This document shows positions 1 through 64,000 of a stretch of DNA of 64,000 nt, in pieces (position 1 is the stretch's first letter; each line of letters begins with the position of its first letter). The translations under genes were made by a program, and so were the position numbers. The stretch is taken from contig NZ_JAINZO010000001.1 in NCBI RefSeq assembly GCF_020179605.1, forward strand, positions 1,772,799 through 1,836,798, written 5' to 3'. Origin of the DNA: Geomonas agri. GTDB lineage: Bacteria; Desulfobacterota; Desulfuromonadia; Geobacterales; Geobacteraceae. The notes below the pieces were generated by a model. It did not search any database, was not told where the DNA came from, and was given only the letters and a program-made list of their open reading frames with translations.

Positions 1-3
1 TTT

Positions 4-1845
4 TCAGTACAACCCATGCAGCGGCCCGCCCGGCGCGGCCAACTCGTCCACCCGCCGCTCCACAGCCGGGTCCTCGATAAGCGGCGGAGCGTGGTGCGGC
101 TTCACCCTGGCATCGATGACCAGCGGACCGGCGCAGCCCCACTGTTTGCAGACCGTGCTGGCGCCGACACCGTAGATGTCCGCGGCAGGGTCCGAGCGAG
201 TGAAGGTGACCCAGAGGAAGTTGTTCAGCTCCGCCGCGGTGAAGCGACTGTCGTCGCAGACGACGATGAGCGGGAAGCCGTCGAGCCCCTCGACCCCCTC
301 CAGCGCCTGGCACAGTGCCTCCATCTGCGCGTCCGCCTCCCCCTTGGGGGTGCTGCACGCCGGCCCCTGCACAGCAATGACGCCGGGGAGACACAGCGCG
401 GGCGCCGAGAACCCGGGGGCAAGCCGCAAGGCGGCGGGTAGTTCCGTCCCCAGCGTGCGGCGCTTCTCGCCAATGGCCGCCATCACCACCTTGGAGCCGC
501 TGTTCAGCCCGGACCCGGAATAGTCCAGGGTATCCATGGTGGTGGCGGTTTGGAAATGCAGGTCGCGGCGCAGGTCGATCCGCTCCAGGACGTGCGCCAG
601 GAACGCGGGGATATCGTGGATGTCCAGCATCGGCGCATCCTCGTGCGCCGCGATCATAAGGTACTTGGCCAGGGAAAGCTGCCCCTGCCCGAGCACGGCG
701 TTGGCGATGGTCAACAGCTCCTGCGGAGTACGGCGCTCCCCGTACGGCACGTAGCGCTCGCTCCCCATGGCGAACAAGAGCGGGTGCACCCCGGCCGCGT
801 CCACGGCATGCACCGCCTTCACCCCCGGGATCACGGTCGGAATCAGCGGCCCGGTCAGCTCGTGAATGAAGGCGCCGAACGAGGTGTCCTCCTGGGGCGG
901 GCGTCCTACCGTGGTGAAGGGCCAGATGGCACCGTCGCGGTGGAACACCTCCTCCACCTTGAGCACGGGGAAGTGATGGGCCAGGCTGTAGTAGCCGAAG
1001 TGGTCCCCGAAGGGACCTTCGGGAAGCGTCTTGGCAGGGTCGATGATGCCGGTGATGCAGAAGTCGGCCTCTGCGGGAATGGGGAGCCTCCCCTCGCGCC
1101 GCACCATCTCGATACGGTGCCCGGCCAACAGGCCGGCGAAGGAGAGTTCCGGCATCCCCTCGGGTAGCGGCATCACCGCGGCCACGGTCATTGACGGGGC
1201 GCCCCCGACGAAGATGTTGACCCGGAACGGCTCCCCCTTGGCGATCGCCTCCGCGTGGTGGAAGCCGATGCCGCGGTGGATCTGGTAGTGCAGGCCGATC
1301 TCTTCGTTAGTGCGGTACTCGCCGCCGGAGAGCTGGACCCGGTACATGCCTAGGTTGGAGTGGCGCAGACCAGGCTGCAGCGCACTTTCGGAGTAGACCT
1401 GGGGCAGGGTGATGAAGGCGCCGCCGTCGTCGGGCCATGACTTCAACTGGGGGAGTCGATCGATAGTGGTGCGGTTGGCCATGACGGGGCCGTCGCTCAC
1501 GTTCTTGGGGAGCAGGTGCCAGGCCGCGGGTACGGCACCCACAAGCGTCGCGGGTTCGCGCAACGCGCAGCGCGGGTCGACTTTGAGCTTAACCAGGCGC
1601 TCCACCGCCTTCAGGGTGTCCCTGAAGATGTACCTGGTGCGCTCCAGGGTGCCGAACAGGTTGCCCAGCATGGGGAAGGAGCACCCCTTGACCCTGGTGA
1701 AGAGCAGTGCCGGTCCGCCCGTCTGGTAGACCCGGCGCTGAATGGAACCGATCTCCAGTTCCGCAGATACTTCGCAGTCGATTCTGACCAGGGCGCCGGT
1801 GCGCTCCAGGTCAACCACGCAAGATGCAAGGTCTTTATATCCCAA
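4..1845 (-). CDS. UbiD-family prenylated-FMN decarboxylase
   Basis: A 613-residue protein of the UbiD family, enzymes that decarboxylate aromatic or alpha,beta-unsaturated acids with prenylated FMN. Family signatures include the central GPFGDHFGYYS stretch and the downstream TVVGRPPQEDTSF-like segment (here TTVGRPPQEDTSFG), which line the cofactor and substrate site. It is longer than E. coli UbiD (about 500 aa), as in the variants tied to futalosine-pathway menaquinone synthesis, so a menaquinone-precursor decarboxylase is a reasonable guess but unproved. No ubiX-like prenyltransferase lies beside it in the window. The start is a TTG with GGAGG six bases upstream; the stop is at the very edge of the window. 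It is divergent from the histidine kinase at 2011. Confidence 0.88.
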   Translation of the reverse strand: MGYKDLASCVVDLERTGALVRIDCEVSAELEIGSIQRRVYQTGGPALLFTRVKGCSFPMLGNLFGTLERTRYIFRDTLKAVERLVKLKVDPRCALREPATLVGAVPAAWHLLPKNVSDGPVMANRTTIDRLPQLKSWPDDGGAFITLPQVYSESALQPGLRHSNLGMYRVQLSGGEYRTNEEIGLHYQIHRGIGFHHAEAIAKGEPFRVNIFVGGAPSMTVAAVMPLPEGMPELSFAGLLAGHRIEMVRREGRLPIPAEADFCITGIIDPAKTLPEGPFGDHFGYYSLAHHFPVLKVEEVFHRDGAIWPFTTVGRPPQEDTSFGAFIHELTGPLIPTVIPGVKAVHAVDAAGVHPLLFAMGSERYVPYGERRTPQELLTIANAVLGQGQLSLAKYLMIAAHEDAPMLDIHDIPAFLAHVLERIDLRRDLHFQTATTMDTLDYSGSGLNSGSKVVMAAIGEKRRTLGTELPAALRLAPGFSAPALCLPGVIAVQGPACSTPKGEADAQMEALCQALEGVEGLDGFPLIVVCDDSRFTAAELNNFLWVTFTRSDPAADIYGVGASTVCKQWGCAGPLVIDARVKPHHAPPLIEDPAVERRVDELAAPGGPLHGLY

Positions 1846-2010
1846 CCAATTCCTCCGCCGCTCCCAAGCCTTAGTACCGCATTACTTTTAATGCACCCCC
1901 GCAACCAAGTCAACACAAAAGACCCCCCGGGACCGGCCGCGCAAAGGAACACTGTTCCCCCCCGTCGTTTTGTGCTAACCTGCGAACCTGATTACTAAGC
2001 GGGGGAGCCC

Positions 2011-4506
2011 TTGCCACGTTTCACCATCTTCAAAAAGATCCTGGTCATCACGCTGCTGCTCTCCCTGCTGCCGCTATTGGTATCCTCGGCGATCCTGTTG
2101 GCCAACCTGCAATCGACCAGCGCCCGCCTTTCCGCCGAAATCAGCGAGTCCGATGACCGCCAGGCGGTGGAGTCGCTGCAGATGAAAGCGCGCGACCTAG
2201 CCGAGAACATCAAGGATTTCCTGCACCAGTGCGAGAGCGACCTCCTCTTCCTCTCCCGCTCCCCCCTCTCCCAGCCGGCGCTGTTCAACTTCTACCAGAC
2301 CCGGCTCTCCGAGGTGTGGCAGCGCGGCGCCAGCTCCACGGCCGCCCAGGGGACCCACGAATTCCTCCCTATCTACCGCTCCATCGCCCTCATCGACAGA
2401 AACGGCAAGGAGCGTGTGGTGATCCGCAACGGCCGCTTCGTCCCCCAGGGGCAGCTTACCGACGTCTCGGACCCGACCAACACCGAGTTCAAGAGCGAGG
2501 ACTACTTCACACGGGTGCGCGCCCTAAAGCCGGGCGAGATCTACGTTTCGCACCTGACCGGGTTCCATATCGGCAAGCAGGAACAGCTGGCGGGAGCTCC
2601 GGACCCGGAAAGCGCCTACGACGGCAAGATGTACCAGGGGGTGATACGCTTCGGGGCCCCCCTGTTCGACGCCAGGGGGGCCTTCGACGGCATGGTGCTC
2701 CTCTCACTGGACCATCGGCACCTGATGGAGTTCACCCAGCACATCGACCCCGGCAAGAACGCCTCGTCGCTCTTTCCTTCCTACCAAAGCGGCAACTACG
2801 CCTTCCTCTTCGACGACGAAGGGTGGATCATCACCCACCCCAAGTTCTGGGACATACGCGGCGTCGATCCCCAGGGGAGGCTGGTGCCCCCCTACACCGC
2901 CCGCTCCGGTAAGGCCGAGATAGAGAGCGGCCGCATCCCGTTCAACCTCGACTACGCCGGCTTCGTCCACCCCGGCTACCCCAAGGTCGCCGCCGCGGTG
3001 CGCGCCAAGCAGGAGGGGTACGTCGACATTACCAACGTTGGCGGCGCCAAGAAGATTATGGCTTTCGCCCCCATTTTCTACGACACCGGCGACTACGCCA
3101 AGCACGGCGTTTTCGGCGGTGTCACCATCGGCTTCCAGGTGGACCGCTTCCACGAGGCGTCACGCAAAGGTGGCCGACTCATCGCCAAGCAGCTCGGCGA
3201 GCACCGCCGCACCAGTGCCATCATCATCCTGCTGACGGCCCTTTTCTCCGCCCTCTCTGCCTGGCTGCTCTCCCGCGGCATCAGCGTGCCACTGCGGCAG
3301 TTGACAGAGAACGCCGGCAAGCTTGCCGCGGGCGACTTCGCGGAAAGGGTAGCGGTCAACTCGGCCGACGAGATCGGCGTTCTGGCCCAGACCTTCAACA
3401 ACATGGCCGACGAGTTGGACCGCCGCAAGGTGAGCCTGCTCTCCACCCTGGAGGAACTGAAACAGTCACGGCTGGAGATCATGGACGAACGTAACTTCAA
3501 GGCGAGCGTCCTCGAGAGTATCTCGAGCGGCATCGTCACCTTCTCCCCGCAGGGCTTCCTCACCTCCATCAACCGCACCGGGAGGCTTTTCCTGGGCGAA
3601 GACGTGACCGAGGGGACACACTACCGTGAGTTATTCCGGGACTGGGAGGGGCTGAGCGAGCGCATTGCGACCGTCTTCGCCACCAATGCAGGCTACGGCC
3701 GCGAGACCTTCCGCTTCGACCACGAGCCGGGCAAGACCCATTTCGACGTCGGCTTCTTCCCCATCGGGCATGACTCCGAGCACGGGCTCACCATCACGCT
3801 TAGAAACGAGACCGAGCGCGAGAACCTGCACGAGGAGATGATGCGCCTGGACCGGCTCGCTTCGCTGGGCAAACTCTCGGCGGGGATCGCCCACGAGGTG
3901 AGAAACCCGCTCACCGGCATCTCACTCCTACTGGACGACCTGCACGACCAGGCGGCCTCGAACAGCGCGGACCGGGAAATGATCAAGAAGGCCCTGGCCG
4001 AGATCGAGCGGGTGGAAAAGCTGGTCAGCGCCCTTTTGAACTACTCTTCGCCGGTGCGGGCCGACTTCCGCGAATGCGACCTGAACCGGCTGATCAACGA
4101 CACCGTGCTCCTCATGCGCCGTCCCTGCGAGAAGCAGCGGGTGCAACTCACCGTGGAGGAAGGCGATCTCCCTCCCTTCCGGTTCGACCCCGAGAAGATC
4201 AAGCAGGCGGTGCTCAATATCATCAAGAACGCCCAGCAGGCCCTCCCCGACGGCGGGCAGATCAGGATCGCCACCTCGCTGCGGGATCAGTATGCGGTGA
4301 TCGACATCAGCGACGACGGTCCGGGCATCGCGGCGGTAGATCTGCCGCTGATCTTCGAGCCCTTCTTCACCAGGAAGGGGGCCGGCACCGGGCTTGGTCT
4401 CTCCATCACCCAGCGCATCATCGAGGAGCACCAAGGGCGGGTCCAGGTGCAAAGCGCGCCCGGAGAAGGGACCCGTTTCACCGTGGAACTGCCGCTTACG
4501 GGCTAA
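2011..4506 (+). CDS. Membrane sensor histidine kinase (Cache-HAMP-PAS-HisKA-HATPase, NtrB/DctB-like)
   Basis: An 831-residue sensor kinase. A membrane segment near residues 8-30 is followed by a large extracytoplasmic Cache-type region, a second membrane segment near 405-425, a HAMP linker, a PAS domain near 500-600, then the dimerisation/phosphoacceptor domain with His628 in GIAHEVRNPL and a HATPase domain with DDGPGI and GTGLGLSI nucleotide-binding boxes. The HisKA type is that of NtrB/DctB partners of sigma-54 activators, and the next gene is such an activator. A TRAP dicarboxylate transporter with a sigma-54 promoter follows, so sensing an organic acid outside the cell is the likely job (inference). 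The start is TTG after GGGGGAG. Confidence 0.93.
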   Translation: MPRFTIFKKILVITLLLSLLPLLVSSAILLANLQSTSARLSAEISESDDRQAVESLQMKARDLAENIKDFLHQCESDLLFLSRSPLSQPALFNFYQTRLSEVWQRGASSTAAQGTHEFLPIYRSIALIDRNGKERVVIRNGRFVPQGQLTDVSDPTNTEFKSEDYFTRVRALKPGEIYVSHLTGFHIGKQEQLAGAPDPESAYDGKMYQGVIRFGAPLFDARGAFDGMVLLSLDHRHLMEFTQHIDPGKNASSLFPSYQSGNYAFLFDDEGWIITHPKFWDIRGVDPQGRLVPPYTARSGKAEIESGRIPFNLDYAGFVHPGYPKVAAAVRAKQEGYVDITNVGGAKKIMAFAPIFYDTGDYAKHGVFGGVTIGFQVDRFHEASRKGGRLIAKQLGEHRRTSAIIILLTALFSALSAWLLSRGISVPLRQLTENAGKLAAGDFAERVAVNSADEIGVLAQTFNNMADELDRRKVSLLSTLEELKQSRLEIMDERNFKASVLESISSGIVTFSPQGFLTSINRTGRLFLGEDVTEGTHYRELFRDWEGLSERIATVFATNAGYGRETFRFDHEPGKTHFDVGFFPIGHDSEHGLTITLRNETERENLHEEMMRLDRLASLGKLSAGIAHEVRNPLTGISLLLDDLHDQAASNSADREMIKKALAEIERVEKLVSALLNYSSPVRADFRECDLNRLINDTVLLMRRPCEKQRVQLTVEEGDLPPFRFDPEKIKQAVLNIIKNAQQALPDGGQIRIATSLRDQYAVIDISDDGPGIAAVDLPLIFEPFFTRKGAGTGLGLSITQRIIEEHQGRVQVQSAPGEGTRFTVELPLTG

Positions 4507-4536
4507 ACGAAGATACCTGACCAGCAATACCCTAGC

Positions 4537-4647
4537 CCCTCTCCCTCCGGGAGAGGGTGCCCGAAGGGCGGGTGAGGGACCCGCCGTCTGCTGTCGTCTT
4601 GCCATTAGCAGCGCCCTCACATCCCCTCTCCCGGAGGGAGAGGGGAT
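4537..4647. repeat. Paired REP-like palindromes between kinase and regulator genes
   Basis: Two GC-rich hairpins in inverted relation fill the 159-bp gap. The first (4537-4557) has arms CCCTCTCCC / GGGAGAGGG around TCC; the second (4621-4647) has perfect 12-bp arms ATCCCCTCTCCC / GGGAGAGGGGAT around GGA. The layout is that of a REP/BIME-type intergenic repeat, and the second hairpin ends 18 bases before the regulator start, just before its ribosome binding site, so it could affect translation or mRNA stability of the distal gene. Confidence 0.7.
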
Positions 4648-4665
4648 GTGAGAAGAAAGGAAAGA

Positions 4666-6042
<1,377 letters not shown>

Positions 6043-6060
6043 TTTTAGGTCCCCAGTGCA

Positions 6061-6087
6061 GACGGTCGCCTCACCCAGGCGACCGTC
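6061..6087 (+). terminator. Hairpin after the regulator gene
   Basis: Perfect 11-bp inverted repeat GACGGTCGCCT / AGGCGACCGTC with a five-base loop, 19 bases after the regulator stop codon. There is no T run, so it is a possible weak or Rho-assisted terminator or an mRNA-stabilising hairpin. Confidence 0.5.
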
Positions 6088-6268
6088 GCACCCTCGCCCC
6101 CTCGACCGTTACCCCTCTCTGCCGCTCACACCATTCCCGTCATTACCCACCCTACCCGTTCTATTTTCGCCACCCTCAAAACATTAATAGCAGCCAACGC
6201 CACCAAGTCACCCCACACCACCTCCCCGTATTCTTCTAATCATCGGCGAGCGCCCAATGTTGGCAACT

Positions 6269-6290
6269 ATCCGCCAGCACAGTGGCGGAT
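6269..6290 (+). promoter_or_regulatory. Palindromic upstream activator site for dctPQM
   Basis: ATCCGCCA-N6-TGGCGGAT is a perfect 8+8-bp palindrome centred about 115 bp upstream of the predicted transcription start. That is the usual place for an NtrC/DctD-type enhancer. It lies in the 456-bp gap between the regulator and dctP, which otherwise holds the 6061 hairpin and the sigma-54 promoter and no gene. Assignment to the neighbouring regulator is inference. Confidence 0.65.
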
Positions 6291-6370
6291 TTCAGCCACA
6301 GCTCACCGTCACAACCACCATTTTGTTTTGTATGCCAATCATAAAACAGTACGTTACGCGTCCAACCTTG

Positions 6371-6386
6371 TGGCACCGCAGTTGCA
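6371..6386 (+). promoter_or_regulatory. Sigma-54 promoter of dctPQM
   Basis: TGGCAC-N5-TTGCA: the invariant GG (6372-6373) and GC (6384-6385) are separated by exactly 10 bases as sigma-54 requires. It sits about 110 bp before the dctP start and downstream of a palindromic enhancer candidate, which fits the two-component pair encoded just upstream. Confidence 0.85.
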
Positions 6387-6498
6387 ATATAACAATGTAT
6401 CGTATACGCACCACCACCAGCAGCACCAGGCACGAGAAGCATCAAGCTAATCAACAAGTCTTAATAATCGCAACAAACCACTCAAGGAGGAGTACCGT

Positions 6499-7509
6499 AT
6501 GAACCTGAAAGCTTGTTTTAAAAGTTTGGTTATGGCCGCAGCCCTTGCCCTGCCCGTGACCGCATTTGCCGCACCGGCACCGATCGTCATCAAGTTCAGC
6601 CACGTCGTTGCCCAGCACACCCCCAAGGGGCAGGCCGCTGACTACTTCAAAAAACTGGCCGAGGAGCGTACCAAGGGGCGCGTCAAGGTAGAGGTGTACC
6701 CGAACAGCCAGCTCTACAAGGACAAGGAAGAGATGGAGGCGCTGCAGCTGGGCGCCGTGCAGATGCTGGCACCGTCCCTGGCCAAGTTCGCCCCGCTGGG
6801 CGTCAAAGAGTTCGAGGTCTTCGACCTCCCCTTCATCTTCGACAACTACCAGGAACTGCACAAGGTGACCCAGGGTCCGGTGGGCGCGAAACTGCTGAAG
6901 AAACTGGAGCCCAAGGGGATCCTCGGCCTCGCTTACTGGGATAACGGCTTCAAGGTGATGAGCGCCAACAAGCCGATCAAGAACGTCGCCGACTTCCGCG
7001 GCCAGAAGATGCGCATCCAGTCCTCCAAAGTGCTCGACTCCCAGATGCGCTCCGTGGGCGCCATCCCGCAGGTACTCGCCTTCTCCGAGGTGTACCAGGC
7101 GCTGCAGACCGGCGTCGTCGACGGCACCGAGAATCCCCCCTCCAACCTCTACACCCAGAAGATGCACGAGGTGCAGAAGTACGTCACCCTTTCCGATCAC
7201 GGCTACCTGGGCTACGCGGTCATCGTAAACAAGAAGTTCTGGCTGGGTCTGCCGGCTGACATCCGCACCACCCTGGAAGGCTGCATGAGGGACGCTACCA
7301 AGTACGCCAACGACGTCGCCAAGAAGGATAACGACGAGGCGCTGGCCGCAGTCAAGAAGTCCGGCCGCAGCCAGCTGATCACCCTGACCCCGCAGGAGCG
7401 CGCCGCCTGGAAGAAGGCGATGGACAAGGCGCACAAGGATAACATGGGCCGCATCGGCGCCGACATCGTCAAGGAAGTCTACGCCGCCACCGGCTACAAC
7501 GCGAACTAA
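6499..7509 (+). CDS. dctP: TRAP transporter periplasmic solute-binding protein DctP
   Basis: A 336-residue DctP-family binding protein. It begins with a Sec signal peptide (basic start, hydrophobic core, cut near AFAAPA) and continues with the family pattern IKFSHVVAQHTPKGQAA, then the FRGQKMRIQSS stretch whose Arg binds the carboxylate of the ligand in this family, and the GVVDGTENPP motif. It delivers a dicarboxylate or similar acid to the DctQM membrane unit. AAGGAGG is eight bases before the ATG. It heads a three-gene operon under the sigma-54 promoter at 6371. Confidence 0.95.
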   Translation: MNLKACFKSLVMAAALALPVTAFAAPAPIVIKFSHVVAQHTPKGQAADYFKKLAEERTKGRVKVEVYPNSQLYKDKEEMEALQLGAVQMLAPSLAKFAPLGVKEFEVFDLPFIFDNYQELHKVTQGPVGAKLLKKLEPKGILGLAYWDNGFKVMSANKPIKNVADFRGQKMRIQSSKVLDSQMRSVGAIPQVLAFSEVYQALQTGVVDGTENPPSNLYTQKMHEVQKYVTLSDHGYLGYAVIVNKKFWLGLPADIRTTLEGCMRDATKYANDVAKKDNDEALAAVKKSGRSQLITLTPQERAAWKKAMDKAHKDNMGRIGADIVKEVYAATGYNAN

Positions 7510-7534
7510 CCACACCACACCACACCTGCACGTC

Positions 7535-7562
7535 ACGGCCGCCGCCAAACAGCGGCGGCCGT
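7535..7562 (+). other. Intercistronic hairpin between dctP and dctQ
   Basis: Arms ACGGCCGCCGC / GCGGCGGCCGT around CAAACA form an 11-bp GC stem followed by only TTT. A strong hairpin just after the binding-protein gene is a common way to make more binding protein than membrane subunits, by partial termination or protection from 3' decay. Here it also sits just before the dctQ ribosome binding site. Confidence 0.6.
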
Positions 7563-7589
7563 TTGAACGAGTTCCAGGAGAAGCCCATC

Positions 7590-8264
7590 ATGATGAAGTA
7601 TCTTGACCATCTTGAGGAAATCATCATCACCTTCCTCATCGGCGCCGCCACGGTAGTCATCGCCGTAGCCGTCGGCCATCGCTACCTGTCCGGTATGCCC
7701 ATTCCCGGGCTGCAGGACTGGCTGCTTACCATTAACATGAGCTGGGCGCAGGAGCTCTGCATTTACATGTTCGTCTGGATGGCGAAGTTCGGCGCGGCCT
7801 ACGGCGTCAGAAGCGGCATCCACGTCGGCGTCGACGTCCTAGTCACCCGCATGCCAGATTCCTGGCGCAAGGTGACCGTGGTGATCGCCATTTTGGGCGG
7901 CGCGCTCTTCACCGGGCTGATCGGCACCCTGGGCGCCAGGTTCGTCTGGGAAAACGGCATGCACTACGCCGTTCTCAACAAGCTGGGCATGGCCGTGGGC
8001 GACCTGTTCGAGGGTCCGATCACCCCGGACCTCGAATGGCCCACCTGGATCGTCTACTCCGCGGTACCGCTTGGCTCGTACCTGATGTGCTTCCGCTTCC
8101 TCCAGGTCGGCGTCGCCTTCCTGCGCACTGGGGAGCTGCCGCACCACGACCACGCCCATGTCGACGGCATCGACGAAATCGGCTCACTGGACTCCACCGA
8201 GGCTCTGGAAGAGTACGAACAGCACAAGTTCAACCATAAGGACGCGCAGGGGGGTGTGAAATGA
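7590..8264 (+). CDS. dctQ: TRAP transporter small membrane subunit DctQ
   Basis: About 224 residues with four hydrophobic segments, the small integral subunit that partners DctM. The family pattern WAQELCIYMFVWMAKFGAAY is present. The protein is longer than most DctQ subunits (about 160-190 aa): it has a GPITPDLEWP insert before the last helix and an acidic hydrophilic tail of about 45 residues rich in His and Glu. The open frame reaches back to a TTG inside the hairpin at 7563, but AGGAG nine bases before the ATG at 7590 makes that the likely start. The stop overlaps the dctM start by four bases (ATGA), which implies translational coupling. Confidence 0.92.
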   Translation: MMKYLDHLEEIIITFLIGAATVVIAVAVGHRYLSGMPIPGLQDWLLTINMSWAQELCIYMFVWMAKFGAAYGVRSGIHVGVDVLVTRMPDSWRKVTVVIAILGGALFTGLIGTLGARFVWENGMHYAVLNKLGMAVGDLFEGPITPDLEWPTWIVYSAVPLGSYLMCFRFLQVGVAFLRTGELPHHDHAHVDGIDEIGSLDSTEALEEYEQHKFNHKDAQGGVK

Positions 8265-9640
8265 GTACTGCAGTAGCTGGCTGGGAACAGTTTTCCAAGA
8301 AAAAGGCGGCCACCTGGCTCATCGCCATCGCCGTCATCCTTGGAGCGATAGCCACCCTCGGCAGCACCGGCATCGTATTCGCGCTGTTGCTGGCGCTCAT
8401 GCTGACCGGCATGCCCATCTCCATTGCCCTTGGTCTTACCGTCCTTACCTTCCTGTTCTTCTTCTCGGAGGTACCCACCGAGGCGGTGGCCATGAAGCTC
8501 TTCACCGGCATCGAGAAGTTCGAGATCATGGCGATCCCGTTTTTCATCCTGGCGGGTAACTTCCTGACCCACGGCGGCGTGGCCAAAAGGATGATCAACT
8601 TCGCTACCTCCATGGTCGGCCACTGGCACGGCGGTCTGGCCCTCGCCGGCGTCATGGCTTGCGCCCTCTTCGCCGCGGTCTCCGGGTCGAGCCCGGCCAC
8701 CGTCGTCGCCATCGGCTCGATCATGATGCCGGCCATGGTGCGTGCCGGCTACCCCAAGCGCTTCGGCGCCGGCGTCATCACCACCTCGGGCTCGCTGGGC
8801 ATCCTGATCCCTCCGTCTATCCCCATGGTGGTGTACTGCGTCGCCACCAACTCCTCGGTTGGCGCGCTGTTCATGGGGGGCGTCATCCCCGGCCTCATGC
8901 TCGCCACGTTGCTGGGCCTGGTCGCCTGGTGGAGGGCGAAGCAGGGTAATCTCCCGCGCATGAGGAAAGCGACCTGGGGCGAGCGCGCCAAAGCCTTCCG
9001 TGACAGCATCTGGGGCCTGTTCCTGATCGTCATCGTTCTGGGCGGCATCTACTCCGGCATGTTCACCCCGACCGAGGCCGCGGCCATGAGCGCCGTCTAT
9101 GCCTTCGTCATCGCGGTGTTCGTTTACCGTGACGTCCCCTTCAAGAAGGTCCCCAAGGTACTGCTCGACTCGGCCAGCATGTCCGCGATGCTGTTGTACA
9201 TCATCACCAATGCCGTGCTCTTCTCCTTCCTTATGACGCACGAGAACATCCCGCAGCTCATGGCGGACTGGATCCTCGGGCACAACCTAGGCGTAGTTTC
9301 CTTCCTGCTGGTGACCAACGTGCTGCTGCTTCTGGCTGGCAACGTGATGGAACCTTCCTCCATCATCCTGATCCTCGCCCCGATCCTCTACCCGGTGGCC
9401 ATGAAGCTCGGCATCGACCCGGTGCACTTCGGGGTGCTGATCACGGTCAACATGGAGGTCGGCATGTGCCACCCGCCAGTCGGCCTGAACCTTTACGTCG
9501 CCAGCGGCATCACCAAGATGGGGATATCGGAACTCACCGTCGCGGTCTGGCCCTGGCTCATGGCCATGCTGGGCTTCATGCTCCTGGTGACCTACGTGCC
9601 GATCATCTCGCTCTGGCTGCCGCGCGCTCTCGGCTACTAG
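8261..9640 (+). CDS. dctM: TRAP transporter large permease DctM
   Basis: A 459-residue permease with about 12 hydrophobic segments, the subunit that carries solute with sodium in TRAP systems. The sequence shows the DctM features: GNFLTHGGVAKRMI, the conserved AAVSGSSPATVVAIGS loop, GSLGILIPPSIPMV and, near the end, MCHPPVGLNLYVASGI. It is about 30 residues longer at the N terminus than typical DctM. It is coupled to dctQ by an ATGA overlap and followed by a strong terminator. Confidence 0.95.
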   Translation: MSTAVAGWEQFSKKKAATWLIAIAVILGAIATLGSTGIVFALLLALMLTGMPISIALGLTVLTFLFFFSEVPTEAVAMKLFTGIEKFEIMAIPFFILAGNFLTHGGVAKRMINFATSMVGHWHGGLALAGVMACALFAAVSGSSPATVVAIGSIMMPAMVRAGYPKRFGAGVITTSGSLGILIPPSIPMVVYCVATNSSVGALFMGGVIPGLMLATLLGLVAWWRAKQGNLPRMRKATWGERAKAFRDSIWGLFLIVIVLGGIYSGMFTPTEAAAMSAVYAFVIAVFVYRDVPFKKVPKVLLDSASMSAMLLYIITNAVLFSFLMTHENIPQLMADWILGHNLGVVSFLLVTNVLLLLAGNVMEPSSIILILAPILYPVAMKLGIDPVHFGVLITVNMEVGMCHPPVGLNLYVASGITKMGISELTVAVWPWLMAMLGFMLLVTYVPIISLWLPRALGY

Positions 9641-9670
9641 CAACGCTGTTCAGCAGGTGCAACAAACAAG

Positions 9671-9699
9671 AAGGGCCTGTCCATCGGACAGGCCCTTTT
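9671..9699 (+). terminator. Rho-independent terminator of dctPQM
   Basis: A 12-bp perfect stem AAGGGCCTGTCC / GGACAGGCCCTT with a three-base loop, ending in TTTTC, 31 bases after the dctM stop. Confidence 0.9.
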
Positions 9700-9801
9700 C
9701 CAATCCCGCTTGATGCCGCACCGAAAAACCTTTACCGCGCGCCACAGTTGCGCTATCAATGCGAGGCTCCCGTTAAAACGCCACTGTGAGGAAACACACT
9801 A

Positions 9802-11085
9802 ATGATCCCCCTGCTCGTAGCTATCTTTCTGGTCGCTTACGCCGCCATCGCCCTTGAGCATCCGATCAGGATCAACAAGTCATCTTCCGCCCTTCTCGGT
9901 GCCGGACTTCTGTGGTCGGTATACGCCCTGCTGGGCCCTGACAGCCATTTGGTCGTGCAACAATTGAACGAGTCGTTGGCATCGACGGCGCAGATCGTCT
10001 TCTTCTTAATCGGGGCCATGACCATCGTGGAAGTAGTCGATGCCCACAACGGTTTCGAAGTTATCACGGCACACATAAAGACCCGTAAACTGTCATCGCT
10101 GATGTGGCTGGTTGGATTCGTTACCTTCTTCCTAAGCGCTGTCCTCGACAATCTGACCACCACCATCGTGATGATCTCGCTTATGAAGAAGCTTCTGGAC
10201 CGGCACGATGACCGCCTTTTCTTCGCCGGCCTCATTGTCATCGCCGCCAATGCCGGCGGTGCATGGACCCCTATCGGCGACGTGACCACTACCATGCTCT
10301 GGATCGGCGGGCAGATCACCCCACTCCAGATCATGAAGGGCGTACTTGCCCCCTCACTTGTGAATCTCATGCTACCGCTCGCCTTCGTCGCTTACCAACT
10401 CAAGGGGCGCGAGGTGGTGGCTCCGGTGCGGTTCGAAAATGGGGCACTGCCCCAATCTACCCTGTTCGAGCGCAACCTGATGTTCTTCCTCGGCATCGGC
10501 ATTCTGGTGAGCGTTCCGGTGTTCAAGACGGTCACTCACCTCCCTCCTTTCATGGGAATCCTGCTGGGGCTCGGGCTGCTTTGGCTCACCGGGGACCTCG
10601 TGCATCGGAACAAGGAGGAGATGGACAAGCGGCACTTTACCCTCGCCCATGCCCTGGAGAAGATCGACATGAGCTCTATCGTCTTCTTTATCGGCATCCT
10701 GCTGGCCGTGGCCACCCTGGAACATACCCATATCCTGGCAGCAATCGCCTCGTGGCTGGACCGGGCCGTTGGACGGCTGGACCTGATCGTGACACTTATC
10801 GGACTGGTCAGCTCGATCGTCGACAACGTACCGCTGGTCGCCGCCAGCATGGGAATGTACAACCTGGCGCAGCACCCGGCGGACAGCTTCCTCTGGGAGT
10901 TCATGGCCTATTGCGCGGGAACGGGGGGATCCATCCTGGTGATCGGCTCGGCCGCGGGGGTCGCGGCCATGGGGTTGGAAAAACTGCATTTCTTCTGGTA
11001 CGTAAAGCGGATCAGCGGCTTGGCTTTGCTCGGTTACTTCGGCGGGATAGCGGTTTATCTGCTGCAGACCAGGCTGTTCGGCTGA
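9802..11085 (+). CDS. nhaD: Na+/H+ antiporter NhaD
   Basis: A 427-residue NhaD-type antiporter of the ArsB/NhaD (IT) superfamily with about 11-12 membrane segments. The diagnostic stretches AVLDNLTTTIVMISL and SSIVDNVPLVAASMGM, each with an Asp-Asn pair, are the re-entrant loops that bind Na+ in this superfamily, and AGGAWTPIGDVTTTMLW is typical of NhaD. It would expel sodium in exchange for protons at alkaline pH or high salt, and could close the sodium cycle used by the TRAP transporter upstream. ATG follows GAGGAAACACACTA. It is convergent with the gene at 11194, with no clear terminator between. Confidence 0.93.
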   Translation: MIPLLVAIFLVAYAAIALEHPIRINKSSSALLGAGLLWSVYALLGPDSHLVVQQLNESLASTAQIVFFLIGAMTIVEVVDAHNGFEVITAHIKTRKLSSLMWLVGFVTFFLSAVLDNLTTTIVMISLMKKLLDRHDDRLFFAGLIVIAANAGGAWTPIGDVTTTMLWIGGQITPLQIMKGVLAPSLVNLMLPLAFVAYQLKGREVVAPVRFENGALPQSTLFERNLMFFLGIGILVSVPVFKTVTHLPPFMGILLGLGLLWLTGDLVHRNKEEMDKRHFTLAHALEKIDMSSIVFFIGILLAVATLEHTHILAAIASWLDRAVGRLDLIVTLIGLVSSIVDNVPLVAASMGMYNLAQHPADSFLWEFMAYCAGTGGSILVIGSAAGVAAMGLEKLHFFWYVKRISGLALLGYFGGIAVYLLQTRLFG

Positions 11086-11193
11086 TCCCCGGCCTCACGC
11101 ACGGGAGAGGAACGTGGCGCTCTGGGCAGCGCAGCGTTGACTCCCCAAGGTATTCAAGCAGCCGGTGGCACGGCCGATGAAGACGGAATCGGC

Positions 11194-11754
11194 CTACCAG
11201 GTCCGGAACAGGCCGGAGTCGATGTGGACGAATCCGGATTGGGGATAGTAGCCGACCCCTCCTGCGGCAAGGGCGATGGCGGTGTGCCGGATACGGTCCA
11301 GTCCTACCCGCGGTATGGCGAGGTCGATGGCCATCCCCTTCATGTGCAGGCTGTCCTTGGCCACTCCACCCGACCTGCTGCGCAGGCGGGCGTTGTACTC
11401 CGGCGAGCGGTAGCCGGAAATGATGTGGATCTCGTTGTTACCGCCCAGGGAGTTGTCCAGCCGGTTCAGGTACTCGAGCACGCGCAGGTCCATGGTGGTG
11501 GTTTCGTTGGTATTGTGGCAACGGAAGATCCAGTTGAGAGCCTGGAGCGCGTCCTCGCAGTATTCGCCCATGTTGTTGCGGTAGGTGACGGTGAGCCTTT
11601 CTTTGCAGTTGACGTTGTAAAGGGAGAGCTTACCCTCGGGCGCCCCGCTCCCCTCCATGAATTTGGCGAAGGCCGATTTCGCACCCAGGACCGTGGCGGC
11701 GAAAAAAGCCGACGACTTCAGGAACATCCTGCGGCACAACATTTTATCTTTCAC
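11194..11754 (-). CDS. Tat-exported YcbK-like M15 peptidase (DUF882)
   Basis: A 186-residue protein with a twin-arginine signal (CRRMFLKSSAFFAATVLGA), followed by a DUF882/YcbK peptidase-M15A domain. The zinc-site pattern is visible: SGYRSPEYN, then DSLHMKGMAIDLAI, then GGVGYYPQSGFVHIDSG, supplying the His and Asp ligands. E. coli MepK of this family cuts 3-3 cross-links in peptidoglycan, so a similar role in the periplasm is likely. An L,D-transpeptidase that makes such links is encoded at 41031, not linked. AGGAGTT precedes the start. Confidence 0.85.
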   Translation of the reverse strand: MKDKMLCRRMFLKSSAFFAATVLGAKSAFAKFMEGSGAPEGKLSLYNVNCKERLTVTYRNNMGEYCEDALQALNWIFRCHNTNETTTMDLRVLEYLNRLDNSLGGNNEIHIISGYRSPEYNARLRSRSGGVAKDSLHMKGMAIDLAIPRVGLDRIRHTAIALAAGGVGYYPQSGFVHIDSGLFRTW

Positions 11755-11929
11755 ATAAACTCCTATAAATCAAAGAGTTAGCCGCGCAACGTGGCTATCC
11801 CTTGCTACCACAAAGCCTCCTTTCCTGTCAACCATGACGTGCCGACACCTTCCTTTAACTTGCTAATGTGGCGCGGTATGTTTTGCTCTCTTCGTCGGCA
11901 CCCACCTCCCACTTACAGGGGGCCAGGCC

Positions 11930-12241
11930 ATGAAGATACCCTACGCCACCAAGACCACGTCGCTACTCTCCGGGATGACCCTCGCGGTGATGCTTTCCAC
12001 CGGGGAGCACCTCACCGGCCCGGTGAGCGCCCTCTGCACCATCACCGGCGCCATCTGGTTCCCGGTCTCCATCGCCGTCTTCGTCCACGGCAAGCAAAGC
12101 ATCGAATACAAGATCCAGTCGCTGCGCGGGGAGCGTCCCTACATCGACATCCCCAAAGACATCACACCGCGGGCGCTGGTCTGGTTCTCTTCGACGCTGG
12201 CCACCGCGTGGCTCCTCAGCCTTTTCTACCAGCACCCATAA
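11930..12241 (+). CDS. Small membrane protein, unknown function
   Basis: A 103-residue protein that I do not recognise. It has two or three hydrophobic segments (about residues 10-25, 32-52 and 82-98) with a basic, hydrophilic loop containing QSIEYKIQSLRGERPYIDIP between them. The ATG lies 8 bases after AGGGGGCC. It is divergent from the YcbK-like gene and is followed at once by a strong terminator, so it is a single-gene unit. Confidence 0.65.
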   Translation: MKIPYATKTTSLLSGMTLAVMLSTGEHLTGPVSALCTITGAIWFPVSIAVFVHGKQSIEYKIQSLRGERPYIDIPKDITPRALVWFSSTLATAWLLSLFYQHP

Positions 12242-12247
12242 ACGTAA

Positions 12248-12275
12248 AAAGGGGAGTTCGCATGAACTCCCCTTT
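12248..12275. terminator. Bidirectional terminator
   Basis: Stem AAAGGGGAGTTC / GAACTCCCCTTT with loop GCAT, seven bases after the membrane-protein stop and 33 bases beyond the stop of the convergent gene at 12308. A/T flanks on both sides suit termination in both directions. Confidence 0.85.
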
Positions 12276-12307
12276 CCCCAGTCTTTCTCCGTTATCCGCG
12301 CCGTGCC

Positions 12308-13003
12308 TTAAAGGTCGAGGGTCTGCTCCAAGTCCGACTCCAGCGCGCTCCTGATCGCCTTGATCATCTCGACCGGAGAGAACGGTTTCTGGATCAGGTG
12401 AAAATCCTCCCTCGCCTGCAGGTGATCCGGCCGGTAGCCGCTCATAAAGACCGCCTTCGCCTTCGGGTTCACCTTCTTGATCTCCTTGAAGCAGCTGATA
12501 CCGTCCTTGCGCGGCATCACCACGTCCATAACCACCAGGTGGATCGGTCCGTTCTCGGTGTACTTCTCGATGGCGTCCTGGCCATCTTCGGCGGTGATGA
12601 CCTTGTATCCGTAGCTGGCAAGAAAGTCGGACAGCATCTCGCGGAGCTGTTTTTCGTCATCGACGATCAGGATTGTTTCGGATCCCTGATAACTGTTGTT
12701 GATCTTGCTCATCATGATCTCCATGCTGCTAATCCAGTCTATCTTGGATCCTTCGGCCCTCAACCGATCCGGTGTGTTGATCTTCAGGATGAATTCCGTT
12801 TCGTAGATGATGCTGGAAGCGGAAGTATTGAGGGCACTGGCCAAGGCGAAGATGGAGACCAGACTCGGCTGCTGCTTTCCCCCTTCTATGTTCGAGATGA
12901 ACTTGCGGTCCAGGCAACTTGACATGGACAGCTTGTCCTGGGAAAGGTTGCGCTCCCTTCTCAATCTGCGAATCACAATGCCAAAAGCTTCTTCAATAGT
13001 CAT
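12308..13003 (-). CDS. Regulator with N-terminal Xre-type HTH and C-terminal receiver domain
   Basis: A 231-residue protein with an unusual domain order. Residues 1-70 are a Cro/C1-type helix-turn-helix (GIVIRRLRRERNLSQDKLS ... RKFISNIEGGKQQPSLVSIFALASAL); a linker of about 35 residues follows; residues 108-225 are a receiver (ILIVDDEKQLREML, phosphoacceptor in LVVMDVVMPRKDG, then the MSGY and QKPFSP positions of the switch). Most response regulators have the receiver first and a different HTH class. No kinase is adjacent, so the phosphate source is unknown. It is convergent with the gene at 11930 and shares its terminator. Confidence 0.85.
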   Translation of the reverse strand: MTIEEAFGIVIRRLRRERNLSQDKLSMSSCLDRKFISNIEGGKQQPSLVSIFALASALNTSASSIIYETEFILKINTPDRLRAEGSKIDWISSMEIMMSKINNSYQGSETILIVDDEKQLREMLSDFLASYGYKVITAEDGQDAIEKYTENGPIHLVVMDVVMPRKDGISCFKEIKKVNPKAKAVFMSGYRPDHLQAREDFHLIQKPFSPVEMIKAIRSALESDLEQTLDL

Positions 13004-13174
13004 TAATCATCCTCCACTTGGAGGTTTTATAGCAAGTTTTCATATAAATTGCTGTAGACAATTACCCCCACGAATTAGAGACAGTTGTGATCCGTGATTC
13101 AGGGAAACCCGGCTGGACAGGTGCACAGAATCACCCTTTACCACACCGGAACTAACAACGGCAGCTATGCATGT

Positions 13175-13206
13175 TAAAGGGGGGGCCCATATGGAGCCCC
13201 CCCTTA
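13175..13206 (-). terminator. Terminator of the PilZ-secreted protein unit
   Basis: On the minus strand a G7/C7-rich stem (AAGGGGGGGCTCC / GGGCCCCCCCTT) with loop ATAT ends in TTTAAC, 30 bases past the stop at 13236. Confidence 0.8.
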
Positions 13207-13235
13207 GTTATCGGAACGACGGCGACTTCTTTTAC

Positions 13236-14540
13236 TTATTTTTTCTGCACCGCCGGCTTGGCTGCGTAGAAGGAGAGTTCTCCCTGCTTTACCAGGGAGT
13301 TGCAAACGTCTTTGACAAAGATTTCCACCTTGTAGGTGCCGGCGATCCCAGGAATCTTGTAGTTGGCGATGTATTGCACAGCGTTACCGGCAGCGTCAAG
13401 GTCCCAACGGATCCCACCGGAACCGTCACCGGCCACATAGGTAGCTGCAGTCTCGCCCGAAGGGAGCTTAACAACGGCCACTACATCGGTGAACGGTGGC
13501 AGGAAGGCGCCGGTTGTATCGGTGATTGCCCATTTAATAGCGACATCAGCAGTGGAGTTGAACTGCTTGCCGACAACACTGATGGGGGGGAGAGGTGCCA
13601 CGCCTACGCCCACCGTAAATGACCTAACATCCGAGCCAGTGTGAATGGTCGGGGTGGCGGCATCGTCCGCCTCTGCTTTCAAGGTGAAGGTACCAATCTG
13701 GTTTGCGATGGCATTCTCGGTAAACGTTACCTCCTCGCCCGCTGCTACCGGCAGCGAGACGCTGCTCGAAAGAGCGCCGCTGATATCGTGCTCTACGGCT
13801 TCCGCGCAAGTGGTGATAAAGGCGCGGGCGGCGTGAACTCCGGTGCCGGCCCCTTCCTCAGTCGGGTCTACTATTTTGAAGGTTGCCTGCAGCGGAGCAT
13901 TGAGCAGCAAAGACGCCCCATCAGCAGGGCTGGATATGTTGACGACCGGCGGGAGAGTGTCCAGTTTTACCTGCAGTGGCTCAGCGATGTTGACGGTAAA
14001 GGTTTTGTTGGCCGGTCCGACACCACTCCCTTTTTCTGTTTCGGGGTTGGTCATCCTGGTTTGAATGTTTACGATGTACTCCCCCGCCGGTACCGTGCTC
14101 GTGTTGGTGAAGGTCAAGCTGACCGCCTGGCTACCTTTGCCCGGGTCGGTAAGCGTGAAGTTCGCGGGAGTAAAGACGAATGCATTCTTGAGGGCGTTCA
14201 GCTGCTCCTCGGTCAGGCTGGGGGTGGAGCCGTCCCCGTTATAGACATCGGTCACCCTCACCTCTAAATCGATGTCCGCACCGCTGTCTCCGTTACCGAA
14301 AACGTAATCGAGCAACGGATCGCAGGAACCGGTTACGTTTACGCGCGGCGAGAGAACGGTAAAAGTGGCCGTGAACTGGTCCACACTGGTGCGCGTGTAA
14401 CTGTAGGAGGAAGGAGCGATGTCTACCGCACTAAGCGGGCTGTTGGTGCCGCAGGGCCCCAAGACCGGTTTTTCAGCCATTGCAGTACTGGCCAAAGTTA
14501 AAAGCATACCCAAAGCAAGTGTCGATACATTTCTCCTCAT
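13236..14540 (-). CDS. Large exported protein with Ig-like repeats, unknown function
   Basis: A 434-residue protein with a clear Sec signal peptide (MRRNVSTLALGML, cut near AMAEKP). The mature part is rich in Thr, Val, Ser and Gly with alternating beta patterns. Phrases such as LPPVVNISSPADGASLLL and GTFTLKAEADDAATPTIH resemble bacterial Ig-like or cadherin-like surface modules, and the C-terminal 100 residues (FTDVVAVVKLPSGET ... GIAGTYKVEIFVKDVCNSL) look like a further beta domain. There is no visible anchor or sorting motif. I cannot name the family. The open frame starts four codons earlier, but the ATG at 14540 has GGAGGG in front, whereas the upstream ATG overlaps that site. It lies 41 bases after the PilZ gene, probably in one operon. 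Confidence 0.8.
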   Translation of the reverse strand: MRRNVSTLALGMLLTLASTAMAEKPVLGPCGTNSPLSAVDIAPSSYSYTRTSVDQFTATFTVLSPRVNVTGSCDPLLDYVFGNGDSGADIDLEVRVTDVYNGDGSTPSLTEEQLNALKNAFVFTPANFTLTDPGKGSQAVSLTFTNTSTVPAGEYIVNIQTRMTNPETEKGSGVGPANKTFTVNIAEPLQVKLDTLPPVVNISSPADGASLLLNAPLQATFKIVDPTEEGAGTGVHAARAFITTCAEAVEHDISGALSSSVSLPVAAGEEVTFTENAIANQIGTFTLKAEADDAATPTIHTGSDVRSFTVGVGVAPLPPISVVGKQFNSTADVAIKWAITDTTGAFLPPFTDVVAVVKLPSGETAATYVAGDGSGGIRWDLDAAGNAVQYIANYKIPGIAGTYKVEIFVKDVCNSLVKQGELSFYAAKPAVQKK

Positions 14541-14581
14541 GATGCCCTCCATTTAATAGTGTTCAGTTCAGTACTGCGTCG

Positions 14582-14956
14582 TTATAGGATCCTCGGTTGG
14601 TACCTGAAGATTGGTTCCTGATTGTGCATAGTTGTTGTGTCGTCGTCGGCTGCGTCATTTCTCTTGTGCAGCAACTCGGCGACGCATTCGTTGATGGCAA
14701 CAGCAGTTCCCTGCCTACCGTCAACCTCTTCCACTCGGACTACTTGGGCATGACACGTCAGTTTGACCATCTTGTTAGGCCCCTGATTGGTCAAGCACAT
14801 GGTCAATTGAACCTCTTCGCCTAGCCCGAGTACCTGGTCGGTGGTGAAGTAGATCCCGTCAGTACTGTAATCCCGGGTGAGGCCAGTCCCTTCTCTGAGT
14901 TCGATGGGGACCTCACAGCTATAACGTACTGCTTTTCTGTTCTCCAAACGCCCCAT
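14582..14956 (-). CDS. PilZ-domain protein (c-di-GMP receptor candidate)
   Basis: A 124-residue single-domain PilZ protein. Both c-di-GMP binding elements are visible: RKAVRYSC near the N terminus (RxxxR) and DYSTDGIYF (D/NxSxxG). The rest is the usual six-stranded barrel with a short variable tail. It lies 41 bases upstream of a large exported protein gene, so it may tie that protein's production or export to c-di-GMP (inference). The start follows GGTGGGGGG. Confidence 0.9.
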   Translation of the reverse strand: MGRLENRKAVRYSCEVPIELREGTGLTRDYSTDGIYFTTDQVLGLGEEVQLTMCLTNQGPNKMVKLTCHAQVVRVEEVDGRQGTAVAINECVAELLHKRNDAADDDTTTMHNQEPIFRYQPRIL

Positions 14957-15018
14957 GAGTTGCCCCCCACCTCGATGTCGACGATTGTAGACTTATGGAT
15001 GCAAACGACAATAACCGA

Positions 15019-15077
15019 ACGGATATATTTCTGCATAGCCGATGGATATATTCCCCTATACCTTTCGGTATATGCCA
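15019..15077 (-). promoter_or_regulatory. Repeat-rich regulatory region upstream of the PilZ gene
   Basis: The AT-rich stretch holds GGATATATT twice (15020-15028 and 15047-15055, 27 bp apart) and the inverted repeat TATACC-TTTC-GGTATA just beyond. Such spacing suggests a regulator binding region for the PilZ operon, although I see no certain -10/-35 pair. Confidence 0.4.
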
Positions 15078-15170
15078 GTGCATCCATGGACCTCCAGCGC
15101 CAAGGTCGACGTCAAAGTGCAGTACGGCTTCAACGGCCTGCTAGCTCCCTACGTCAAGCTCGGGAAGTAG
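15072..15170 (+). pseudogene. C-terminal gene remnant
   Basis: A short frame ends WTSSAKVDVKVQYGFNGLL followed by APYVKLGK and a stop, with codon use like a real GC-rich gene and directly followed by a strong terminator (15184-15227). There is no ribosome binding site or room for an N-terminal part, because the upstream DNA is the AT-rich promoter region of the PilZ gene. I read it as the 3' end of a lost gene that kept its terminator. The parent family is not recognised. Confidence 0.4.
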
Positions 15171-15183
15171 CAACGTCAGCACC

Positions 15184-15227
15184 AAAATCAAAAGGAGGCG
15201 GGGAATTCCCCGCCTCCTTTTGATTTT
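15184..15227. terminator. 44-nt perfect palindrome, bidirectional terminator
   Basis: Perfect 20-bp arms around AATT: AAAATCAAAA then GGAGGCGGGG on the left, mirrored on the right and ending in TTTTGATTTT. It follows the gene remnant at 15072 and would stop transcription in either direction. Confidence 0.85.
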
Positions 15228-15372
15228 CAGCCCTTTCCGTACCGGCCCTAAAACATTAAGAATGCACGGGCTGCACTTTAACTCTAAATGTTATTGCGCA
15301 AACAGGAGCCTTCGCTATAGTGGTCACGCCGTGTCAGATTGGAAGTTTCCAACAAGGTATATGGAGGTGACC

Positions 15373-15741
15373 ATGCTACGTCTAAAGTTCGACTTAAAAG
15401 GAAGGCCTTCGGCAGTTCTGGCCAACTGCAAACGTTACTACAACGGGTTAAGCGGGCTATCCCTGTATCGCAACGTACCAGACCAGGCGATTCCCTTGGC
15501 CCGAATAAAAGAGGCCATCGACGACGCAGAGCAGAAATACCAGGCAGCAATCAATTTTGACCGGGTGCAGATCGTGCTGCGCGACAAGTCATTCAAGGAA
15601 CTTCTCGAGTTGTTCAAAAAGATCGCGGGATATCTGCAACTCATCGCAACGGAAGAAAACATTCCCGAACTTCTCCAAGCCGGCGTCCAGATCGTCACCC
15701 CTTTTAAAAAGAGGAAGCAATCCACACCGGCAACGACCTAA
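15373..15741 (+). CDS. Small basic protein, unknown function
   Basis: A 122-residue protein I do not recognise. It is rich in Lys and Leu, mostly helical, with no signal peptide or membrane segment; it begins MLRLKFDLKGRPSAVLANCK and ends in a basic tail (PFKKRKQ). The frame is open for 51 codons further upstream, but GGAGGTGACC directly before the ATG at 15373 fixes the start. It stands alone between two terminators. Confidence 0.7.
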   Translation: MLRLKFDLKGRPSAVLANCKRYYNGLSGLSLYRNVPDQAIPLARIKEAIDDAEQKYQAAINFDRVQIVLRDKSFKELLELFKKIAGYLQLIATEENIPELLQAGVQIVTPFKKRKQSTPATT

Positions 15742-15777
15742 CTCGGATTGCAGCATGCACAACACCGCTGTGGACCC

Positions 15778-15816
15778 TCCGGGGGGAGGCTTCCTTCCCC
15801 CCGTTTTTCCTGCTTC
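15778..15816 (+). terminator. Terminator after the small basic protein gene
   Basis: GGGGGGA pairs with TTCCCCCC around a GC-rich loop, followed by GTTTTTCC, 37 bases after the stop at 15741. Confidence 0.75.
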
Positions 15817-15837
15817 CCCCCCGCCAAAGTGAAGAGT

Positions 15838-16181
15838 ATGCCACTCCATACGGCCCGATACTCCCGCTCGGTTGAAGGGCATGACACTTCATACGAACCG
15901 TCACTCCGATCACGTTGAACGGCATGGCACTTCATATGAACCGGTACTCCAATCACGTTGAACGGCATGGCACTTCATGCGGACCGTCACTCCGATCACG
16001 TTGAATGACATGGCACTTCATATGAACCGGCACCCCGATCAAATTGAACGGCATGACCCTTCATATGAACCGGCATTCCGATCAAGTTGAACAGCATGGC
16101 ACCTCATATGAACCGGCACTCCGATCACGTTGAACGGCATGGCACTTCATACGAACCGGCACTCCGATCAAGGTCAACCGC
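15838..16181. repeat. Array of eight 43-bp tandem repeats
   Basis: Eight contiguous units of exactly 43 bp begin at 15838, 15881, 15924, 15967, 16010, 16053, 16096 and 16139, plus the first bases of a ninth. Each unit starts ATGGCACTTCAT (with small changes), then GAACCGGCACTCCGATCA, then GTTGAACGGC. The outer units (1 and 8) are the most diverged. Because 43 is not a multiple of three and stops occur, the array is not coding. There are no spacers, so it is not CRISPR. It fills the gap between a terminator and the 3' end of the helicase gene, 14 bases from its stop. Confidence 0.9.
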
Positions 16182-16194
16182 ATGCCAGTTCCCT

Positions 16195-18105
16195 TTACGT
16201 CTCGGACTGGGCCGCGTGACGAAGCCCCTGCGCCAGCGGTTGGTGGTGGACGATGTGGAGGGTCTTGCAGGCGCGGGTGATGGCAACGTACAAGAGGTTG
16301 CGGTCCGGGTCAGTCTGCCGGTAGTCGTAGGAGCTGGGGTTGTAGAGGATGACGTTGGAGAACTCGACGCCTTTAATGGCGTGAGCGTGGATGACCTGCA
16401 CGCCGGGCAGAAAGGAAACCTCCCCTTCGGCGTGCAAACCAGTGACACCGGCGAGCGCCGCGTGCAGTGCTTTGACATCAGCCTTCTTCTTGCAGATCAC
16501 GCCGGTAAGTGACGTGGGCGCAGCCTGCACCATCCCCTCCACGATGTCTCGGATCTTCGCCATCGACTCTGCGGCATGCCTGGTGGGGTGAAAGCCGACC
16601 ACGCCGGAATGGGCCTTGGTGGTGTCGGCATTGCGCCCGCTAACCTGGGCAGCCAGGTCGACGATTTCCTTTGGGCAGCGGTAAGAGACGGTCAGATTCT
16701 CCTTCTCCAACCCCTGCGACTGGAGCTGGGCGATTACGCTGGAGAACCCTTGGGAGTCCAAGAAGCTCAGGATCTGCTGCTTTTCGTCGGCGCAGATGGT
16801 GAGGCTGCGCGCCGCGGAGCTAGCGGCGATGATGGTACGCAACTCAAGCGAGGAGAGGTCCTGGGCCTCGTCGACGACGATGTGGTCGTAGGCGTTGAGC
16901 GCCCCGGGCACGACGGCACCGGCCGGGCGGCGCAGTTGGGCCAGGCGGAGCAGGATGCTGACATCCGAGAACGAAACCATCCGATCCTTGGCCGCGAACT
17001 TCTTCCGGGCAACCTGCTGGAACTCCGTCCCCGCGTCCGAGCAGAGGGCGGCGACGACGTAGTCCTGCATGAGAAAGCGCCACAGGTCGGTGACCGGCTC
17101 GATCTTGGTGGTCTCCTTCACGTACTTCGCGAGAAGAGCCGGCACCCTGCTGCTTTTCTTCTGCGCCCCGAATGGATCGTCGAAGACCGTTTTCAGCGAG
17201 TGGACGCCGATGGCGGCAAGCGCCGTCAGGGACCAGGCGCTGTAGGTGTCAACGCGGACGGGGCCGAGCAAGGTGTCGCTGCTCTGCTTGACGTAGTCGC
17301 GCAGGACGCGATTGAACATGAGAACGATACACCGCTCCGGACGGTACTTCTCCGGCGCGTCGAACATGAGAAACGAGAGCCGGTGCAGCGCCACCGTGGT
17401 CTTCCCTGCTCCGGCCGCGCCGTTTATGACCACCACGCCGTCTCTCAGCTTGGTGATGGCGCGGAACTGCTCCGGGGAGATCAGAGCGGCGATCGAGTCG
17501 ACCATGCGGTGGTCTTCGGTCCGCTCCTTGGTGTCGGCGGTCGTCTCGACGGCACCGCCGTTCTTATGCCAGGCGCCCCCGCGAAGTTCGTACGTCTCGG
17601 AGGGGGTCTCGATGCGGGTCAATGCCTTTCTTGCGATGGTCACCTTGTCCCGGCGGGTGATCACCCCTTCCCTCTCGACGCCCCTGATGGTCAGCTCGTA
17701 TTCCTCACCGATGTCGTACCCCTCGTAGAAGGGGCCGGTGATCTCAGCCTTTCTCCAGTCGATGACGACCACCCTCTGGCCGTCCATGAGGGTCTGGTTG
17801 CCTATCAGGTATTCCTTCTTGCCGATCCGGCGGTCGTTGTCGTGGATGCCTAGGATACCGAAGTACGGAGACGCCTGCTGGGTGAATTCGTGCAGGTATT
17901 TGCGCGGCGAGTGATGCCCGTGCTCGATCAGTTTCTCAGCGAGGTCGTTCTTCTCGCGCCAGTCCACCGAACCCAGGCGCTGCTGTTCCAGTTCCCTCGT
18001 GTACGCCTCATGCCTGCCGATGGTCTGGAGACGGTCCACCGCGTACCGCTCTATCGCCTCATGCACCCTGTCCAGCCGCTCTATTTCCTGTTGTACGATT
18101 ACCAT
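16195..18105 (-). CDS. HelD/UvrD-like superfamily 1 ATPase
   Basis: A protein of about 636 residues. An N-terminal helical part (IERLDRVHEAIERYAVDRL) is followed by a domain with DGQRVVVIDWRKAEITGPF as in HelD-type proteins, then the SF1 motor: motif I INGAAGAGKTTVALHRLSF, motif II VVDEAQDLS, motif IV VSYRCPKEIVDLA, motif V AHAIKGVEFSNVILYNP, motif VI RNLLYVAITRACKTL. HelD proteins free stalled RNA polymerase; others of this group are DNA repair helicases, and the sequence alone does not decide. The frame runs back to 18234, but the ATG at 18105 after GGGGAG is chosen because the upstream part contains a terminator-like hairpin and reads poorly as protein. Confidence 0.85.
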   Translation of the reverse strand: MVIVQQEIERLDRVHEAIERYAVDRLQTIGRHEAYTRELEQQRLGSVDWREKNDLAEKLIEHGHHSPRKYLHEFTQQASPYFGILGIHDNDRRIGKKEYLIGNQTLMDGQRVVVIDWRKAEITGPFYEGYDIGEEYELTIRGVEREGVITRRDKVTIARKALTRIETPSETYELRGGAWHKNGGAVETTADTKERTEDHRMVDSIAALISPEQFRAITKLRDGVVVINGAAGAGKTTVALHRLSFLMFDAPEKYRPERCIVLMFNRVLRDYVKQSSDTLLGPVRVDTYSAWSLTALAAIGVHSLKTVFDDPFGAQKKSSRVPALLAKYVKETTKIEPVTDLWRFLMQDYVVAALCSDAGTEFQQVARKKFAAKDRMVSFSDVSILLRLAQLRRPAGAVVPGALNAYDHIVVDEAQDLSSLELRTIIAASSAARSLTICADEKQQILSFLDSQGFSSVIAQLQSQGLEKENLTVSYRCPKEIVDLAAQVSGRNADTTKAHSGVVGFHPTRHAAESMAKIRDIVEGMVQAAPTSLTGVICKKKADVKALHAALAGVTGLHAEGEVSFLPGVQVIHAHAIKGVEFSNVILYNPSSYDYRQTDPDRNLLYVAITRACKTLHIVHHQPLAQGLRHAAQSET

Positions 18106-18125
18106 CAACTCCCCACAGCCGGAAC

Positions 18126-18166
18126 ATAAAAAAGCACCCGCAGGATACCCCGCAAGTGCCTTGTCC
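18126..18166 (-). terminator. Terminator-like hairpin in the helicase leader
   Basis: On the minus strand GCACTTGC and GCGGGTGC pair (two G-U pairs) around a ten-base loop and are followed by TTTTTTATG, 21 bases before the helicase start. No gene ends just upstream on that strand, so it may be a transcription attenuator for the helicase rather than the end of another gene. Confidence 0.45.
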
Positions 18167-18448
18167 TCGAGATGTGTCGAGCCGCCCGCCCCGCAGCGCT
18201 CAACGCGGACTAGATATACCCAGATCCATGCCATGTTTCAAGCACTTTCTTCCAGCGTACCGCCGACATCCGGTCTCCCCAGGCATCTCGCACGTACCGC
18301 TTCCGCCCGGTGCGTACCCGTGTCATTCATCTCCCCCATGGCCAGATCAAAACGCGCGGCCATCGCAAAGTGATATACTGTCAGTGCATTGAAGGCACTG
18401 TCACAGCCGGGCATTTCCCGCGTAGAGATGTCACTGACGGAGGGGAAA

Positions 18449-19123
18449 ATGAAGGCCGGATTTATGCTGGTAGCCCTCGTACTGCATGGCGCCCCTCTCT
18501 GTGCCGAAACAAGCCGCATTCTTTGTCAGCACTCCACGATTACCGTCCTTGCCGAAACAAAAGCAATGTCGGATGTCGTATGTGAAGCTGTGCAAGTTGG
18601 TGGAGCCTTTCTCAAGTCCCTCGACCTGAACCTTCCCGATAACCTGACCATAACGCTTTCCAAGAAGTTGCCTAAAAACGGTCAACATGGATCGTTAGGA
18701 TACTACAACGCAACCCGCAATGAAATCTGGCTCCTGGATTACGAGACAGCATGTAATGCAGAACAGACCACGCCACTGTTTGGAATTCCCATGACCCCGT
18801 CCATCTGGCGCAGCCTCGTCATCCATGAAATCACACATGCTGCTACGCACAAGGAATTCACATCCGGGGTGCCGACATACTCCGCAAGTGAATACATTGC
18901 ATCCGTAGTTCAATTTTCGACGCTTCCTGGCGCGGATCAAGAAAAGATAAAAGGCAATTACCCTGGGATATCAGGTTTTACAAGCAGTGCAGAAATTTCA
19001 ATGATTTACTACATGCTGGAACCTACGAAGTTCATCGTAAATTCTTACCTGCATTTTTGCAGGCAAGGTAACGGAGCGAAGTTCGTGCGCAAGATCTTGC
19101 GCGAGGGGTTGCCCGACGATTAG
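18449..19123 (+). CDS. Exported HExxH zinc-metallopeptidase-like protein
   Basis: A 224-residue protein with an N-terminal signal peptide (MKAGFMLVALVLHGAPLCAE). The zinc motif HEITHAATH lies at about residue 131, with a possible third ligand in the following YSASEYIASV segment. It resembles the DUF6639-type predicted peptidases; the substrate is unknown. The frame is open from 18389, but GGAGGGG eight bases before the ATG at 18449 and the signal peptide decide the start. Base composition is lower in GC than in the flanking genes, which hints at transfer. Confidence 0.7.
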   Translation: MKAGFMLVALVLHGAPLCAETSRILCQHSTITVLAETKAMSDVVCEAVQVGGAFLKSLDLNLPDNLTITLSKKLPKNGQHGSLGYYNATRNEIWLLDYETACNAEQTTPLFGIPMTPSIWRSLVIHEITHAATHKEFTSGVPTYSASEYIASVVQFSTLPGADQEKIKGNYPGISGFTSSAEISMIYYMLEPTKFIVNSYLHFCRQGNGAKFVRKILREGLPDD

Positions 19124-19201
19124 CCAATGCAGGGATATCTTTTCAGCAAGCACCCGCGGGTGCTGGTTGCATCCAAATTCACGAGGGAAGGGAGGGACGG
19201 T

Positions 19202-19612
19202 ATGAAAAACCTTATGACAGCCGCGCTGGTCCTTTTAACAACCGCCGTGTTGATGGGCATGGGTAGCCTGGGGGGCGCCCCGGAGGGAGAGGTACCCAAA
19301 ACGGATGAGAACATCAAGGTGCAGCTTACCGACCGCTCCGGAATGAAAATGGAATTGACCAGGTTTTCTATGAACGGCAAGGTTTTCCTTGAAGGAAAAA
19401 AAGGGGCGGGAGACATGAGTGTCTTCTTCCACGACCTCAAAGAAATCGGCTTCGGCCCTGTCAGTGGCGATACGGTGCCAGCCGATTTGCTGCTTAAATC
19501 CGGGCGTCACCTCCAGCTGAGCGTACGCACGGGCGCCGTCTTCCATGGCGACACCGGAGACGGAGCCTACCAGATATCCGCACAGGACGTGAGCCGGGTC
19601 CAAATTCGCTAG
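19202..19612 (+). CDS. Small exported protein, unknown function
   Basis: A 136-residue protein with a signal peptide (MKNLMTAALVLLTTAVLMGM). The mature part is a small beta-rich domain (IKVQLTDRSGMKMELTRFSM ... GDMSVFFHDLKEIGF ... GAYQISAQDVSRVQIR) resembling periplasmic proteins found near AmrS or cytochrome genes, but I cannot name it. The start is the ATG after GGAGGGACGGT. It precedes amrS by 65 bases and may share its transcript. Confidence 0.7.
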   Translation: MKNLMTAALVLLTTAVLMGMGSLGGAPEGEVPKTDENIKVQLTDRSGMKMELTRFSMNGKVFLEGKKGAGDMSVFFHDLKEIGFGPVSGDTVPADLLLKSGRHLQLSVRTGAVFHGDTGDGAYQISAQDVSRVQIR

Positions 19613-19677
19613 CTCGAGGGGAAGGTCACGAAGCGAAACGAACCAGTGACGTGACACAGGAAGCGCCGGGAGGAGCC

Positions 19678-20688
19678 ATGAAAGAGGCACTGTTTTTCCA
19701 CCGGGAAGAAGGCAACGCGGTACGCTGCTACCTTTGCCGCTTCGGCTGCCACATAGCCGATGGCGCCCGTGGCATCTGCGCCGTGCGGGAGAACCGGCAC
19801 GGTACGCTCTACAGCCTGGTCTACGGCAAACTGTGCGCCGAGCATGTCGATCCGATAGAGAAAAAACCGCTCTTCCACGTCATGCCGGGTACCATGTCCT
19901 ATTCCATAGCCACGGTGGGATGCAACTTCCACTGCCGCCACTGCCAGAACTACACCATTTCCCAAATCGAGCGTGGCGCCCCCATCACGGGAACCGGGCG
20001 TTCCCCCTTGGAAATCGTACAAAGGGCCCGGGATACCGGTTGCCGTTCTATCTCCTACACCTACACCGAGCCGACCGTATTTTTTGAATTCGCCTACGAC
20101 ACAGCCATCCTTGCCAAAGAAGCCGGCCTGAGCAACGTTTTCGTCACCAACGGCTACATCAGCAAGGAAGCGCTCTCCATGATTGCGCCCTGCCTGGATG
20201 CGGCCAATATCGACCTCAAAGGCTTCTCCGAGAGCTTCTACCGGGACGTCGTCCATGCCCGTCTCTCCGAAGTCCTTGACTCCATCATCGAGTATCGCAG
20301 GCAGGGGATTTGGCTGGAGCTGACCACACTGATCATACCGGGGCTGAACGATTCCGAAGCCGAACTGCAGGGTATAGCGCAATTCATCGTCACGAACCTG
20401 GGCATCGACACCCCCTGGCACGTGACCCAGTTCTACCCTACCTACCAGTTGACCGACCGGCCACGGACACCGGTGGAGACACTGCGCAAGGCGCGTGACA
20501 TCGGTCGCGCCGCCGGCCTTAACTACGTCTACGAAGGAAACGTCCCCGGCGAGGGAGGAGAGAATACGTGGTGCCCCTCTTGCTCAGCGCTCTTGATCAA
20601 GCGTTACGGTTTTACAATCGACACCAACAGGATTCACAACGGGGCCTGCCCAGAATGCGGCGCCACCATAGCCGGCCTCGGCATCTGA
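19678..20688 (+). CDS. amrS: AmmeMemoRadiSam-system radical SAM enzyme AmrS
   Basis: A 336-residue radical SAM protein. The cluster-binding motif is CNFHCRHCQN (CxxxCxxC), preceded by the family's Cys-rich lead-in YLCRFGCHIADGARGICAVR and followed by SYTYTEPTVFFEF and ITNGYIS-like (VTNGYISKEAL) core strands. The C-terminal 45 residues hold two more CxxC pairs (CPSC, CPEC) that could bind zinc or another cluster. Members often sit with AMMECR1 and MEMO genes; neither is seen here, so the substrate is unknown. The frame opens at a GTG at 19651, but GGGAGGAGCC before the ATG at 19678 is a much better start. Confidence 0.92.
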   Translation: MKEALFFHREEGNAVRCYLCRFGCHIADGARGICAVRENRHGTLYSLVYGKLCAEHVDPIEKKPLFHVMPGTMSYSIATVGCNFHCRHCQNYTISQIERGAPITGTGRSPLEIVQRARDTGCRSISYTYTEPTVFFEFAYDTAILAKEAGLSNVFVTNGYISKEALSMIAPCLDAANIDLKGFSESFYRDVVHARLSEVLDSIIEYRRQGIWLELTTLIIPGLNDSEAELQGIAQFIVTNLGIDTPWHVTQFYPTYQLTDRPRTPVETLRKARDIGRAAGLNYVYEGNVPGEGGENTWCPSCSALLIKRYGFTIDTNRIHNGACPECGATIAGLGI

Positions 20689-20759
20689 AAACGAAACGGC
20701 AAGGCACGGGAAAGCGGGACGAACGGTTGCTGGTCATCTTGTAACCAAGGGAGGGACCT

Positions 20760-21248
20760 ATGAACCTGGAAATACACGACGTGAAAATCGAGTACCCCGA
20801 GGGATGCAACATCATCCTGGGCCAGACGCACTTCATCAAGACCGCCGAGGACCTGTACGAAGTCATCGCCACGACGGTGCCGCAGGCCCGCTTCGGGGTC
20901 GCCTTTACCGAGGCATCCGGCCCGTGCCTGATCAGGACCGAGGGGAACGATGAAGAGCTGGTCCAGGGGTGCGTGCAGGTGCTCAATGCCATAGGCGCCG
21001 GCCATGTCTTTTGTGTGCTGCTGCGCGACGCCTACCCCATCAACGTGCTCAACCAGATCAAGAACTGCCCGGAGGTGTGCCGGATTTACTGCGCCACGGC
21101 AAATCCGCTCCAAGTGATCGTTGCCTCGACCCTTCAGGGGTGGGGTATTCTCGGGGTCGTCGACGGGCTGCCGCCCAAAGGGGTGGAAACGGACGAGGAC
21201 CGGCAGGAGCGGCGCGACCTGCTGCGTCGTATCGGCTACAAGCGCTGA
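20760..21248 (+). CDS. Adenosine-specific kinase family protein
   Basis: A 162-residue protein of the adenosine-specific kinase / DUF355 family, known mainly from archaea and thermophiles. Recognisable parts are NIILGQTHFIKTAEDLYE, FGVAFTEASGPCLIRTEGND, the HVFCVLLRDAYPINVLNQIK stretch and the end GVVDGLPPKGVETDEDRQERRDLLRRIGYK. The family is small, soluble and found as multimers; the kinase role rests on ligand-bound structures and its partners are not settled. GGGAGGGACCT lies before the ATG. It is 71 bases after amrS and 78 bases before ftsH, so a three-gene unit is possible. Confidence 0.88.
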   Translation: MNLEIHDVKIEYPEGCNIILGQTHFIKTAEDLYEVIATTVPQARFGVAFTEASGPCLIRTEGNDEELVQGCVQVLNAIGAGHVFCVLLRDAYPINVLNQIKNCPEVCRIYCATANPLQVIVASTLQGWGILGVVDGLPPKGVETDEDRQERRDLLRRIGYKR

Positions 21249-21326
21249 GGGATCCAGTGGCGTGGCGAGAAACTGACAATCTGATGGGGCAGCATCCCGA
21301 GTGTTCAGTTCAGACATGGGTGGATC

Positions 21327-23216
21327 ATGAATGACACGAAGCAAGGCTCACCCCCCGATATCCCGAATTTCTGGAAGGTCGCACCGTTCCTGCTCGTTAT
21401 TCTGCTCGCGTCGCTATGGAACAGCACGTCCAACCTCAATGCCCCCCTGCGCCATGAGATCAACTACAGCCAGTTCATGGAGCAGCTTGGCGCGGGCAAT
21501 ATCAAATCGGTGGTCATCAGGAAGGAAACACTGAACGGCGAACTCCGCAGCGAGGCGAGCCTCACGCTGCAGGAAAGGGGAAAACCCGAGCAGGTGAAAT
21601 ATTTTCAGACCATACTTCCCGCGTTCCAGGGGGAGGGGCTGCTTGCCCGGCTGCAGGAACAAAAGGTGACCATCAGTATCGAATCCGCCGAACACGGTGC
21701 GGTGTGGCAGACGGTGGTGGCTTTGCTCCCCTGGCTGCTCATCATCGGTGTCTGGATAGTGATCCTGAGAAGGAACCAGCAGATACAGGGCGGCCCAGGG
21801 GGAATCTTTACCTTTGGGGCAAGCAAGGCCAGGCTCTATGACGTCAACAAGCCGAGCGTGACCTTCAATGACGTTGCCGGCATGGACAACGTTAAGCTGG
21901 AACTGAAGGAAACCATCGAGTTCCTGACGGACCCCTCCCGCTTTGAAAGGATCGGGGCGAAGGTTCCCAAGGGAGTGTTGCTGGTCGGTCCACCGGGGAC
22001 CGGCAAGACTCTGATTGCCCGCGCTACGGCAGGCGAGGCTGCCGTCCCCTTTTACAGCATCAGCGCCTCCGAATTTGTCGAGATGTTCGTGGGGGTCGGT
22101 GCCTCACGTGTCAGGGATATGTTCAAGAAGGCCAAAAGCACCCATCCGAGCATCATCTTCATCGACGAGATCGACGCGGTCGGCCGGACCCGGGGCACGG
22201 GGCTCGGCGGCGGACATGACGAGCGAGAACAGACTTTGAACCAACTGCTGAGCGAAATGGACGGTTTCGACCCGCACGAGGAGGTAATCGTTATGGCTGC
22301 GACCAACCGGCCCGACGTGCTGGACCCGGCGCTCCTCAGGCCGGGAAGGTTCGACCGCCATATCGTGATCGACCGGCCCGGCTGGAAGGAGCGTAAAGCG
22401 ATCCTCGACATCCATGTGCGGGGCAAGAAGCTGGCAGCGGATGTGGATCTGGAAACCCTGGCCAAGGGGACGCCGGGGATGACCGGCGCTGACCTCGAAA
22501 ACCTTGCCAACGAAGCGGCGCTGGTGGCCTTGAGGCAAGGGAAGGAGCTGGTGGACGCGCATGATTTCAGCGAGGCCAAGGACATCATCCTGATGGGGTC
22601 GGTCAAGGAGCTGACCATCAGTGACGAGGAAAAGCGGATCACCGCCTACCATGAGGCCGGCCACACCCTCGTCGCCTGGCAACTGCCGGGCGCAGATCCG
22701 ATCTACAAGGTCAGCATCATCCCCCGTGGCATGGCGATGGGGGTGACACAGCTTCTACCGGGGGAAGACCGCCACTATTATCCCCGCTCCTACCTGATGA
22801 ACCGGCTGAGCATCAGCCTTGCGGGCAGGGTCGCGGAGAAGATGGTGTACGCCGAGTTCAGCAGCGGAGCGCAGAATGACCTCAAAGACGCAACGGCGCT
22901 GGCCGAGAAGATGGTGGCGCAATGGGGGATGAGCGACAAGGTCGGCCCGATGAACCTCGGCCGCGGCGAAGAACATCCCTTCCTCGGCAGGGAGCTTTCC
23001 TTACCCAAGCGCTACAGCGAGGAAATGGCCTGGGTCATGGACCAGGAGATCCAGCAGATCATAAGGGAAGCGGAGGCAACTGCGACCAAGGTACTGGAGG
23101 AGAGGAGGCATACCCTCGATGCCCTGGCAGCGGCGCTGCTGCAGGAAGAGGTACTCGAGATGGCGGATGTGGAGCGGATACTGCGGGATTCTTCGCCGCA
23201 GGCACGCCTGGTTTAA
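21327..23216 (+). CDS. ftsH: ATP-dependent zinc metalloprotease FtsH
   Basis: A 629-residue membrane protease. Two membrane segments (about residues 16-33 and 130-148) enclose the periplasmic domain; then the AAA module with Walker A GPPGTGKT, Walker [12 protein letters not shown], the pore loop [10 protein letters not shown] and the second-region [23 protein letters not shown]; then the M41 peptidase with zinc motif HEAGH and the downstream ligand region. It degrades damaged or regulatory membrane and soluble proteins. Geobacter genomes usually carry a main ftsH near folP/glmM; this context differs, so this is likely a second paralogue. A terminator follows. Confidence 0.93.
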
Positions 23217-23290
23217 GCCTCCCCGCCTCGGCCACACAATCCCCCCCTCCCGAAGACATGTCCCCCTCCAGATATGAGTGTCTGAACAAA

Positions 23291-23316
23291 CAAAGCCGCC
23301 CGGGTGGGCGGCTTTG
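23291..23316 (+). terminator. Terminator after ftsH
   Basis: Stem CAAAGCCGCCC / GGGCGGCTTTG with a short loop, 75 bases after the ftsH stop. Confidence 0.85.
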
Positions 23317-23398
23317 TCAAGGCAGGTGCGGTGCCGGTCGGGGTAAGGACCATTAGACCCAACTGCTCAGGTTCGAAGTGGGATCACGTCTTGAATTT

Positions 23399-24310
23399 TT
23401 AGATACTTTCAGTCGCTGCAGTATTAAAAATCTGAGTAAGTTCCGGCATATCAGGCCATATTTCATGTGCTTTTTTATAGCAGTCCAAAGCTTCATCTGA
23501 CAAACCTTGTGCTTTAAGCGCATTACCTAAATTGTAATAGGCCTGTGCAAAATCAGGTTTAATAGATAAAGCTTTTTTGTAATGAACGATAGCATCGTCT
23601 ATTTTCCCCATTTTGCTGAGGGTGTATCCCAAATTGTTATGTGCCTTTGAATAATCGGGATTTAGGCTAAGTGCACGCTGAAGACATTCCACTGCCTTTT
23701 CCAGATCATCCTTTTTCAGGTAAACCGTTCCAAGATTGAAGTGCGCCTCGTAGTAATCTGGGTTTAGCGTTACAGCTTGCCCGTATGACGTTATAGCCTC
23801 ATCCAACTCGCCCAAGTTGTTAAACAGGTTGCCTAAATTGAAATGGTCCTGAACAGTATTCGCAATAAGATCTCTAATCTTTTTAAAACATGCATTCGCC
23901 TTTTCAGGCAGGTTTAAGGAGTTGTATATGGACCCAATTCTGATGCAATAGTTGTAGTTATCCGGGTCGGCTTTCAAACATTTTTCAAGAAAGTCGACAG
24001 CTAGGTCTTTATCACCTTTATTCTGGGCGATCAGACCCAGACCAAGAAGGGCATCCGGCTGATTTGGCTCAATTTTAAGCACATTACCATAAATAGCCTC
24101 GGCCATATCCAATCGGCCCGCCCCCTGGTGTTCTACAGCGGTCATAATTGCCTTGGGAATGGTAACGGCCTCATCGCGAGGAATGGAACACGCTTCACGT
24201 AAACCGGACAATGCTTTAAATCTCTGACTTTCAATTAATTGCAAACAACAGAACTTGTATTTTTTACCACTTCCGCATGGACATTTAGCATTGCGACTAA
24301 TATTGGTCAT
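23399..24310 (-). CDS. SEC-C motif and TPR-repeat protein
   Basis: About 303 residues. The first 25 residues contain a SEC-C zinc motif (CPCGSGKKYKFCC), as found at the end of SecA and on many stand-alone proteins; six or more tetratricopeptide repeats follow (for example DHFNLGNLFNNLGELDEAI, YYEAHFNLGTVYLKKDDLEK, AHNNLGYTLSKMGKIDDAI). It probably acts as a protein-binding scaffold. Its GC content is clearly lower than that of nearby backbone genes. Start: the ATG at 24310 after GGGAAGGAAC; a further ATG 21 bases upstream has no good binding site. Confidence 0.85.
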   Translation of the reverse strand: MTNISRNAKCPCGSGKKYKFCCLQLIESQRFKALSGLREACSIPRDEAVTIPKAIMTAVEHQGAGRLDMAEAIYGNVLKIEPNQPDALLGLGLIAQNKGDKDLAVDFLEKCLKADPDNYNYCIRIGSIYNSLNLPEKANACFKKIRDLIANTVQDHFNLGNLFNNLGELDEAITSYGQAVTLNPDYYEAHFNLGTVYLKKDDLEKAVECLQRALSLNPDYSKAHNNLGYTLSKMGKIDDAIVHYKKALSIKPDFAQAYYNLGNALKAQGLSDEALDCYKKAHEIWPDMPELTQIFNTAATESI

Positions 24311-24523
24311 TTGTTCCTTCCCCTTTAGCATAGGTTTGAACTGTCACAAAAAGTTAACATTTTTAGCCTTGGCCATTCAACAGTAAAAGCTAATAGAAAT
24401 CAATTTTTTTCATTCATCCGCAAAAGTAATCCCCGACCTGAACAGAGTCACTCTGAATCACTGGTTTACGCTCGCACCACAGATAGAAAAGTTCCCTTTG
24501 CAACCCATGTGCACTACCATAAA

Positions 24524-24555
24524 GAAAAAAGGCTTACAGCATTGCGCTGTAAGCC
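24524..24555 (-). terminator. Displaced native terminator of tRNA-Arg
   Basis: On the minus strand GGCTTACAGC / GCTGTAAGCC with loop GCAAT is followed by TTTTTTC. It lies 10 bases beyond the tRNA-Arg 3' repeat at 24565-24601 and in line with the tRNA's direction. Before the element inserted it would have directly followed the tRNA gene now at 36094-36170. Confidence 0.8.
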
Positions 24556-24564
24556 CTTGTTTCT

Positions 24565-24601
24565 TTGGCGTCCCCGAGACGATTCGAACGTCCGACCCCT
24601 T
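24565..24601 (-). repeat. Left attachment site (37-bp tRNA-Arg 3' fragment)
   Basis: Identical over 37 bp to 36093-36129: it begins TTGGCGTCCCCGAGACGA and ends CGACCCCTT. It covers the acceptor 3' strand with CCA, the T arm and the last bases of the anticodon stem, and so is not a working tRNA. Confidence 0.93.
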
Positions 24602-24703
24602 ATGCACGGAGACAAGCTACGTCAACTATATGAAAACATTATCTTTCCATATAGAACAAGTATCGTAATAGCTGGAGCCTCTTAGCTCCCTATCTGCTGC
24701 TTT

Positions 24704-24724
24704 TATACCCAGTTTTATACCTAA
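24704..24724. repeat. Left arm-type site of the tRNA-Arg element
   Basis: TATACC-C-AGTT-T-TATACCTAA matches the 21-bp site at 36025-36045 at 19 positions; each holds TATACC twice, 12 bp apart. Nearby, AGCCTCTTAGCT (24676-24687) recurs inverted at 36046-36057. Paired repeats just inside each end are typical of recombinase arm sites. Confidence 0.6.
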
Positions 24725-24726
24725 CT

Positions 24727-25752
24727 TCAAGCACTATCTTCGCAGTCGTGTTGAGAGCTTGGCACCTCCAACACTTCTACAGCTTGTACCAACTTAACTG
24801 GGTTCAGGTGTGCATACCTCTCCGTGATCTGTACTGAACTGTGACCAAGCCACTCCTTAACGACCATGATATCTATCCCAGCGTTGAGCAACCTACTGGC
24901 GCAGGTATGCCGAAGAGCATGAAGCACGAACTCCTTATCACCACTTAGCCCCATCTCTGCCCTACACCACTGCCATGCTCTCTCCATCTCTGCTTTCGAT
25001 ATCGTAAAAGGCTTTACCTTGCTCACCTCCTGCCGCTGCTCCAAGATCATCCGTACCCTCTTCGTCATCGGTATGCTCCTGGGCCTATCTCCCTTATTGA
25101 TCCAAATGCTTATCAAGTTGCTGGTGTAGCTCACATCCTCATACTTCAGGTTCAGTAGCTCCGACAGCCTCAGACCGGTCCCAACCAAGACCTCAACCAT
25201 ATCAGCAGCATCCGTGTAATACGCTCTCTTACCTTGCTGCTCTGCTCCTTGTAGCAGCTCGATAACCTTTTGCTCCTCATCCCTGGTCAGCACCCGTATC
25301 CTTCCGTTACGTTCCTTCTTGAGCTTGATGTAGTCCACCTGGAGCCTGTAGTGCTTCATGATGGTCTTTAGGGTAGCAAGGTAGCGGTTGATGGTGGCAA
25401 CCGATACCCCTCTGCTCTCCAGCTTCCGTACAAGATCCGTAACGACATGATCTCCTACCGAGGATAAGACCACGTTCCCCATCTGCTCCAGGAGCATCTT
25501 TGCACGCTTATAGCTCCCGTATCCATCCTTGTTGCTAGACCACTTGGATGTATAGACATTTTCAATAGCATCCGACAACATCACCTTAGCTGCTTTCTGC
25601 TCCTTGGTTGCTCCTGATAGCACCCTTGCACGTTCCTTGGCCTCTACCTGCTTAGCTTCCTTCTTGGTGCATCTCCCTGTTGTCTTGAACGTTCTCTCCC
25701 CGTTGATAACGAAATCCATGTAGAACACCTTGCCTCTCTTGTACACTGACAT
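24727..25752 (-). CDS. Tyrosine recombinase / integrase (left end)
   Basis: A 341-residue phage-type integrase. An N-terminal SAM-like core-binding domain covers about residues 55-150; the catalytic domain shows the first Arg in GTGLRLSELLNLK, HALRHTCASRLL (HxxR), the H/W position in EWLGHSSVQITERYAHL and Tyr in that last segment. Start: the ATG at 25752 after AAGGAGGCAACAAA; the open frame extends seven codons further. It ends three bases from the left arm-type repeat and reads toward the left attachment site. It is unlike the second integrase at 34730, so the element carries two different recombinases. Confidence 0.92.
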   Translation of the reverse strand: MSVYKRGKVFYMDFVINGERTFKTTGRCTKKEAKQVEAKERARVLSGATKEQKAAKVMLSDAIENVYTSKWSSNKDGYGSYKRAKMLLEQMGNVVLSSVGDHVVTDLVRKLESRGVSVATINRYLATLKTIMKHYRLQVDYIKLKKERNGRIRVLTRDEEQKVIELLQGAEQQGKRAYYTDAADMVEVLVGTGLRLSELLNLKYEDVSYTSNLISIWINKGDRPRSIPMTKRVRMILEQRQEVSKVKPFTISKAEMERAWQWCRAEMGLSGDKEFVLHALRHTCASRLLNAGIDIMVVKEWLGHSSVQITERYAHLNPVKLVQAVEVLEVPSSQHDCEDSA

Positions 25753-25770
25753 TTTGTTGCCTCCTTGATA

Positions 25771-25804
25771 CACGAAGAGGAGCTTATAAGGCTCCTCTTT
25801 CGTG
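25771..25804 (-). terminator. Hairpin between the zinc-ribbon gene and integrase
   Basis: On the minus strand CACGAAAGAGGAGC pairs with GCTCCTCTTCGTG (one bulged base) around a seven-base loop. It lies directly before the integrase ribosome binding site, so it may end the upstream transcript or govern integrase translation. Confidence 0.6.
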
Positions 25805-25867
25805 TCGTTTATAGCTCACTTGGCTTCCATATTTGCCCTACAACAGGACTTTACACATCCCGACACA

Positions 25868-26053
25868 TTACCCCCTGCCTAACCTGATATAGAGCATCTT
25901 CAACAGCATCTCGCCACATGACTGACACATGATGCTCGGCGCACTCTCTTTAGCAGGTACGAAGACGTCCTTGACCACATCGACACGGCCAAAACGAACA
26001 GCATGTGCTGTCTCGTAGCTCCTCAATATCTTGTTGCAGTATTCACAACGCAT
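25868..26053 (-). CDS. Small zinc-ribbon-like protein
   Basis: A 61-residue protein starting MRCEYCNKIL with a second pair CQSCGEML, so CxxC-x38-CxxC, the pattern of a small zinc ribbon. Function unknown. GGAGGTGCGATC precedes the ATG. It is 13 bases after the gene at 26067 and likely shares its transcript. Confidence 0.65.
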   Translation of the reverse strand: MRCEYCNKILRSYETAHAVRFGRVDVVKDVFVPAKESAPSIMCQSCGEMLLKMLYIRLGRG

Positions 26054-26066
26054 GATCGCACCTCCA

Positions 26067-26417
26067 TCAGTACAGATAGTCGAACAACACCGCTGCTATC
26101 ATCGTTGGCTCCATGCTTTCCCAATAACCTCCTAACTTCTCACGGATCTCCTGACTACCATGCAGGTACACGCTGTTGATGGCGTGATGCTCTTTCCCCA
26201 TGTAGCTGTTAAACCCGATGTATCCCTTGCCTTGGTTGATGCTGAGCGTGTAGGTCCCAATACCGAACATGAAAGCATGGACCATATCACCTGGAGCATA
26301 AGGGATGTCGTAGCTGTTCCCCATGTAGCCAATGGTGCAGGTATTGTATGCCCTGTATGCCCCGTGGTGTCGGTAGCTGACTTTGATGACTGGCGTGATG
26401 TCTTGCATTGGTTGCAT
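26067..26417 (-). CDS. Hypothetical protein of the tRNA-Arg element
   Basis: A 116-residue protein not recognised. It is rich in Tyr, Gly and His (VSYRHHGAYRAYNTCTIGYM), with no signal peptide or membrane span, and looks like a small mixed alpha-beta domain. AAGGAGGTTGTC gives a near-perfect ribosome binding site, so it is surely expressed in some state of the element. Confidence 0.65.
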   Translation of the reverse strand: MQPMQDITPVIKVSYRHHGAYRAYNTCTIGYMGNSYDIPYAPGDMVHAFMFGIGTYTLSINQGKGYIGFNSYMGKEHHAINSVYLHGSQEIREKLGGYWESMEPTMIAAVLFDYLY

Positions 26418-26433
26418 GACAACCTCCTTAAAC

Positions 26434-26476
26434 GACGAAAGGGCGATACCTTGGATAGGTAGCCGCCCTTTTCGTC
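26434..26476 (-). terminator. Hairpin after the ArdC-like gene
   Basis: GACGAAAAGGGCGG and CGCCCTTTCGTC pair across a 17-base loop, 19 bases past the ArdC-like stop and just before the next gene's ribosome binding site. It has the same position and a similar CGAAA outer stem as the hairpin at 25771. Confidence 0.6.
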
Positions 26477-26494
26477 TCTGCTATGTTGATGATG

Positions 26495-27376
26495 TTAGTC
26501 GGTTAGGTCTTCCTGGTGGGAAACGTTGAGGATGTAGTCTGCTGCCTTCTGAGCTTGAGCGGCAGCATGAACCAACAAGGTCTTATCGTTCTTGAGAGCC
26601 TTCAACCAACCAGCTATGTATGCAGCACTGTTCTCAATGGTCCTGTGCTCGATCCCCGCATGACCGCTTAGAAACGATGCCCCGATTTGAGCTACAAGTT
26701 CCTCTTTCGAGTATTCATGACTTCCAAAGTACGATGGCTCCAAGATACCTTTCCTTCCAAGTCTGCTACTGTGACCTGTAGAGTGAGACAGTTCGTGGAA
26801 CAACGTATCGTAATAGGATTCTGGTGTATCAAATGCCTCTGGTTTAGGCATTTTCACATAATCAAGGACAGGTGAATATGCGGCGACACCTCCCCCATGT
26901 TTTATCCCTGGTCTGTAAGGCATCCCTGCTACTATCTGCTCCGCTCGCTCGATGGGAGTGAAGGTGTTACTTACCTCCTCGGTCTTTGGTGCTTCAATGC
27001 CTTCTGTCTGCTCCAGGTTGAACACGTTATAGAACCTTAGCAGCGGGACCTTACCACCATTACCCTGCTCACCTTCGCCCACTGGCTCATCTCCATCCTT
27101 GCGGTCTACCCATTTCCAGAAGATTACAGGTACGCTCCTACTACCCTTCTTGACATGCCCTCCGCGATCCTGCACCTGCTTAAAGGTCAACCACCATTGG
27201 CTACCGAACTCCTGGCACCCCAACAGGAACACATTGACACCTCTGTACTCCTTCTTGCTGATGAGGTTCATAGGCATACTGCTACCCGCGTTCCATGTCT
27301 TCCTCCAAGGTATCGTTCCCCTCTCCAATAGCTCCATGATCCTACTGTTGATTACTTCATAAACGTCCGTTCCCAT
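26495..27376 (-). CDS. ArdC-like antirestriction protein with zincin motif
   Basis: A 293-residue ArdC-type protein. The N-terminal single-strand DNA-binding domain shows IPWRKTWNAGSS and YRGVNVFLLGC and GGHVKKGSRSVPVIFWKW; the C-terminal domain has the metallopeptidase motif HELSHSTGH (residues 194-202). Plasmid ArdC proteins shield incoming single-stranded DNA from host restriction. Such a gene fits an element that enters by conjugation with help from another plasmid. It is next to a restriction enzyme gene of the element itself. AAGGAGAACGACT precedes the ATG. Confidence 0.88.
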   Translation of the reverse strand: MGTDVYEVINSRIMELLERGTIPWRKTWNAGSSMPMNLISKKEYRGVNVFLLGCQEFGSQWWLTFKQVQDRGGHVKKGSRSVPVIFWKWVDRKDGDEPVGEGEQGNGGKVPLLRFYNVFNLEQTEGIEAPKTEEVSNTFTPIERAEQIVAGMPYRPGIKHGGGVAAYSPVLDYVKMPKPEAFDTPESYYDTLFHELSHSTGHSSRLGRKGILEPSYFGSHEYSKEELVAQIGASFLSGHAGIEHRTIENSAAYIAGWLKALKNDKTLLVHAAAQAQKAADYILNVSHQEDLTD

Positions 27377-27426
27377 AGTCGTTCTCCTTCCACGCAGTAT
27401 GTTGGCTGGCCAGCCTGGAAAGATAA

Positions 27427-27459
27427 AAAAAGGCCATACCCGTTATGGATATGGCCTTT
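27427..27459 (-). terminator. Terminator of the restriction-modification gene
   Basis: On the minus strand AAAGGCCATATCC / GGGTATGGCCTTTTTTT forms a hairpin with a T7 run, 29 bases after the stop at 27488. Confidence 0.85.
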
Positions 27460-27487
27460 GAGGTTACCGTGTATTTGGAAGCCTATG

Positions 27488-30064
27488 TCATTGATTGACA
27501 CCGAGAAGTTCAGCAAGTGTACGTTCAGCTGTAAGATTAGAAGCTATGGAAAGCTCAAGTGATTCTATAGACTCAAGAACGCTCTTTCCTATTTTCTTGA
27601 TAAGCTTCTCGTCACGGGGGATAGGTATTGGGATTTCCGCGATGACGTCGGGTTCAAGGTGTTCTTGGTTTGTTCCATAGGCATTCTTCAGCATCAAGCT
27701 TTGTCCAGTTTCGCTCTTAAGGAACTCGTAGACGTACCCCCTGAGATATCTATCCTCTATAACAACCCTTATCAAATTGTTGGTCGCAACATGACCATCA
27801 TGCTGCTGAAGAGCATATGTCACGCGTCCCAATGTACCGGAGTCAGAGATAAGAATGTATCCTTTGTAAATTGTTAAGGCTTCCAGGTTCTTCAGAACCT
27901 GTTTGCTTGCCCTTTGTTCATCAAGATACTTTATGTTATCAGAGTTAAGCTGGGTTAACGCGGTGCCTGTGAAGTATTTCCTGATTGTTGGACCTGAAGT
28001 CACACCTATCTCAGCGTATGGACGTTTAAACCGAGGTCCGTTAAAGACCGTCGCTATATCACCTAGACGGTGCAACTGGAAGTCATCTGATTCGCCTAGC
28101 AGCAAGACATGCTCAAATGCAGCATTGTGCTTCGGTAGATACTGTATGGGATTGAACGACAACGAGTCTGACTTAAGATCGCTACGCTTGATAGAGAAAC
28201 GGAACTCACTTTCTACTAATTCACCTGCAACGAACTTATGATAATCTTCAGCAATGTCACTTAGGTCCTCATCGAGAACAAAGCACCCACTTTTGATAAC
28301 AGGATTACCCTCGCTATCACGCTTGTAAATGGGCTCTCCCCTACTCGTCTGTCCTATCTTATTAGATATAGCCATGTAGATAGGATAATCACCAACAACT
28401 TCTTTATTATTGAGTTTCTTTAGGAATATAACAGATGCTTTGGATCCACAGAAAGGCTCGAAAGTATCTTCATGCAGGTTGACGACAGCTAATAGCTTGC
28501 ACGTAGATAGCACTCTGTTTCGAACAGCTAAGGCTTCTCGGTTGTCGAGTTGCCCCTTTGCCATAACGATACCTAAAACACCCCCAGGTTTTAACCATTC
28601 GACGCACCTTTCAAGGAAAAGCAACTCAGGAGCTACACCTACCTTGGAATTAAGCCTCTCCTCATACCTAAAGACACCATCGTCATCAACGTTCCACACT
28701 CGACCTGCAGCAAAATGTCGTAATATGTTTGGTTCCTTGATTCTAATATCATAACCTGCACCAAACGGGGGGTTGGTAAGGATCATAGAAACCATCCCAG
28801 CCCCTGCTCTTTCACGGAACGTAGCTGTTAACTTGTTTATATCATCCAGGCTGTTGCCTCGCTCTATACCACCGTGGCCATCCTTTCCAAGAAGCATGTT
28901 AGCCTTGGCTATCTTGACAAGCTTTGGCGAAATATCGACACCAAACAGTTGATGAACTACATTTCTCTTAAGAACTTCTTTAGCATTGGGGGTTCTGTTT
29001 GAGTTGTCGATCTTACCAAAGATGTAGTTCATAGCGGTAATGAGGAACCCCCCAGAGCCACATGATGGATCTAGAATAACATCTTTCTCCGTAGGATTCA
29101 GCATTCTCACCATCATATTGACGGCTAGACGGTTCGTAAAGAACTGACCCCTTTCCCCTTTCAGATGCGATGCAACATAGACTTCATATGCTGTACCTAT
29201 AACATCATGAGGTGCGTCCATAAACGCGTACTGTTGCAACTGAGATATAACTATTGCAAGTTGGTCGTCTGAAGCAGTGATCTTCTCGTGGGATGTGAAT
29301 ACATCTGGAAAACGATCACGTACGACTTTAAACAGTGCTTGTACACGTCCACAGGCTAAGCTCTTCAACTTAGGATCGCCATACTCATCAGGCGTTATGC
29401 TGAAGTCGCAGTCATCTTTACTACTTGATTCATCCTCTAACTTGGCGAGAATGATCCTTACCATATCTAATGCAACATCTTCAGAATCAATTCCTGTTCG
29501 GTACATAGCATTGTGGCAACGCTTGAACGCGATTTTAAGGTCGACAGGAACGATGAGATCAGATTTCTTTAGGTGGCCAATGCTATCCCAGCCATGTCCA
29601 TACTTGGGGAGGCCAAGCCAGTTTATGATGTTGCCGGTGTTCGGATCTTTACGGTAAAAGATTATCGTACTTCCATTGGTCCAGAACCCACCTTGAGCTG
29701 AGGTAGCAGCAGCTATGTAAGACACCCCTTGCCCATCAGGTGCTTTTATGGATGGAGCTTTGACTTCACCAATGATCAGGATCTTCCCTTGGTTATTCTC
29801 AGCACACGCAAGTTCATCAGCGTAAATAACTATATCAGCACGTTTTTTCTCCGTACCGATGTTTATAGTACGCTCTAGTGCGATGAAAGCTTTAGGGTAA
29901 CCAAGCTCCTCAACGAGAGCTACCGTCATCTTCTGCCTGATACGCTCCTCAGGTGTGTTCTCACGCCTTACATCAGGATTGAGGTAATCAATTATCTTCC
30001 CTTTTGCATCCAAAGGAACTTGATGTTCCTGAGATTCCACCCACTTATCAAGCTCTGCAGACAT
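27488..30064 (-). CDS. Single-chain restriction-modification-specificity enzyme (Type IIG-like)
   Basis: An 858-residue protein joining three activities. Residues 30-150 look like the type I HSDR_N / PD-(D/E)xK nuclease fold, with Asp77 (RADIVIY), Glu100 and Lys102 (IIGEVKAPS) as the likely catalytic set. Residues 270-600 are an HsdM-type N6-adenine methylase with SAM motif DPSCGSGGF (332-340) and catalytic NPPFG (431-435). The last 220 residues look like one HsdS target-recognition half with its helical spacer (ESIESLELSIASNLTAERTL). No helicase motor is present, so it is not a type I R or type ISP subunit. It would both methylate and cut its own site. The ATG follows AAGGGGTC. The PLD gene lies 62 bases upstream. 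Confidence 0.87.
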   Translation of the reverse strand: MSAELDKWVESQEHQVPLDAKGKIIDYLNPDVRRENTPEERIRQKMTVALVEELGYPKAFIALERTINIGTEKKRADIVIYADELACAENNQGKILIIGEVKAPSIKAPDGQGVSYIAAATSAQGGFWTNGSTIIFYRKDPNTGNIINWLGLPKYGHGWDSIGHLKKSDLIVPVDLKIAFKRCHNAMYRTGIDSEDVALDMVRIILAKLEDESSSKDDCDFSITPDEYGDPKLKSLACGRVQALFKVVRDRFPDVFTSHEKITASDDQLAIVISQLQQYAFMDAPHDVIGTAYEVYVASHLKGERGQFFTNRLAVNMMVRMLNPTEKDVILDPSCGSGGFLITAMNYIFGKIDNSNRTPNAKEVLKRNVVHQLFGVDISPKLVKIAKANMLLGKDGHGGIERGNSLDDINKLTATFRERAGAGMVSMILTNPPFGAGYDIRIKEPNILRHFAAGRVWNVDDDGVFRYEERLNSKVGVAPELLFLERCVEWLKPGGVLGIVMAKGQLDNREALAVRNRVLSTCKLLAVVNLHEDTFEPFCGSKASVIFLKKLNNKEVVGDYPIYMAISNKIGQTSRGEPIYKRDSEGNPVIKSGCFVLDEDLSDIAEDYHKFVAGELVESEFRFSIKRSDLKSDSLSFNPIQYLPKHNAAFEHVLLLGESDDFQLHRLGDIATVFNGPRFKRPYAEIGVTSGPTIRKYFTGTALTQLNSDNIKYLDEQRASKQVLKNLEALTIYKGYILISDSGTLGRVTYALQQHDGHVATNNLIRVVIEDRYLRGYVYEFLKSETGQSLMLKNAYGTNQEHLEPDVIAEIPIPIPRDEKLIKKIGKSVLESIESLELSIASNLTAERTLAELLGVNQ

Positions 30065-30126
30065 CTAGACCCCTTTTTTCGTTGTAGTCGTCAGCTGGAA
30101 GTTAAAGCACTAAAAGTGAATCTGTG

Positions 30127-30660
30127 TCATTTCCTTATGTAACATACCGAATGTGCTTTATGTTCCTCAAAGTTCCTCACGTACCTATTGACTAGAGGTG
30201 AGTTATCTTTGATTATCAAAAGGTTTTCGGCATTCTTATCTTCTGCTGCCTTCGTGAAGTTAAAACTTCCAGTGACCACAGTACTGTGATCAATGATTAT
30301 AATCTTGTTGTGCGCAATAGCATGTTCAGAGTCAATATACGTAGCTATACCCGCATGGGCTATGAAGTCTGCTGAAGTATATCTTTCTCTACGCTGACTT
30401 TTGTCCAAGACTGCTACGATGTCTACCCCGCGCTTACGTGCGTCCACAAGCGCCTTAGCTATAGGCTTGCTGGTAAAGGAGTAGGCTTGTACCAGAATCT
30501 CACTCTTAGCTGAGTTGAGTTCTCTAACGATGGCCTCTTCTGCTCCTCCTCTAGGAGAGAAGTAGACATCGGTGGTGCCGATGGATTGAAAACGGTCTGC
30601 TATCGAAAGTACAGGTACCAGAAGGAGAGCGGAGACCAAACCGACGATACGCTTCTTCAC
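30127..30660 (-). CDS. Exported phospholipase-D-superfamily nuclease (Nuc-like)
   Basis: A 177-residue single-domain PLD protein with a signal peptide (MKKRIVGLVSALLLVPVLSI). The one HKD motif is H117-N-K119 with Asp124 in IIIID, followed by GSFNFT. Single-motif proteins of this size dimerise to form the active site, as in the plasmid-borne periplasmic endonuclease Nuc, which cuts DNA without metal. Related genes are common on conjugative plasmids. Its product would be in the periplasm. Start after AGGGGGCAGTG. Confidence 0.87.
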   Translation of the reverse strand: MKKRIVGLVSALLLVPVLSIADRFQSIGTTDVYFSPRGGAEEAIVRELNSAKSEILVQAYSFTSKPIAKALVDARKRGVDIVAVLDKSQRRERYTSADFIAHAGIATYIDSEHAIAHNKIIIIDHSTVVTGSFNFTKAAEDKNAENLLIIKDNSPLVNRYVRNFEEHKAHSVCYIRK

Positions 30661-30732
30661 TGCCCCCTCCTGACACGCAGCACATTGGTGCTATGCTAAA
30701 ATGGCTACTAGTAGCACATCAAGCATGGAAAA

Positions 30733-31119
30733 TCAATATGATGCCTCTTCCTTATCGAAAGCATCTGTTATGTCAGCAGAAACGATGCCGGGGTTGGACC
30801 TATTGGTGAACCGAATGCGAGCCAAATCACCCTGGCTACGTTTCCCGCCAACAAGAATCAGCCCCCTACAGTGCCTATGCAGTCTGGTCTTCAAGGAGAC
30901 ATCACCTAGCTCCTCGCTTAACCTAGCAAGCACAACCCCTTCCTCCCTCACAAACACCCTCGTGGCTTCCATATTTCCTCTACAGAGCACATTCACACCG
31001 CAACCTATATCGCAACATCCGTTCACCTCAAACACCGCCCTCTCTTTAAAAAGATGGACAACGTGAAGCTCTACATACTCAGGCGTTACACTTTCCCATC
31101 GACCGATGAATCTGAGCAA
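30733..31119 (-). CDS. Hypothetical protein of the tRNA-Arg element
   Basis: A 128-residue frame not recognised, with a protein-like mix (AVFEVNGCCDIGCGVNVLC, REEGVVLARLSEELGDVSL) and four Cys in one short stretch. The start would be TTG after AGGA with poor spacing. The opposite-strand frame (30701-31066) is Ser/Pro-rich and looks like a shadow; since all firm genes here are on the minus strand this frame is preferred, with limited confidence. Confidence 0.4.
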   Translation of the reverse strand: MLRFIGRWESVTPEYVELHVVHLFKERAVFEVNGCCDIGCGVNVLCRGNMEATRVFVREEGVVLARLSEELGDVSLKTRLHRHCRGLILVGGKRSQGDLARIRFTNRSNPGIVSADITDAFDKEEASY

Positions 31120-31170
31120 CTTCCTGTTATACAGCAGCTACTTAGACGAAGGTGTAACCAATAATGGTGT

Positions 31171-31196
31171 TAAAAGGGGGGGGCAACCCCCCTTTC
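31171..31196 (-). terminator. Terminator after the polymerase-palm gene
   Basis: On the minus strand AAAGGGGGG / CCCCCCTTTT with loop TTGCC or similar, ending TTTTAAC, 68 bases after the stop at 31264. Confidence 0.8.
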
Positions 31197-31263
31197 TTAG
31201 CTACATGACCACACTAGAACTCTCTTACTACTTACACCAACACATCTTACTTATACAATACAT

Positions 31264-32760
31264 CTAACTCATCTTAGTATCACACTTACAATCAGCTCCA
31301 TGAACCTCTATCTGATACATGTTATCAGGAACTTGCTTTGTTTCTTTGTAGTACAGCATACGATGCTTAAGCTGCTCATTGGTCATGTAGCCAACGTTGT
31401 ATTCGTATAAAGCCTGCTCCTGGGGATAGGTGTGACGTTCTGAATACTTAAAGACAACAATATCGTTAATGTCCATGTTCTCTTGTGCTCTGAAAGCTGC
31501 CCTCATCTCATTGGATACACGATCTTCATATACCCTTGGAAACACGAAGCTGTCGTGTACTGACAGTACAGGTATCTTTTCTTGGGTCAGGATACCAAGC
31601 ACACGTGCTGCTATCTGGGAGTCCTGGTATTGCAGCTTGATTCCAATACCACTAAAGAAGTGTCTCCTTATGGGGTCGTGGAACAGCATCATGTCTTGTG
31701 TAGCTTTCTCGATATTAGGAAGCTCATCGAGTGGTGGATACTTGTAGGGCTTCTTGTTGTAGTCCTTCATAAAGGCTTTGGTAACATCAACCCAAGGATC
31801 GGAGTTCAAGAGTATAAGTGTTAAGGTTTTAAAGACATTACGTGTTAGCTTCGTCTGCTCATACCCAGGAACACGATAAGGATCTTCGACACCATACGGC
31901 CTACCCTCCATAGCATATAACATCTTAAGGTGCATCCCCTTGAAGTCGTACTCCATGACTTCCTGGTTATTCATTATGATACGGGTCCTAAGATCTTCAG
32001 GTATACCCATCCAGAAGCCACAATAGAACCTCCCACCTTGGGTAAAGCTCCCATTGCTGAAGATACGTTTAACAGCTTTACGGGACATATCTATATAGAG
32101 ACACTTTGTAGACACGTAATCACTTACATCAAGATCCAAGTACGTATTCTTTAACAAATCATTGTAAGCAAGTACGAGATTACGCTTCCTGCGTGCATCG
32201 TTGTAGGAGTTATCAGCATAGTCGATCTTCTTCTTATATTTGCTCTTAAGGATAATGACTTCACATCTACTAGCTACACGCAACAACTCCTTACTGAACT
32301 CAAACTTCAGGAACAAGTCAACAAGCCTCTGCTCAGCCTTGATACGTGACCGCTTGGCAACCTTCACTCGTTCATCGTGGAACCCTCTTTTGTAGGAAAG
32401 ATATCCCTTATTAATAAGGTAGTCAGACAGTCTCCTCATGGGCCTGTAAGCTACACGGTTTACATTGTATCTGAAGGCTTCGCTGTATCCTGCTGGTCTC
32501 CTCGAATATGCCACCCACTTTCTAGGACTGATGAGCCAACACTTGTAAAGGTTAAGCAGCAGCACAGTCATGTTCATAACAGCAACATCTAACTTATAAC
32601 CCATTTCGCTACATAGTTGTTGAACTGCTCCCTGCACCCTCCTATCGTCAGAGTACAGTTCTACATCGAATGGCATGTAGTTGTTATAATCAGGAGTATC
32701 GTTCTCCTCCTGCAAGACTTCATCCTCTTCAACTTTCACACCCCCTTCCTCAGGGTTCAT
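31264..32760 (-). CDS. Diverged family-A/T7-like polymerase palm protein
   Basis: A 498-residue protein usually left as hypothetical. The C-terminal half carries what I read as the three palm/fingers motifs of the DNA polymerase A / T7 RNA polymerase superfamily: motif A MEYDFKGMHLKMLYA with Asp272, motif B LTRNVFKTLTLILLNS with Arg307 and Lys311, and motif C IPVLSVHDSFVF with His402-Asp403, preceded by GIKLQYQDSQIAARVL. The N-terminal 250 residues are basic and helical with no 3'-5' exonuclease signature. It may replicate the element or act as a primase or repair polymerase (inference). Motif spacing is compressed, so an enzymatically dead relative is possible. All three acidic or basic key residues are retained. 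Confidence 0.6.
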   Translation of the reverse strand: MNPEEGGVKVEEDEVLQEENDTPDYNNYMPFDVELYSDDRRVQGAVQQLCSEMGYKLDVAVMNMTVLLLNLYKCWLISPRKWVAYSRRPAGYSEAFRYNVNRVAYRPMRRLSDYLINKGYLSYKRGFHDERVKVAKRSRIKAEQRLVDLFLKFEFSKELLRVASRCEVIILKSKYKKKIDYADNSYNDARRKRNLVLAYNDLLKNTYLDLDVSDYVSTKCLYIDMSRKAVKRIFSNGSFTQGGRFYCGFWMGIPEDLRTRIIMNNQEVMEYDFKGMHLKMLYAMEGRPYGVEDPYRVPGYEQTKLTRNVFKTLTLILLNSDPWVDVTKAFMKDYNKKPYKYPPLDELPNIEKATQDMMLFHDPIRRHFFSGIGIKLQYQDSQIAARVLGILTQEKIPVLSVHDSFVFPRVYEDRVSNEMRAAFRAQENMDINDIVVFKYSERHTYPQEQALYEYNVGYMTNEQLKHRMLYYKETKQVPDNMYQIEVHGADCKCDTKMS

Positions 32761-33101
32761 AGTTACCTCTTTATCACTTAATGAATCGCGTCCAGAGTGT
32801 GGGGCAAGTACTACACTCAGCAGCAGCGCATCAGGGCTCTGCAGAGACCACTACCACCCTTGACTCTTAACAAGCCACAGCCGTTGAACAGGATGACTCC
32901 AGCAACAGTGCGGGTTTACAGATCCTCTTCGGTTCAAGTGGGTCGCTATTTTACTCATTCGAGTCGGTCCCAAAATAAACCAAGAATAAACTGAAACCAC
33001 CAGTAATCACTACAGATTTTGACGTACTGGGTACTATACAGGGAAAAGGGGCTGCACCCATTTTGGCACACCCCCCTTGTACAACATCCCTTCATTGCTG
33101 G
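32761..33101. other. 341-bp gap without a gene
   Basis: No frame longer than 65 codons. It holds the probable promoter region for the minus-strand polymerase-palm gene and, at 33043-33080, a G/C-rich stem (AAGGGG / CCCCTT on the minus strand, followed by TT) that may end the gene at 33102. I see no convincing -35/-10 pair. Confidence 0.4.
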
Positions 33102-33506
33102 CTAAGCCCCGTTGTTGGTCTCACTCCTAAGGATGTCAATCAACCACTGCTCGGCTCTCTCTCTGTTCTGCTCATTACTGTTAAACCGTGCCCAAGCATC
33201 TGAACGGCGAATGAACTCCTCGATCTTCTGGTTCCTATTCTCAAGGGTGCATCCTTCTTTCCGCTTGATTGCGTTAACAGACCACCACTTTTCACCATTG
33301 GTATATGCTTGCTTCAGGTCTTTGGTATCATTGAGCAAAAGAGCTGCAACTGCTGCTGCTAACTTCTTCCCCGACCGACGTTCCAGGGTACTATCAACCT
33401 CAGCAGCAGCTACGAATGCAGCAACAGCGTTGTGTACATCTTCAAGGGTTGCGATATCTGGCTTCATGTTCTTATGGGTCCTCTGGCCCAGTGTTTCTTG
33501 TTGCAT
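33102..33506 (-). CDS. Hypothetical helical protein of the tRNA-Arg element
   Basis: About 134 residues, mostly helical, basic in the middle (EKWWSVNAIKRKEGCTLENR) with no known motif. The start is unclear: ATG at 33506 has no Shine-Dalgarno match, while ATG at 33467 (121 residues) has GAGGAC twelve bases upstream. Function unknown. Confidence 0.55.
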   Translation of the reverse strand: MQQETLGQRTHKNMKPDIATLEDVHNAVAAFVAAAEVDSTLERRSGKKLAAAVAALLLNDTKDLKQAYTNGEKWWSVNAIKRKEGCTLENRNQKIEEFIRRSDAWARFNSNEQNRERAEQWLIDILRSETNNGA

Positions 33507-33569
33507 CACGAGCACATGTGCTTCATAATGACAGTGGTTAATGTTCGGTTCCCATGCCTCATTGACCTC

Positions 33570-33602
33570 GCCCTATCGACTGCCGCAAACAGTTGATGGG
33601 GC
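33570..33602 (-). terminator. Hairpin after the EXLDI-family gene
   Basis: GCCCCATCAACTG pairs with CAGTCGATAGGGC (G-U pairs included) around a seven-base loop, 38 bases past the stop at 33641. No T run, so termination is not certain. Confidence 0.5.
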
Positions 33603-33640
33603 TTCTTATTGCTGCCCTCCTCAGCAACAGCTTTAAACCC

Positions 33641-34123
33641 TCATATATCTAACTTTTCATACGTTCTTAACGTACTGTTCTTGTTAAGGTACTCGGCACA
33701 CCTCTTCTGCAACTCAACAGGGATCTCCTTAGACACGTCCGAATAGGTGTCGTAGACATTGAAGAAATAGTGAAGCTCACCATCGAGGCTAGATTCCTTG
33801 GCTACCAAGAACTTACCCTTCTTAGTCAAGAATGCCTTAAGCTTGACATTATCTCTCTTGTCATCGTAGTAGCCCAACTCGATGCCATCAAACCGGAACT
33901 CCTGCCCAATGAAGATCTCGTTCTCTAAGCTCTCCTTCCCTTTATAGACAGTCTGCTCAACCATCCTGGCTTGCTCTGCTTCCTTACGCATACAAGTTTC
34001 CCGCAGCAGTTCAGCGATCAGCTTGCTCAACGAGACATCAGGGAACAGCTCCTTCGCCTTATCGAACCACAGCAGGTCCTCGTCTGCCACGTACAGGTTC
34101 TTCTTATTCGATACCTTTGTCAT
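33641..34123 (-). CDS. EXLDI-family protein with ribbon-helix-helix-like N terminus
   Basis: A 160-residue protein that ends ...YEKLDI, the C-terminal signature after which the EXLDI family is named. It also has the family's N terminus (NLYVADEDLLWFDKAKELF then LSKLIAELLRE), which resembles a ribbon-helix-helix DNA-binding strand and helices. The middle (LTKKGKFLVAKESS, YFFNVYDTYSDV) matches the family pattern of a small beta domain. Function is unknown; the N terminus suggests a small regulator. It lies next to the non-coding region of the element. AGGAGATGCACGAGAG precedes the ATG. Confidence 0.75.
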   Translation of the reverse strand: MTKVSNKKNLYVADEDLLWFDKAKELFPDVSLSKLIAELLRETCMRKEAEQARMVEQTVYKGKESLENEIFIGQEFRFDGIELGYYDDKRDNVKLKAFLTKKGKFLVAKESSLDGELHYFFNVYDTYSDVSKEIPVELQKRCAEYLNKNSTLRTYEKLDI

Positions 34124-34729
34124 CTCTCGTGCATCTCCTATCGGTTAGGTTAGGCGCATTTTACACAGTTGATGCACCGTGTCAAGACATATCTTCCCTT
34201 TTAGCTTTTATGCGCATACCTCATCGAGGGTACACAGGACGGCAACATACTCTATCGTAAAATCAGACATTTAGATTGTGGAATGGATTTCGTGACCGTT
34301 ACACCACTAACGATTACGGGAGGTTACACCTGAGTGACGGGAATAATGACGGGAAATGAACTGCAAAAGGGATGCTTGGGGGAAGGACGAAGACTGCTTC
34401 GATTGGTACATCACGACAACTAACCGACAGCACTTTATCACGATCAGCCCTCGGGGTCGAGATGCAAAAGGTTCACCTTTGCATCGAGAACCGAGGAGAC
34501 AACCGAACGCAGTGAGGGCGTCAGCATAGCACCGCTACACGTTACATCCTTGGCACGATCGCTGCGAATCACCATCTTCACCGCTACCGACACCAGAACA
34601 ACTACCACCAACAACACCAACAACGGCAACAGCAGGAGAGCATCGCCAGCAGATTGTCTATCACTAGCGTCGTTAGGATCAGATAACCATCATACTTCCA
34701 ACTACCAGGAGCATAATGGCTCTCTGGCC
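34124..34729. other. 606-bp mainly non-coding region, candidate origin or control region
   Basis: Between the EXLDI gene and the right integrase. It contains GTTACACC twice (34298-34305, 34323-34330), ACGGGA three times (34316, 34337, 34349) and a long hairpin (34449-34496). A 61-codon minus frame (34444-34629) encodes one hydrophobic segment (LLVLLVVVVLVSVAVKMV) with readable codons upstream as well, but has no ATG or ribosome binding site, so I do not call it a gene. Repeats plus a strong hairpin are what a replication origin or nick region might look like. Confidence 0.45.
34449..34496. repeat. Long imperfect hairpin in the element's non-coding region
   Basis: CCTCGG-GGTC-GAGATGCAAAAGG on the left and CCTTTGCATC-GAGA-ACCGAGG on the right leave a loop of only TTCA-like bases, giving about 20 paired bases in 48. 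It could extrude as a cruciform. It is not followed by a T run on either strand. Confidence 0.6.
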
Positions 34730-36007
34730 CTACACCTTCCACTCAGGGATATCGACACCATAGTCCAACTGCATCAAGGCATCCAAGAGCACCTTAGGCT
34801 GGTATCGCTTACCGTACCTCCCGCTGGTTATGGTGGCGTGAGCATGACCTAGTATCTCTGCAATAGCAGCTTCGGAGATGCCCTTTTGCTTGAGTACATC
34901 TGCTACCGTGTGCCGCATACTGTGAAACACCTTCTTGGGGTCTTCGGTTACACAATCCCTGTTGTACCTTGCGTACCACTTACCAATACCGTTGGTGTAT
35001 CCATGAAGGCGAATCAGATCCAGGTTCATCCAAAGCCTAGGCTTCTTAGCGGCCTTCATCGTTTCATAATAGTCGATCAGGCCGAGTTCGATCAGCTTAG
35101 GATGGATCGGTATCAGTCTTGCGCTGGCAGCATTCTTGAGACGCTTATCACCAGTATCGTTGATGTCGAAACACCAGTAATCATCCACCTTTACCACATC
35201 TTCAATATGGAGTTGGCATATCTCGTTGAGCCTGAGACCGGAGTACAGGCCAATCAGGGGTATCCAGTACCGTTCTGGTGTCTCATGGTCAACAGGTAAG
35301 TTACCAACGATGTTCCTTATATCGGTAAGGGTGTAGGCGCTCCTCTCCTCGTCTGCTCTCTGCTTCAAAACTAACTGCAAGCCTGTAGCAGGATTCCTGG
35401 GTATCATCTCCTGCTCATGGCAATACTTCAACAGGCTACCGATCCTGGCTATATGCTTGTTGACCGTCTTGGGACTCATGCCTTCACCTGTGTTCGATGC
35501 TATGACCTCCTTAACCGATTTTCCACGGTACTTGTGGTAAAAGTATGGTGGCACCTTCAGCAGGGATGATCTCAGGTCTATCAGCATGGGTCTAGTGATG
35601 GTGGACACATCCACGTTACCCAAGATGTCCACCAGCAGCCTAAAGACCCCTTCTACCTCCAACGTTGTCTTTTCAGTCCACCCAGCCTTCTTCTCTGCCG
35701 TATATGCCTTTATCACTTCTGATAGCCGGTTCCCTGCCTTGACTTTCGGCTCCTTCTGCACAGGCAGTAAACTATGCACCACCTGCTGCGTATGGTCGGG
35801 TGCTAACGTACCTGTCCGCAGCAAGGCAAAAGCATTGTGGGTCTTGAACTCGTGATATCGAAGCAGGGTCTTAGCAGCATTTAACTCACTGGTCTGCAAA
35901 GACTTCTTGATGAACTTACCTGGGAAGAGATGAGACAGGTCGGCAGGCACCTTTATCTTATAGTAGAACCGGCGGCTGACCCTTATGAGGTGTGTTGGAT
36001 ATGACAA
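34730..36007 (-). CDS. Tyrosine recombinase / integrase (tRNA end)
   Basis: A 425-residue integrase with an N-terminal domain of the DUF6538 kind (RVSRRFYYKIKVPADLSHLF), a central core-binding domain (about 95-215) and a catalytic domain: YSGLRLNEICQLH (Arg), HSMRHTVADVLKQKG (HxxR), ILGHAHATITSGRYGKRY (H and the Tyr nucleophile). It abuts the intact tRNA-Arg and its arm-type repeats, the usual place for the integrase that acts on that site. The start is TTG with AAGGAG nine bases upstream; no ATG fits. Confidence 0.92.
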   Translation of the reverse strand: MSYPTHLIRVSRRFYYKIKVPADLSHLFPGKFIKKSLQTSELNAAKTLLRYHEFKTHNAFALLRTGTLAPDHTQQVVHSLLPVQKEPKVKAGNRLSEVIKAYTAEKKAGWTEKTTLEVEGVFRLLVDILGNVDVSTITRPMLIDLRSSLLKVPPYFYHKYRGKSVKEVIASNTGEGMSPKTVNKHIARIGSLLKYCHEQEMIPRNPATGLQLVLKQRADEERSAYTLTDIRNIVGNLPVDHETPERYWIPLIGLYSGLRLNEICQLHIEDVVKVDDYWCFDINDTGDKRLKNAASARLIPIHPKLIELGLIDYYETMKAAKKPRLWMNLDLIRLHGYTNGIGKWYARYNRDCVTEDPKKVFHSMRHTVADVLKQKGISEAAIAEILGHAHATITSGRYGKRYQPKVLLDALMQLDYGVDIPEWKV

Positions 36008-36024
36008 AGCCTCTTGCTCCTTAG

Positions 36025-36045
36025 TATACCTAGTTGTATACCTAA
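36025..36045. repeat. Right arm-type site of the tRNA-Arg element
   Basis: TATACC-T-AGTT-G-TATACCTAA, the partner of 24704-24724. It lies in the leader of the right integrase, 48 bp from the core repeat, so recombinase binding here could also repress its own gene. Confidence 0.6.
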
Positions 36046-36093
36046 AGCTAAGAGGCTCTGTATTTCTGCTGCCATTACAGCAACTTATAGTAT

Positions 36094-36170
36094 TGGCGTC
36101 CCCGAGACGATTCGAACGTCCGACCCCTTCCTTAGGAGGGAAGTGCTCTATCCTGCTGAGCTACGGGGAC
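36094..36170 (-). tRNA. tRNA-Arg (anticodon CCU)
   Basis: Complete cloverleaf on the minus strand: acceptor GTCCCCG / CGGGGAC, D stem GCTC/GAGC, anticodon stem CTTCC/GGAAG with loop CTCCTAA (anticodon CCT), T arm GGACG-TTCGAAT-CGTCT, discriminator G and an encoded CCA. It is 77 nt long. Its 3' 36 nt plus one further base serve as the attachment core of the adjacent element and were restored by insertion. Confidence 0.97.
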
Positions 36171-36183
36171 AAGTCAGACGGAC

Positions 36184-36212
36184 TTTATACAATACCGTCG
36201 CCTGTTTGGCAA
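36184..36212 (-). promoter_or_regulatory. Promoter of tRNA-Arg
   Basis: On the minus strand TTGCCA (36212-36207), a 17-bp spacer and TATAAA (36189-36184), 14 bases before the tRNA. A good sigma-70 promoter, so the tRNA need not be read from apt upstream. Confidence 0.8.
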
Positions 36213-36221
36213 GAAGTTTTA

Positions 36222-36737
36222 TTAAAACTTCAACAACGAGAATACCTTACCCTCAGGCAGCTTCTTGGCCCCTTCAAGAAACTCGAGCTCGGCCATGAAG
36301 CAGCACTCGACCAACTCGACGTCCATGCTGTTGATCATGTCTACCACGGCCGCCATGGTACCGCCGGTGGCCAACAGGTCGTCGGCGATCAGCACGCGAT
36401 CGCCCTTGTTGAAGGCGTCGGTGTGGATCTCGAGGGTGTCGGTGCCGTACTCGAGAGCGTAGGTCTTCTTGAAGGTTTTGGAGGGAAGCTTGCCCGGCTT
36501 TCTCACCAGCACGATGCCGGCACCCAGCTTGTACGCGAGGGCGGCTCCGATGATGAAACCGCGCGCCTCAACGCCCACGACCTTGTCTATCTTCTGCCCC
36601 ACGTACCGGTGGGACATGAGGTCAACCATGCGCTGAAACGACTTGGCGTCCCCTAAAAGCGTGGTGATGTCTTTGAAGAGGATCCCCTTTTTGGGGAAAT
36701 CGGGAATGTTCCTGATGATGCTTTTAAGATCTTCCAT
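36222..36737 (-). CDS. apt: Adenine phosphoribosyltransferase
   Basis: 171 residues, the normal length. It joins adenine and PRPP to make AMP in purine salvage. Signatures: [15 protein letters not shown] at the start, [20 protein letters not shown], the flexible loop [18 protein letters not shown] and the PRPP-binding motif [16 protein letters not shown]. The ATG at 36737 is preferred by analogy with the family start (MEDLK...), but a TTG at 36743 has the better spacing to AAAGGAG and may be used. It lies 17 bases after rpoS and probably shares its transcript; a short inverted repeat of AAGTTTTA type overlaps its stop. Confidence 0.95.
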
Positions 36738-36754
36738 GTCCAACGGCGTCTCCT

Positions 36755-37750
36755 TTAATTACCAGTAGTTGCACTACGCCCCATTATGTCGGTGGCTTCC
36801 ACTATTTTTCTCAGTTTTTCAAGGGACTTCGCCTCGATCTGGCGAATCCTCTCCCGGGTGACGCCAAAGCTGCGACCGATGGTGTCCAGTGTCTGCGGGT
36901 CCTTGTCGTCCAGACCGAAACGCAGTGTCAGGATCTTCTTCTCCGCGTCGGACAGGGTCTCGAACCACTTGGAGACCAGCTCGTACTTGTTCAGGTCCTC
37001 CAAGAGCACAGCGGGCGAGATGGTCGAGGTGTCCTCGATGGTGTCGATCAGGAAGTAGTCGTTGTTCTCACCCATCGGACGCTCGATGGAGTAGGTCTTC
37101 TTCAGGAGCACCATGAGCCGGCGCACGTAGGTGACGTTCACCTCGAGCGCGTCGGCGACTTCCTTCACGCTCGGCTCGCGGTTCATCTTCTGCACCAGTT
37201 CGCGGGTAACCCTGAGCATCTTGTTGATGTCGTCGGAGACATGCACAGGCAGGCGAATGGTGCGGGACTGGTTCACCAGGGCGCGCTCGATGGACTGCCT
37301 GATCCACCAGGTGGCGTAGGTGGAGAAGCGGCACTCCTTGGAGAGTTTGAAGCGTTCGACCGCCTTGATGAGCCCCATGTTTCCCTCTTCGATCAGGTCG
37401 AGGAAGGGAAGGCCGCGGTTGATGTAGCGTTTGGCGATCTTGACCACCAGGCGCAGGTTGGAGACGATCATCCGGTCGCGCGCCGCCTTGTCACCCAGGT
37501 CGATACGCGCGGCGAGCTCCTTCTCCTCGTCCGCGGTCAAAAGCTTGGTCTTCTGGATCTCGCGCAGGTAGAGCTTGATGGCGTCATCGAAATGCTCCAC
37601 CACCGCGGCCTTGATCTCTTCTTCCTCGACCTCGGCCTGCTCGTCCTCCTCGACCTCTTCGAGTTCGAGGGCATCCGGATCCGGGTCGTGGTCCTGTTCG
37701 CCATCAAGAAAGAGAGGTTCCTTCTCTTCTAAAAGCTCGTCGTTTTCCAT
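36755..37750 (-). CDS. rpoS: RNA polymerase sigma factor RpoS
   Basis: A 331-residue group 2 sigma-70 factor. An acidic N-terminal 45 residues (many Glu and Asp) precedes region 1.2 ([21 protein letters not shown]), region 2 ([21 protein letters not shown] ... GLIKAVERF ... [13 protein letters not shown]), region 3 and region 4 ([39 protein letters not shown]). It directs the stationary-phase and stress programme, including oxygen tolerance in Geobacter. Start: the ATG at 37750 after AAAGGAGTCCGGC. The order surE-pcm-rpoS is the classic proteobacterial arrangement. Confidence 0.95.
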
Positions 37751-37798
37751 GCCGGACTCCTTTGGCAAAGCTTGATTGTTGGATCGCAACCTGTGCTG

Positions 37799-38443
37799 CT
37801 ACTCGTCGTTCCAGCCGTTTTTGCCGATCAGCCTCACGAAGCGGCAGTCGTCGGCTTCCTCTCGTGTCACGCTGCCGTCCGCCGCCTTCCGTATCACCAA
37901 CAGTTTCTGGTCCACACGATCACCGACCGGGATGACCAACCGCCCGCCGGGCGCCAACTGCTCGATCAGGCATTCCGGGAGAGCGGGAGCCCCGGCGGTT
38001 ACCAGGATGGCGTCAAAGGGCGCCTCCTCGGGCCACCCCTCGGTACCGTCCCCGATCTTCAGGTTCACGTTCAAAAGCCTCAGGCTGTCCAGCGCCTTGC
38101 GCGCCTTCATGGCCAGCGGGCGGATTCTTTCCACGGTGCAGACGCGGTCGGCCAGGGAGGCCAAAACGGCGGCCTGGTACCCGGAACCGGTGCCCAGTTC
38201 CAGCACCTTTTCCCTGCCGGTGAGGGCCAGGAGTTCAGTCATGCGCGCCACGATGTAGGGCTGCGAGATGGTCTGCTTCTCCCCGATGGGGAGCGATCCG
38301 TCGCTGTAGGCCTGGGCGGCCATCGCTTCCTCGACAAATATGTGTCTGGGCAACTCCAGCATGGTGTTGATCACCCGCTGGTCCGTGATACCGCGTCTAA
38401 CCAGTTCGGCAACCATCCTCTTGCGTGCTACAGCTGAATTCAT
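37799..38443 (-). CDS. pcm: Protein-L-isoaspartate O-methyltransferase
   Basis: 214 residues, the usual length. It methylates isoaspartyl residues in ageing proteins with S-adenosylmethionine so that they can be repaired. Signatures: [31 protein letters not shown]-type N-terminal segment (here read in two parts), the SAM motif [16 protein letters not shown], and the later [21 protein letters not shown] lies just before the ATG. It sits between surE and rpoS, all three linked to stress survival. Confidence 0.95.
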
Positions 38444-38502
38444 TCCCCCCCCGATCTTTGGCAGCGGGGAAATATAACAAATGACGTGCTAAAAGTCCAG
38501 CA

Positions 38503-39249
38503 TCACGGCAGTTCCCACCCCTGCAGCTCGCCGATGGCCGCGTGGTTGGTGAGGTCGATGTGCAGGGGCGAAATGGAGACGTGGCCGCGCGAAACGGCGT
38601 GGTAATCGGTGCCGGGAACGTCCTGGAAACTAAGGTCAAGGGTGCCAATCCAGTAGTAGTTTCGGCCGCGGGGATCGACCTTGTCCACGATGGTCCCCTC
38701 GTAACTCCGCTTTCCCTGGCAGGTGATCTGCGCCGGGAGGATCTGGTCGGCGGGGAGGTCGGGGACGTTGACGTTGAGATAGGTGTCGCGCGGGAGCCCG
38801 CGGCGCTGGACGCTCTGGGCCAGTTGGGCTGCGAAGGCGGCAGCGGAGTCGAAGTTATCCCCGGAGCTGCGGGTAGCCAGCGAAACGGCGATGGCGGGGA
38901 TCCCCATCAGGGTCGCCTCCAAAGCGGCCGCCACCGTGCCGGAATAGGTGACGTCGTCGCCCAGGTTGGCGCCGCGGTTCACCCCTGAGATGACCAGGTC
39001 GGGGCGGAAGGACAGGAGGCTGTGGATGCCGAGGTTGACGCAGTCGGTGGGGGTCCCCTCCACGGCGTAGATGTTGTCGGCGATGCGGGCGGCGCGCAGC
39101 GGGTGGTGCAGCGTGAGCGCGTGGGAGACCGCGCTCTGCTCGCGGTCCGGCGCCACCACGACCACCTCTGCCACCTGGGACACCCGCTTGATCAGGGCGG
39201 CTAGGCCCGGGGAGTGCACGCCGTCGTCGTTGGTAAGGAGAATCTTCAC
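38503..39249 (-). CDS. surE: 5'/3'-nucleotidase SurE
   Basis: 248 residues with the SurE signature MKILLTNDDGVHSPGLAALI, whose Asp-Asp pair binds the metal, then the VVVVAPDREQSAVSHALTLH stretch, SGVNRGANLGDDVTYSGTVAAA and TDYHAVSRGHVSISPL near the end. It removes phosphate from nucleoside monophosphates in stationary phase. First gene of the surE-pcm-rpoS-apt run. Confidence 0.96.
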   Translation of the reverse strand: MKILLTNDDGVHSPGLAALIKRVSQVAEVVVVAPDREQSAVSHALTLHHPLRAARIADNIYAVEGTPTDCVNLGIHSLLSFRPDLVISGVNRGANLGDDVTYSGTVAAALEATLMGIPAIAVSLATRSSGDNFDSAAAFAAQLAQSVQRRGLPRDTYLNVNVPDLPADQILPAQITCQGKRSYEGTIVDKVDPRGRNYYWIGTLDLSFQDVPGTDYHAVSRGHVSISPLHIDLTNHAAIGELQGWELP

Positions 39250-39354
39250 GGTAGGGCCCTCTCAGTCAGGTACAGCAGAACAGGTCCAGATCCAGCATCC
39301 GCCCACCCCTCTCGCTTCGGCGGCGCGGAGACAAACTTTAGCACATTTTAACAA

Positions 39355-40101
39355 TTAAGGGAATCCGGCGCCCTTCTTTCCCTTGAACTCGACGCAGGCC
39401 CAGTCGATCTGGGACAGGAGGCCGCGCAGCGAGGCAACCTCGCGTTCGTCCAGTTCGGCGCGGGAGAAGATGCGCCGCATGGTGCGCATCATGTGGTCAG
39501 GGTTCTGCGGGTTCAGGTAGCCGATGCGCAGGAAGGTCTTTTCCATGTGGGCATACATCGGTTCCAGGGACGCCGACCCGGCCAGTTCCCGCGCGGCCTT
39601 GACCGGCACCGGTGCGGCCCCTTTGAGGAACTCGTAGCAGAAGATGAGCACCGCCTGGGACAGGTTGAGCGAGCCAAACTCGTCCGCGGTCTCGATGGTG
39701 GACTGCCAGCGGCACATGGCCACCTCGTCGGTGGTGAGCCCGCTGTCCTCGCGTCCGAATACCAGTGCAAGGCGGCTGGTGGGTGCGCAAGCGGCGAAGC
39801 GTTCCACGATCTCGGGTGGGGTGGATATCTCGGCGCGGTACTTGCCGCGGCGCCTGGTGGTGGCGACCGAGTACTCGCTGTCGGCTAAGGCGTCTTCGAG
39901 CGAGGTGAAGATGCGTGCGCTCTCCAGGAGGTCGCGCGCGGAGACGGCGAACTTGATGGCATCCAGGTGATCCACCTGGCAGGGGTTAACCAGACGCAGG
40001 TCGCGCAGGCCCATGTTCTTCATGGCCCGGCAGACCATGCCTATGTTGCCGGGACTCTGGGTCCCGACCAAAACGATGGAAACTCTTTCCTTCAAATCCA
40101 T
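39355..40101 (-). CDS. trmJ: TrmJ-like SPOUT tRNA/rRNA methyltransferase
   Basis: A 248-residue SPOUT-family protein. N-terminal signature IVLVGTQSPGNIGMVCRAMKNMG and knot motifs LALVFGREDSGLTTDEV and SLNLSQAVLIFCYEFL match TrmJ, which 2'-O-methylates position 32 of several tRNAs. A C-terminal helical tail (EKTFLRIGYLNPQNPDHMMRTMRRIFSRAEL), shared by TrmJ, binds tRNA. The frame is open to 40212, but the ATG at 40101 matches the family start and has GAAGGGCATTGC before it. It is not in an obvious operon. Confidence 0.9.
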   Translation of the reverse strand: MDLKERVSIVLVGTQSPGNIGMVCRAMKNMGLRDLRLVNPCQVDHLDAIKFAVSARDLLESARIFTSLEDALADSEYSVATTRRRGKYRAEISTPPEIVERFAACAPTSRLALVFGREDSGLTTDEVAMCRWQSTIETADEFGSLNLSQAVLIFCYEFLKGAAPVPVKAARELAGSASLEPMYAHMEKTFLRIGYLNPQNPDHMMRTMRRIFSRAELDEREVASLRGLLSQIDWACVEFKGKKGAGFP

Positions 40102-40203
40102 GCAATGCCCTTCACTTTTCACGGCGAAATGTGCTGCCTCAGGACGGGGCGCGGGCGGCATTACACCACAACCTAAGGCAATTGACAAGACGGCAGAAAA
40201 GCT

Positions 40204-40308
40204 GTCACGCAAAGAACGCTGAGAATCCGCGAAGAACGCTAAGAGAGACTTTGGGGTTATACCCTTTTCTTTGGCGTGCTTTGCGACTACTTCGCATCTT
40301 TGCGTGAC
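40204..40308. repeat. 105-bp element with 12-bp terminal inverted repeats
   Basis: Perfect ends GTCACGCAAAGA (40204-40215) and TCTTTGCGTGAC (40297-40308) bound a non-coding 105-bp stretch that holds further internal repeats (AACGCTGAGA, AACGCTAAGA; GCGAAGAACG, CTACTTCGCA). It resembles a MITE or a long palindromic intergenic repeat, between trmJ and the DedA gene. Confidence 0.65.
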
Positions 40309-40325
40309 TGCTTTTGATTTTGCTT

Positions 40326-40958
40326 CTACCGGTGGGTGGTTTTGGTGCGACGGGGGCGGGTCTGGATGCGCTTGAGACGGGCACGGGCGTGACGCTTACG
40401 CCACCGCTGCACGACGAAGTGACTGGACCACATACAGACGATGATCCCGGCCAGAACAAGCATCAGGTAGGGCTCGTAACTCTGCAGATCCTCGATGAAC
40501 AGGGACGCGGTCTTGCCGAAGAGATAGCCGGCCAACGAAAAAATGACGGACCAGGCCAGGGCGGAGAGAAAGTTCAGATAGAGAAAACGGTGCGACGGAA
40601 AGGTGGTCATGCCGAGGATGACGGGAAGCACGATGCGGAAACCATAGGTGTAGCGAGACACAAAGGCAACCAGGGTGCCGTAACGTTCGATGAGCCGCAA
40701 CGCCTTCCTGAATTTCCTGGCGAAGGTGGTAAAAAGCCGCAAGAGCTGCGGCCCCTTGGTGCGCCCGACGTGGAAGTAGAACTGGTCGCCGAAGAATGAA
40801 CCGACCAGGGCGGCGAACATGACAAGGTAGAGGTTTAGGTACCCCTGAAAAGCAAGGAACCCGGCGAAGATGAGGATCGCCTCTCCTTCCAGGAAGGTTC
40901 CCAGGAAGAGCACCCAGTAGCCGTGCGTCTGCAAGTATTCCTTGAACAGTTCCTGCAC
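40326..40958 (-). CDS. DedA/YqjA-family membrane protein
   Basis: A 210-residue inner-membrane protein with four to five hydrophobic segments. It has the DedA features FLEGEAILIFAGFLA near the N terminus, the GDQFYFHVGR segment and the FVSRYTYGFRIVLPVILGM stretch with its essential Arg and Gly. DedA proteins recycle undecaprenyl phosphate or other lipid carriers and support membrane integrity, often with effects on polymyxin resistance, which matches in theme the arn operon at 55 kb. The C-terminal 30 residues are highly basic (RRTKTTHR end). Confidence 0.88.
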   Translation of the reverse strand: MQELFKEYLQTHGYWVLFLGTFLEGEAILIFAGFLAFQGYLNLYLVMFAALVGSFFGDQFYFHVGRTKGPQLLRLFTTFARKFRKALRLIERYGTLVAFVSRYTYGFRIVLPVILGMTTFPSHRFLYLNFLSALAWSVIFSLAGYLFGKTASLFIEDLQSYEPYLMLVLAGIIVCMWSSHFVVQRWRKRHARARLKRIQTRPRRTKTTHR

Positions 40959-41030
40959 AAAAACTCCAGCTGTGACAGTGGGATCGCCTCACATTCAGTG
41001 GCGGACACATCTGGAGAGTATAGCGCCTTA

Positions 41031-41867
41031 TTACTTGCGGTAAACCGGGTTGGTTCCCCTCACCTCGACGACAGGTGCATCCTCAAGTTCTTCCAGGTCG
41101 CCGGTGTCTTCTTCGTACTCGTTCTCGCCGACGGCCCAGGCGTAGAATTTCTCCGAATCGAGCAGCTGCGGCTTAGTAGGGATACCGTAAACCCGGTTCT
41201 GCATTCCCTCGTCGTAGAGACCGACGCAGCCGTGGGAGGCGGGCTTGCCGGGGAGATCGCGGGCGTGGATCCAGTAGGAGACGTTGTCGGGGCCGATATG
41301 GAAGCGCATGGCGTTGTCCATCGGGTATTGCCCGGTCTCGTCTTCAGTCTTGTACAGCGAAGAGGTATGGGTGCGGTGGCGGGCATCGATACGGAAGACG
41401 CCCACGGGGGTCTCGTGGCCGGGGGCACCGGTCGCGGCGGGGGCGGAGAACTTCAGCTTGCCGTTCTCGTAGGCACCCATCCACTGCTCGGTCATGTCGA
41501 TCAGGATGTACTTGCCGTGCGCCTTGGCCGGCGGGTACTCCGGGGGCATGGGGGTGTAGCTGCGGGCGGCGACGATGTCGACGGGGACCTTGATGGTCAT
41601 GCCGGGATAGACGTGGCGACGGTCGATGCGGTTGAAGCGGGCCACGGTAACCCAGTCGGCACCAAAGAGGGATTCCAGCGTCTCCTGCGGCTCGATGAAG
41701 TGGGCGCGCCAGGGAACCTTGGCAAGGCTCGGGTACTCTACCCGGGAAAGGTCTTCCTTGGCGGGATCCTGCGGGTTGGCACCAGGCTCGGAAGTGGCGG
41801 AGGGGTTGTAAACCACGATGGAAAAGAGGATTACCAGAACAACAAAAACCAGAACCTTACGTAACAT
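41031..41867 (-). CDS. LysM and L,D-transpeptidase (YkuD) protein
   Basis: A 278-residue envelope enzyme. An N-terminal membrane/signal segment (MLRKVLVFVVLVILFSIVVY) is followed by a LysM-like region (FIEPQETLESLFGADWVTV ... DRRHVYPGMTIKVP) and a YkuD domain (about 150-250) with the nucleophile in SHGCVGLYDEG. It forms 3-3 cross-links in peptidoglycan or links proteins to it. In most YkuD domains the residue after GCV is Arg; here it is Gly, which is unusual. Start: the ATG at 41867 after GGGAGCAGGCAAG. A short acidic tail ends the protein. Confidence 0.88.
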   Translation of the reverse strand: MLRKVLVFVVLVILFSIVVYNPSATSEPGANPQDPAKEDLSRVEYPSLAKVPWRAHFIEPQETLESLFGADWVTVARFNRIDRRHVYPGMTIKVPVDIVAARSYTPMPPEYPPAKAHGKYILIDMTEQWMGAYENGKLKFSAPAATGAPGHETPVGVFRIDARHRTHTSSLYKTEDETGQYPMDNAMRFHIGPDNVSYWIHARDLPGKPASHGCVGLYDEGMQNRVYGIPTKPQLLDSEKFYAWAVGENEYEEDTGDLEELEDAPVVEVRGTNPVYRK

Positions 41868-41947
41868 CTTGCCTGCTCCCAACCGAGAAACGACTAATGG
41901 GGCCTACGCCCCATTTCGTTCTTAATTAACACCTTTGCCCCGCTCGG

Positions 41948-42892
41948 TCAAGAAAAAGCGCGTGCCGCCATGACGTCCTGTACCGCGCTGTAGGGATCGA
42001 TGCTCTTGTCGCGCATGCCGGCCACGATCTCGTCGTATTTGCCGTTACCCTTGATGGCGCCGAACACGGTCTCGAAGAGCTCCTCCCGGAGCGCGTCGGC
42101 GAAGAGCTTGGCGTTTCTCTCCTCGATGAGCCGCTGCAGCGCTCCGGACTCCTTCAGGTAGATGTGGTGCTTGTCGAATTCAGCCACCAGTTCCTCGATG
42201 CCGACGCCTCGTGCACCTTCGGTCAGCATCACGCGCGGCGCCCATCCGGCCGCGTCCGGGTGCTTCATCTCCAGCATGGTGGTAAGCTCGCGGGCGGTGC
42301 GTTCGGCGCCGTCGCGGTCGGCCTTGTTGACCACGAAGACGTCGCCGATCTCGAGGATGCCGGCCTTGATGGCCTGGATGTCGTCGCCCAGGCCCGGGAC
42401 CATGACCACCACGGTGGTGTGCGCGGTGCTCACGATATCCACCTCGTCCTGCCCTACCCCGACGGTCTCGATGACGATGACGTCCATGCCCATGGCGTCC
42501 ATGACGTTGACCACGTCAGTGGTGGAGCGGGACAGTCCCCCCAGCGCCCCGCGGGTGGCGAGACTGCGGATGAAGACGCCGGCATCGTCGGCGTGGCGGT
42601 TCATCCTGATGCGGTCGCCGAGGATGGCGCCGCCGGAGAAGGGGCTGGTGGGGTCGATGGCCACCACACCCACCAGGAGGTCCTTCTTGCGGTACGCGGA
42701 GACGATCTGGTCCACCAGGGTCGACTTGCCCGCCCCCGGGGGACCGGTGATGCCGATGATGTAGGCGTTGCCGGTGTGGGGGTAGAGGGTTTTCAGTTCC
42801 TCGATGGCGCTCTTGAAGCGGTCATCGATGTCGCGCATCAGGCGCGCGGCGGCGCGGATGTCGCCGTCGAGCACGCGTTCGGCCAGGGTCAT
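41948..42892 (-). CDS. meaB: MeaB-type GTPase, methylmalonyl-CoA mutase chaperone
   Basis: A 314-residue G3E-family GTPase that protects and reloads the B12-dependent methylmalonyl-CoA mutase. Visible motifs: Walker A GITGPPGAGKSTLVDQ, the DPTSPFSGGAILGDRIRM switch region, IETVGVGQDEVD and the NKADRDG base-specificity motif. The frame is open ten codons further, but the ATG at 42892 has TGGAG six bases upstream and a family-like start (MTLAERVLDGD). It lies downstream of the B12-binding subunit gene, with a repeat-rich gap between. Confidence 0.94.
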   Translation of the reverse strand: MTLAERVLDGDIRAAARLMRDIDDRFKSAIEELKTLYPHTGNAYIIGITGPPGAGKSTLVDQIVSAYRKKDLLVGVVAIDPTSPFSGGAILGDRIRMNRHADDAGVFIRSLATRGALGGLSRSTTDVVNVMDAMGMDVIVIETVGVGQDEVDIVSTAHTTVVVMVPGLGDDIQAIKAGILEIGDVFVVNKADRDGAERTARELTTMLEMKHPDAAGWAPRVMLTEGARGVGIEELVAEFDKHHIYLKESGALQRLIEERNAKLFADALREELFETVFGAIKGNGKYDEIVAGMRDKSIDPYSAVQDVMAARAFS

Positions 42893-42907
42893 GGGAAACT
42901 CCAGAAG

Positions 42908-43074
42908 CGGTTCAGGGTTCAACGTTCAACGTTCGAGGGAGACCGTCGCCACCGACCGGCATGATGGTGACTTCTACGGCATACGCCGCGTCTGCTCTAG
43001 GCAACACGCGGCGCATGAATTGCGTCCAGGTTGTGCAGTTAACGTTGAACGTAGAACGTTGAACGTTGAACGTC
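42908..43074. repeat. Inverted clusters of AACGTT-type repeats
   Basis: GTTCAACGTTCAACGTTCGA (near 42918) and, 120 bp away, ACGTTGAACGTAGAACGTTG followed by further GTTGAACG copies (to about 43071) face each other, with a GC-rich palindromic centre. This fills the gap between meaB and the B12-binding gene. The seven-base AACGTTG period with inverted ends is a dispersed intergenic repeat rather than a gene. Confidence 0.6.
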
Positions 43075-43084
43075 CGTTGCGGTT

Positions 43085-43489
43085 TTAGGCGTGGGGCGTG
43101 ATGTTGTCGCGCACCCAGCCGACGATGGTTTCGGTGGAGGTGCCGGGGGTGAAGACTTCGGCGATGCCGGCGGCCTTGAGGCCCGGAATGTCGTCCTCGG
43201 GTATGACGCCACCAGCCATGAGTACGATGTCGGCGGCCCCCTTCTCCGTCATGATCTCCTTCACCGCGGGGAGCAGGGTGTTGTGGGCGCCGGAGAGGAT
43301 GGAAAGGGCGACGAGGTCGACGTCCTCCTGGATGGCGGCGGAGACGATCTGCTCCGGGGTCTGGTGCAGACCGGTGTAGATTACCTCGAAACCGGCATCG
43401 CGAAAGGCGCGAGCGATGATCTTGGCACCCCTGTCGTGGCCGTCAAGACCAGGCTTTCCCACCAGCACGCGAATTCTTCTTTCAGCCAT
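43085..43489 (-). CDS. Methylmalonyl-CoA mutase B12-binding subunit/domain protein
   Basis: A 134-residue stand-alone cobalamin-binding domain: [18 protein letters not shown] contains the DxHxxG cobalt-ligand motif, followed by [11 protein letters not shown] and [20 protein letters not shown] with the GG loop. It is the C-terminal module of methylmalonyl-CoA mutase, here as its own gene; the catalytic subunit is not in the window. With meaB and cobO it forms a compact unit for the succinyl-CoA/propionyl-CoA pathway. GGAGGTTTGCC precedes the ATG. Confidence 0.92.
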
Positions 43490-43523
43490 GGCAAACCTCC
43501 GATATCAGTAAATTCAATGGGAT

Positions 43524-44054
43524 TTATTTCTCGATGCCGACGCGCGCATCAACGCCGGCTTTGTAATAGTGCTTGATCTCGCGCATCTCGGTGACCAGGT
43601 CGGCCGCCTCGATGACCTTCTCGTGGGCGTTGCGGCCGGTGAGCACCAGCTCCACGTGGTCAGGCTTGGCCGCCATCAGCTCCAGCAGACGCTCCACGGG
43701 GAGAAGCCCCATGGAAACCGCGCCGTTCACCTCGTCGAGGATGACGAGGTCGTATTCACCGCTGGTAAGCTTTTCTGCGGCCAGCGCGAGCGCCTCGGCG
43801 GCCAGGTCCTTGTCGGCCTGGGCGGGGTTGTCCTTGTTGACCCATCCCGGACGCCCGGTTTGGATGATGGTGAGAAAAGGAGCCAGCTTCTCGGCGGCCA
43901 TCTGCTCGCCGTACGGCCCGCCCCCCTTCATGAACTGGATCATGCAAACCTTGAGTTCGCGACCGGTCGCGCGCAGGGCAAGCCCCAGCGAAGCCGTGGT
44001 CTTCCCCTTGCCGTTGCCGGTATACACCTGAATAAGACCGCGTTCCAGTTTCAA
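43524..44054 (-). CDS. cobO: Cob(I)yrinic acid a,c-diamide adenosyltransferase
   Basis: About 177 residues, CobO/CobA type. The P-loop is YTGNGKGKTTASLGLALRA, followed by KVCMIQFMKGGGPYGE, DLVILDEVNGAVSMGLL and the family's C-terminal HVELVLTGRNAHEKVIEAADLVTEM. It transfers adenosine from ATP to cobalamin to give the coenzyme used by the mutase. The frame reaches a GTG at 44138 without a binding site; the TTG at 44054 after GGGGGATATC gives a normal-length protein and is preferred, though the longer form cannot be excluded. Confidence 0.88.
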   Translation of the reverse strand: MKLERGLIQVYTGNGKGKTTASLGLALRATGRELKVCMIQFMKGGGPYGEQMAAEKLAPFLTIIQTGRPGWVNKDNPAQADKDLAAEALALAAEKLTSGEYDLVILDEVNGAVSMGLLPVERLLELMAAKPDHVELVLTGRNAHEKVIEAADLVTEMREIKHYYKAGVDARVGIEK

Positions 44055-44138
44055 GATATCCCCCGGTGTTGTGTTGGCCGCGGCGGCCTGCGATTGGTTT
44101 GCGCTGACGCTAACGGAAGCTCCGCGGCGACGCAGCAC

Positions 44139-44462
44139 TATAGCAACTGGTCAAGGAAGGTGTCAAGGCCAAAGAGGCAATATCTAGAACAACGTTAGGA
44201 GGTGGAGCAGTGCAGGTGGTGCATAGTAGATAGTGAGGTAAATCCCCTTTGTCTCCCCTTCGCAAAGGGGAGGACGCGGGGCGCGGGCGGCGCTTGGTGG
44301 CAGAGATGAATGGCTGATCCAGCTTCCTGTACAAACAAATCCCATCTAGTTCTGGGAGCCACATTATTTACAAATCAGGCTCCGGCACTAACTGTTCGCG
44401 CTACTTTGAATACTTACGACAAGCAACGCTCTGACAGGGCCACGCCCCCTGACAAACAAGCC
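44139..44462. other. Gene-free stretch upstream of tRNA-Val
   Basis: No credible gene. It includes a hairpin-forming piece (CCCCTTTG / CAAAGGGG around 44249-44272) of the sort scattered in this genome as a repeat, and otherwise nothing I can name. Confidence 0.5.
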
Positions 44463-44491
44463 TTGACATCGAAAAAGGCATCTGCTACATA
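44463..44491 (+). promoter_or_regulatory. Promoter of tRNA-Val
   Basis: TTGACA (44463-44468), a 17-bp spacer and TACATA (44486-44491), 12 bases before the tRNA; the -35 box is an exact consensus match. Confidence 0.88.
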
Positions 44492-44503
44492 GACAGGACG
44501 CAT

Positions 44504-44578
44504 GGGCGATTAGCTCAGCGGGAGAGCACTGCCTTCACACGGCAGGGGTCACTGGTTCGAACCCAGTATCGCCCACCA
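44504..44578 (+). tRNA. tRNA-Val (anticodon CAC)
   Basis: Acceptor GGGCGAT / ATCGCCC, D stem GCTC/GAGC, anticodon stem CTGCC/GGCAG with loop TTCACAC (anticodon CAC), T arm CTGG-TTCGAAC-CCAG, then ACCA with CCA encoded. It is 75 nt long. The 3' part from 44530 on is the attachment core of the phage-derived element. Confidence 0.97.
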
Positions 44579-44584
44579 TGCAAA
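44530..44584 (+). repeat. Left attachment site (55-bp core, within tRNA-Val)
   Basis: Identical over 55 bp to 55146-55200, from TGCCTTCACACGGCAGG through the CCA end to ATGCAAA. It covers the anticodon loop, T arm and acceptor of the tRNA. Confidence 0.95.
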
Positions 44585-44589
44585 TCATA

Positions 44590-44616
44590 GGGTTAGCCAT
44601 ATCGGCTGACCCTTTT
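44590..44616 (+). terminator. Replacement terminator for tRNA-Val carried by the element
   Basis: GGGTTAGCC / GGCTGACCC (one G-U pair) with loop ATATC and TTTT, 11 bases after the tRNA CCA. It lies inside the element, so after insertion it takes over from the native terminator now at 55206-55237. Confidence 0.75.
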
Positions 44617-44619
44617 GCG

Positions 44620-44643
44620 TTTCACAGCGCACACACAGCGCAC
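44620..44643. repeat. Left arm-type site of the tRNA-Val element
   Basis: TTTCACAGCGCACACA then CAGCGCAC, matching 54994-55017 at 23 of 24 positions. Each copy contains the GCGCAC motif twice, 11 bp apart (one helical turn), as expected for an integrase or excisionase arm site. Confidence 0.7.
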
Positions 44644-44667
44644 TCTACAGAAGCCCCGTTTCCCCCC

Positions 44668-44703
44668 AAAAAAAGAAAAGGGCGTCCGCTACTACCGACG
44701 CCC
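44668..44703 (-). terminator. Terminator after the tape measure gene
   Basis: On the minus strand GGGCGTC / GACGCCC around a ten-base loop followed by TTTTCTTTTTTT, 65 bases past the stop at 44768. Confidence 0.9.
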
Positions 44704-44767
44704 TCCCCTGCTTACTGTTTTGCCTCAAAAGCAGGAATTCCTGCTTTCCTCCCACCGTCCACCTAGT

Positions 44768-47041
44768 TCATGCGTGCCTCCGCATTACCTGCAGCACAGT
44801 CTCTTCGATGGCATCACGCAGCGCAGAGGAAAGCTTGTTGTTGCCCTCCACGGTGACCGGGACGCTGATCGAGGTCTGTGACGGCTCGGGCGCCGGCTGT
44901 TTCGCCATGCCCCTGATCACTTCTGCATATTCCGCCGGCAGGATCATCTCCTTTGCATGGGTCTGCACAATCGGGTTGACGCCAGCCGGGATGTCATACC
45001 CGCCGGCGGCCGACTTCATGTCCATGGGCTTGTACCCGTTCTGAGCCGGCACGGTGCTCGACCCGCCGAATATGCTCCCGAGGGCTCCAAGCCCTACTGA
45101 CGCAAGTGAGGAAAGCGGACCCATGAGGCCTTGCTGCACCGCGATTCGGGCCAAGTCTTTGATCACAGCATCAGCGAACGATTTGAAGTTGGCCTTCCCG
45201 CTGGTGGTGAAGCTGACCAGGGCATCCTCCATGTTGTTCATCACATTGGTGGTGGCGTTGTTTAGTTGCGCGCCGACGTTGGAAGCGGCCTTCGCGTATT
45301 CCTGCAGCGATACGGTCATGCCACCCAGGGCCGTGGTGCTCTGCAGGATCTTCTTCTGCTCGAGCAGCTTCTCGTTGATCCCGTTTATGACCGCCTGTTC
45401 CTGCAGCCTCGCCATGACCGCTTCGGCGCCGTCGCCCTGAATGGAATCGTAAATCGACTGCTGAGCAGCGAGCTCCTGGCCAAGTAGATCGATGCGCTTT
45501 GTTGCAGCCTCACCGGTGCTGATCTGGTAGAACTTTTCCGCGGTGTCCACCAGGGCGAGTTGGTTGTTGATCTGGGCGATAGTGACGGCTTCAAGCTCTC
45601 GGGCTTCTTTGGCGCGGTCGACAATGAGGGGGCCGCCTAGCATCCTGGTTTCCGACGGTCCCGTAAGGCTGTACTTGCCGCTAGGGATTAGTGCCCCTGC
45701 AGAGTCGCCCAGAAGGCTGTAAGGGGATTTCTTCTCGGGCATGCCAAACGGAACATCTAGCGTGCCCTTCATGATCCCCCAGTCTTTCACAAGGGCCTCG
45801 GTCGCCTCGGTGCGCTTCTTCTCTAGCTCATCCGTTTCCTTATTCAGTTTCTGCAGCCATTCGGCTTCTTCTTTGAGCGACTCTTGCTCGCGCCTCCAAT
45901 TCATAAAACCGGGGTCGTTGACGGTGTAGTTGACCTTTTCTTTTTCTGCCTTGGCCAGTGTGTCTAAGTCGACCCGGCTGCCCATAGAAGGCTTGGTGGA
46001 TTTAATACGGTTGCCGTCAGCGTCTAGCCCGACCTCAGAGTTGGCAAGCGTCTGCAGCGCCCTATCACTTTCCAGGTAACGCTGCTCAAATATCTTGTTT
46101 TGTTCGGCCCACCACTTCCCGGTGTCGGTGAAGTTGCCACCAGTCACGGCCCACGCCAACCGGGTCACGCTGCCGCCTGCCTTGTCGGCCAGCATCGCCA
46201 TGCGCGTGATTTCGGCCTCGGTAGAGTTCAACGCTGAAATAAAATTGGGGATGCCTTGGACGGCGATGTCACCGAACGCAACAGCCAACCTTGTGAGGGG
46301 CGGCACAAGCGCGGTCCCGATCTGCACCTTGAGGGATTCGGCAACATCGTCAATGTCCTTCATCGCCTGGCGGTACTTCTTAACCGCTGCTACCTTGTCT
46401 TCACCGAACACCAGGTGCAACTCCTTGGCGCGGTCTTCGGCTTCTTTCATGCCCTCGGAGGTCAGCCGCAGAATTCCCGACAGTTCGCGCCACCCTTTGC
46501 CGTATAGGGCCATTGCCGCGGTGTCGCGGTCTTTACCCTCCTTTAGCCTTTTGAGGTAGTCGTTGACCTCCATCATAACCGACATGGAGTCTTTGAGATT
46601 GCCGTTGCTGTCTTTTATGTCGATGCCGGCTTTAGTAAAGGCGTCCCCGTTCTTGAGAGCTTGGCGGGTGAGCCGGTCGGATGCGCCCACGGCATCATCG
46701 ACCGTAAGAAAGGCATCATCGAGAGCCACGCGCAACACGGATGCCTGGGAAGCAGTAACCCCGAACACCTTGGACAGCTTGGTGACCTCGCCAGCCACTT
46801 CCTTGGTGGTATCAATCATGCCCTTGAACATAGCGCCGCCAGCAAGCACGGCCATGGTGGTGGCGGCTGCAGTTGCGGCGCTCTTGAATAGTCCTTCGAC
46901 AACCTTCATGCCGCCGGACACGTCAGCCTGCATTTTCTTGACGGTGTCCTGGGTGATTCTGTTGGACTTCCCCATGTCTTCTCTAAACCGCGCCATATCG
47001 GCACTAATGGACACAACGAGTTCGCCTAATTGACCAGGCAT
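44768..47041 (-). CDS. Phage tail tape measure protein
   Basis: A 757-residue tape measure of the lambda-H type. The N-terminal segment LGELVVSISADMARFREDMGK and the hydrophobic region AATAAATTMAVLAGGAMFKG are typical, a long helical body follows, and the C-terminal part has NALVSF-like (DALVSFTTSGKANFKSFAD) and AVIKDLARIAVQQGLMGPL, the conserved lambda-type tail tip segment. At about 0.15 nm per residue it would set a tail near 110 nm. Its presence without tail tube or baseplate genes is odd. Its start overlaps the preceding gene by 16 bases, so the two are co-translated. Confidence 0.93.
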   Translation of the reverse strand: MPGQLGELVVSISADMARFREDMGKSNRITQDTVKKMQADVSGGMKVVEGLFKSAATAAATTMAVLAGGAMFKGMIDTTKEVAGEVTKLSKVFGVTASQASVLRVALDDAFLTVDDAVGASDRLTRQALKNGDAFTKAGIDIKDSNGNLKDSMSVMMEVNDYLKRLKEGKDRDTAAMALYGKGWRELSGILRLTSEGMKEAEDRAKELHLVFGEDKVAAVKKYRQAMKDIDDVAESLKVQIGTALVPPLTRLAVAFGDIAVQGIPNFISALNSTEAEITRMAMLADKAGGSVTRLAWAVTGGNFTDTGKWWAEQNKIFEQRYLESDRALQTLANSEVGLDADGNRIKSTKPSMGSRVDLDTLAKAEKEKVNYTVNDPGFMNWRREQESLKEEAEWLQKLNKETDELEKKRTEATEALVKDWGIMKGTLDVPFGMPEKKSPYSLLGDSAGALIPSGKYSLTGPSETRMLGGPLIVDRAKEARELEAVTIAQINNQLALVDTAEKFYQISTGEAATKRIDLLGQELAAQQSIYDSIQGDGAEAVMARLQEQAVINGINEKLLEQKKILQSTTALGGMTVSLQEYAKAASNVGAQLNNATTNVMNNMEDALVSFTTSGKANFKSFADAVIKDLARIAVQQGLMGPLSSLASVGLGALGSIFGGSSTVPAQNGYKPMDMKSAAGGYDIPAGVNPIVQTHAKEMILPAEYAEVIRGMAKQPAPEPSQTSISVPVTVEGNNKLSSALRDAIEETVLQVMRRHA

Positions 47042-47325
47042 TTAGATCTCCTTTGGCCCTTCAGGGCCTTATGCGGGGTGGTATCCCCCTCATACTTCCA
47101 CCAGAGTGACGGCTTTGTTCCAGGGAAGTGTTTCTCCCACCAGGCAAGCACCTGGTCCCGGTGAGCAAACCACAGTTCGCGCTTTTCTTCGGGCATGAGG
47201 AAGAAACGATCTTTCCAAGGGCCGGCCTGCGGGTCGTGTTTGCCGTCACAGAGCCAGTTGAAACACTCGGGGGATGTGGCCGGCGCGGTTCTGCTGCGCG
47301 GGGTGCGTTTTCGGTTCGTCGCCAT
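47026..47325 (-). CDS. Small phage protein between TerS and tape measure
   Basis: A 99-residue protein, Trp-rich and basic at both ends (MATNRKRTPRSRTAPATS; GQRRSKCLVN), with LWFAHRDQVLAWWEKHFPGT in the middle. Not recognised. By position, next to a tape measure, it might be a tail assembly chaperone analogue, but it lacks the length and slippery site expected of those. GGAGGTAGC precedes the ATG, one base after the small terminase stop. Confidence 0.7.
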   Translation of the reverse strand: MATNRKRTPRSRTAPATSPECFNWLCDGKHDPQAGPWKDRFFLMPEEKRELWFAHRDQVLAWWEKHFPGTKPSLWWKYEGDTTPHKALKGQRRSKCLVN

Positions 47326-47326
47326 G

Positions 47327-47647
47327 CTACCTCCCCACCGGGCGGCCCGGCCGATCCTGCAGGGGTTCCAGGTCGAGGTTAAGAGCTTTCAGGGCTGCCA
47401 GCATTGCCGCCCTGGCGTCCCTTTCCACGGTGGTCAAGGGGTGAGCCTTGGCCTGGTCGAAACGGTCCTTCACGGTCAGCCCTTCTTCCGCTATGACGGC
47501 TTGCGCCTGTCTCATTCGGTCAAATGCTTCGAGACCGGTCTGCAGGATCAGGAGCCCGGCTTCATCCTCGATGCCGTACTCGTCGAGCAGCCGTTTCCAT
47601 TGGGCTTTCGCTTCCTTGCTCAGGTGCTTAGGTACTTTGGTTGCCAT
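47327..47647 (-). CDS. P27-family phage terminase small subunit
   Basis: A 106-residue protein with the P27-type pattern: PKHLSKEAKAQWKRLLDEYG, then EAFDRMRQAQAVIAEEGLTV and AKAHPLTTVERDARAAMLAAL, ending in LNLDLEPL. Small terminases recognise the packaging site and guide the large subunit. No large subunit follows, so it would have to redirect the large terminase of another phage to the element's DNA, as small terminases of known satellites do. GGAGGCCAC precedes the ATG. Confidence 0.88.
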   Translation of the reverse strand: MATKVPKHLSKEAKAQWKRLLDEYGIEDEAGLLILQTGLEAFDRMRQAQAVIAEEGLTVKDRFDQAKAHPLTTVERDARAAMLAALKALNLDLEPLQDRPGRPVGR

Positions 47648-47720
47648 GTGGCCTCCAGAATTTTTGAAAGGGTTTCTTGGTTTTGTGCAAGTGTAGGCTC
47701 ACACGCGGTCAGGCGGAACA

Positions 47721-47793
47721 GCCCCCCAGGGATTTACCCTGGTGGGGGGCATTAAAAAAGGCGGAGCCGGGGAGGGGTTCCGGTTCCGCCTTT
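47721..47793 (-). terminator. Tandem hairpins after the capsid gene
   Basis: Two hairpins: 47754-47793 (on the minus strand AAAGGCGGAACCGG / CCGGCTCCGCCTTTTTT, a strong terminator) and 47721-47751 (GCCCCCCAGGG / CCCTGGTGGGGGGC). They separate the capsid gene from the small terminase operon, which therefore needs its own promoter or read-through. Confidence 0.8.
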
Positions 47794-47882
47794 ATGTGGC
47801 CACGCCGCCCGTAACCCCGAGTCCGTGGCTTTGCTGCACTTTTCAGGACCGGGGCCAGCACAGGGAGCGCCCCGCCCGAGCT

Positions 47883-49025
47883 TTACGCCGAGATTTTGAG
47901 GGCCTTCACAGCGTTAGAGTCGACCAGCATGGAGCCGGTTCTCTTGGTTGTGTAAAAGTGGACCCAAGGCTTATTAGTCAGGTCGTCCCTGATCATCCTA
48001 GTCCCGATCCTGTCGGTGATGGTATAGGCGCGCTTGAAGTCGCCGAAAAGCACCGCCAGGGCGTTTGCCGCGACGCTGGGGAGGTCGTCGTTAACAACGA
48101 TGTTGTAACCCCAGAGCGTTGCAGGCTTGTCGGCTGTCATCGGCTGGTAGATGTAGTCGCCTTCCACCGCGTTTTTAAAACCGCGGACGGCCTCGAGAGT
48201 TTGCCTGTTCATCATCCACACAGCACCGGGCAGATACTCGCTCTTGAGGGCGTGAACCATCTTCAGCAGGCAGTCTGCAGGCGAGACAGTAGCAGAAGCG
48301 GCCACAAAGCCGTTGGCGTCGCCAGAGACGATGTGCTGTATGGTCCCGAATGGCCTGGTCGCATCGGCGGTCGCTGCAGTCGGGTAGGCGAGAATCCCTT
48401 TCGGCTTCAGTAGGCCGTCGCCATTGGTAAAGGCGGTGTTTTCCTGGCCAGCGAACTCAAGGGCAACCTGGTTGGTGAGATAGCCGGACATATCGAAGCC
48501 GGCATCGTCCAGGAGCTGCTGGGTGACTGCCGGGTTGGCATAGATCTCACCCCAAAAAGGAGTGAGGGCTTTGAGGGTGGGAGTACCCGTCTCCGGCCGC
48601 TCCTGCGTTTCCCCGACCCAGCCTGAAGCCGGCGCCCCGGTCGAGACGAGCTGGGTGTAGTTCGGGGTCGAAACGGTGATCACGTTGGCGACGGAGCGCA
48701 TGGGAGTGGCGTTGCGGGCCAGGAGCAGGATCTGGTTGCCGAGTTCCGACGGGACCGCGTAGCCGCCGTCGGGATCGCTGCCGACGCTCATGGAGTTTTG
48801 GAACTCGGAGAGGGCGGTAAACCTGCCGGTCCTCATGGAGGCCAAGAAGGCCTTGGTGTGCTCGGGGTTGGTTTTGCTGTTTTCAGCGGGGACGCCAGCT
48901 GCCGGCCTGTTGCCCTTGGCCTCGATCTCGTCGAGGCGGGTCTTGAGGGTTGCGACCTCGGCTTGGTGAACCTCTTTGAATTCAGTGACCGCTGCGTTGA
49001 GTTCGTCAAAATATTCCTTGTTCAT
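47883..49025 (-). CDS. HK97-fold phage major capsid protein
   Basis: A 380-residue HK97-type major capsid protein. The N-terminal 80 residues are a charged coiled-coil delta/scaffold region (VTEFKEVHQAEVATLKTRLDE); the capsid fold begins near SVGSDPDGGYAVPSELGNQI, with GWVGETQERPETGTPTL, ANPAVTQQLLDDAGFD, ENTAFTNGDGLLKPKGI and FGDFKRAYTITDRIG all typical. The delta region is normally cut off by a prohead protease, but none is encoded here, so a helper's protease would be needed or the region stays. A 75-base gap separates it from the basic small gene upstream. Confidence 0.95.
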   Translation of the reverse strand: MNKEYFDELNAAVTEFKEVHQAEVATLKTRLDEIEAKGNRPAAGVPAENSKTNPEHTKAFLASMRTGRFTALSEFQNSMSVGSDPDGGYAVPSELGNQILLLARNATPMRSVANVITVSTPNYTQLVSTGAPASGWVGETQERPETGTPTLKALTPFWGEIYANPAVTQQLLDDAGFDMSGYLTNQVALEFAGQENTAFTNGDGLLKPKGILAYPTAATADATRPFGTIQHIVSGDANGFVAASATVSPADCLLKMVHALKSEYLPGAVWMMNRQTLEAVRGFKNAVEGDYIYQPMTADKPATLWGYNIVVNDDLPSVAANALAVLFGDFKRAYTITDRIGTRMIRDDLTNKPWVHFYTTKRTGSMLVDSNAVKALKISA

Positions 49026-49093
49026 TTAGTGATCCTTTGCTACGTCCGTAGCCAGGTCCGTTTCTCAACGGTCCGTTTGAGTTGGGATAACTG

Positions 49094-49264
49094 CTATTGG
49101 TGCTGCCGCTTGGCTCCGGCCTTTTCCAGCATCCCGCTGGGCTTCCTTCCGCGTTCCCACCAGCATCCCGCTGTGAGCCTGTTTCTAGAAGCTTCTGCTT
49201 TTGCCTTGCTGTGCCGATAAGCCCACTTTGCTTTAACCGTGTTTCTGCGCCTCTTGGAGCTCAT
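49094..49264 (-). CDS. Small very basic protein
   Basis: 56 residues with about 16 Arg and Lys (MSSKRRRNTVKAKWAYRHSK...). AGGAGGTGTGCC directly before the ATG is a near-perfect ribosome binding site, and the start overlaps the end of the preceding gene by 31 bases. It lies just upstream of the capsid gene; a nucleic-acid-binding or scaffold role is possible but not shown. Confidence 0.6.
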   Translation of the reverse strand: MSSKRRRNTVKAKWAYRHSKAKAEASRNRLTAGCWWERGRKPSGMLEKAGAKRQHQ

Positions 49265-49772
49265 GGCACACCTCCTGGAGTTGTTTCTGGAAGTCCTCGC
49301 CGCGCCAGCCGGCCACCGTGTCATGTTTCAGCCCCATTGCCAGCGAGGTGATCAGGCCACCGGAGATCACCACTTCCTGGCGCAGCCCTTTGCCGATGAA
49401 GGAAACCGCGGTGAATTCCTGAAGGTCACTGTCGGCGTACTCGATCCTGGCCAGCGGAAAGTCCTGGCAGATCCTCACGGAGGTGACAGCAATACGTGAC
49501 GGCTCGGCGCCGAGTATGTACTGCAGCGAGATTCCGAAGAGCCCCAGCTCACCCTGAAGCCCGCCATACACAAGAACATGCTGGGCAGCGTTTGCCGGGT
49601 CCGGCGAGGTGGCCCCGATCAGCAGGGTTGCCGTCTCTTTGGCGTTGAGGGGGATGTCGTCATGAGTCGGCAACATGCCAGCGCCCTTGAGGGCGTCAAC
49701 CACAGCGGAAAGGTGCCCGGGGTCTGCACCCTGGCCAACGAGTTTCGATTTTGCGCGGGAAATGTTTAACAT
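49233..49772 (-). CDS. Hypothetical phage-element protein
   Basis: A 179-residue soluble protein, not recognised. It has helices at the N terminus (GHLSAVVDALKGAGML) and a segment NAKETATLLIGATSPDPANA, then a beta-rich part. It sits where many phages encode a prohead protease, yet shows no serine-protease pattern that I can see. The ATG at 49772 after AAGGAGGAGCACTCAT is preferred to the frame start at 49799. Confidence 0.65.
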   Translation of the reverse strand: MLNISRAKSKLVGQGADPGHLSAVVDALKGAGMLPTHDDIPLNAKETATLLIGATSPDPANAAQHVLVYGGLQGELGLFGISLQYILGAEPSRIAVTSVRICQDFPLARIEYADSDLQEFTAVSFIGKGLRQEVVISGGLITSLAMGLKHDTVAGWRGEDFQKQLQEVCHELQEAQKHG

Positions 49773-49859
49773 ATGAGTGCTCCTCCTTTTGACTAGCACG
49801 GTAACATAGCGGCCTCTTGTTCCGGCGACGCTGTGGAGAATGTGGAGAATAGCGACAAT

Positions 49860-50048
49860 TTATTTTTCGTTTTCGTGGTCCATGATGAAAGCCTCGGCTG
49901 AATCGACGTAGATCCTCACGCCCTTACGGCCCCCCAGGCGGAAGCCGTCAAGCACCCCGTCATTGAAGAGCCGGTACACGTATGAGGTGCTGCAGGCGAG
50001 ATATTCCGCGGTCTTTCTGGTGTTCATCGCTAGGCGTTTGCCGCACAT
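49860..50048 (-). CDS. AlpA/excisionase-like HTH protein
   Basis: A 62-residue protein with a MerR-like winged HTH of the AlpA/excisionase kind: NTRKTAEYLACSTSYVYRLF then GFRLGGRKGVRIYVDSAEAF. Such proteins act as excisionases or activators in phages and satellites. AAGGAGAAATCAAAT before the ATG at 50048 sets the start; a GTG six codons earlier is weaker. The TTTGATT-box region lies immediately upstream. Confidence 0.8.
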   Translation of the reverse strand: MCGKRLAMNTRKTAEYLACSTSYVYRLFNDGVLDGFRLGGRKGVRIYVDSAEAFIMDHENEK

Positions 50049-50050
50049 AT

Positions 50051-50128
50051 TTGATTTCTCCTTCACGTTTGATTTTTCTTTGATTTAGCTGTGTAACTAT
50101 TTAAAATTATAGATGTTAAAATCAAAGA
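50051..50128 (-). promoter_or_regulatory. AT-rich operator region with TTTGATT boxes
   Basis: TTTGATT occurs at 50051, 50068 and 50080 on the plus strand and inverted at about 50120; the outer pair TCTTTGATTT (50077-50086) and AAATCAAAGA (50119-50128) form perfect 10-bp arms 32 bp apart. The 150-bp gap is very AT-rich against its surroundings and precedes the HTH gene at 49860, so it is a probable operator and promoter region. Confidence 0.55.
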
Positions 50129-50198
50129 GGAAAATTTTGGCTGAGTGAGACTTGGCGCGGTTTCCGAAAACGCGGGCCGCAAGGACTTGACCCCGCCC

Positions 50199-50390
50199 CT
50201 ACAGTTCCCCGCCCGCCATGGCCGTTTCCAGATCATCAAGCATGCCGAACAGGGTCGCCTGGGCCTTGTCGTGGTTGCCTCCCTGCAGCGCCACAATGGC
50301 GTCGATGCACGCCATGTGGTACAGCAGCTCGTTGGTGACGGGTTGATCCGCCGGCTTGCGCCTCTCTTCCAGGTTGACGATCTTGCTCAT
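50199..50390 (-). CDS. Small helical protein
   Basis: 63 residues (starts MSKIVNLEERRKPADQPV, then YHMACIDAIVALQGGNHDKA). No known family. The start overlaps the stop of the 48-residue gene upstream by four bases (ATGA), with AGGGAAG in front, so it is translated in the same operon as the RepA-like gene. Confidence 0.65.
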   Translation of the reverse strand: MSKIVNLEERRKPADQPVTNELLYHMACIDAIVALQGGNHDKAQATLFGMLDDLETAMAGGEL

Positions 50391-50533
50391 TCACTTCCCT
50401 CCTTCGATGGGGTGTAGGTTCGTCGGCCGCCTGTTGCTTCCCCGCGCTTCTTCTTCACCGCCTCGAGCAGGTTGGCCATAAAGTTCTGGTCTTGATCGGT
50501 CGCGGGGAGGGGTAGGCTGTCTTTCAGTTCCAT
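50387..50533 (-). CDS. 48-residue coupled small protein
   Basis: A short gene easily missed by length cut-offs: MELKDSLPLPATDQDQN followed by FMANLLEAVKKKRGEATG and a basic end. The start lies inside the 3' end of the RepA-like gene (overlap of 10 bases) with AAGGAGG ten bases upstream, and its stop overlaps the next start (ATGA). Overlap on both sides with good signals supports a real gene; function unknown. Confidence 0.6.
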   Translation of the reverse strand: MELKDSLPLPATDQDQNFMANLLEAVKKKRGEATGGRRTYTPSKEGSE

Positions 50534-52167
50534 GTGAGCTGTTCCTCCTTGGGAGTTTCGGGACACTGTGCGGGTGCGGGACCCCCCTTATACCCCCCTG
50601 CGGCATTGCCCGCATGCCCGCAAAGCGGGGTGCGGCCATTGTGCGGTGCTATCTGATATTCAACATTGCCCGCATGCCCGCATGCTGATGAATCCAGGCT
50701 TTTGGGTGTCAGCACCCGTACCTTGTGACGGTCTGCGCGGGTAATGTAGTCTTCAGTTATTTCTCCCATTGCCCGCAACCGCTCCACATGCTTCCAAAAA
50801 CGCTTTCTTTCGGTGTTCCCGCCCAGCAGACTTTGGGGGAATTCGTCTTGCACTGAGAGCACATGATATGCAGTCCGCTGGCCTGACGTCGCCGCAGGCA
50901 CCGGGCCCGTCGCCGCTATGAGCGCAGCCATTATGCCAGCCTGCTCCTCACGCTCTCTGTAGTTCCTGTCGAAGTGGCTTTCGCCCTGGTCGACAGTGCC
51001 CACAAACATCCCCGCTTCGACGTCCCAATTGAAACGCATTGCCCCGTCTGTCGGTCCCAAGTTGGATTTTTGCAGCTCGAGAATCAGATCCCCGGTGCGC
51101 TCCGGGCCACCCCCTTCTTCGCGTTTAGCTTCCGGGAAGAGATACCAGCGGGCACGGACGGAGTTATGCCAGCCTGTGGAGCCAGAATAGCCCTCTGTTG
51201 TCCTTTGGCCGGCAGCAGGCTTCGACACATGGCCGACCAACACAACGGCCCCATCTTCGGGCGGAATAAGCGCCAGGAGTGCGTTGATGTAGGCTTTGAC
51301 CTCAGCCCGGGCATTTTCGTTGCCGTCGTACGTGTCGCTGATCCCGTCGACAAAAAGAACTTGGGAGGCGTGGTCCTGGATCATTTTGGCCAGGTGGCGG
51401 TAAGCGTCGGTGAGGGGATGGGCGTTGCGTCCTGGCTGGTAGAGGATACTTTCGCGCCCCACAAGGTCCAACACGTCGAGTTTGCCGGCTAGGTCTGCCA
51501 GTTGGATCCCAAGGTAAGAACAGATCCTGTTGAGGCGCCAATGCAGCACACCTTCCCGATCTTCGCACGACAGGTACAACACGCGCCTGCGTTCTACCTG
51601 TAAGCCAAAGAAGGGTAGCCCCAGGGCGACGCACACGGCAAGGACCAAGGCCAATGCGGACTTGCCTATGCCACCATGCCCGGCAAAGAGAGTCGCATAT
51701 CCACATGGCAGCCAGTCTTTCATGATGAACTTTTGGGGATACGGCTCGGATTGGGACAGTTGTACCAGGTCGACTGGGTCAGGCCAAATTGTGGCCCCAG
51801 TTTGGTCAGCACGGGCCAATTCGCTTATCCTGGTAATAGCAGTTGCCCAAGGGACCAAACTTTGGCCAGCGTTGGTTGCTTCCGTCAGTCGAGCGCCCAG
51901 CAACCGGACTAGATAATCCGACAGGGGCCTGTAGGTGTGTTCTTCCTCAGTGAGTATTGAGACGGCGATGGGGTCTAAACCCGCGCCTTCCACTATTTCG
52001 TCAATGCTGCGGTCTTCTGTGTCTTTGGCAAAGTACGCGGCGAGCCGGAAATAGATGGCATCCCCTTTGAAAGTTCCGCGGGGGACCAGCGAAAAAAGCT
52101 GTTGTCTCCGCACTGGCTTGGTGATGAAAGCCACAGAGAGCGCAGCGCGCATGAGGGGTTCGCTCAT
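50524..52167 (-). CDS. RepA-like hexameric helicase / AAA ATPase
   Basis: A 547-residue replication-type protein. After about 150 residues of unknown fold comes a RecA/RepA-type ATPase: Walker A AGHGGIGKSALALVLAV, RRRVLYLSCEDREGVLHWRL, Walker B QVLFVDGISDTY, and VVLVGHVSKPAAGQRTTEGYSGSTGW. The C-terminal 130 residues (REREEQAGIMAAL ... NTERKRFWKHVERLRAMG) look like a winged-helix DNA-binding part. It would unwind the element's origin after excision. The start is coupled to the upstream gene by ATGA; the open frame reaches nine codons further. Confidence 0.85.
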   Translation of the reverse strand: MSEPLMRAALSVAFITKPVRRQQLFSLVPRGTFKGDAIYFRLAAYFAKDTEDRSIDEIVEGAGLDPIAVSILTEEEHTYRPLSDYLVRLLGARLTEATNAGQSLVPWATAITRISELARADQTGATIWPDPVDLVQLSQSEPYPQKFIMKDWLPCGYATLFAGHGGIGKSALALVLAVCVALGLPFFGLQVERRRVLYLSCEDREGVLHWRLNRICSYLGIQLADLAGKLDVLDLVGRESILYQPGRNAHPLTDAYRHLAKMIQDHASQVLFVDGISDTYDGNENARAEVKAYINALLALIPPEDGAVVLVGHVSKPAAGQRTTEGYSGSTGWHNSVRARWYLFPEAKREEGGGPERTGDLILELQKSNLGPTDGAMRFNWDVEAGMFVGTVDQGESHFDRNYREREEQAGIMAALIAATGPVPAATSGQRTAYHVLSVQDEFPQSLLGGNTERKRFWKHVERLRAMGEITEDYITRADRHKVRVLTPKSLDSSACGHAGNVEYQIAPHNGRTPLCGHAGNAAGGYKGGPAPAQCPETPKEEQLTWN

Positions 52168-52412
52168 AACGCCCCCTGTTTGAGGTCCTTGCACTGGCCC
52201 ATGATCTCACCATAAGCTTGCATGATCTTCTTCGGGGGGATGGGGAGCACCTGGCCGGACTCGTAGGCTTCAAGGAGCTTCCTGACTGGGGGACTAGACT
52301 CGTATGATGCGGTGCAGCGGGGACTACAGAGTTTGAAGATGGTGACGGGGTGGCCGGCTGCCTTGATCACAGCCGCGCGTTTCATATCTCGGTCATTGAT
52401 TGCAGGGTACAA
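52164..52412 (-). CDS. Small phage-element protein
   Basis: 82 residues, starting with TTG five bases after GGAGGACAC. It contains two Cys and a His-Pro pair (AAGHPVTIFKLCSPRCTASYE) and a helical C terminus. Not recognised. Coupled to the RepA-like gene by a four-base overlap. Confidence 0.6.
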   Translation of the reverse strand: MYPAINDRDMKRAAVIKAAGHPVTIFKLCSPRCTASYESSPPVRKLLEAYESGQVLPIPPKKIMQAYGEIMGQCKDLKQGAL

Positions 52413-52478
52413 GTGTCCTCCTTTTCCACGCGTGTGCGCAGCACGGCGACTTCTCGCGACGTGGCCTTTGTTTTGGGT

Positions 52479-52685
52479 TTATGCTGCTTCTTTCAGTGCC
52501 ATCCTGGTAAGATGCCTCCTGGTCTTCACGATCTCGGCGCGGAGTGCAACGTTATCGGACAAGCTGTCGTCCGTACTCCAGAGGTTTACGAGGTGCTCCA
52601 ACAGTTCTAGCCGCTGCCTGCAGTTCAGGTTCTTGATTCCTTGGCTAATCCGTTCCATTTTTCCGTCCCTTTCTTCTTTACTCAT
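52479..52685 (-). CDS. Small helical protein
   Basis: 68 residues, entirely helical and charged (GIKNLNCRQRLELLEHLVNL). Not recognised. TAGGAGGACACGAGG before the ATG gives a strong ribosome binding site. Confidence 0.6.
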   Translation of the reverse strand: MSKEERDGKMERISQGIKNLNCRQRLELLEHLVNLWSTDDSLSDNVALRAEIVKTRRHLTRMALKEAA

Positions 52686-52743
52686 CCTCGTGTCCTCCTA
52701 GTGTGCCCTCAAGGGGCGGATTTCCGGCGCTGGGCCGGTTTGC

Positions 52744-53001
52744 TTACGCGGTGTGCCGGTTCGCTTCGAGCCACTGGTCGAGATCGTCTTTGAGGTAAAG
52801 GATTTTCCGCCCCAGTTTGACAAAAGGCGGAGGCGGTAGCCTGTTTGCCCGGCGCCCCTCCATACGGCCTTGACGGAGGGAGGCCCGAGAAATTCCAAGG
52901 TAGTGCGCAGCTTCCTCCTCGGAGAGCCCACGCCTGCCGATCGCCGGTTGGTCATTTCTGGGATTGGTTGCTGCGGTGAGATTGGTTGATATGTGTGACA
53001 T
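52744..53001 (-). CDS. Excisionase/AlpA-type HTH protein
   Basis: An 85-residue protein with an HTH_17-like domain: GLSEEEAAHYLGISRASLRQ, then PPPPFVKLGRKILYLKDDLDQWLE. Start: the ATG at 53001 after GGGGGTATTTCT; the frame is open another 41 codons without sense. As the first gene of the leftward early cluster it is a good candidate for excisionase or activator. A second such gene lies at 49860. Confidence 0.82.
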   Translation of the reverse strand: MSHISTNLTAATNPRNDQPAIGRRGLSEEEAAHYLGISRASLRQGRMEGRRANRLPPPPFVKLGRKILYLKDDLDQWLEANRHTA

Positions 53002-53194
53002 AGAAATACCCCCATGACTCGTTGTTGATTGTTGGTCATAGGAATACACCTGAGGTGCTTCAGGTATCAAACTGGATAAGAGAAGTAAATGAAACATGCA
53101 CCAAGTGTAACTGCTTGATATCATGTTAAGCGAAAGCTGTAGGTGGGGACAATTTTGGTATTTTTTGAGGGGGAGTCGGTGTAAAAGTGGACAA

Positions 53195-53725
53195 CTATTT
53201 TTCTATCGTCAAAGCGATTATTGACTTCAATCTGACGAGGCTAACTACTCTATCTACTGTTTTTTTATAATATTTTCTAGTCCTAAGCCTATTATTGTTA
53301 GGTTCTATTCGGTATTGTGAACCGTATATGTAGTGTTCCATGAAATGTTCTAAGCTGACTCTTAGATGTTGTGCAGTAACAATGCACCTTGCTTTTTCAA
53401 CCAAAGTTTCATCTATTTTATTTAGTTCTAATTCAATGAGCCAAAGCAATAAAATATTGGTTGTAGACAAACACCTGTGTGGTTCGCGCACTATTGGGAT
53501 AGTATTTAGTTTATGATCTTGGTTCAAATATCTTTTCAAAGTTTTTTCACTTATGCCTAAAAACCCTGCAATCACCGGTTTTCCTACTAGCAATTTGCCA
53601 AGAGCATTATACAAAGTAGCGGTAGGAAACCCATCATTACTTAATAAATCAGTTACATGGTAGAAATTTCTCAGGCCCAAATCATCCAACTCAGCCAAGT
53701 TTTTCACCATCACGAATTTACTCAT
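53195..53725 (-). CDS. AT-rich helical protein translated with the integrase
   Basis: A 176-residue protein of unknown function. It is rich in Leu, Asn, Lys and Ile; a possible HTH reads KPVIAGFLGISEKTLKRYLN. The gene is far more AT-rich than its neighbours, a sign of separate origin. Its ATG lies two bases after the integrase stop with GTGAGG shared across the join, so it is expressed with the integrase. In satellites and prophages this slot often carries immunity, defence or control genes, but nothing in the sequence proves such a role. Confidence 0.65.
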   Translation of the reverse strand: MSKFVMVKNLAELDDLGLRNFYHVTDLLSNDGFPTATLYNALGKLLVGKPVIAGFLGISEKTLKRYLNQDHKLNTIPIVREPHRCLSTTNILLLWLIELELNKIDETLVEKARCIVTAQHLRVSLEHFMEHYIYGSQYRIEPNNNRLRTRKYYKKTVDRVVSLVRLKSIIALTIEK

Positions 53726-53727
53726 TT

Positions 53728-54981
53728 TTACCTCACCAATTTGGCGACGGCCGCGGCCTTATGCTCGGGTGCAAGATGCGCGTACCGCAGTGTCATTTTC
53801 AGGTCGGAATGGCCCAACAATTCGCGTACTGTGTTGAGATCCACCCCAGCCATGACTAGCTTGCTGGCGAAGTGGTGGCGCATGTCGTGCCAATGGAAGT
53901 CCGCGATGCCGGCGGCTTCGAGGACGGCCCCCCAGGCTTTGTTGACATTGTCGAGGACTCCACCTTTTCGGCCTGGAAACACCAGGGTTCCCGCGGATTG
54001 CTTTTTCCAACCGGCCAAGGCATCCAATGCCGGCGAATTGAGAGGGATGTATCTGGTTTTCCCGCTCTTTGCCGTCTGGCCACCAACGGTTATCAATGCC
54101 CGGTCGAGGTCCACTTTTTCCCATGTCAATGATACGAGTTCGCCCCAGCGCAAGCCGGTATTGAGGGAAACAAGAACCATCGGCTTGAGGTGATCGGCAA
54201 AGGATGCCGCGGCCAAGTCAGGGAAAAGAGGATAGCCTCTGTCTCTCCGCCATTGGTTTGCGTTGCTACGCTCTGCCCTGGCCCTGGTCTCGCGTTCGTC
54301 AAGAACCCTCATAAGGTTTTGCTCTTCGTCCTTGGATAAAAACCGCACTCGTGAGCCGTCATCGACCTTTGAAGGCTTCACTTTGGAAAGGGGATGGTCC
54401 TGCAACGCCTTCCATTCGACGGCCTTGGAAACCAGCGCCTTTAAAGCGGTAAGATCCCGGTTGACGGTGGAGGGTTTCAAGCCTTCCTTTAACCGGCGGG
54501 TCCGCCACTTCTCCACGTTCCAGGCAGTGAGGTTTATCAGGTCGGTGCTTAAAAATTCTGCAAAGCAGTTTCTTAGGCGGTTGACAGTCGCTTTGCCGTC
54601 CTTTTGGTTGGCTTCGGCCCATGGAGCGTACACGTCATCGAGGAAGGATTTGAAGGTGTGCTGTTTGGCGGTCTTTTTTTCTGCTGCAGGGTCGACCCCG
54701 TCTTTGACCATGCGAAGGATCTTCTCGGCTTCGTCTCGGGCCTGTGCGGGAGTGAACAAGGTATGGCGCCCGATCCTGGCCATGGTTTGTTTGCCATTAG
54801 CCAGCCGGTATCTTGCGACGTATATCTTGCCGCCTGGTTCCACCCTGCCATCGGGCTTCACTATGTCAGGGTACACAATGAGTCCGAAGCCTTTGAGTTC
54901 GGTATCCCATATTTCAAACTTCTTCTCTCCTGCCTTGGTCTGCTTGCCCCTCAGAAGTTCGACGCCTATTTTGGCTTTCAT
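53728..54981 (-). CDS. Tyrosine recombinase / integrase of the tRNA-Val element
   Basis: A 417-residue P4-like integrase. The N-terminal DUF4102-type arm-binding domain (FEIWDTELKGFGLIVYP ... YRLANGKQTMARIGRHTLFTP) precedes a core-binding domain (about 105-200) and the catalytic domain with NTGLRWGELVSL (Arg), WHDMRHHFASKLVMAG (HxxR) and LLGHSDLKMTLRYAHLAP (H and Tyr). Start: the ATG at 54981 after AAAAAGGGGGGCGGC. It lies beside the right attachment site with an arm-type repeat in its leader, so it may repress itself. Confidence 0.95.
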   Translation of the reverse strand: MKAKIGVELLRGKQTKAGEKKFEIWDTELKGFGLIVYPDIVKPDGRVEPGGKIYVARYRLANGKQTMARIGRHTLFTPAQARDEAEKILRMVKDGVDPAAEKKTAKQHTFKSFLDDVYAPWAEANQKDGKATVNRLRNCFAEFLSTDLINLTAWNVEKWRTRRLKEGLKPSTVNRDLTALKALVSKAVEWKALQDHPLSKVKPSKVDDGSRVRFLSKDEEQNLMRVLDERETRARAERSNANQWRRDRGYPLFPDLAAASFADHLKPMVLVSLNTGLRWGELVSLTWEKVDLDRALITVGGQTAKSGKTRYIPLNSPALDALAGWKKQSAGTLVFPGRKGGVLDNVNKAWGAVLEAAGIADFHWHDMRHHFASKLVMAGVDLNTVRELLGHSDLKMTLRYAHLAPEHKAAAVAKLVR

Positions 54982-54993
54982 GCCGCCCCCCTT

Positions 54994-55017
54994 TTTCACA
55001 GCGCACACATAGCGCAC
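54994..55017. repeat. Right arm-type site of the tRNA-Val element
   Basis: TTTCACAGCGCACACA then TAGCGCAC, one base different from 44620-44643. It overlaps the integrase leader, 13 bases upstream of the start codon. Confidence 0.7.
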
Positions 55018-55145
55018 ACCATGAATATATCATAGGGGATTACAGTAAACAACTGCGAACATGGAAACAGCAATATCACACTGATTTTACACGTATTTCA
55101 CGTTCACCATCTTTTACCGTTGTTTACCAGCTTTTTGTAAATAAT

Positions 55146-55200
55146 TGCCTTCACACGGCAGGGGTCACTGGTTCGAACCCAGTATCGCCCACCATGCAAA
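55146..55200 (+). repeat. Right attachment site (55-bp tRNA-Val 3' fragment)
   Basis: Exact copy of 44530-44584. It lacks the acceptor 5' strand and D arm, so it is not a working tRNA. Confidence 0.95.
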
Positions 55201-55205
55201 CAACC

Positions 55206-55237
55206 AAGGCCAAGTCAATCGACTTGGCCTTTTTTTT
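55206..55237 (+). terminator. Displaced native terminator of tRNA-Val
   Basis: AAGGCCAAGTC / GACTTGGCCTT with loop AATC and a T7 run, five bases beyond the right attachment repeat. It is in the tRNA's direction and must have followed the tRNA directly before insertion. Confidence 0.88.
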
Positions 55238-55370
55238 ACCTCCCATCAACAACTAATTTCCGCTAATACTCCTCATCAGTACTCGCAGCTTCTCCGTTAC
55301 GAACATTACGCACACCCCCCCCCAATAGCAACAACTTCTTTTACCTTCAGAATCCACCATTTTCTCAATT

Positions 55371-55399
55371 TATGACAGTATTGTCATATACATGTCATA
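55371..55399 (+). promoter_or_regulatory. Candidate OmpR/PhoP-type operator upstream of arnT
   Basis: TGTCATA occurs at 55382-55388 and 55393-55399, 11 bp apart, and inverted as TATGACA at 55371-55377. Direct repeats one helical turn apart are how OmpR/PhoB-family regulators bind, and arn operons elsewhere are controlled by PmrA or PhoP. The rest of the 290-bp gap before arnT holds only the tRNA terminator at 55206 and AT-rich DNA. Confidence 0.5.
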
Positions 55400-55491
55400 T
55401 AGAGGTAATGCGCATTACTCTACTATGAGCGACCGTTTACTGATTACACCCGTCGTCTCATGACGAAGCAGTCTCTGGGAGAGCCATCCGC

Positions 55492-57153
55492 ATGCCACTT
55501 CAACTGGACTACCTGACCCGGTCGCACGAATCGCGGCGCCGGGATCTAGTGCTGCTCACCGTACTGTTCGGGCTGCTCTTTCTCCAACTCCTGGGCCACT
55601 TCCCCCTGATCGACCCGGACGAGACGCGCTACGCCGAGATCCCGCGGGAAATGCTGGAGCGCGGCGACCTGATCACCCCGATGCTCAACTACGTGAAGTA
55701 CTTCGAGAAGCCGGTGCTGCTGTACTGGCTGAACGCGGCGTCCTTCTACCTGTTCGGCATCAGCGAATTCACCGCCCGGCTGGCCTGCGCCCTGAGCGGC
55801 CTCGGCACGGTGCTGTTCAGCTATCACCTGGGACGCGAGCTCTTCGGCCGACGGACCGGGTTGCTCGCGGCCCTGATCCTCGGCGGATGCACGGGGTTCC
55901 TGATCCAGTCCAGGATCAACATCACCGACATACCGCTCACCTTCACCGTGACCGTTGCACTGGGGAGCTACATCCTCGCTGCGCGCGATGCCGACCAGCC
56001 CAGACCCGGCTATTACTACCTCTTCTACATCTTCGCCGCCCTCGCGGTGCTGGCCAAGGGGCTGATCGGCATGGTCCTTCCGGGTGCGGTCGTGTTCTGG
56101 CACATCGTGCTGACCCGCCGTTGGCGCATCCTGAAGGAGATGCGCCTGGTCACCGGGCTCCTGGTGTTCTTCGCGGTGGCCTCACCCTGGTTCGTGCTGG
56201 TGTGCCAGCGCAACCCGGAGTTCTTCCAGTTCTTCTTCATTCACGAACACTTCGAGCGCTTCCTGACCAAGGTGCACGGTCGCTACCAGCCGATCTGGTA
56301 CTTCGTCCCCATCCTGATCGGCTTCATGATCCCCTGGTCCTTCTTCATCTTGCCTGCGCTGCGCAATTTCTGGCGCAACCGGTCACTTCCCGGGGGGGAG
56401 GCGCGCCTGTACCTCGCGCTGTGGGCCATCATCATCTTCGCGTTCTTCTCGAAATCCAATTCAAAACTGCCCGCCTACATCCTGCCGGTGTACCCGGCGC
56501 TGGCCATCCTGATCGCCGGGGTGTTCGACCGCGCCTTCAACGGTGATTTCCTCCCGCTGCGCCGCCCCGCCATCGTGTTCTGCGGTGCGCTGTGCGTCCT
56601 TGGGTGCGGGGGGATGCTCTACCCGCTGGTGATGCACCGACCGCTCGTGTCGCCGGTCGGGGGGCTCGTCATCGGCTCGATATTCGTCATACAGGGAGCA
56701 GTTGGCCTGGCAGCCGTGAAGCGCAGAGACCCGCGGCAGCTCTTCGTCGGTCTCCTGGCCGGCTCCATCCTCCTCTTTCTGGCCGCGCCCCACATCGTCT
56801 TTCCGCTGTTCGTGGAGCGCAAATCGTACCGCGAACCGGGAGAGATCGTGAAAAAGCTGGCCGGCCCGGACGCGGTGCTGGTGAGCCAGGGGTTGCGCCA
56901 GGGACTGAGCTTCTATGCCCAGCGCCGCTGCGTCATCTTCGACGGGCAGGGAGAGATCGAGTTCGGCAGCAAGATCGGCGACCAGTCTGCCTGGTTCTTG
57001 AATCGCGACGGCTTCCGCACCCTGTGGAACGGACCCAAGCCCGTGTACGCTATGATCGTGAAGGAATACCTGGCGGATCTCTCGAGGGAGAGCGCTACCC
57101 CGCCGCACATCCTGTGGCAGAGTTCCAAACACTACCTGGTAAGCAACAGATAA
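55492..57153 (+). CDS. arnT: ArnT-type lipid A 4-amino-4-deoxy-L-arabinose transferase
   Basis: A 553-residue GT39/GT83 membrane glycosyltransferase with about 12 membrane segments. The catalytic acidic loop FPLIDPDETRYAEIPREML is present, followed by KYFEKPVLLYWLNA, QSRINITDIPLTF and PAYILPVYPALAIL, which are ArnT features. It moves L-Ara4N from its undecaprenyl carrier to lipid A on the periplasmic face, lowering polymyxin binding. First gene of an operon that contains every Ara4N step. AGAGCC-like context gives only a modest ribosome binding site. Confidence 0.9.
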   Translation: MPLQLDYLTRSHESRRRDLVLLTVLFGLLFLQLLGHFPLIDPDETRYAEIPREMLERGDLITPMLNYVKYFEKPVLLYWLNAASFYLFGISEFTARLACALSGLGTVLFSYHLGRELFGRRTGLLAALILGGCTGFLIQSRINITDIPLTFTVTVALGSYILAARDADQPRPGYYYLFYIFAALAVLAKGLIGMVLPGAVVFWHIVLTRRWRILKEMRLVTGLLVFFAVASPWFVLVCQRNPEFFQFFFIHEHFERFLTKVHGRYQPIWYFVPILIGFMIPWSFFILPALRNFWRNRSLPGGEARLYLALWAIIIFAFFSKSNSKLPAYILPVYPALAILIAGVFDRAFNGDFLPLRRPAIVFCGALCVLGCGGMLYPLVMHRPLVSPVGGLVIGSIFVIQGAVGLAAVKRRDPRQLFVGLLAGSILLFLAAPHIVFPLFVERKSYREPGEIVKKLAGPDAVLVSQGLRQGLSFYAQRRCVIFDGQGEIEFGSKIGDQSAWFLNRDGFRTLWNGPKPVYAMIVKEYLADLSRESATPPHILWQSSKHYLVSNR

Positions 57154-57211
57154 CTATACGGCTCCGGCGCACCTGGCGACCGGAGGCTACTCAGCAGTTA
57201 AGGAGAGACAC

Positions 57212-58252
57212 ATGAAGGTACTGATCCTCGGCGTGAACGGTTTCATCGGCAACGCCCTCACCCACCGCATCCTGACCACCACCGACTGGGAGGTCTACGG
57301 CCTCGACATGGCCTGCGACAAGCTGGAACGGTCCATGGGGCATGAGCGTTTCCACTTCCTCGAAGGCGACATCACCATCAACAAGGAATGGATCGAATAC
57401 AACATCAAGAAGTGCGACGTGGTGCTCCCGCTGGTGGCCATCGCCACCCCGATCACCTACGTCAAGGACCCGCTGCGGGTCTTCGAGCTCGATTTCGAGG
57501 AAAACCTCAAGGTGATCCGCCTCTGCGCCAAGTACAACAAGCGCGTTATCTTCCCGTCCACCTCCGAGGTCTACGGCATGAGCCCGGACCGCGAATTTAA
57601 CGAGGAGAACTCGCCGCTCATGCTGGGCCCGATCAACAAGGAGCGCTGGATCTACTCCTGTGCCAAGCAGATGCTGGACCGGGTCATCTACGCCTACGGT
57701 GCCCACGAGGGTCTGCGCTACACCCTGTTCCGCCCCTTCAACTGGATCGGCCCCAAGCTGGACTCGATCAGCACCGCCAAGGAAGGGAGCTCCCGCGTGC
57801 TGACCCAGTTCCTCTACAACATCCTGGTCGGCGACCCGATCCAGCTCGTGGACGGCGGCGAGCAGCGCCGCTCCTTCACCTTCCTCGAGGACGGCATCGA
57901 CTGCCTGATGCGCATCATCGAGAACCGCGACGGCTGCGCCGACGCCCGGATCTTCAACATCGGCAACCCCAGCAACGACCTCTCCGTGAAAGAACTGGCG
58001 CACAAGCTGCTGGAACTGGTACAACAGTATCCCGATTACCGCGACAAGGCCCAGAACTGCCGCATCGTCGAGGTCACCTCGGGCGAGTACTACGGCAAGG
58101 GGTACCAGGACATGCTGACCCGCGTCCCCTCGGTGGAAAACGCGAAGAAGCACCTGGGCTGGGAGCCGACCACGTCCGTGGACGACGCCCTGAAACAGAC
58201 CCTCGACTTCTACCTGATCGAGCAGCGGGAACACATCCAGCACCTTTTGTAA
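57212..58252 (+). CDS. UDP-glucuronate C4-dehydrogenase/decarboxylase (ArnA C-terminal activity)
   Basis: A 346-residue short-chain dehydrogenase of the ArnA type: ILGVNGFIGNALTHRIL binds NAD, and SCAKQMLDRVIYAYG is the YxxxK-equivalent region in the family form, with VIFPSTSEVYGM (catalytic Ser/Thr), FRPFNWIGPKLDS and RSFTFLEDGIDCLMRII. It converts UDP-glucuronate to UDP-4-keto-pentose. In E. coli this is the C-terminal half of ArnA; here it is a gene of its own, with the formyltransferase half encoded at 60356. AAGGAGAGACAC precedes the ATG. Confidence 0.93.
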   Translation: MKVLILGVNGFIGNALTHRILTTTDWEVYGLDMACDKLERSMGHERFHFLEGDITINKEWIEYNIKKCDVVLPLVAIATPITYVKDPLRVFELDFEENLKVIRLCAKYNKRVIFPSTSEVYGMSPDREFNEENSPLMLGPINKERWIYSCAKQMLDRVIYAYGAHEGLRYTLFRPFNWIGPKLDSISTAKEGSSRVLTQFLYNILVGDPIQLVDGGEQRRSFTFLEDGIDCLMRIIENRDGCADARIFNIGNPSNDLSVKELAHKLLELVQQYPDYRDKAQNCRIVEVTSGEYYGKGYQDMLTRVPSVENAKKHLGWEPTTSVDDALKQTLDFYLIEQREHIQHLL

Positions 58253-58267
58253 GCTTCCGGAGGCCAC

Positions 58268-59431
58268 GTGCGCAGCGAATTTCTACCCTTTTCCACACCG
58301 ACCATCGAGGACGCCGAGATCAACGAGGTGGTCGACTCTTTACGTTCGGGCTGGATCACCACCGGCCCCAAGGTGAAACGCTTCGAGGAGGAGTTCCGCG
58401 CCTATGTGGGGGCTCCCTTCGCGGTGCCCCTCTCCTCGGCTACCGCCGGGCTGCACCTGACCCTGCTCGCCCTGAAGTTCAAGGAGGGGGACGAGGTGAT
58501 CACCACGCCGATGACCTTCGCCTCCACGGTTAGCATCTGCGTCCTGTGCGGATTGAAACCGGTCCTGGTCGACATCGAGCCGGGCACCCTCAACCTGGAC
58601 GTCACCCGTGTGCGCGAGAAGATCACCCCGCGCACCCGGGCCATCATCCCGGTGCACTTTGCCGGGCAGCCCTGCGACATGGACCCGATCTTCGCGCTGG
58701 CGCGCGAGTTCAACCTCACCGTGATCGAGGACGCGGCCCACGCCGCCGGGACCGAGTACAAGGGGCGCAAGATCGGCTCCCTCGACTCCGTCTCCATCTT
58801 CTCCTTTCACCCCAATAAGAACATCACCACTGGTGAGGGGGGCATGGTCTGCACCCCGGACGAGGCGCTCGCCGAAGAGGTGTCGCTCTTAAAGTTCCAC
58901 GGCATGAGCCGCGAGGCGTGGAAGCGCTTCGCCGCCAGCGGCACCCCCAACTACGACATCGTGCTCCCCGGGTTCAAGTACAACATGATGGACATCCAGG
59001 CCGCCATCGGCATCCACCAGCTCCCCAAGCTGGACGGCTTCATCGACCGGCGCACCGAGATCGCCCACTTCTACAACAAGGAACTGGCCGACGTCGCCGA
59101 ACTGTGCCTCCCGGCATACGCCCCCTACCCCCAGCGCCACGCCTGGCATCTCTACACCCCGCTGGTTAAGATCGAGCACCTCTCTATCGACCGCGACGGT
59201 TTCATGGCCAAGCTCAAGGAGCTCAACATCGGCAGCGGGCTGCACTACAAGGCAGTGCACCGCCATTCCTGGTACCAGGCCAACCTGCCGCAACCGGAAA
59301 ACGCGCTTCCCAACGCCGACTACGCCTCCGACCGGATACTGTCGCTGCCGTTGTTCCCCAAGATGACCGAGGACGACGCCCGCGACGTGGTCGAGGCAGT
59401 GAAAACCGTGATAGCAAGGAACCGTAAATGA
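58268..59431 (+). CDS. arnB: UDP-4-amino-4-deoxy-L-arabinose aminotransferase ArnB
   Basis: A 387-residue PLP aminotransferase of the DegT/DnrJ/EryC1 family. Visible: FSTPTIEDAEINEVVDSLRS at the start, VIEDAAHAAGTEYKGRKIG, and the PLP lysine in FSFHPNKNITTGEGGMV. It adds the amino group from glutamate to the 4-keto sugar. The start is GTG after CGGAGGCCAC. Its stop overlaps the arnC start by four bases. Confidence 0.93.
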   Translation: MRSEFLPFSTPTIEDAEINEVVDSLRSGWITTGPKVKRFEEEFRAYVGAPFAVPLSSATAGLHLTLLALKFKEGDEVITTPMTFASTVSICVLCGLKPVLVDIEPGTLNLDVTRVREKITPRTRAIIPVHFAGQPCDMDPIFALAREFNLTVIEDAAHAAGTEYKGRKIGSLDSVSIFSFHPNKNITTGEGGMVCTPDEALAEEVSLLKFHGMSREAWKRFAASGTPNYDIVLPGFKYNMMDIQAAIGIHQLPKLDGFIDRRTEIAHFYNKELADVAELCLPAYAPYPQRHAWHLYTPLVKIEHLSIDRDGFMAKLKELNIGSGLHYKAVHRHSWYQANLPQPENALPNADYASDRILSLPLFPKMTEDDARDVVEAVKTVIARNRK

Positions 59432-60366
59432 CACCCTACCTTTCCGTCGTGGTTCCCGTGTACAACGAGGAAGGGAACCTGGACAACCTGATGCAGCGCC
59501 TCTACCCGGCACTGACCGGCATGAAGCGCCCCTTCGAGATCATCTTCACCGACGACGGCAGCCGCGACCGTTCGCTGAAGATCCTGAAACGCCTGGCGCA
59601 CGACTACCCCGAGGTGCGGGTAATCGAGTTTAACGGCAACTTCGGCCAGCACATGGCCATCATGGCCGCCTTCGAGATCAGCCGGGGCGAGATCGTGGTC
59701 ACCCTGGACGCGGATCTGCAGAACCCGCCCGAGGAGATCCCCAAGCTGGTGGCGGAGATGGAGAACGGGCACGACGTGGTGGGGACCATCCGGCAAAACC
59801 GCCAGGACTCGGTCTTCCGCAAGAGTGCCTCGCGCCTGGTCAACATCACCACCCGCAAGATGACCGGCATGAAGATGACCGACTACGGCTGCATGCTCAG
59901 GGCCTACCACAGAAACGTGGTGAACAACATCAACCGCTGCCGCGAGACGAGTACCTTCATCCCGGCCCTGGCGCAGACCTTCGCCTCGAGCCCCAGCGAG
60001 ATCGAGGTGGCGCACGCGGAGCGCAGCGAGGGAGAAAGCAAGTACTCCTTCTACAAGCTGATCCGCCTCAATTTCGACCTGATGACCGGGTTCTCCGTGG
60101 TGCCGTTGCAGCTGTTCGCCCTGACCGGCATCGTCACCGCGCTGGGCGCCCTCGCCTTCGCCCTGTTCCTGCTGGTCAGGCGCTTCGTGGTCGGCGCCGA
60201 GGTGGAAGGGGTGTTCACCCTGTTCGCCATCCTGTTCTTCTTCATCGGCATCACCATCTTCGGGATCGGGATCGTGGGGGAATACGTGGGGAGGATCTAC
60301 CAGGAGGTGCGGCACAGACCGCGTTACGTGGTACGCAGGGTCTACGGAGGAAGCGATGAAGGATAA
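59428..60366 (+). CDS. arnC: Undecaprenyl-phosphate Ara4FN transferase ArnC
   Basis: A 312-residue GT2 glycosyltransferase. SVVVPVYNEEGNLDNLMQRL, IFTDDGSRDRSL and VVTLDADLQNPPEEIPKL are the nucleotide-sugar and metal-binding motifs; two membrane segments lie near residues 225-280 (GFSVVPLQLFALTGIVTALG, LFAILFFFIGITIFGIGI). It transfers formylated Ara4N to undecaprenyl phosphate. Its end overlaps the next start by 11 bases. Confidence 0.93.
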   Translation: MTPYLSVVVPVYNEEGNLDNLMQRLYPALTGMKRPFEIIFTDDGSRDRSLKILKRLAHDYPEVRVIEFNGNFGQHMAIMAAFEISRGEIVVTLDADLQNPPEEIPKLVAEMENGHDVVGTIRQNRQDSVFRKSASRLVNITTRKMTGMKMTDYGCMLRAYHRNVVNNINRCRETSTFIPALAQTFASSPSEIEVAHAERSEGESKYSFYKLIRLNFDLMTGFSVVPLQLFALTGIVTALGALAFALFLLVRRFVVGAEVEGVFTLFAILFFFIGITIFGIGIVGEYVGRIYQEVRHRPRYVVRRVYGGSDEG

Positions 60367-61267
60367 AGTGGTCGTCTGTGCCTACCATAACGTCGGCTAC
60401 CGCTGCCTGGAGGAACTGCTCCGGCAGGGCGCCGACGTCCGTCTCGTGTTCAGCCACGAGGACTCCCCCGGCGAGGAGATCTGGTTCCAGTCGGTGCGCG
60501 CCCTGGCTGCGCGCCACGGCATCCCGTGCATCACCAGCAGCATCAACGATACGGAGAACCTTGCCATGCTGGCGGACCTCGCTCCGGACTTCCTGCTCTC
60601 CTTCTACTACCGCAACATGATCACCCCGCAGGTGCTGTCGCTGGCCACGCGCGGCGCCCTCAACCTGCACGGCTCCTACCTGCCGCGCTACCGCGGACGG
60701 GTGCCGGTCAACTGGGCGGTAATCAAGGGAGAGCGTGCCACCGGTGCCACGCTGCACTACATGGTGGAGAAGCCGGATGCCGGCGAGATCGTGGACCAGG
60801 AACAGGTAGAGATCGCCTTCGAGGATACGGCCTTCGACGTCTTCAACAAGGTGACCGAGGCCGCGGTGACGGTGCTGCGGCGCAGCTGGCCGCAGCTGGT
60901 GGCGGGGACCGCGGCGCGCATCCCGATGGATCTCACGGCCGGCAACTACTGCCGTGGCCGCAAACCCGAGGATGGCCGCATCGACTGGAACATGAGCGCA
61001 GTGGAGATCTATAACCTGGTGCGCGGCGTCACCCACCCCTACCCCGGTGCCTTCACCACGTTGCAGGGGAAGAAGCTCCTGGTCTGGCAGGCCTGCCCCG
61101 TCGAGGGGACGGGCGAGCCGGGGCGGGTGCTCTCCACGCAACCTCTCCGGGTAGGTACCGGCAGCGGCGTGCTGGAACTACGCCGCCTGCAGCTCGAAGG
61201 GGCGGCGGAGTTCGACGCCGCGGACTTCGTGCAGACGACCCCGTGCGCCGGCACCCTCCTCACCTGA
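60356..61267 (+). CDS. UDP-Ara4N formyltransferase (ArnA N-terminal activity)
   Basis: A 303-residue stand-alone formyltransferase like the N-terminal half of ArnA. The catalytic triad segment NLHGSYLPRYRGRVPVNWAV contains His in LHGS with the preceding Asn in SFYYRNMI; LHYMVEKPDAGEIVDQE carries the conserved Asp. The C-terminal OB-like part binds the tetrahydrofolate. It formylates UDP-Ara4N. Many bacteria have the fused ArnA; this split form, with arnB and arnC between the halves, is the less common layout. Confidence 0.92.
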   Translation: MKDKVVVCAYHNVGYRCLEELLRQGADVRLVFSHEDSPGEEIWFQSVRALAARHGIPCITSSINDTENLAMLADLAPDFLLSFYYRNMITPQVLSLATRGALNLHGSYLPRYRGRVPVNWAVIKGERATGATLHYMVEKPDAGEIVDQEQVEIAFEDTAFDVFNKVTEAAVTVLRRSWPQLVAGTAARIPMDLTAGNYCRGRKPEDGRIDWNMSAVEIYNLVRGVTHPYPGAFTTLQGKKLLVWQACPVEGTGEPGRVLSTQPLRVGTGSGVLELRRLQLEGAAEFDAADFVQTTPCAGTLLT

Positions 61268-61284
61268 CCGAAAGCGGAGACAGC

Positions 61285-62193
61285 ATGCACCAGTACGAAC
61301 CACAGACCGTAGCGCTCAAGGTGGACGTCGATACCTACTGCGGCACCCGTGACGGCATCCCGAACCTGCTGCGCTTGCTAGAAGCCTTCGGGGTCCGCGC
61401 CACCTTCTACTTTTCCCTCGGGCCCGACAACTCGGGCAAGGCCGTGCGCCGCCTGCTGCACAAGGGCTTCCTGGCCAAGATGCTGCGTACCAAGGCGCCG
61501 GCCATGTACGGCTTGAAGACCATGCTCTACGGGACCGTGCTCCCCGCGCCGATGATCGGCAAGGAGCTCTCCGAGGTGATCAGGAGCGTGCGCGATGCCG
61601 GGCACGAGACCGGTATCCACTGCTGGGATCACGTGGAGTGGCACGACCACCTGCACCGGCTCTCCCCCGACCAGGTCGAAGCGGAACTCGGGCGCGCCCG
61701 GGCCAGTTTCGAGGAGATCTTCGGCGCTCCCGCCGCCACCTGCGCCGCCCCCGGCTGGACCGTGAGCGCCGCGTCACTTGAGGTCCAGGACGGGCTCGGC
61801 CTGGCCTACTGCAGCGACACCAGGGGCGAGTCCCCCTTCTACCCGGTGTTGAACGGCAGGCGCTTTGGGACCCTGCAGGTACCTTCCACCTGGCCCACCA
61901 TGGACGAGCTGATCGGGGAGAACGGGGTCGGTCCCGACACGGTGAACGACATCTACGTAAGCCGTCTGCGGTCTGGGCTGAACGTGCACACCATCCATGC
62001 GGAACTGGAGGGGAAGGCCCTCACCCCCGCATTCAAAGACCTGCTCACCCGCCTGACCGGGCGCGGCGTGCGCTTCATGACGCTGGCGGAGGCGGCCACC
62101 GAGTACGGTGCCGGTGCCCCCGACTGCGCGGTGTCCATGGGGTACACGGCCGGCCGGGCCATGCCGGTCGCCCTGCAGGGCCCGGCGCTCTAA
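61285..62193 (+). CDS. arnD: ArnD-type deformylase (polysaccharide deacetylase family)
   Basis: A 302-residue NodB-fold enzyme. LKVDVDTYCGTRDGIPNLLRL supplies the catalytic Asp and metal Asp, ATFYFSLGPDNSGKAV is typical of ArnD, and HETGIHCWDHVEWHDHL gives the metal His residues. It removes the formyl group from undecaprenyl-linked Ara4FN so that ArnT can use it. The ATG at 61285 after GCGGAGACAGC is preferred to the frame-opening GTG at 61243, which lies inside the previous gene. Confidence 0.92.
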   Translation: MHQYEPQTVALKVDVDTYCGTRDGIPNLLRLLEAFGVRATFYFSLGPDNSGKAVRRLLHKGFLAKMLRTKAPAMYGLKTMLYGTVLPAPMIGKELSEVIRSVRDAGHETGIHCWDHVEWHDHLHRLSPDQVEAELGRARASFEEIFGAPAATCAAPGWTVSAASLEVQDGLGLAYCSDTRGESPFYPVLNGRRFGTLQVPSTWPTMDELIGENGVGPDTVNDIYVSRLRSGLNVHTIHAELEGKALTPAFKDLLTRLTGRGVRFMTLAEAATEYGAGAPDCAVSMGYTAGRAMPVALQGPAL

Positions 62194-62669
62194 CCGCGGC
62201 CGGGCCAGCGCTGCCCGACCTCGGCATCGCGGAACCAGCGCATCAGCTCACGGTGCGCGTCATCCTCGGCGGCAGGAGACCAGGCGGCGAAGTCTTCCTC
62301 CTTGAAGGGTACGTAGGGTCCGCACTTGAACTCAAAGATGACGCCCCCGGCATCGAGGGAAAGCACGGCGTGCCACCCGCCTACCGGTATCTCCACGACG
62401 CAGGCCTCTTCCCCCAGCACGGCACGTCCCACCACCACACCCCCATCATCAAAGGTCAGCACCACAAAGCGGCCCCGCAGCGGGGTCAGAACCTCCCAGG
62501 TGTGCCGGTGATGATGGGGACGGATGTAGGTACCGGGCTCCATGGCAATGGCCAGGCGCTGTACCGGGTCAGCCAGGTCGGTGTGCAGGTTGCGGTTCAT
62601 GCGCTGGCGTGGCGACTGCCGCGCCTCGGCGCTCAGGCTATTTAGATCATCGTACTCGAGTGTTTTCAT
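62190..62669 (-). CDS. WbuC-family cupin-fold metalloprotein
   Basis: A 159-residue cupin. The metal motif is RPHHHRHTWEVLTPLRGRF, with a second half VVEIPVGGWHAVLSLDAGGV. WbuC-type proteins occur in O-antigen and other surface-sugar clusters and are thought to act on a sugar nucleotide, with no firmly shown reaction. It ends convergently with arnD, overlapping by four bases, so it is a separate transcript. AGGAGTCACAGAC precedes the ATG. Confidence 0.88.
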   Translation of the reverse strand: MKTLEYDDLNSLSAEARQSPRQRMNRNLHTDLADPVQRLAIAMEPGTYIRPHHHRHTWEVLTPLRGRFVVLTFDDGGVVVGRAVLGEEACVVEIPVGGWHAVLSLDAGGVIFEFKCGPYVPFKEEDFAAWSPAAEDDAHRELMRWFRDAEVGQRWPGRG

Positions 62670-62753
62670 GTCTGTGACTCCTGTCAGATAGATGAGGCGC
62701 GTGCGCCGATTCCAGCAGCGCTGTGGCGCCCGGCAGGCTGGTTGGACTGTCCC

Positions 62754-64000
62754 TTATGGTTTTGGTGCCTCTCCTGAGGCGGCCAGTTCCGCGGGTACCG
62801 CGACCACCACCCGCGTCCCCACCCCCAGTTCCGTTTCGATGCGGAGTTCGCCCCCCAGGTACTCGATCTTCTTGCGCACGTTAAACAGGCCGAAACCGCC
62901 GGTACGGCTCTTTTTCGCGGCAACCTCGGCCGGGTCGAAACCGGTGCCGTTGTCGGTGACCTCGATCTGCATGCGCCCCTCGTCGCTGCTCAACCGGATG
63001 CGGGCCAGGCTGCAGTGTGCATGCTTGACCACGTTCAACAGGATCTCGCGCACCGCCTGGAAGATGGAGGCGCGCACCTCGTACCTGAGGGCCAGGGGGG
63101 AGTGGTCGTCGACCAGTTCAAAGTTGAGCCCGTAGTTTTCCCTCAGCTCTTCCGCCAGCCACTTGATGGCCGCGCCCAGCCCTGCGTTGGCGAGGATGGG
63201 GGGGCGCAACTGGAAGGTGAGCGACCGGATGTCCTGGATCGACTGGGACAGGAGCTTGTCGATCTCCTCGGCTAACGTGATGTCCCTCTTGGAGGTCAAC
63301 TCGTTGGCCAGCCACTGCAGCTTGAGCTTCACAAGGATGAGGTGCTGCCCGACCTGGTCGTGCAGCTCCCCGGCGATGCGCTCGCGCTCGCGCTCCTCGG
63401 TGAGGGAGAGTTCCTGGGTCAGGGCCTCCATTTTCTTCTGGTGCTCGAGGATCTGGTCCTCGGCGCGCATGCGCTCCTCGACCTCGGCGCGCAGCCGGGC
63501 GTTGGTCGCGGTAAGCGATTCCGTTCGCGACGCGACCTGGCGCTCCAGCTCGTCGCGGGCGTCCTCCAGGGCCATTTCCGCCAGCTTGCGCTCGGTGATA
63601 TCGATGGTGACCTGGATGGCACAGTCCATCCTGCCGTCGGTGACCAGCGGCCCCAGCACGGTCTCGAACCAGCGCGTAGTGCCGTTGTCACCGAGCCCCG
63701 ACACGATGATCCGTTGCGGGGTCTGCTGCTCGAAGGTCCGCTCCAGTGCGGCGCGGTAGATCTCCGTGCTCTCGCCGGCCAGGTAGTCGTAGGAGCTGGT
63801 TCCGATGACCGTTTCCGGATCGAACCCCTCCGAGCACCTGTTGATGAACTCGATGTTGCCGGCACGGTCGACGTTGGTGACCAGGAACGGGGCGTTCATG
63901 ACCAGGTTGCGGAACTTGAGCTCGCTCTCGGTAAGTTTCAGTTGGAGGTTCTTGCGCTCGGTTATGTCCTGGGCAATGCCGAAGATGACGGTGTCGTCGC
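62754..64000 (-). CDS. PAS-containing NarX-type sensor histidine kinase (5' end outside the window)
   Basis: At least 415 codons; the frame stays open past the window edge, so the start is not here. Visible from the edge inward: the end of one PAS domain (VIFGIAQDITERKNLQLKL), a whole PAS domain (RNLVMNAPFLVTNVDRAGN ... QVTIDITERKLAEMAL), a long coiled coil, the HisKA_3 phosphoacceptor in ERIAGELHDQVGQHL and a HATPase with DNGTGFDP and GGFGLFNVRKKI. The partner would be a LuxR/NarL-type regulator, not seen in the window. Confidence 0.92.
   Translation of the reverse strand, partial: DDTVIFGIAQDITERKNLQLKLTESELKFRNLVMNAPFLVTNVDRAGNIEFINRCSEGFDPETVIGTSSYDYLAGESTEIYRAALERTFEQQTPQRIIVSGLGDNGTTRWFETVLGPLVTDGRMDCAIQVTIDITERKLAEMALEDARDELERQVASRTESLTATNARLRAEVEERMRAEDQILEHQKKMEALTQELSLTEERERERIAGELHDQVGQHLILVKLKLQWLANELTSKRDITLAEEIDKLLSQSIQDIRSLTFQLRPPILANAGLGAAIKWLAEELRENYGLNFELVDDHSPLALRYEVRASIFQAVREILLNVVKHAHCSLARIRLSSDEGRMQIEVTDNGTGFDPAEVAAKKSRTGGFGLFNVRKKIEYLGGELRIETELGVGTRVVVAVPAELAASGEAPKP

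Follow-up and report, generated by a model that had tools for sequence, protein, structure and literature searches.

A compact tRNA-Val element of Geomonas agri with genes for capsid, small terminase and tape measure proteins, probably a helper-dependent satellite

It is known that satellites alter heads and packaging; for one group, the PLEs, the same has been known of tails since March 2026. The PLE satellites form chimeric tails with their own tape measure protein (TMP), the loss of which cuts transduction by 96-99.9%, and putative tmp genes occur in some cf-PICIs (available part of PMC12987554, for the latter the legend of Extended Data Fig. 10), so that a TMP in a satellite, which an earlier note on the DNA analysed here had called unusual, is no longer unheard of. 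The cf-PICIs encode a whole head and packaging set, portal and large terminase (TerL) included, according to the available part of PMC10690885. The Ccm protein of SaPIbov5 has a delta domain of 87 versus 128 residues, takes pentamers in T=4 heads and, as far as the accessible portions of PMC8569155 and PMC5052747 go, cannot form a capsid alone. The small terminase (TerS) of SaPIs is, in the source as far as it was available, the precedent for a satellite TerS using the TerL of a helper.

The window, a stretch of 64,000 nucleotides of the Geomonas agri contig NZ_JAINZO010000001.1, contains two 55-nt direct repeats that are 100% identical and lie 10,616 bp apart, delimiting an element of 10.6 kb, and the left copy overlaps the 3' part of a tRNA-Val gene (Table 1). 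The window flanks, joined without the element, matched relative G011 over 247 nt at 89% and relative G020 over 177 nt at 89%, and since both match the joined flanks the insertion was clean. The exact repeats, intact integrase, RepA-like ATPase, two AlpA-like proteins, major capsid protein (MCP), P27-type TerS and TMP that the earlier note had listed were all recovered by our searches. The tRNA was the single match of an Rfam search, which returned no other RNA family, and promoter and terminator scans gave match totals not above those of shuffles.

Table 1. Features of the element in window positions, with the evidence for each
Feature	Position	Strand	Evidence
tRNA-Val (cac), integration target	44504..44578	+	ARAGORN, Rfam RF00005
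attL, 55-nt repeat copy 1	44530..44584	+	identical to copy 2
Terminator-like hairpin just inside attL	44589..44613	+	consensus match only
TMP, 757 aa	44768..47041	-	PF09718 1e-23, PHROG 339 3e-24
p99, orphan TerS partner, between TerS and TMP	47026..47325	-	TerS-adjacent at 18 loci
TerS, P27-type small terminase, 106 aa, family A2	47327..47647	-	PF05119 2e-8, PHROG 83 4e-12
Intergenic stretch before terS	47648..47882	-	223/247 aligned columns identical to L036 (columns extend a few bases into the genes)
MCP, 380 aa, shortened N-terminal scaffold (delta) domain	47883..49025	-	PF05065 1.3e-71
p188, directly upstream of short-scaffold MCP	49233..49799	-	4 loci in 3/138 genomes
AlpA-like protein 2, 68 aa	49860..50066	-	PF12728 (HTH_17) 7e-5, under curated cut-off; 95% in L036
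63-aa ORF	50199..50390	-	ORF only; no match in PHROG scan
59-aa protein	50387..50566	-	60% in L002, 76% in L036
RepA/helicase-like AAA_25 ATPase, 556 aa	50524..52194	-	PF13481 6.7e-37, PHROG 906 2.5e-21
82-aa protein	52164..52412	-	L036 relative, 95% identical
68-aa protein	52479..52685	-	L002 relative, 34%
AlpA-like regulator 1, possibly with an internal true start	52744..53124	-	PF12728 (HTH_17) 8e-10, over curated cut-off
176-aa protein, weak HTH similarity, perhaps a repressor (from gene position)	53195..53725	-	sub-threshold matches only
Tyrosine integrase, 429 aa	53728..55017	-	PF00589 1.6e-30, PF13356 9e-14
attR, 55-nt repeat copy 2	55146..55200	+	repeat identity; empty site in G011, G020

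The same 7 of the 141 Geobacterales genomes contained both TerS and p99, at 9 loci and adjacent every time. Four loci in three other genomes of the phylum (395 sampled genomes were searched, with few candidates scored per genome) and 5 IMG/VR contigs brought the total to 18 loci, whose members differed in integrases and integration sites and shared a single tail-end gene block. An MCP was present at 12 of these loci, a clear TMP at 4, a probable TMP at 1 and a TMP relic at 1; the TMP is optional, as 12 of the 18 loci are without any and one more, in the same genome as the window element, has lost it, and the MCP is missing from 3 of the 13 genomic members. Eight of the ten elements with repeats of at least 19 nt measured 8.6-10.6 kb and the other two 15-16 kb. 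The dN/dS values of TMP, TerS, p99, MCP and p188 lay between 0.07 and 0.34 (TMP 0.18, window versus L002), indicating purifying selection, with ratios that are rough because dS exceeded 1 for several pairs. The comparison of gene order among relatives proposed in the earlier note thus gave TerS-p99, often with MCP or TMP, recurring at other sites with TerL and portal undetected. Judged from sequence, the TerS-p99 pair is the mark of a family of satellite-like elements and not of a deletion remnant.

Searches by tblastn with nine TerL and portal queries matched none of 21 element loci (the 18 TerS-p99 loci and 3 more, some on partial contigs) versus three of four phage controls. PF03354 was found in none of 10 genomes, PF04860 in one of 10, where the match lay on another contig, and PHROG 2 (TerL) matched no element region. 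PHROG scans of 15 element ORFs returned no virion family beyond MCP, TerS and TMP, except that two helix-turn-helix proteins weakly matched terminase small-subunit profiles (E 0.005 and 0.009); apart from these, the three recognisable virion genes counted earlier stand. PHROG and Pfam scans detected no protease or connector family among the ORFs of the window element. A wider set from 19 loci comprised 212 ORFs of 85 aa or more: 80 of them corresponded to element proteins already known, and of the 132 left over 100 were scanned, with 25 of 41 matched families considered for Pfam and 25 of 103 for PHROGs, so that rare ones may be unseen. A resident helper was not recognised in the same genome, where the best PHROG 2 match (G000) was weak and partial (E 5e-6); this profile weakly matches most genomes, and only strong matches were taken as TerL (E < 1e-20: G018, G027, G036, G106, G320).

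The p99 gene was absent from the gene list of the earlier reader. The p99 versions scanned matched nothing in Pfam, PHROG, NCBIfam or PADLOC, and p99 was likewise unmatched among 50,697 phage records, 72,556 plasmids or PDB sequences. The L050 version, modelled with AlphaFold2 (pLDDT 76.6, pTM 0.75), retrieved nothing at E <= 0.001 from BFVD or PDB with Foldseek, and the identification of p99 as a known protein was dropped, as neither sequence nor Foldseek searches of these databases gave a match. The conserved stretch preceding terS is a candidate packaging site or terS leader.

The N-terminus of the MCP comprised 74-87 aa in all four window-type satellite MCPs versus 100-174 aa in all 88 phage loci (the best 80 of 588 were fetched; one contig is repeated, as L004 and L082, and comparison of the last 280 residues leaves 64 distinct sequences). 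In the alignment the difference is an internal gap, the scaffold domain being about 28 residues shorter than in phage homologues. The window MCP was 42-55% identical to phage MCPs and 52-55% identical to those of whole siphophages. In the MCP tree L036, L039 and L041 clustered (100/95) and the window MCP stood apart, and forcing a single clade on the short-scaffold satellite MCPs was not rejected (AU p 0.186; 28 of 68 sequences, trimmed to the last 300 residues), so the tree neither supports nor rejects one origin for all of them. No protease accompanied the short-scaffold MCP in the window element, L036 or L041. The p188 gene always lay beside a window-type MCP (4/4 loci, 3 of 138 genomes); its protein matched nothing in 50,697 phage records, an IMG/VR scan or PDB sequences, an assignment to a known protein was accordingly dropped, and a single-sequence model was useless (pLDDT 40.6).

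The TMP is a mosaic in which both phage-like ends are kept and the C-terminus is mosaic; the PF09718 search missed the TMP of L002, whose C-terminus differs. Related phages have TMPs of 720-1172 aa and the compact elements of 693-835 aa, and because these ranges overlap a shorter satellite tail, which we had considered, cannot be read from TMP length.

We consider the element to be, probably though not certainly, a helper-dependent satellite that brings the determinants of DNA choice (TerS, perhaps with p99), of head size (MCP) and of tail length (TMP) and relies on a helper for everything else. Decay is real in the family, L036 having only a TMP relic, the window MCP approaches those of whole siphophages and the TMP derives from phages, all of which would suit a siphoprophage that lost its middle and left MCP, TerS and TMP behind. 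Against such a remnant, the block is met again alongside other integrases and replicases and at other sites, its order is MCP-TerS-p99-TMP versus TerS-TerL-portal-protease-MCP in the phages seen, the element genes are under purifying selection, p99 and p188 are unmatched in the phage records and the attachment repeats are exact. No complete prophage with the same genes was found by TerS or p99 in the 141 genomes of the order and 395 sampled genomes of the phylum. Because relatives keep the block at other sites and TerL and portal went undetected, we rejected the remnant as the main reading and regard it as very improbable, and the satellite proposed in the earlier note is preferred.

A satellite whose MCP takes up only part of the positions (pentamers, for instance) of a mostly helper-made shell is a serious possibility, to which we give somewhat less than even weight. 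The window-type satellite MCPs are shortened in the manner of SaPIbov5 Ccm, itself an MCP homologue with a shorter delta domain (available portions of PMC8569155 and PMC5052747), and come without a protease in the three loci named above; by analogy, the cut scaffold domain would fit a size redirector that mixes with the capsid protein of the helper and a shell of its own equally well. However, the identity of the window MCP to phage MCPs far exceeds the 19-24% between Ccm and helper capsid protein, a closeness that would also allow a full shell. The TMP might instead enter helper tails and cripple them, protecting the host or favouring the satellite while being unneeded in satellite virions, since satellite and prophage defences are known to act on tail assembly (available part of PMC12987554) and the TMP is optional in the family. 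This is quite improbable, as the TMP has retained its two phage-like ends along with a mosaic C-terminus, as a working part should, and the PLE TMP is built into satellite virions, with the cost of its loss given above (same part of PMC12987554). That the TMP is retained as a pilot protein for DNA entry and not to set length, say so that superinfection exclusion can be overcome, is unlikely in our estimate; TMPs also act in DNA delivery (PMC5099701, in its available part; PMC11661146) and the length ranges overlap, but this role is compatible with the main reading and does not exclude it.

For the helper-dependent satellite, we infer dependence, packaging, head size and tail length. The element sits in tRNA-Val through its own integrase, as the repeats and empty sites show, and, going by protein families, the AlpA/HTH proteins presumably control it and its own AAA_25 replicase would copy it. 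In a cell where a helper siphophage is multiplying, the element would supply proteins of identity and size: TerS, perhaps with p99, may redirect helper TerL so that it acts on satellite DNA, the MCP, whose scaffold domain is shortened, may make or force a smaller head, and the TMP may set tail length, with ends that would have to match the neck and tip of the helper. The helper would provide portal, TerL, prohead protease, connectors, tail tube and tip. We tentatively extend this to a separate TerS-p99 satellite family that may supply only determinants of virion specificity and size, with p99 as a new packaging partner, the MCP perhaps acting with p188, the TMP sometimes with an HK97-gp10-type partner, and the TMP C-terminus recombined to fit the tip of the current helper; on balance we would not yet bet on it. 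If true, a family with head protein, packaging protein and TMP in recombined versions would make control of virion dimensions separable from structural bulk and offer natural chimeras for asking which TMP end matches the neck and which the tip, and scaffold-domain deletion would be a simple, searchable sequence sign of head-size redirection.

P4-like satellites share with the window element a compact integrative form, AlpA-like control and an own replication protein. P4 carries Sid and Psu for head size and, to our knowledge, no MCP, TerS or TMP, points covered in part by the available portion of PMC4936722. The pac-type SaPIs likewise have an own small terminase expected to redirect helper TerL, whereas their capsid size is set through CpmA/CpmB scaffolds and not the MCP, and the TerS family and p99 differ. 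With cos-type SaPIs the element shares an MCP homologue with a shortened scaffold (delta) domain, without portal or protease; SaPIbov5 uses the helper cos site and has no TMP described in the available sources, whereas the window element has its own TerS. The cf-PICIs have in common with it an integrase, AlpA-type control and an own MCP, and in some cases putative tmp genes (PMC12987554, available part), but possess the full head and packaging set (PMC10690885, available part), whereas own portal, TerL, protease and connectors were not detected in the window element. The PLE of Vibrio cholerae (TMP, TAC, BhuB) also combines a satellite TMP with helper tail parts and has a helper that is not resident in the genome; it differs in hijacking and remodelling the helper capsid protein, in pairing TAC with TMP and in having a myovirus as helper, whereas the window element has MCP and TerS and, in PHROG and Pfam scans of element ORFs with PLE compared by description only, no match to the TAC family. 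An integrase at a tRNA 3' end, AlpA, a replication gene and a size of about 10-15 kb, the features of Gram-negative PICIs, are all present in the element. Satellite TMPs were already known; the TerS-p99 family, the gene set of MCP, TerS and TMP, and p99 are new.

The earlier note had placed exact 55-bp attachment repeats at the ends of the element, and the two copies were indeed identical, the first of them overlapping tRNA-Val. The tRNA-Val site was found without the element in two relatives, G011 and G020, where the window flanks joined minus the element aligned over 247 nt (89%) and 177 nt (89%), respectively. The orientation of the tRNA-Val segment in these two genomes points to a small inversion around the site. 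Because the terminator-like hairpin past attR adjoins the tRNA, by alignment, in the empty site of the relatives, it would be a host terminator which was displaced from the tRNA by the element. The element genes, all listed on the minus strand, are integrase, a 176-aa protein, AlpA-like 1, two small proteins, an AAA_25 ATPase, two small proteins, AlpA-like 2, p188, major capsid protein (MCP), small terminase (TerS), p99 and tape measure protein (TMP). The identical 19-nt pair is perhaps a set of iterons of a replication origin.

Coordinates of features in the window and in two related loci
Locus	Position	Feature
Window	44280-44375; 55237-55369	Compared with G011/G020, in which the tRNA-Val segment is opposite in orientation to flanking genes
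Window	44530-44584; 55146-55200	Identical attachment repeats
Window	44589-44613	Element's own hairpin
Window	50604-50622; 50664-50682	Identical 19-nt pair, 60 nt apart, near ATPase gene 3' end
Window	55206-55231	Strong terminator-like hairpin past attR
L036 (G000, contig C2)	10567-11883	Secreted-looking multiheme cytochrome, six CXXCH, between p99 and TMP relic, at usual TMP place
L036	12016-12213	TMP C-terminal relic
L050 (viral contig)	6833-9952	Type IIG restriction enzyme-methyltransferase (MmeI-like), same contig as TerS-p99-gp10-TMP

When TerS and the orphan protein p99 were each used to search 141 Geobacterales genomes, the outcome was identical, 7 genomes with 9 loci, and the two genes were adjacent at all nine. 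A p99 profile matched 4 of 395 genomes in a phylum sample, one being the window's own, which added four loci in three genomes, each with a TerS relative adjoining p99. Scanning of IMG/VR revealed both proteins on five contigs (L049, L050, L051, L052, L058), several of them partial, while TerS was also present on the short contig L053, which ends soon after. The TerS-p99 pair was thus found at 18 loci, of which 13 belong to 10 genomes and 5 come from viral contigs. Seven elements lie in tRNA genes with repeats overlapping them (window, L040, L041, L042, L049, L073, L075), and the target gene of L002 and L036 is a putative DUF1847 gene. Ten elements have repeats 19 nt or longer; of these, eight measured 8.6-10.6 kb and two, L002 and L038, 15-16 kb. 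Judged from these sequences, the window element is a member of a family rather than a leftover.

MCP was present at 12 of the 18 loci (window, L002, L036, L038, L039, L040, L041, L049, L051, L073, L075, L076) and a clear TMP at four (window, L002, L038, L050). The TMP of L052 is probable (PHROG 2854, 2e-6), that of L036 is a relic, and none was seen at the remaining 12 TerS-p99 loci. Since most family members are without it, TMP is an optional module. An HK97-gp10-type protein lies ahead of TMP in L038 and L050 and occurs in L039 without TMP. Prohead proteases of three kinds were found in L039, L049 and L052.

The window TMP is intact, with a dN/dS of 0.18 against L002 over 580 aligned residues, at a dS of 1.8 which is near saturation. 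Residues 1-470 matched L002 at 68% and residues 478-713 matched the TMPs of two prophage-like G027 loci at 51-55%. The L050 TMP is 65% identical to phage L004 at the N-terminus and 49% to the G027 locus L043 at the C-terminus, and the C-terminal part of the L002 TMP showed 36% likeness to phage L009. In phage 80alpha, as described in PMC11661146, TMP contacts the tail completion protein (the equivalent of HK97 gp10) through its N-terminus and the tip protein Tal through its C-terminus; the authors regard the position of the gp10-type protein in HK97 itself as unclear. A family N-terminus with exchanged C-termini, sometimes with a gp10-type neighbour, would suit a TMP that stays matched to a borrowed tail.

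With nine large terminase (TerL) and portal queries, tblastn (E <= 1e-3) gave no match in 21 element loci (the 18 TerS-p99 loci plus L045, L047 and L053), while three of four phage control loci were matched. TerL_ATPase PF03354 was found in 0 of 10 element-bearing genomes and portal PF04860 in one, on a contig other than the element's. PHROG 2, taken as a TerL profile from its matches here, matched in 12 of 14 genomes, mostly weakly and partially and never inside an element; strong matches (E < 1e-20) were in G018, G027, G036, G106 and G320. No resident helper was recognisable in the window's genome, and the putative helper may be a phage that is virulent or absent.

Alignment of the window-type satellite MCPs (window, L036, L039, L041) with phage homologues revealed that the satellite proteins are missing about 28 residues inside the N-terminal scaffold region. 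Counted as far as the conserved SDPDGG motif, or the position aligned with it, the four satellite proteins have N-termini of 83, 87, 74 and 85 residues. In the 88 phage loci of the comparison, 84 of them with portal or TerL close by, the N-terminus is always 100-174 residues, most often 111. A mis-called start codon was ruled out as the cause because the gap is internal. A precedent is the SaPIbov5 capsid protein homologue Ccm, whose delta domain is given as 87 residues versus 128 in the helper protein, and which is described as occupying pentamers and yielding small heads (PMC8569155, PMC5052747). The p188 gene lies directly upstream of the window-type MCP at 4/4 loci, with no other match where searched, and the MCP tree is compatible with either one or two captures of the four satellite proteins. 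The MCP-terS intergenic stretch is 90% identical between window and L036 (223/247 aligned columns), while just 60% of bases are common to their adjacent MCP genes; this stretch may be the packaging site, the leader of terS, or just a piece of a recombined block that includes terS.

The multiheme cytochrome of L036, a second family element in the window's genome, is possibly respiratory cargo on a satellite. Compact elements L045 (G018) and L046 (G024) contain integrase, AlpA-like genes, S49 peptidase, a D5-like primase and a 693-aa TMP; neither TerS-p99 nor window-type MCP was recognised in them, and they are perhaps another TMP-bearing satellite type. Beside tRNA-SeC in G040, L047 is a short stretch from an integrase to a 749-aa TMP, and no further virion gene was recognised in it. 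The transposase-bearing region L044 (G027, contig C350) encodes a protein of head/protease type and a TMP of 1172 aa, directly followed by opposite-strand genes; it may be a truncated transposable phage or a compact counterpart that transposes.

Searches of open PubMed Central papers turned up no account of a satellite from Geobacterales that combines MCP, TerS and TMP. Putative tmp genes are drawn in some cf-PICIs in figures of PMC12987554. By the definition in PMC10690885, cf-PICIs encode a full head and packaging set, which the TerS-p99 family does not, and the element falls outside that definition. The likeness to PLEs is in tail change, the element being set beside them by description. 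Judged by its genes, the element would be a phage satellite which combines the packaging of SaPIs with head redirection of the Ccm kind and the tail change of PLEs.
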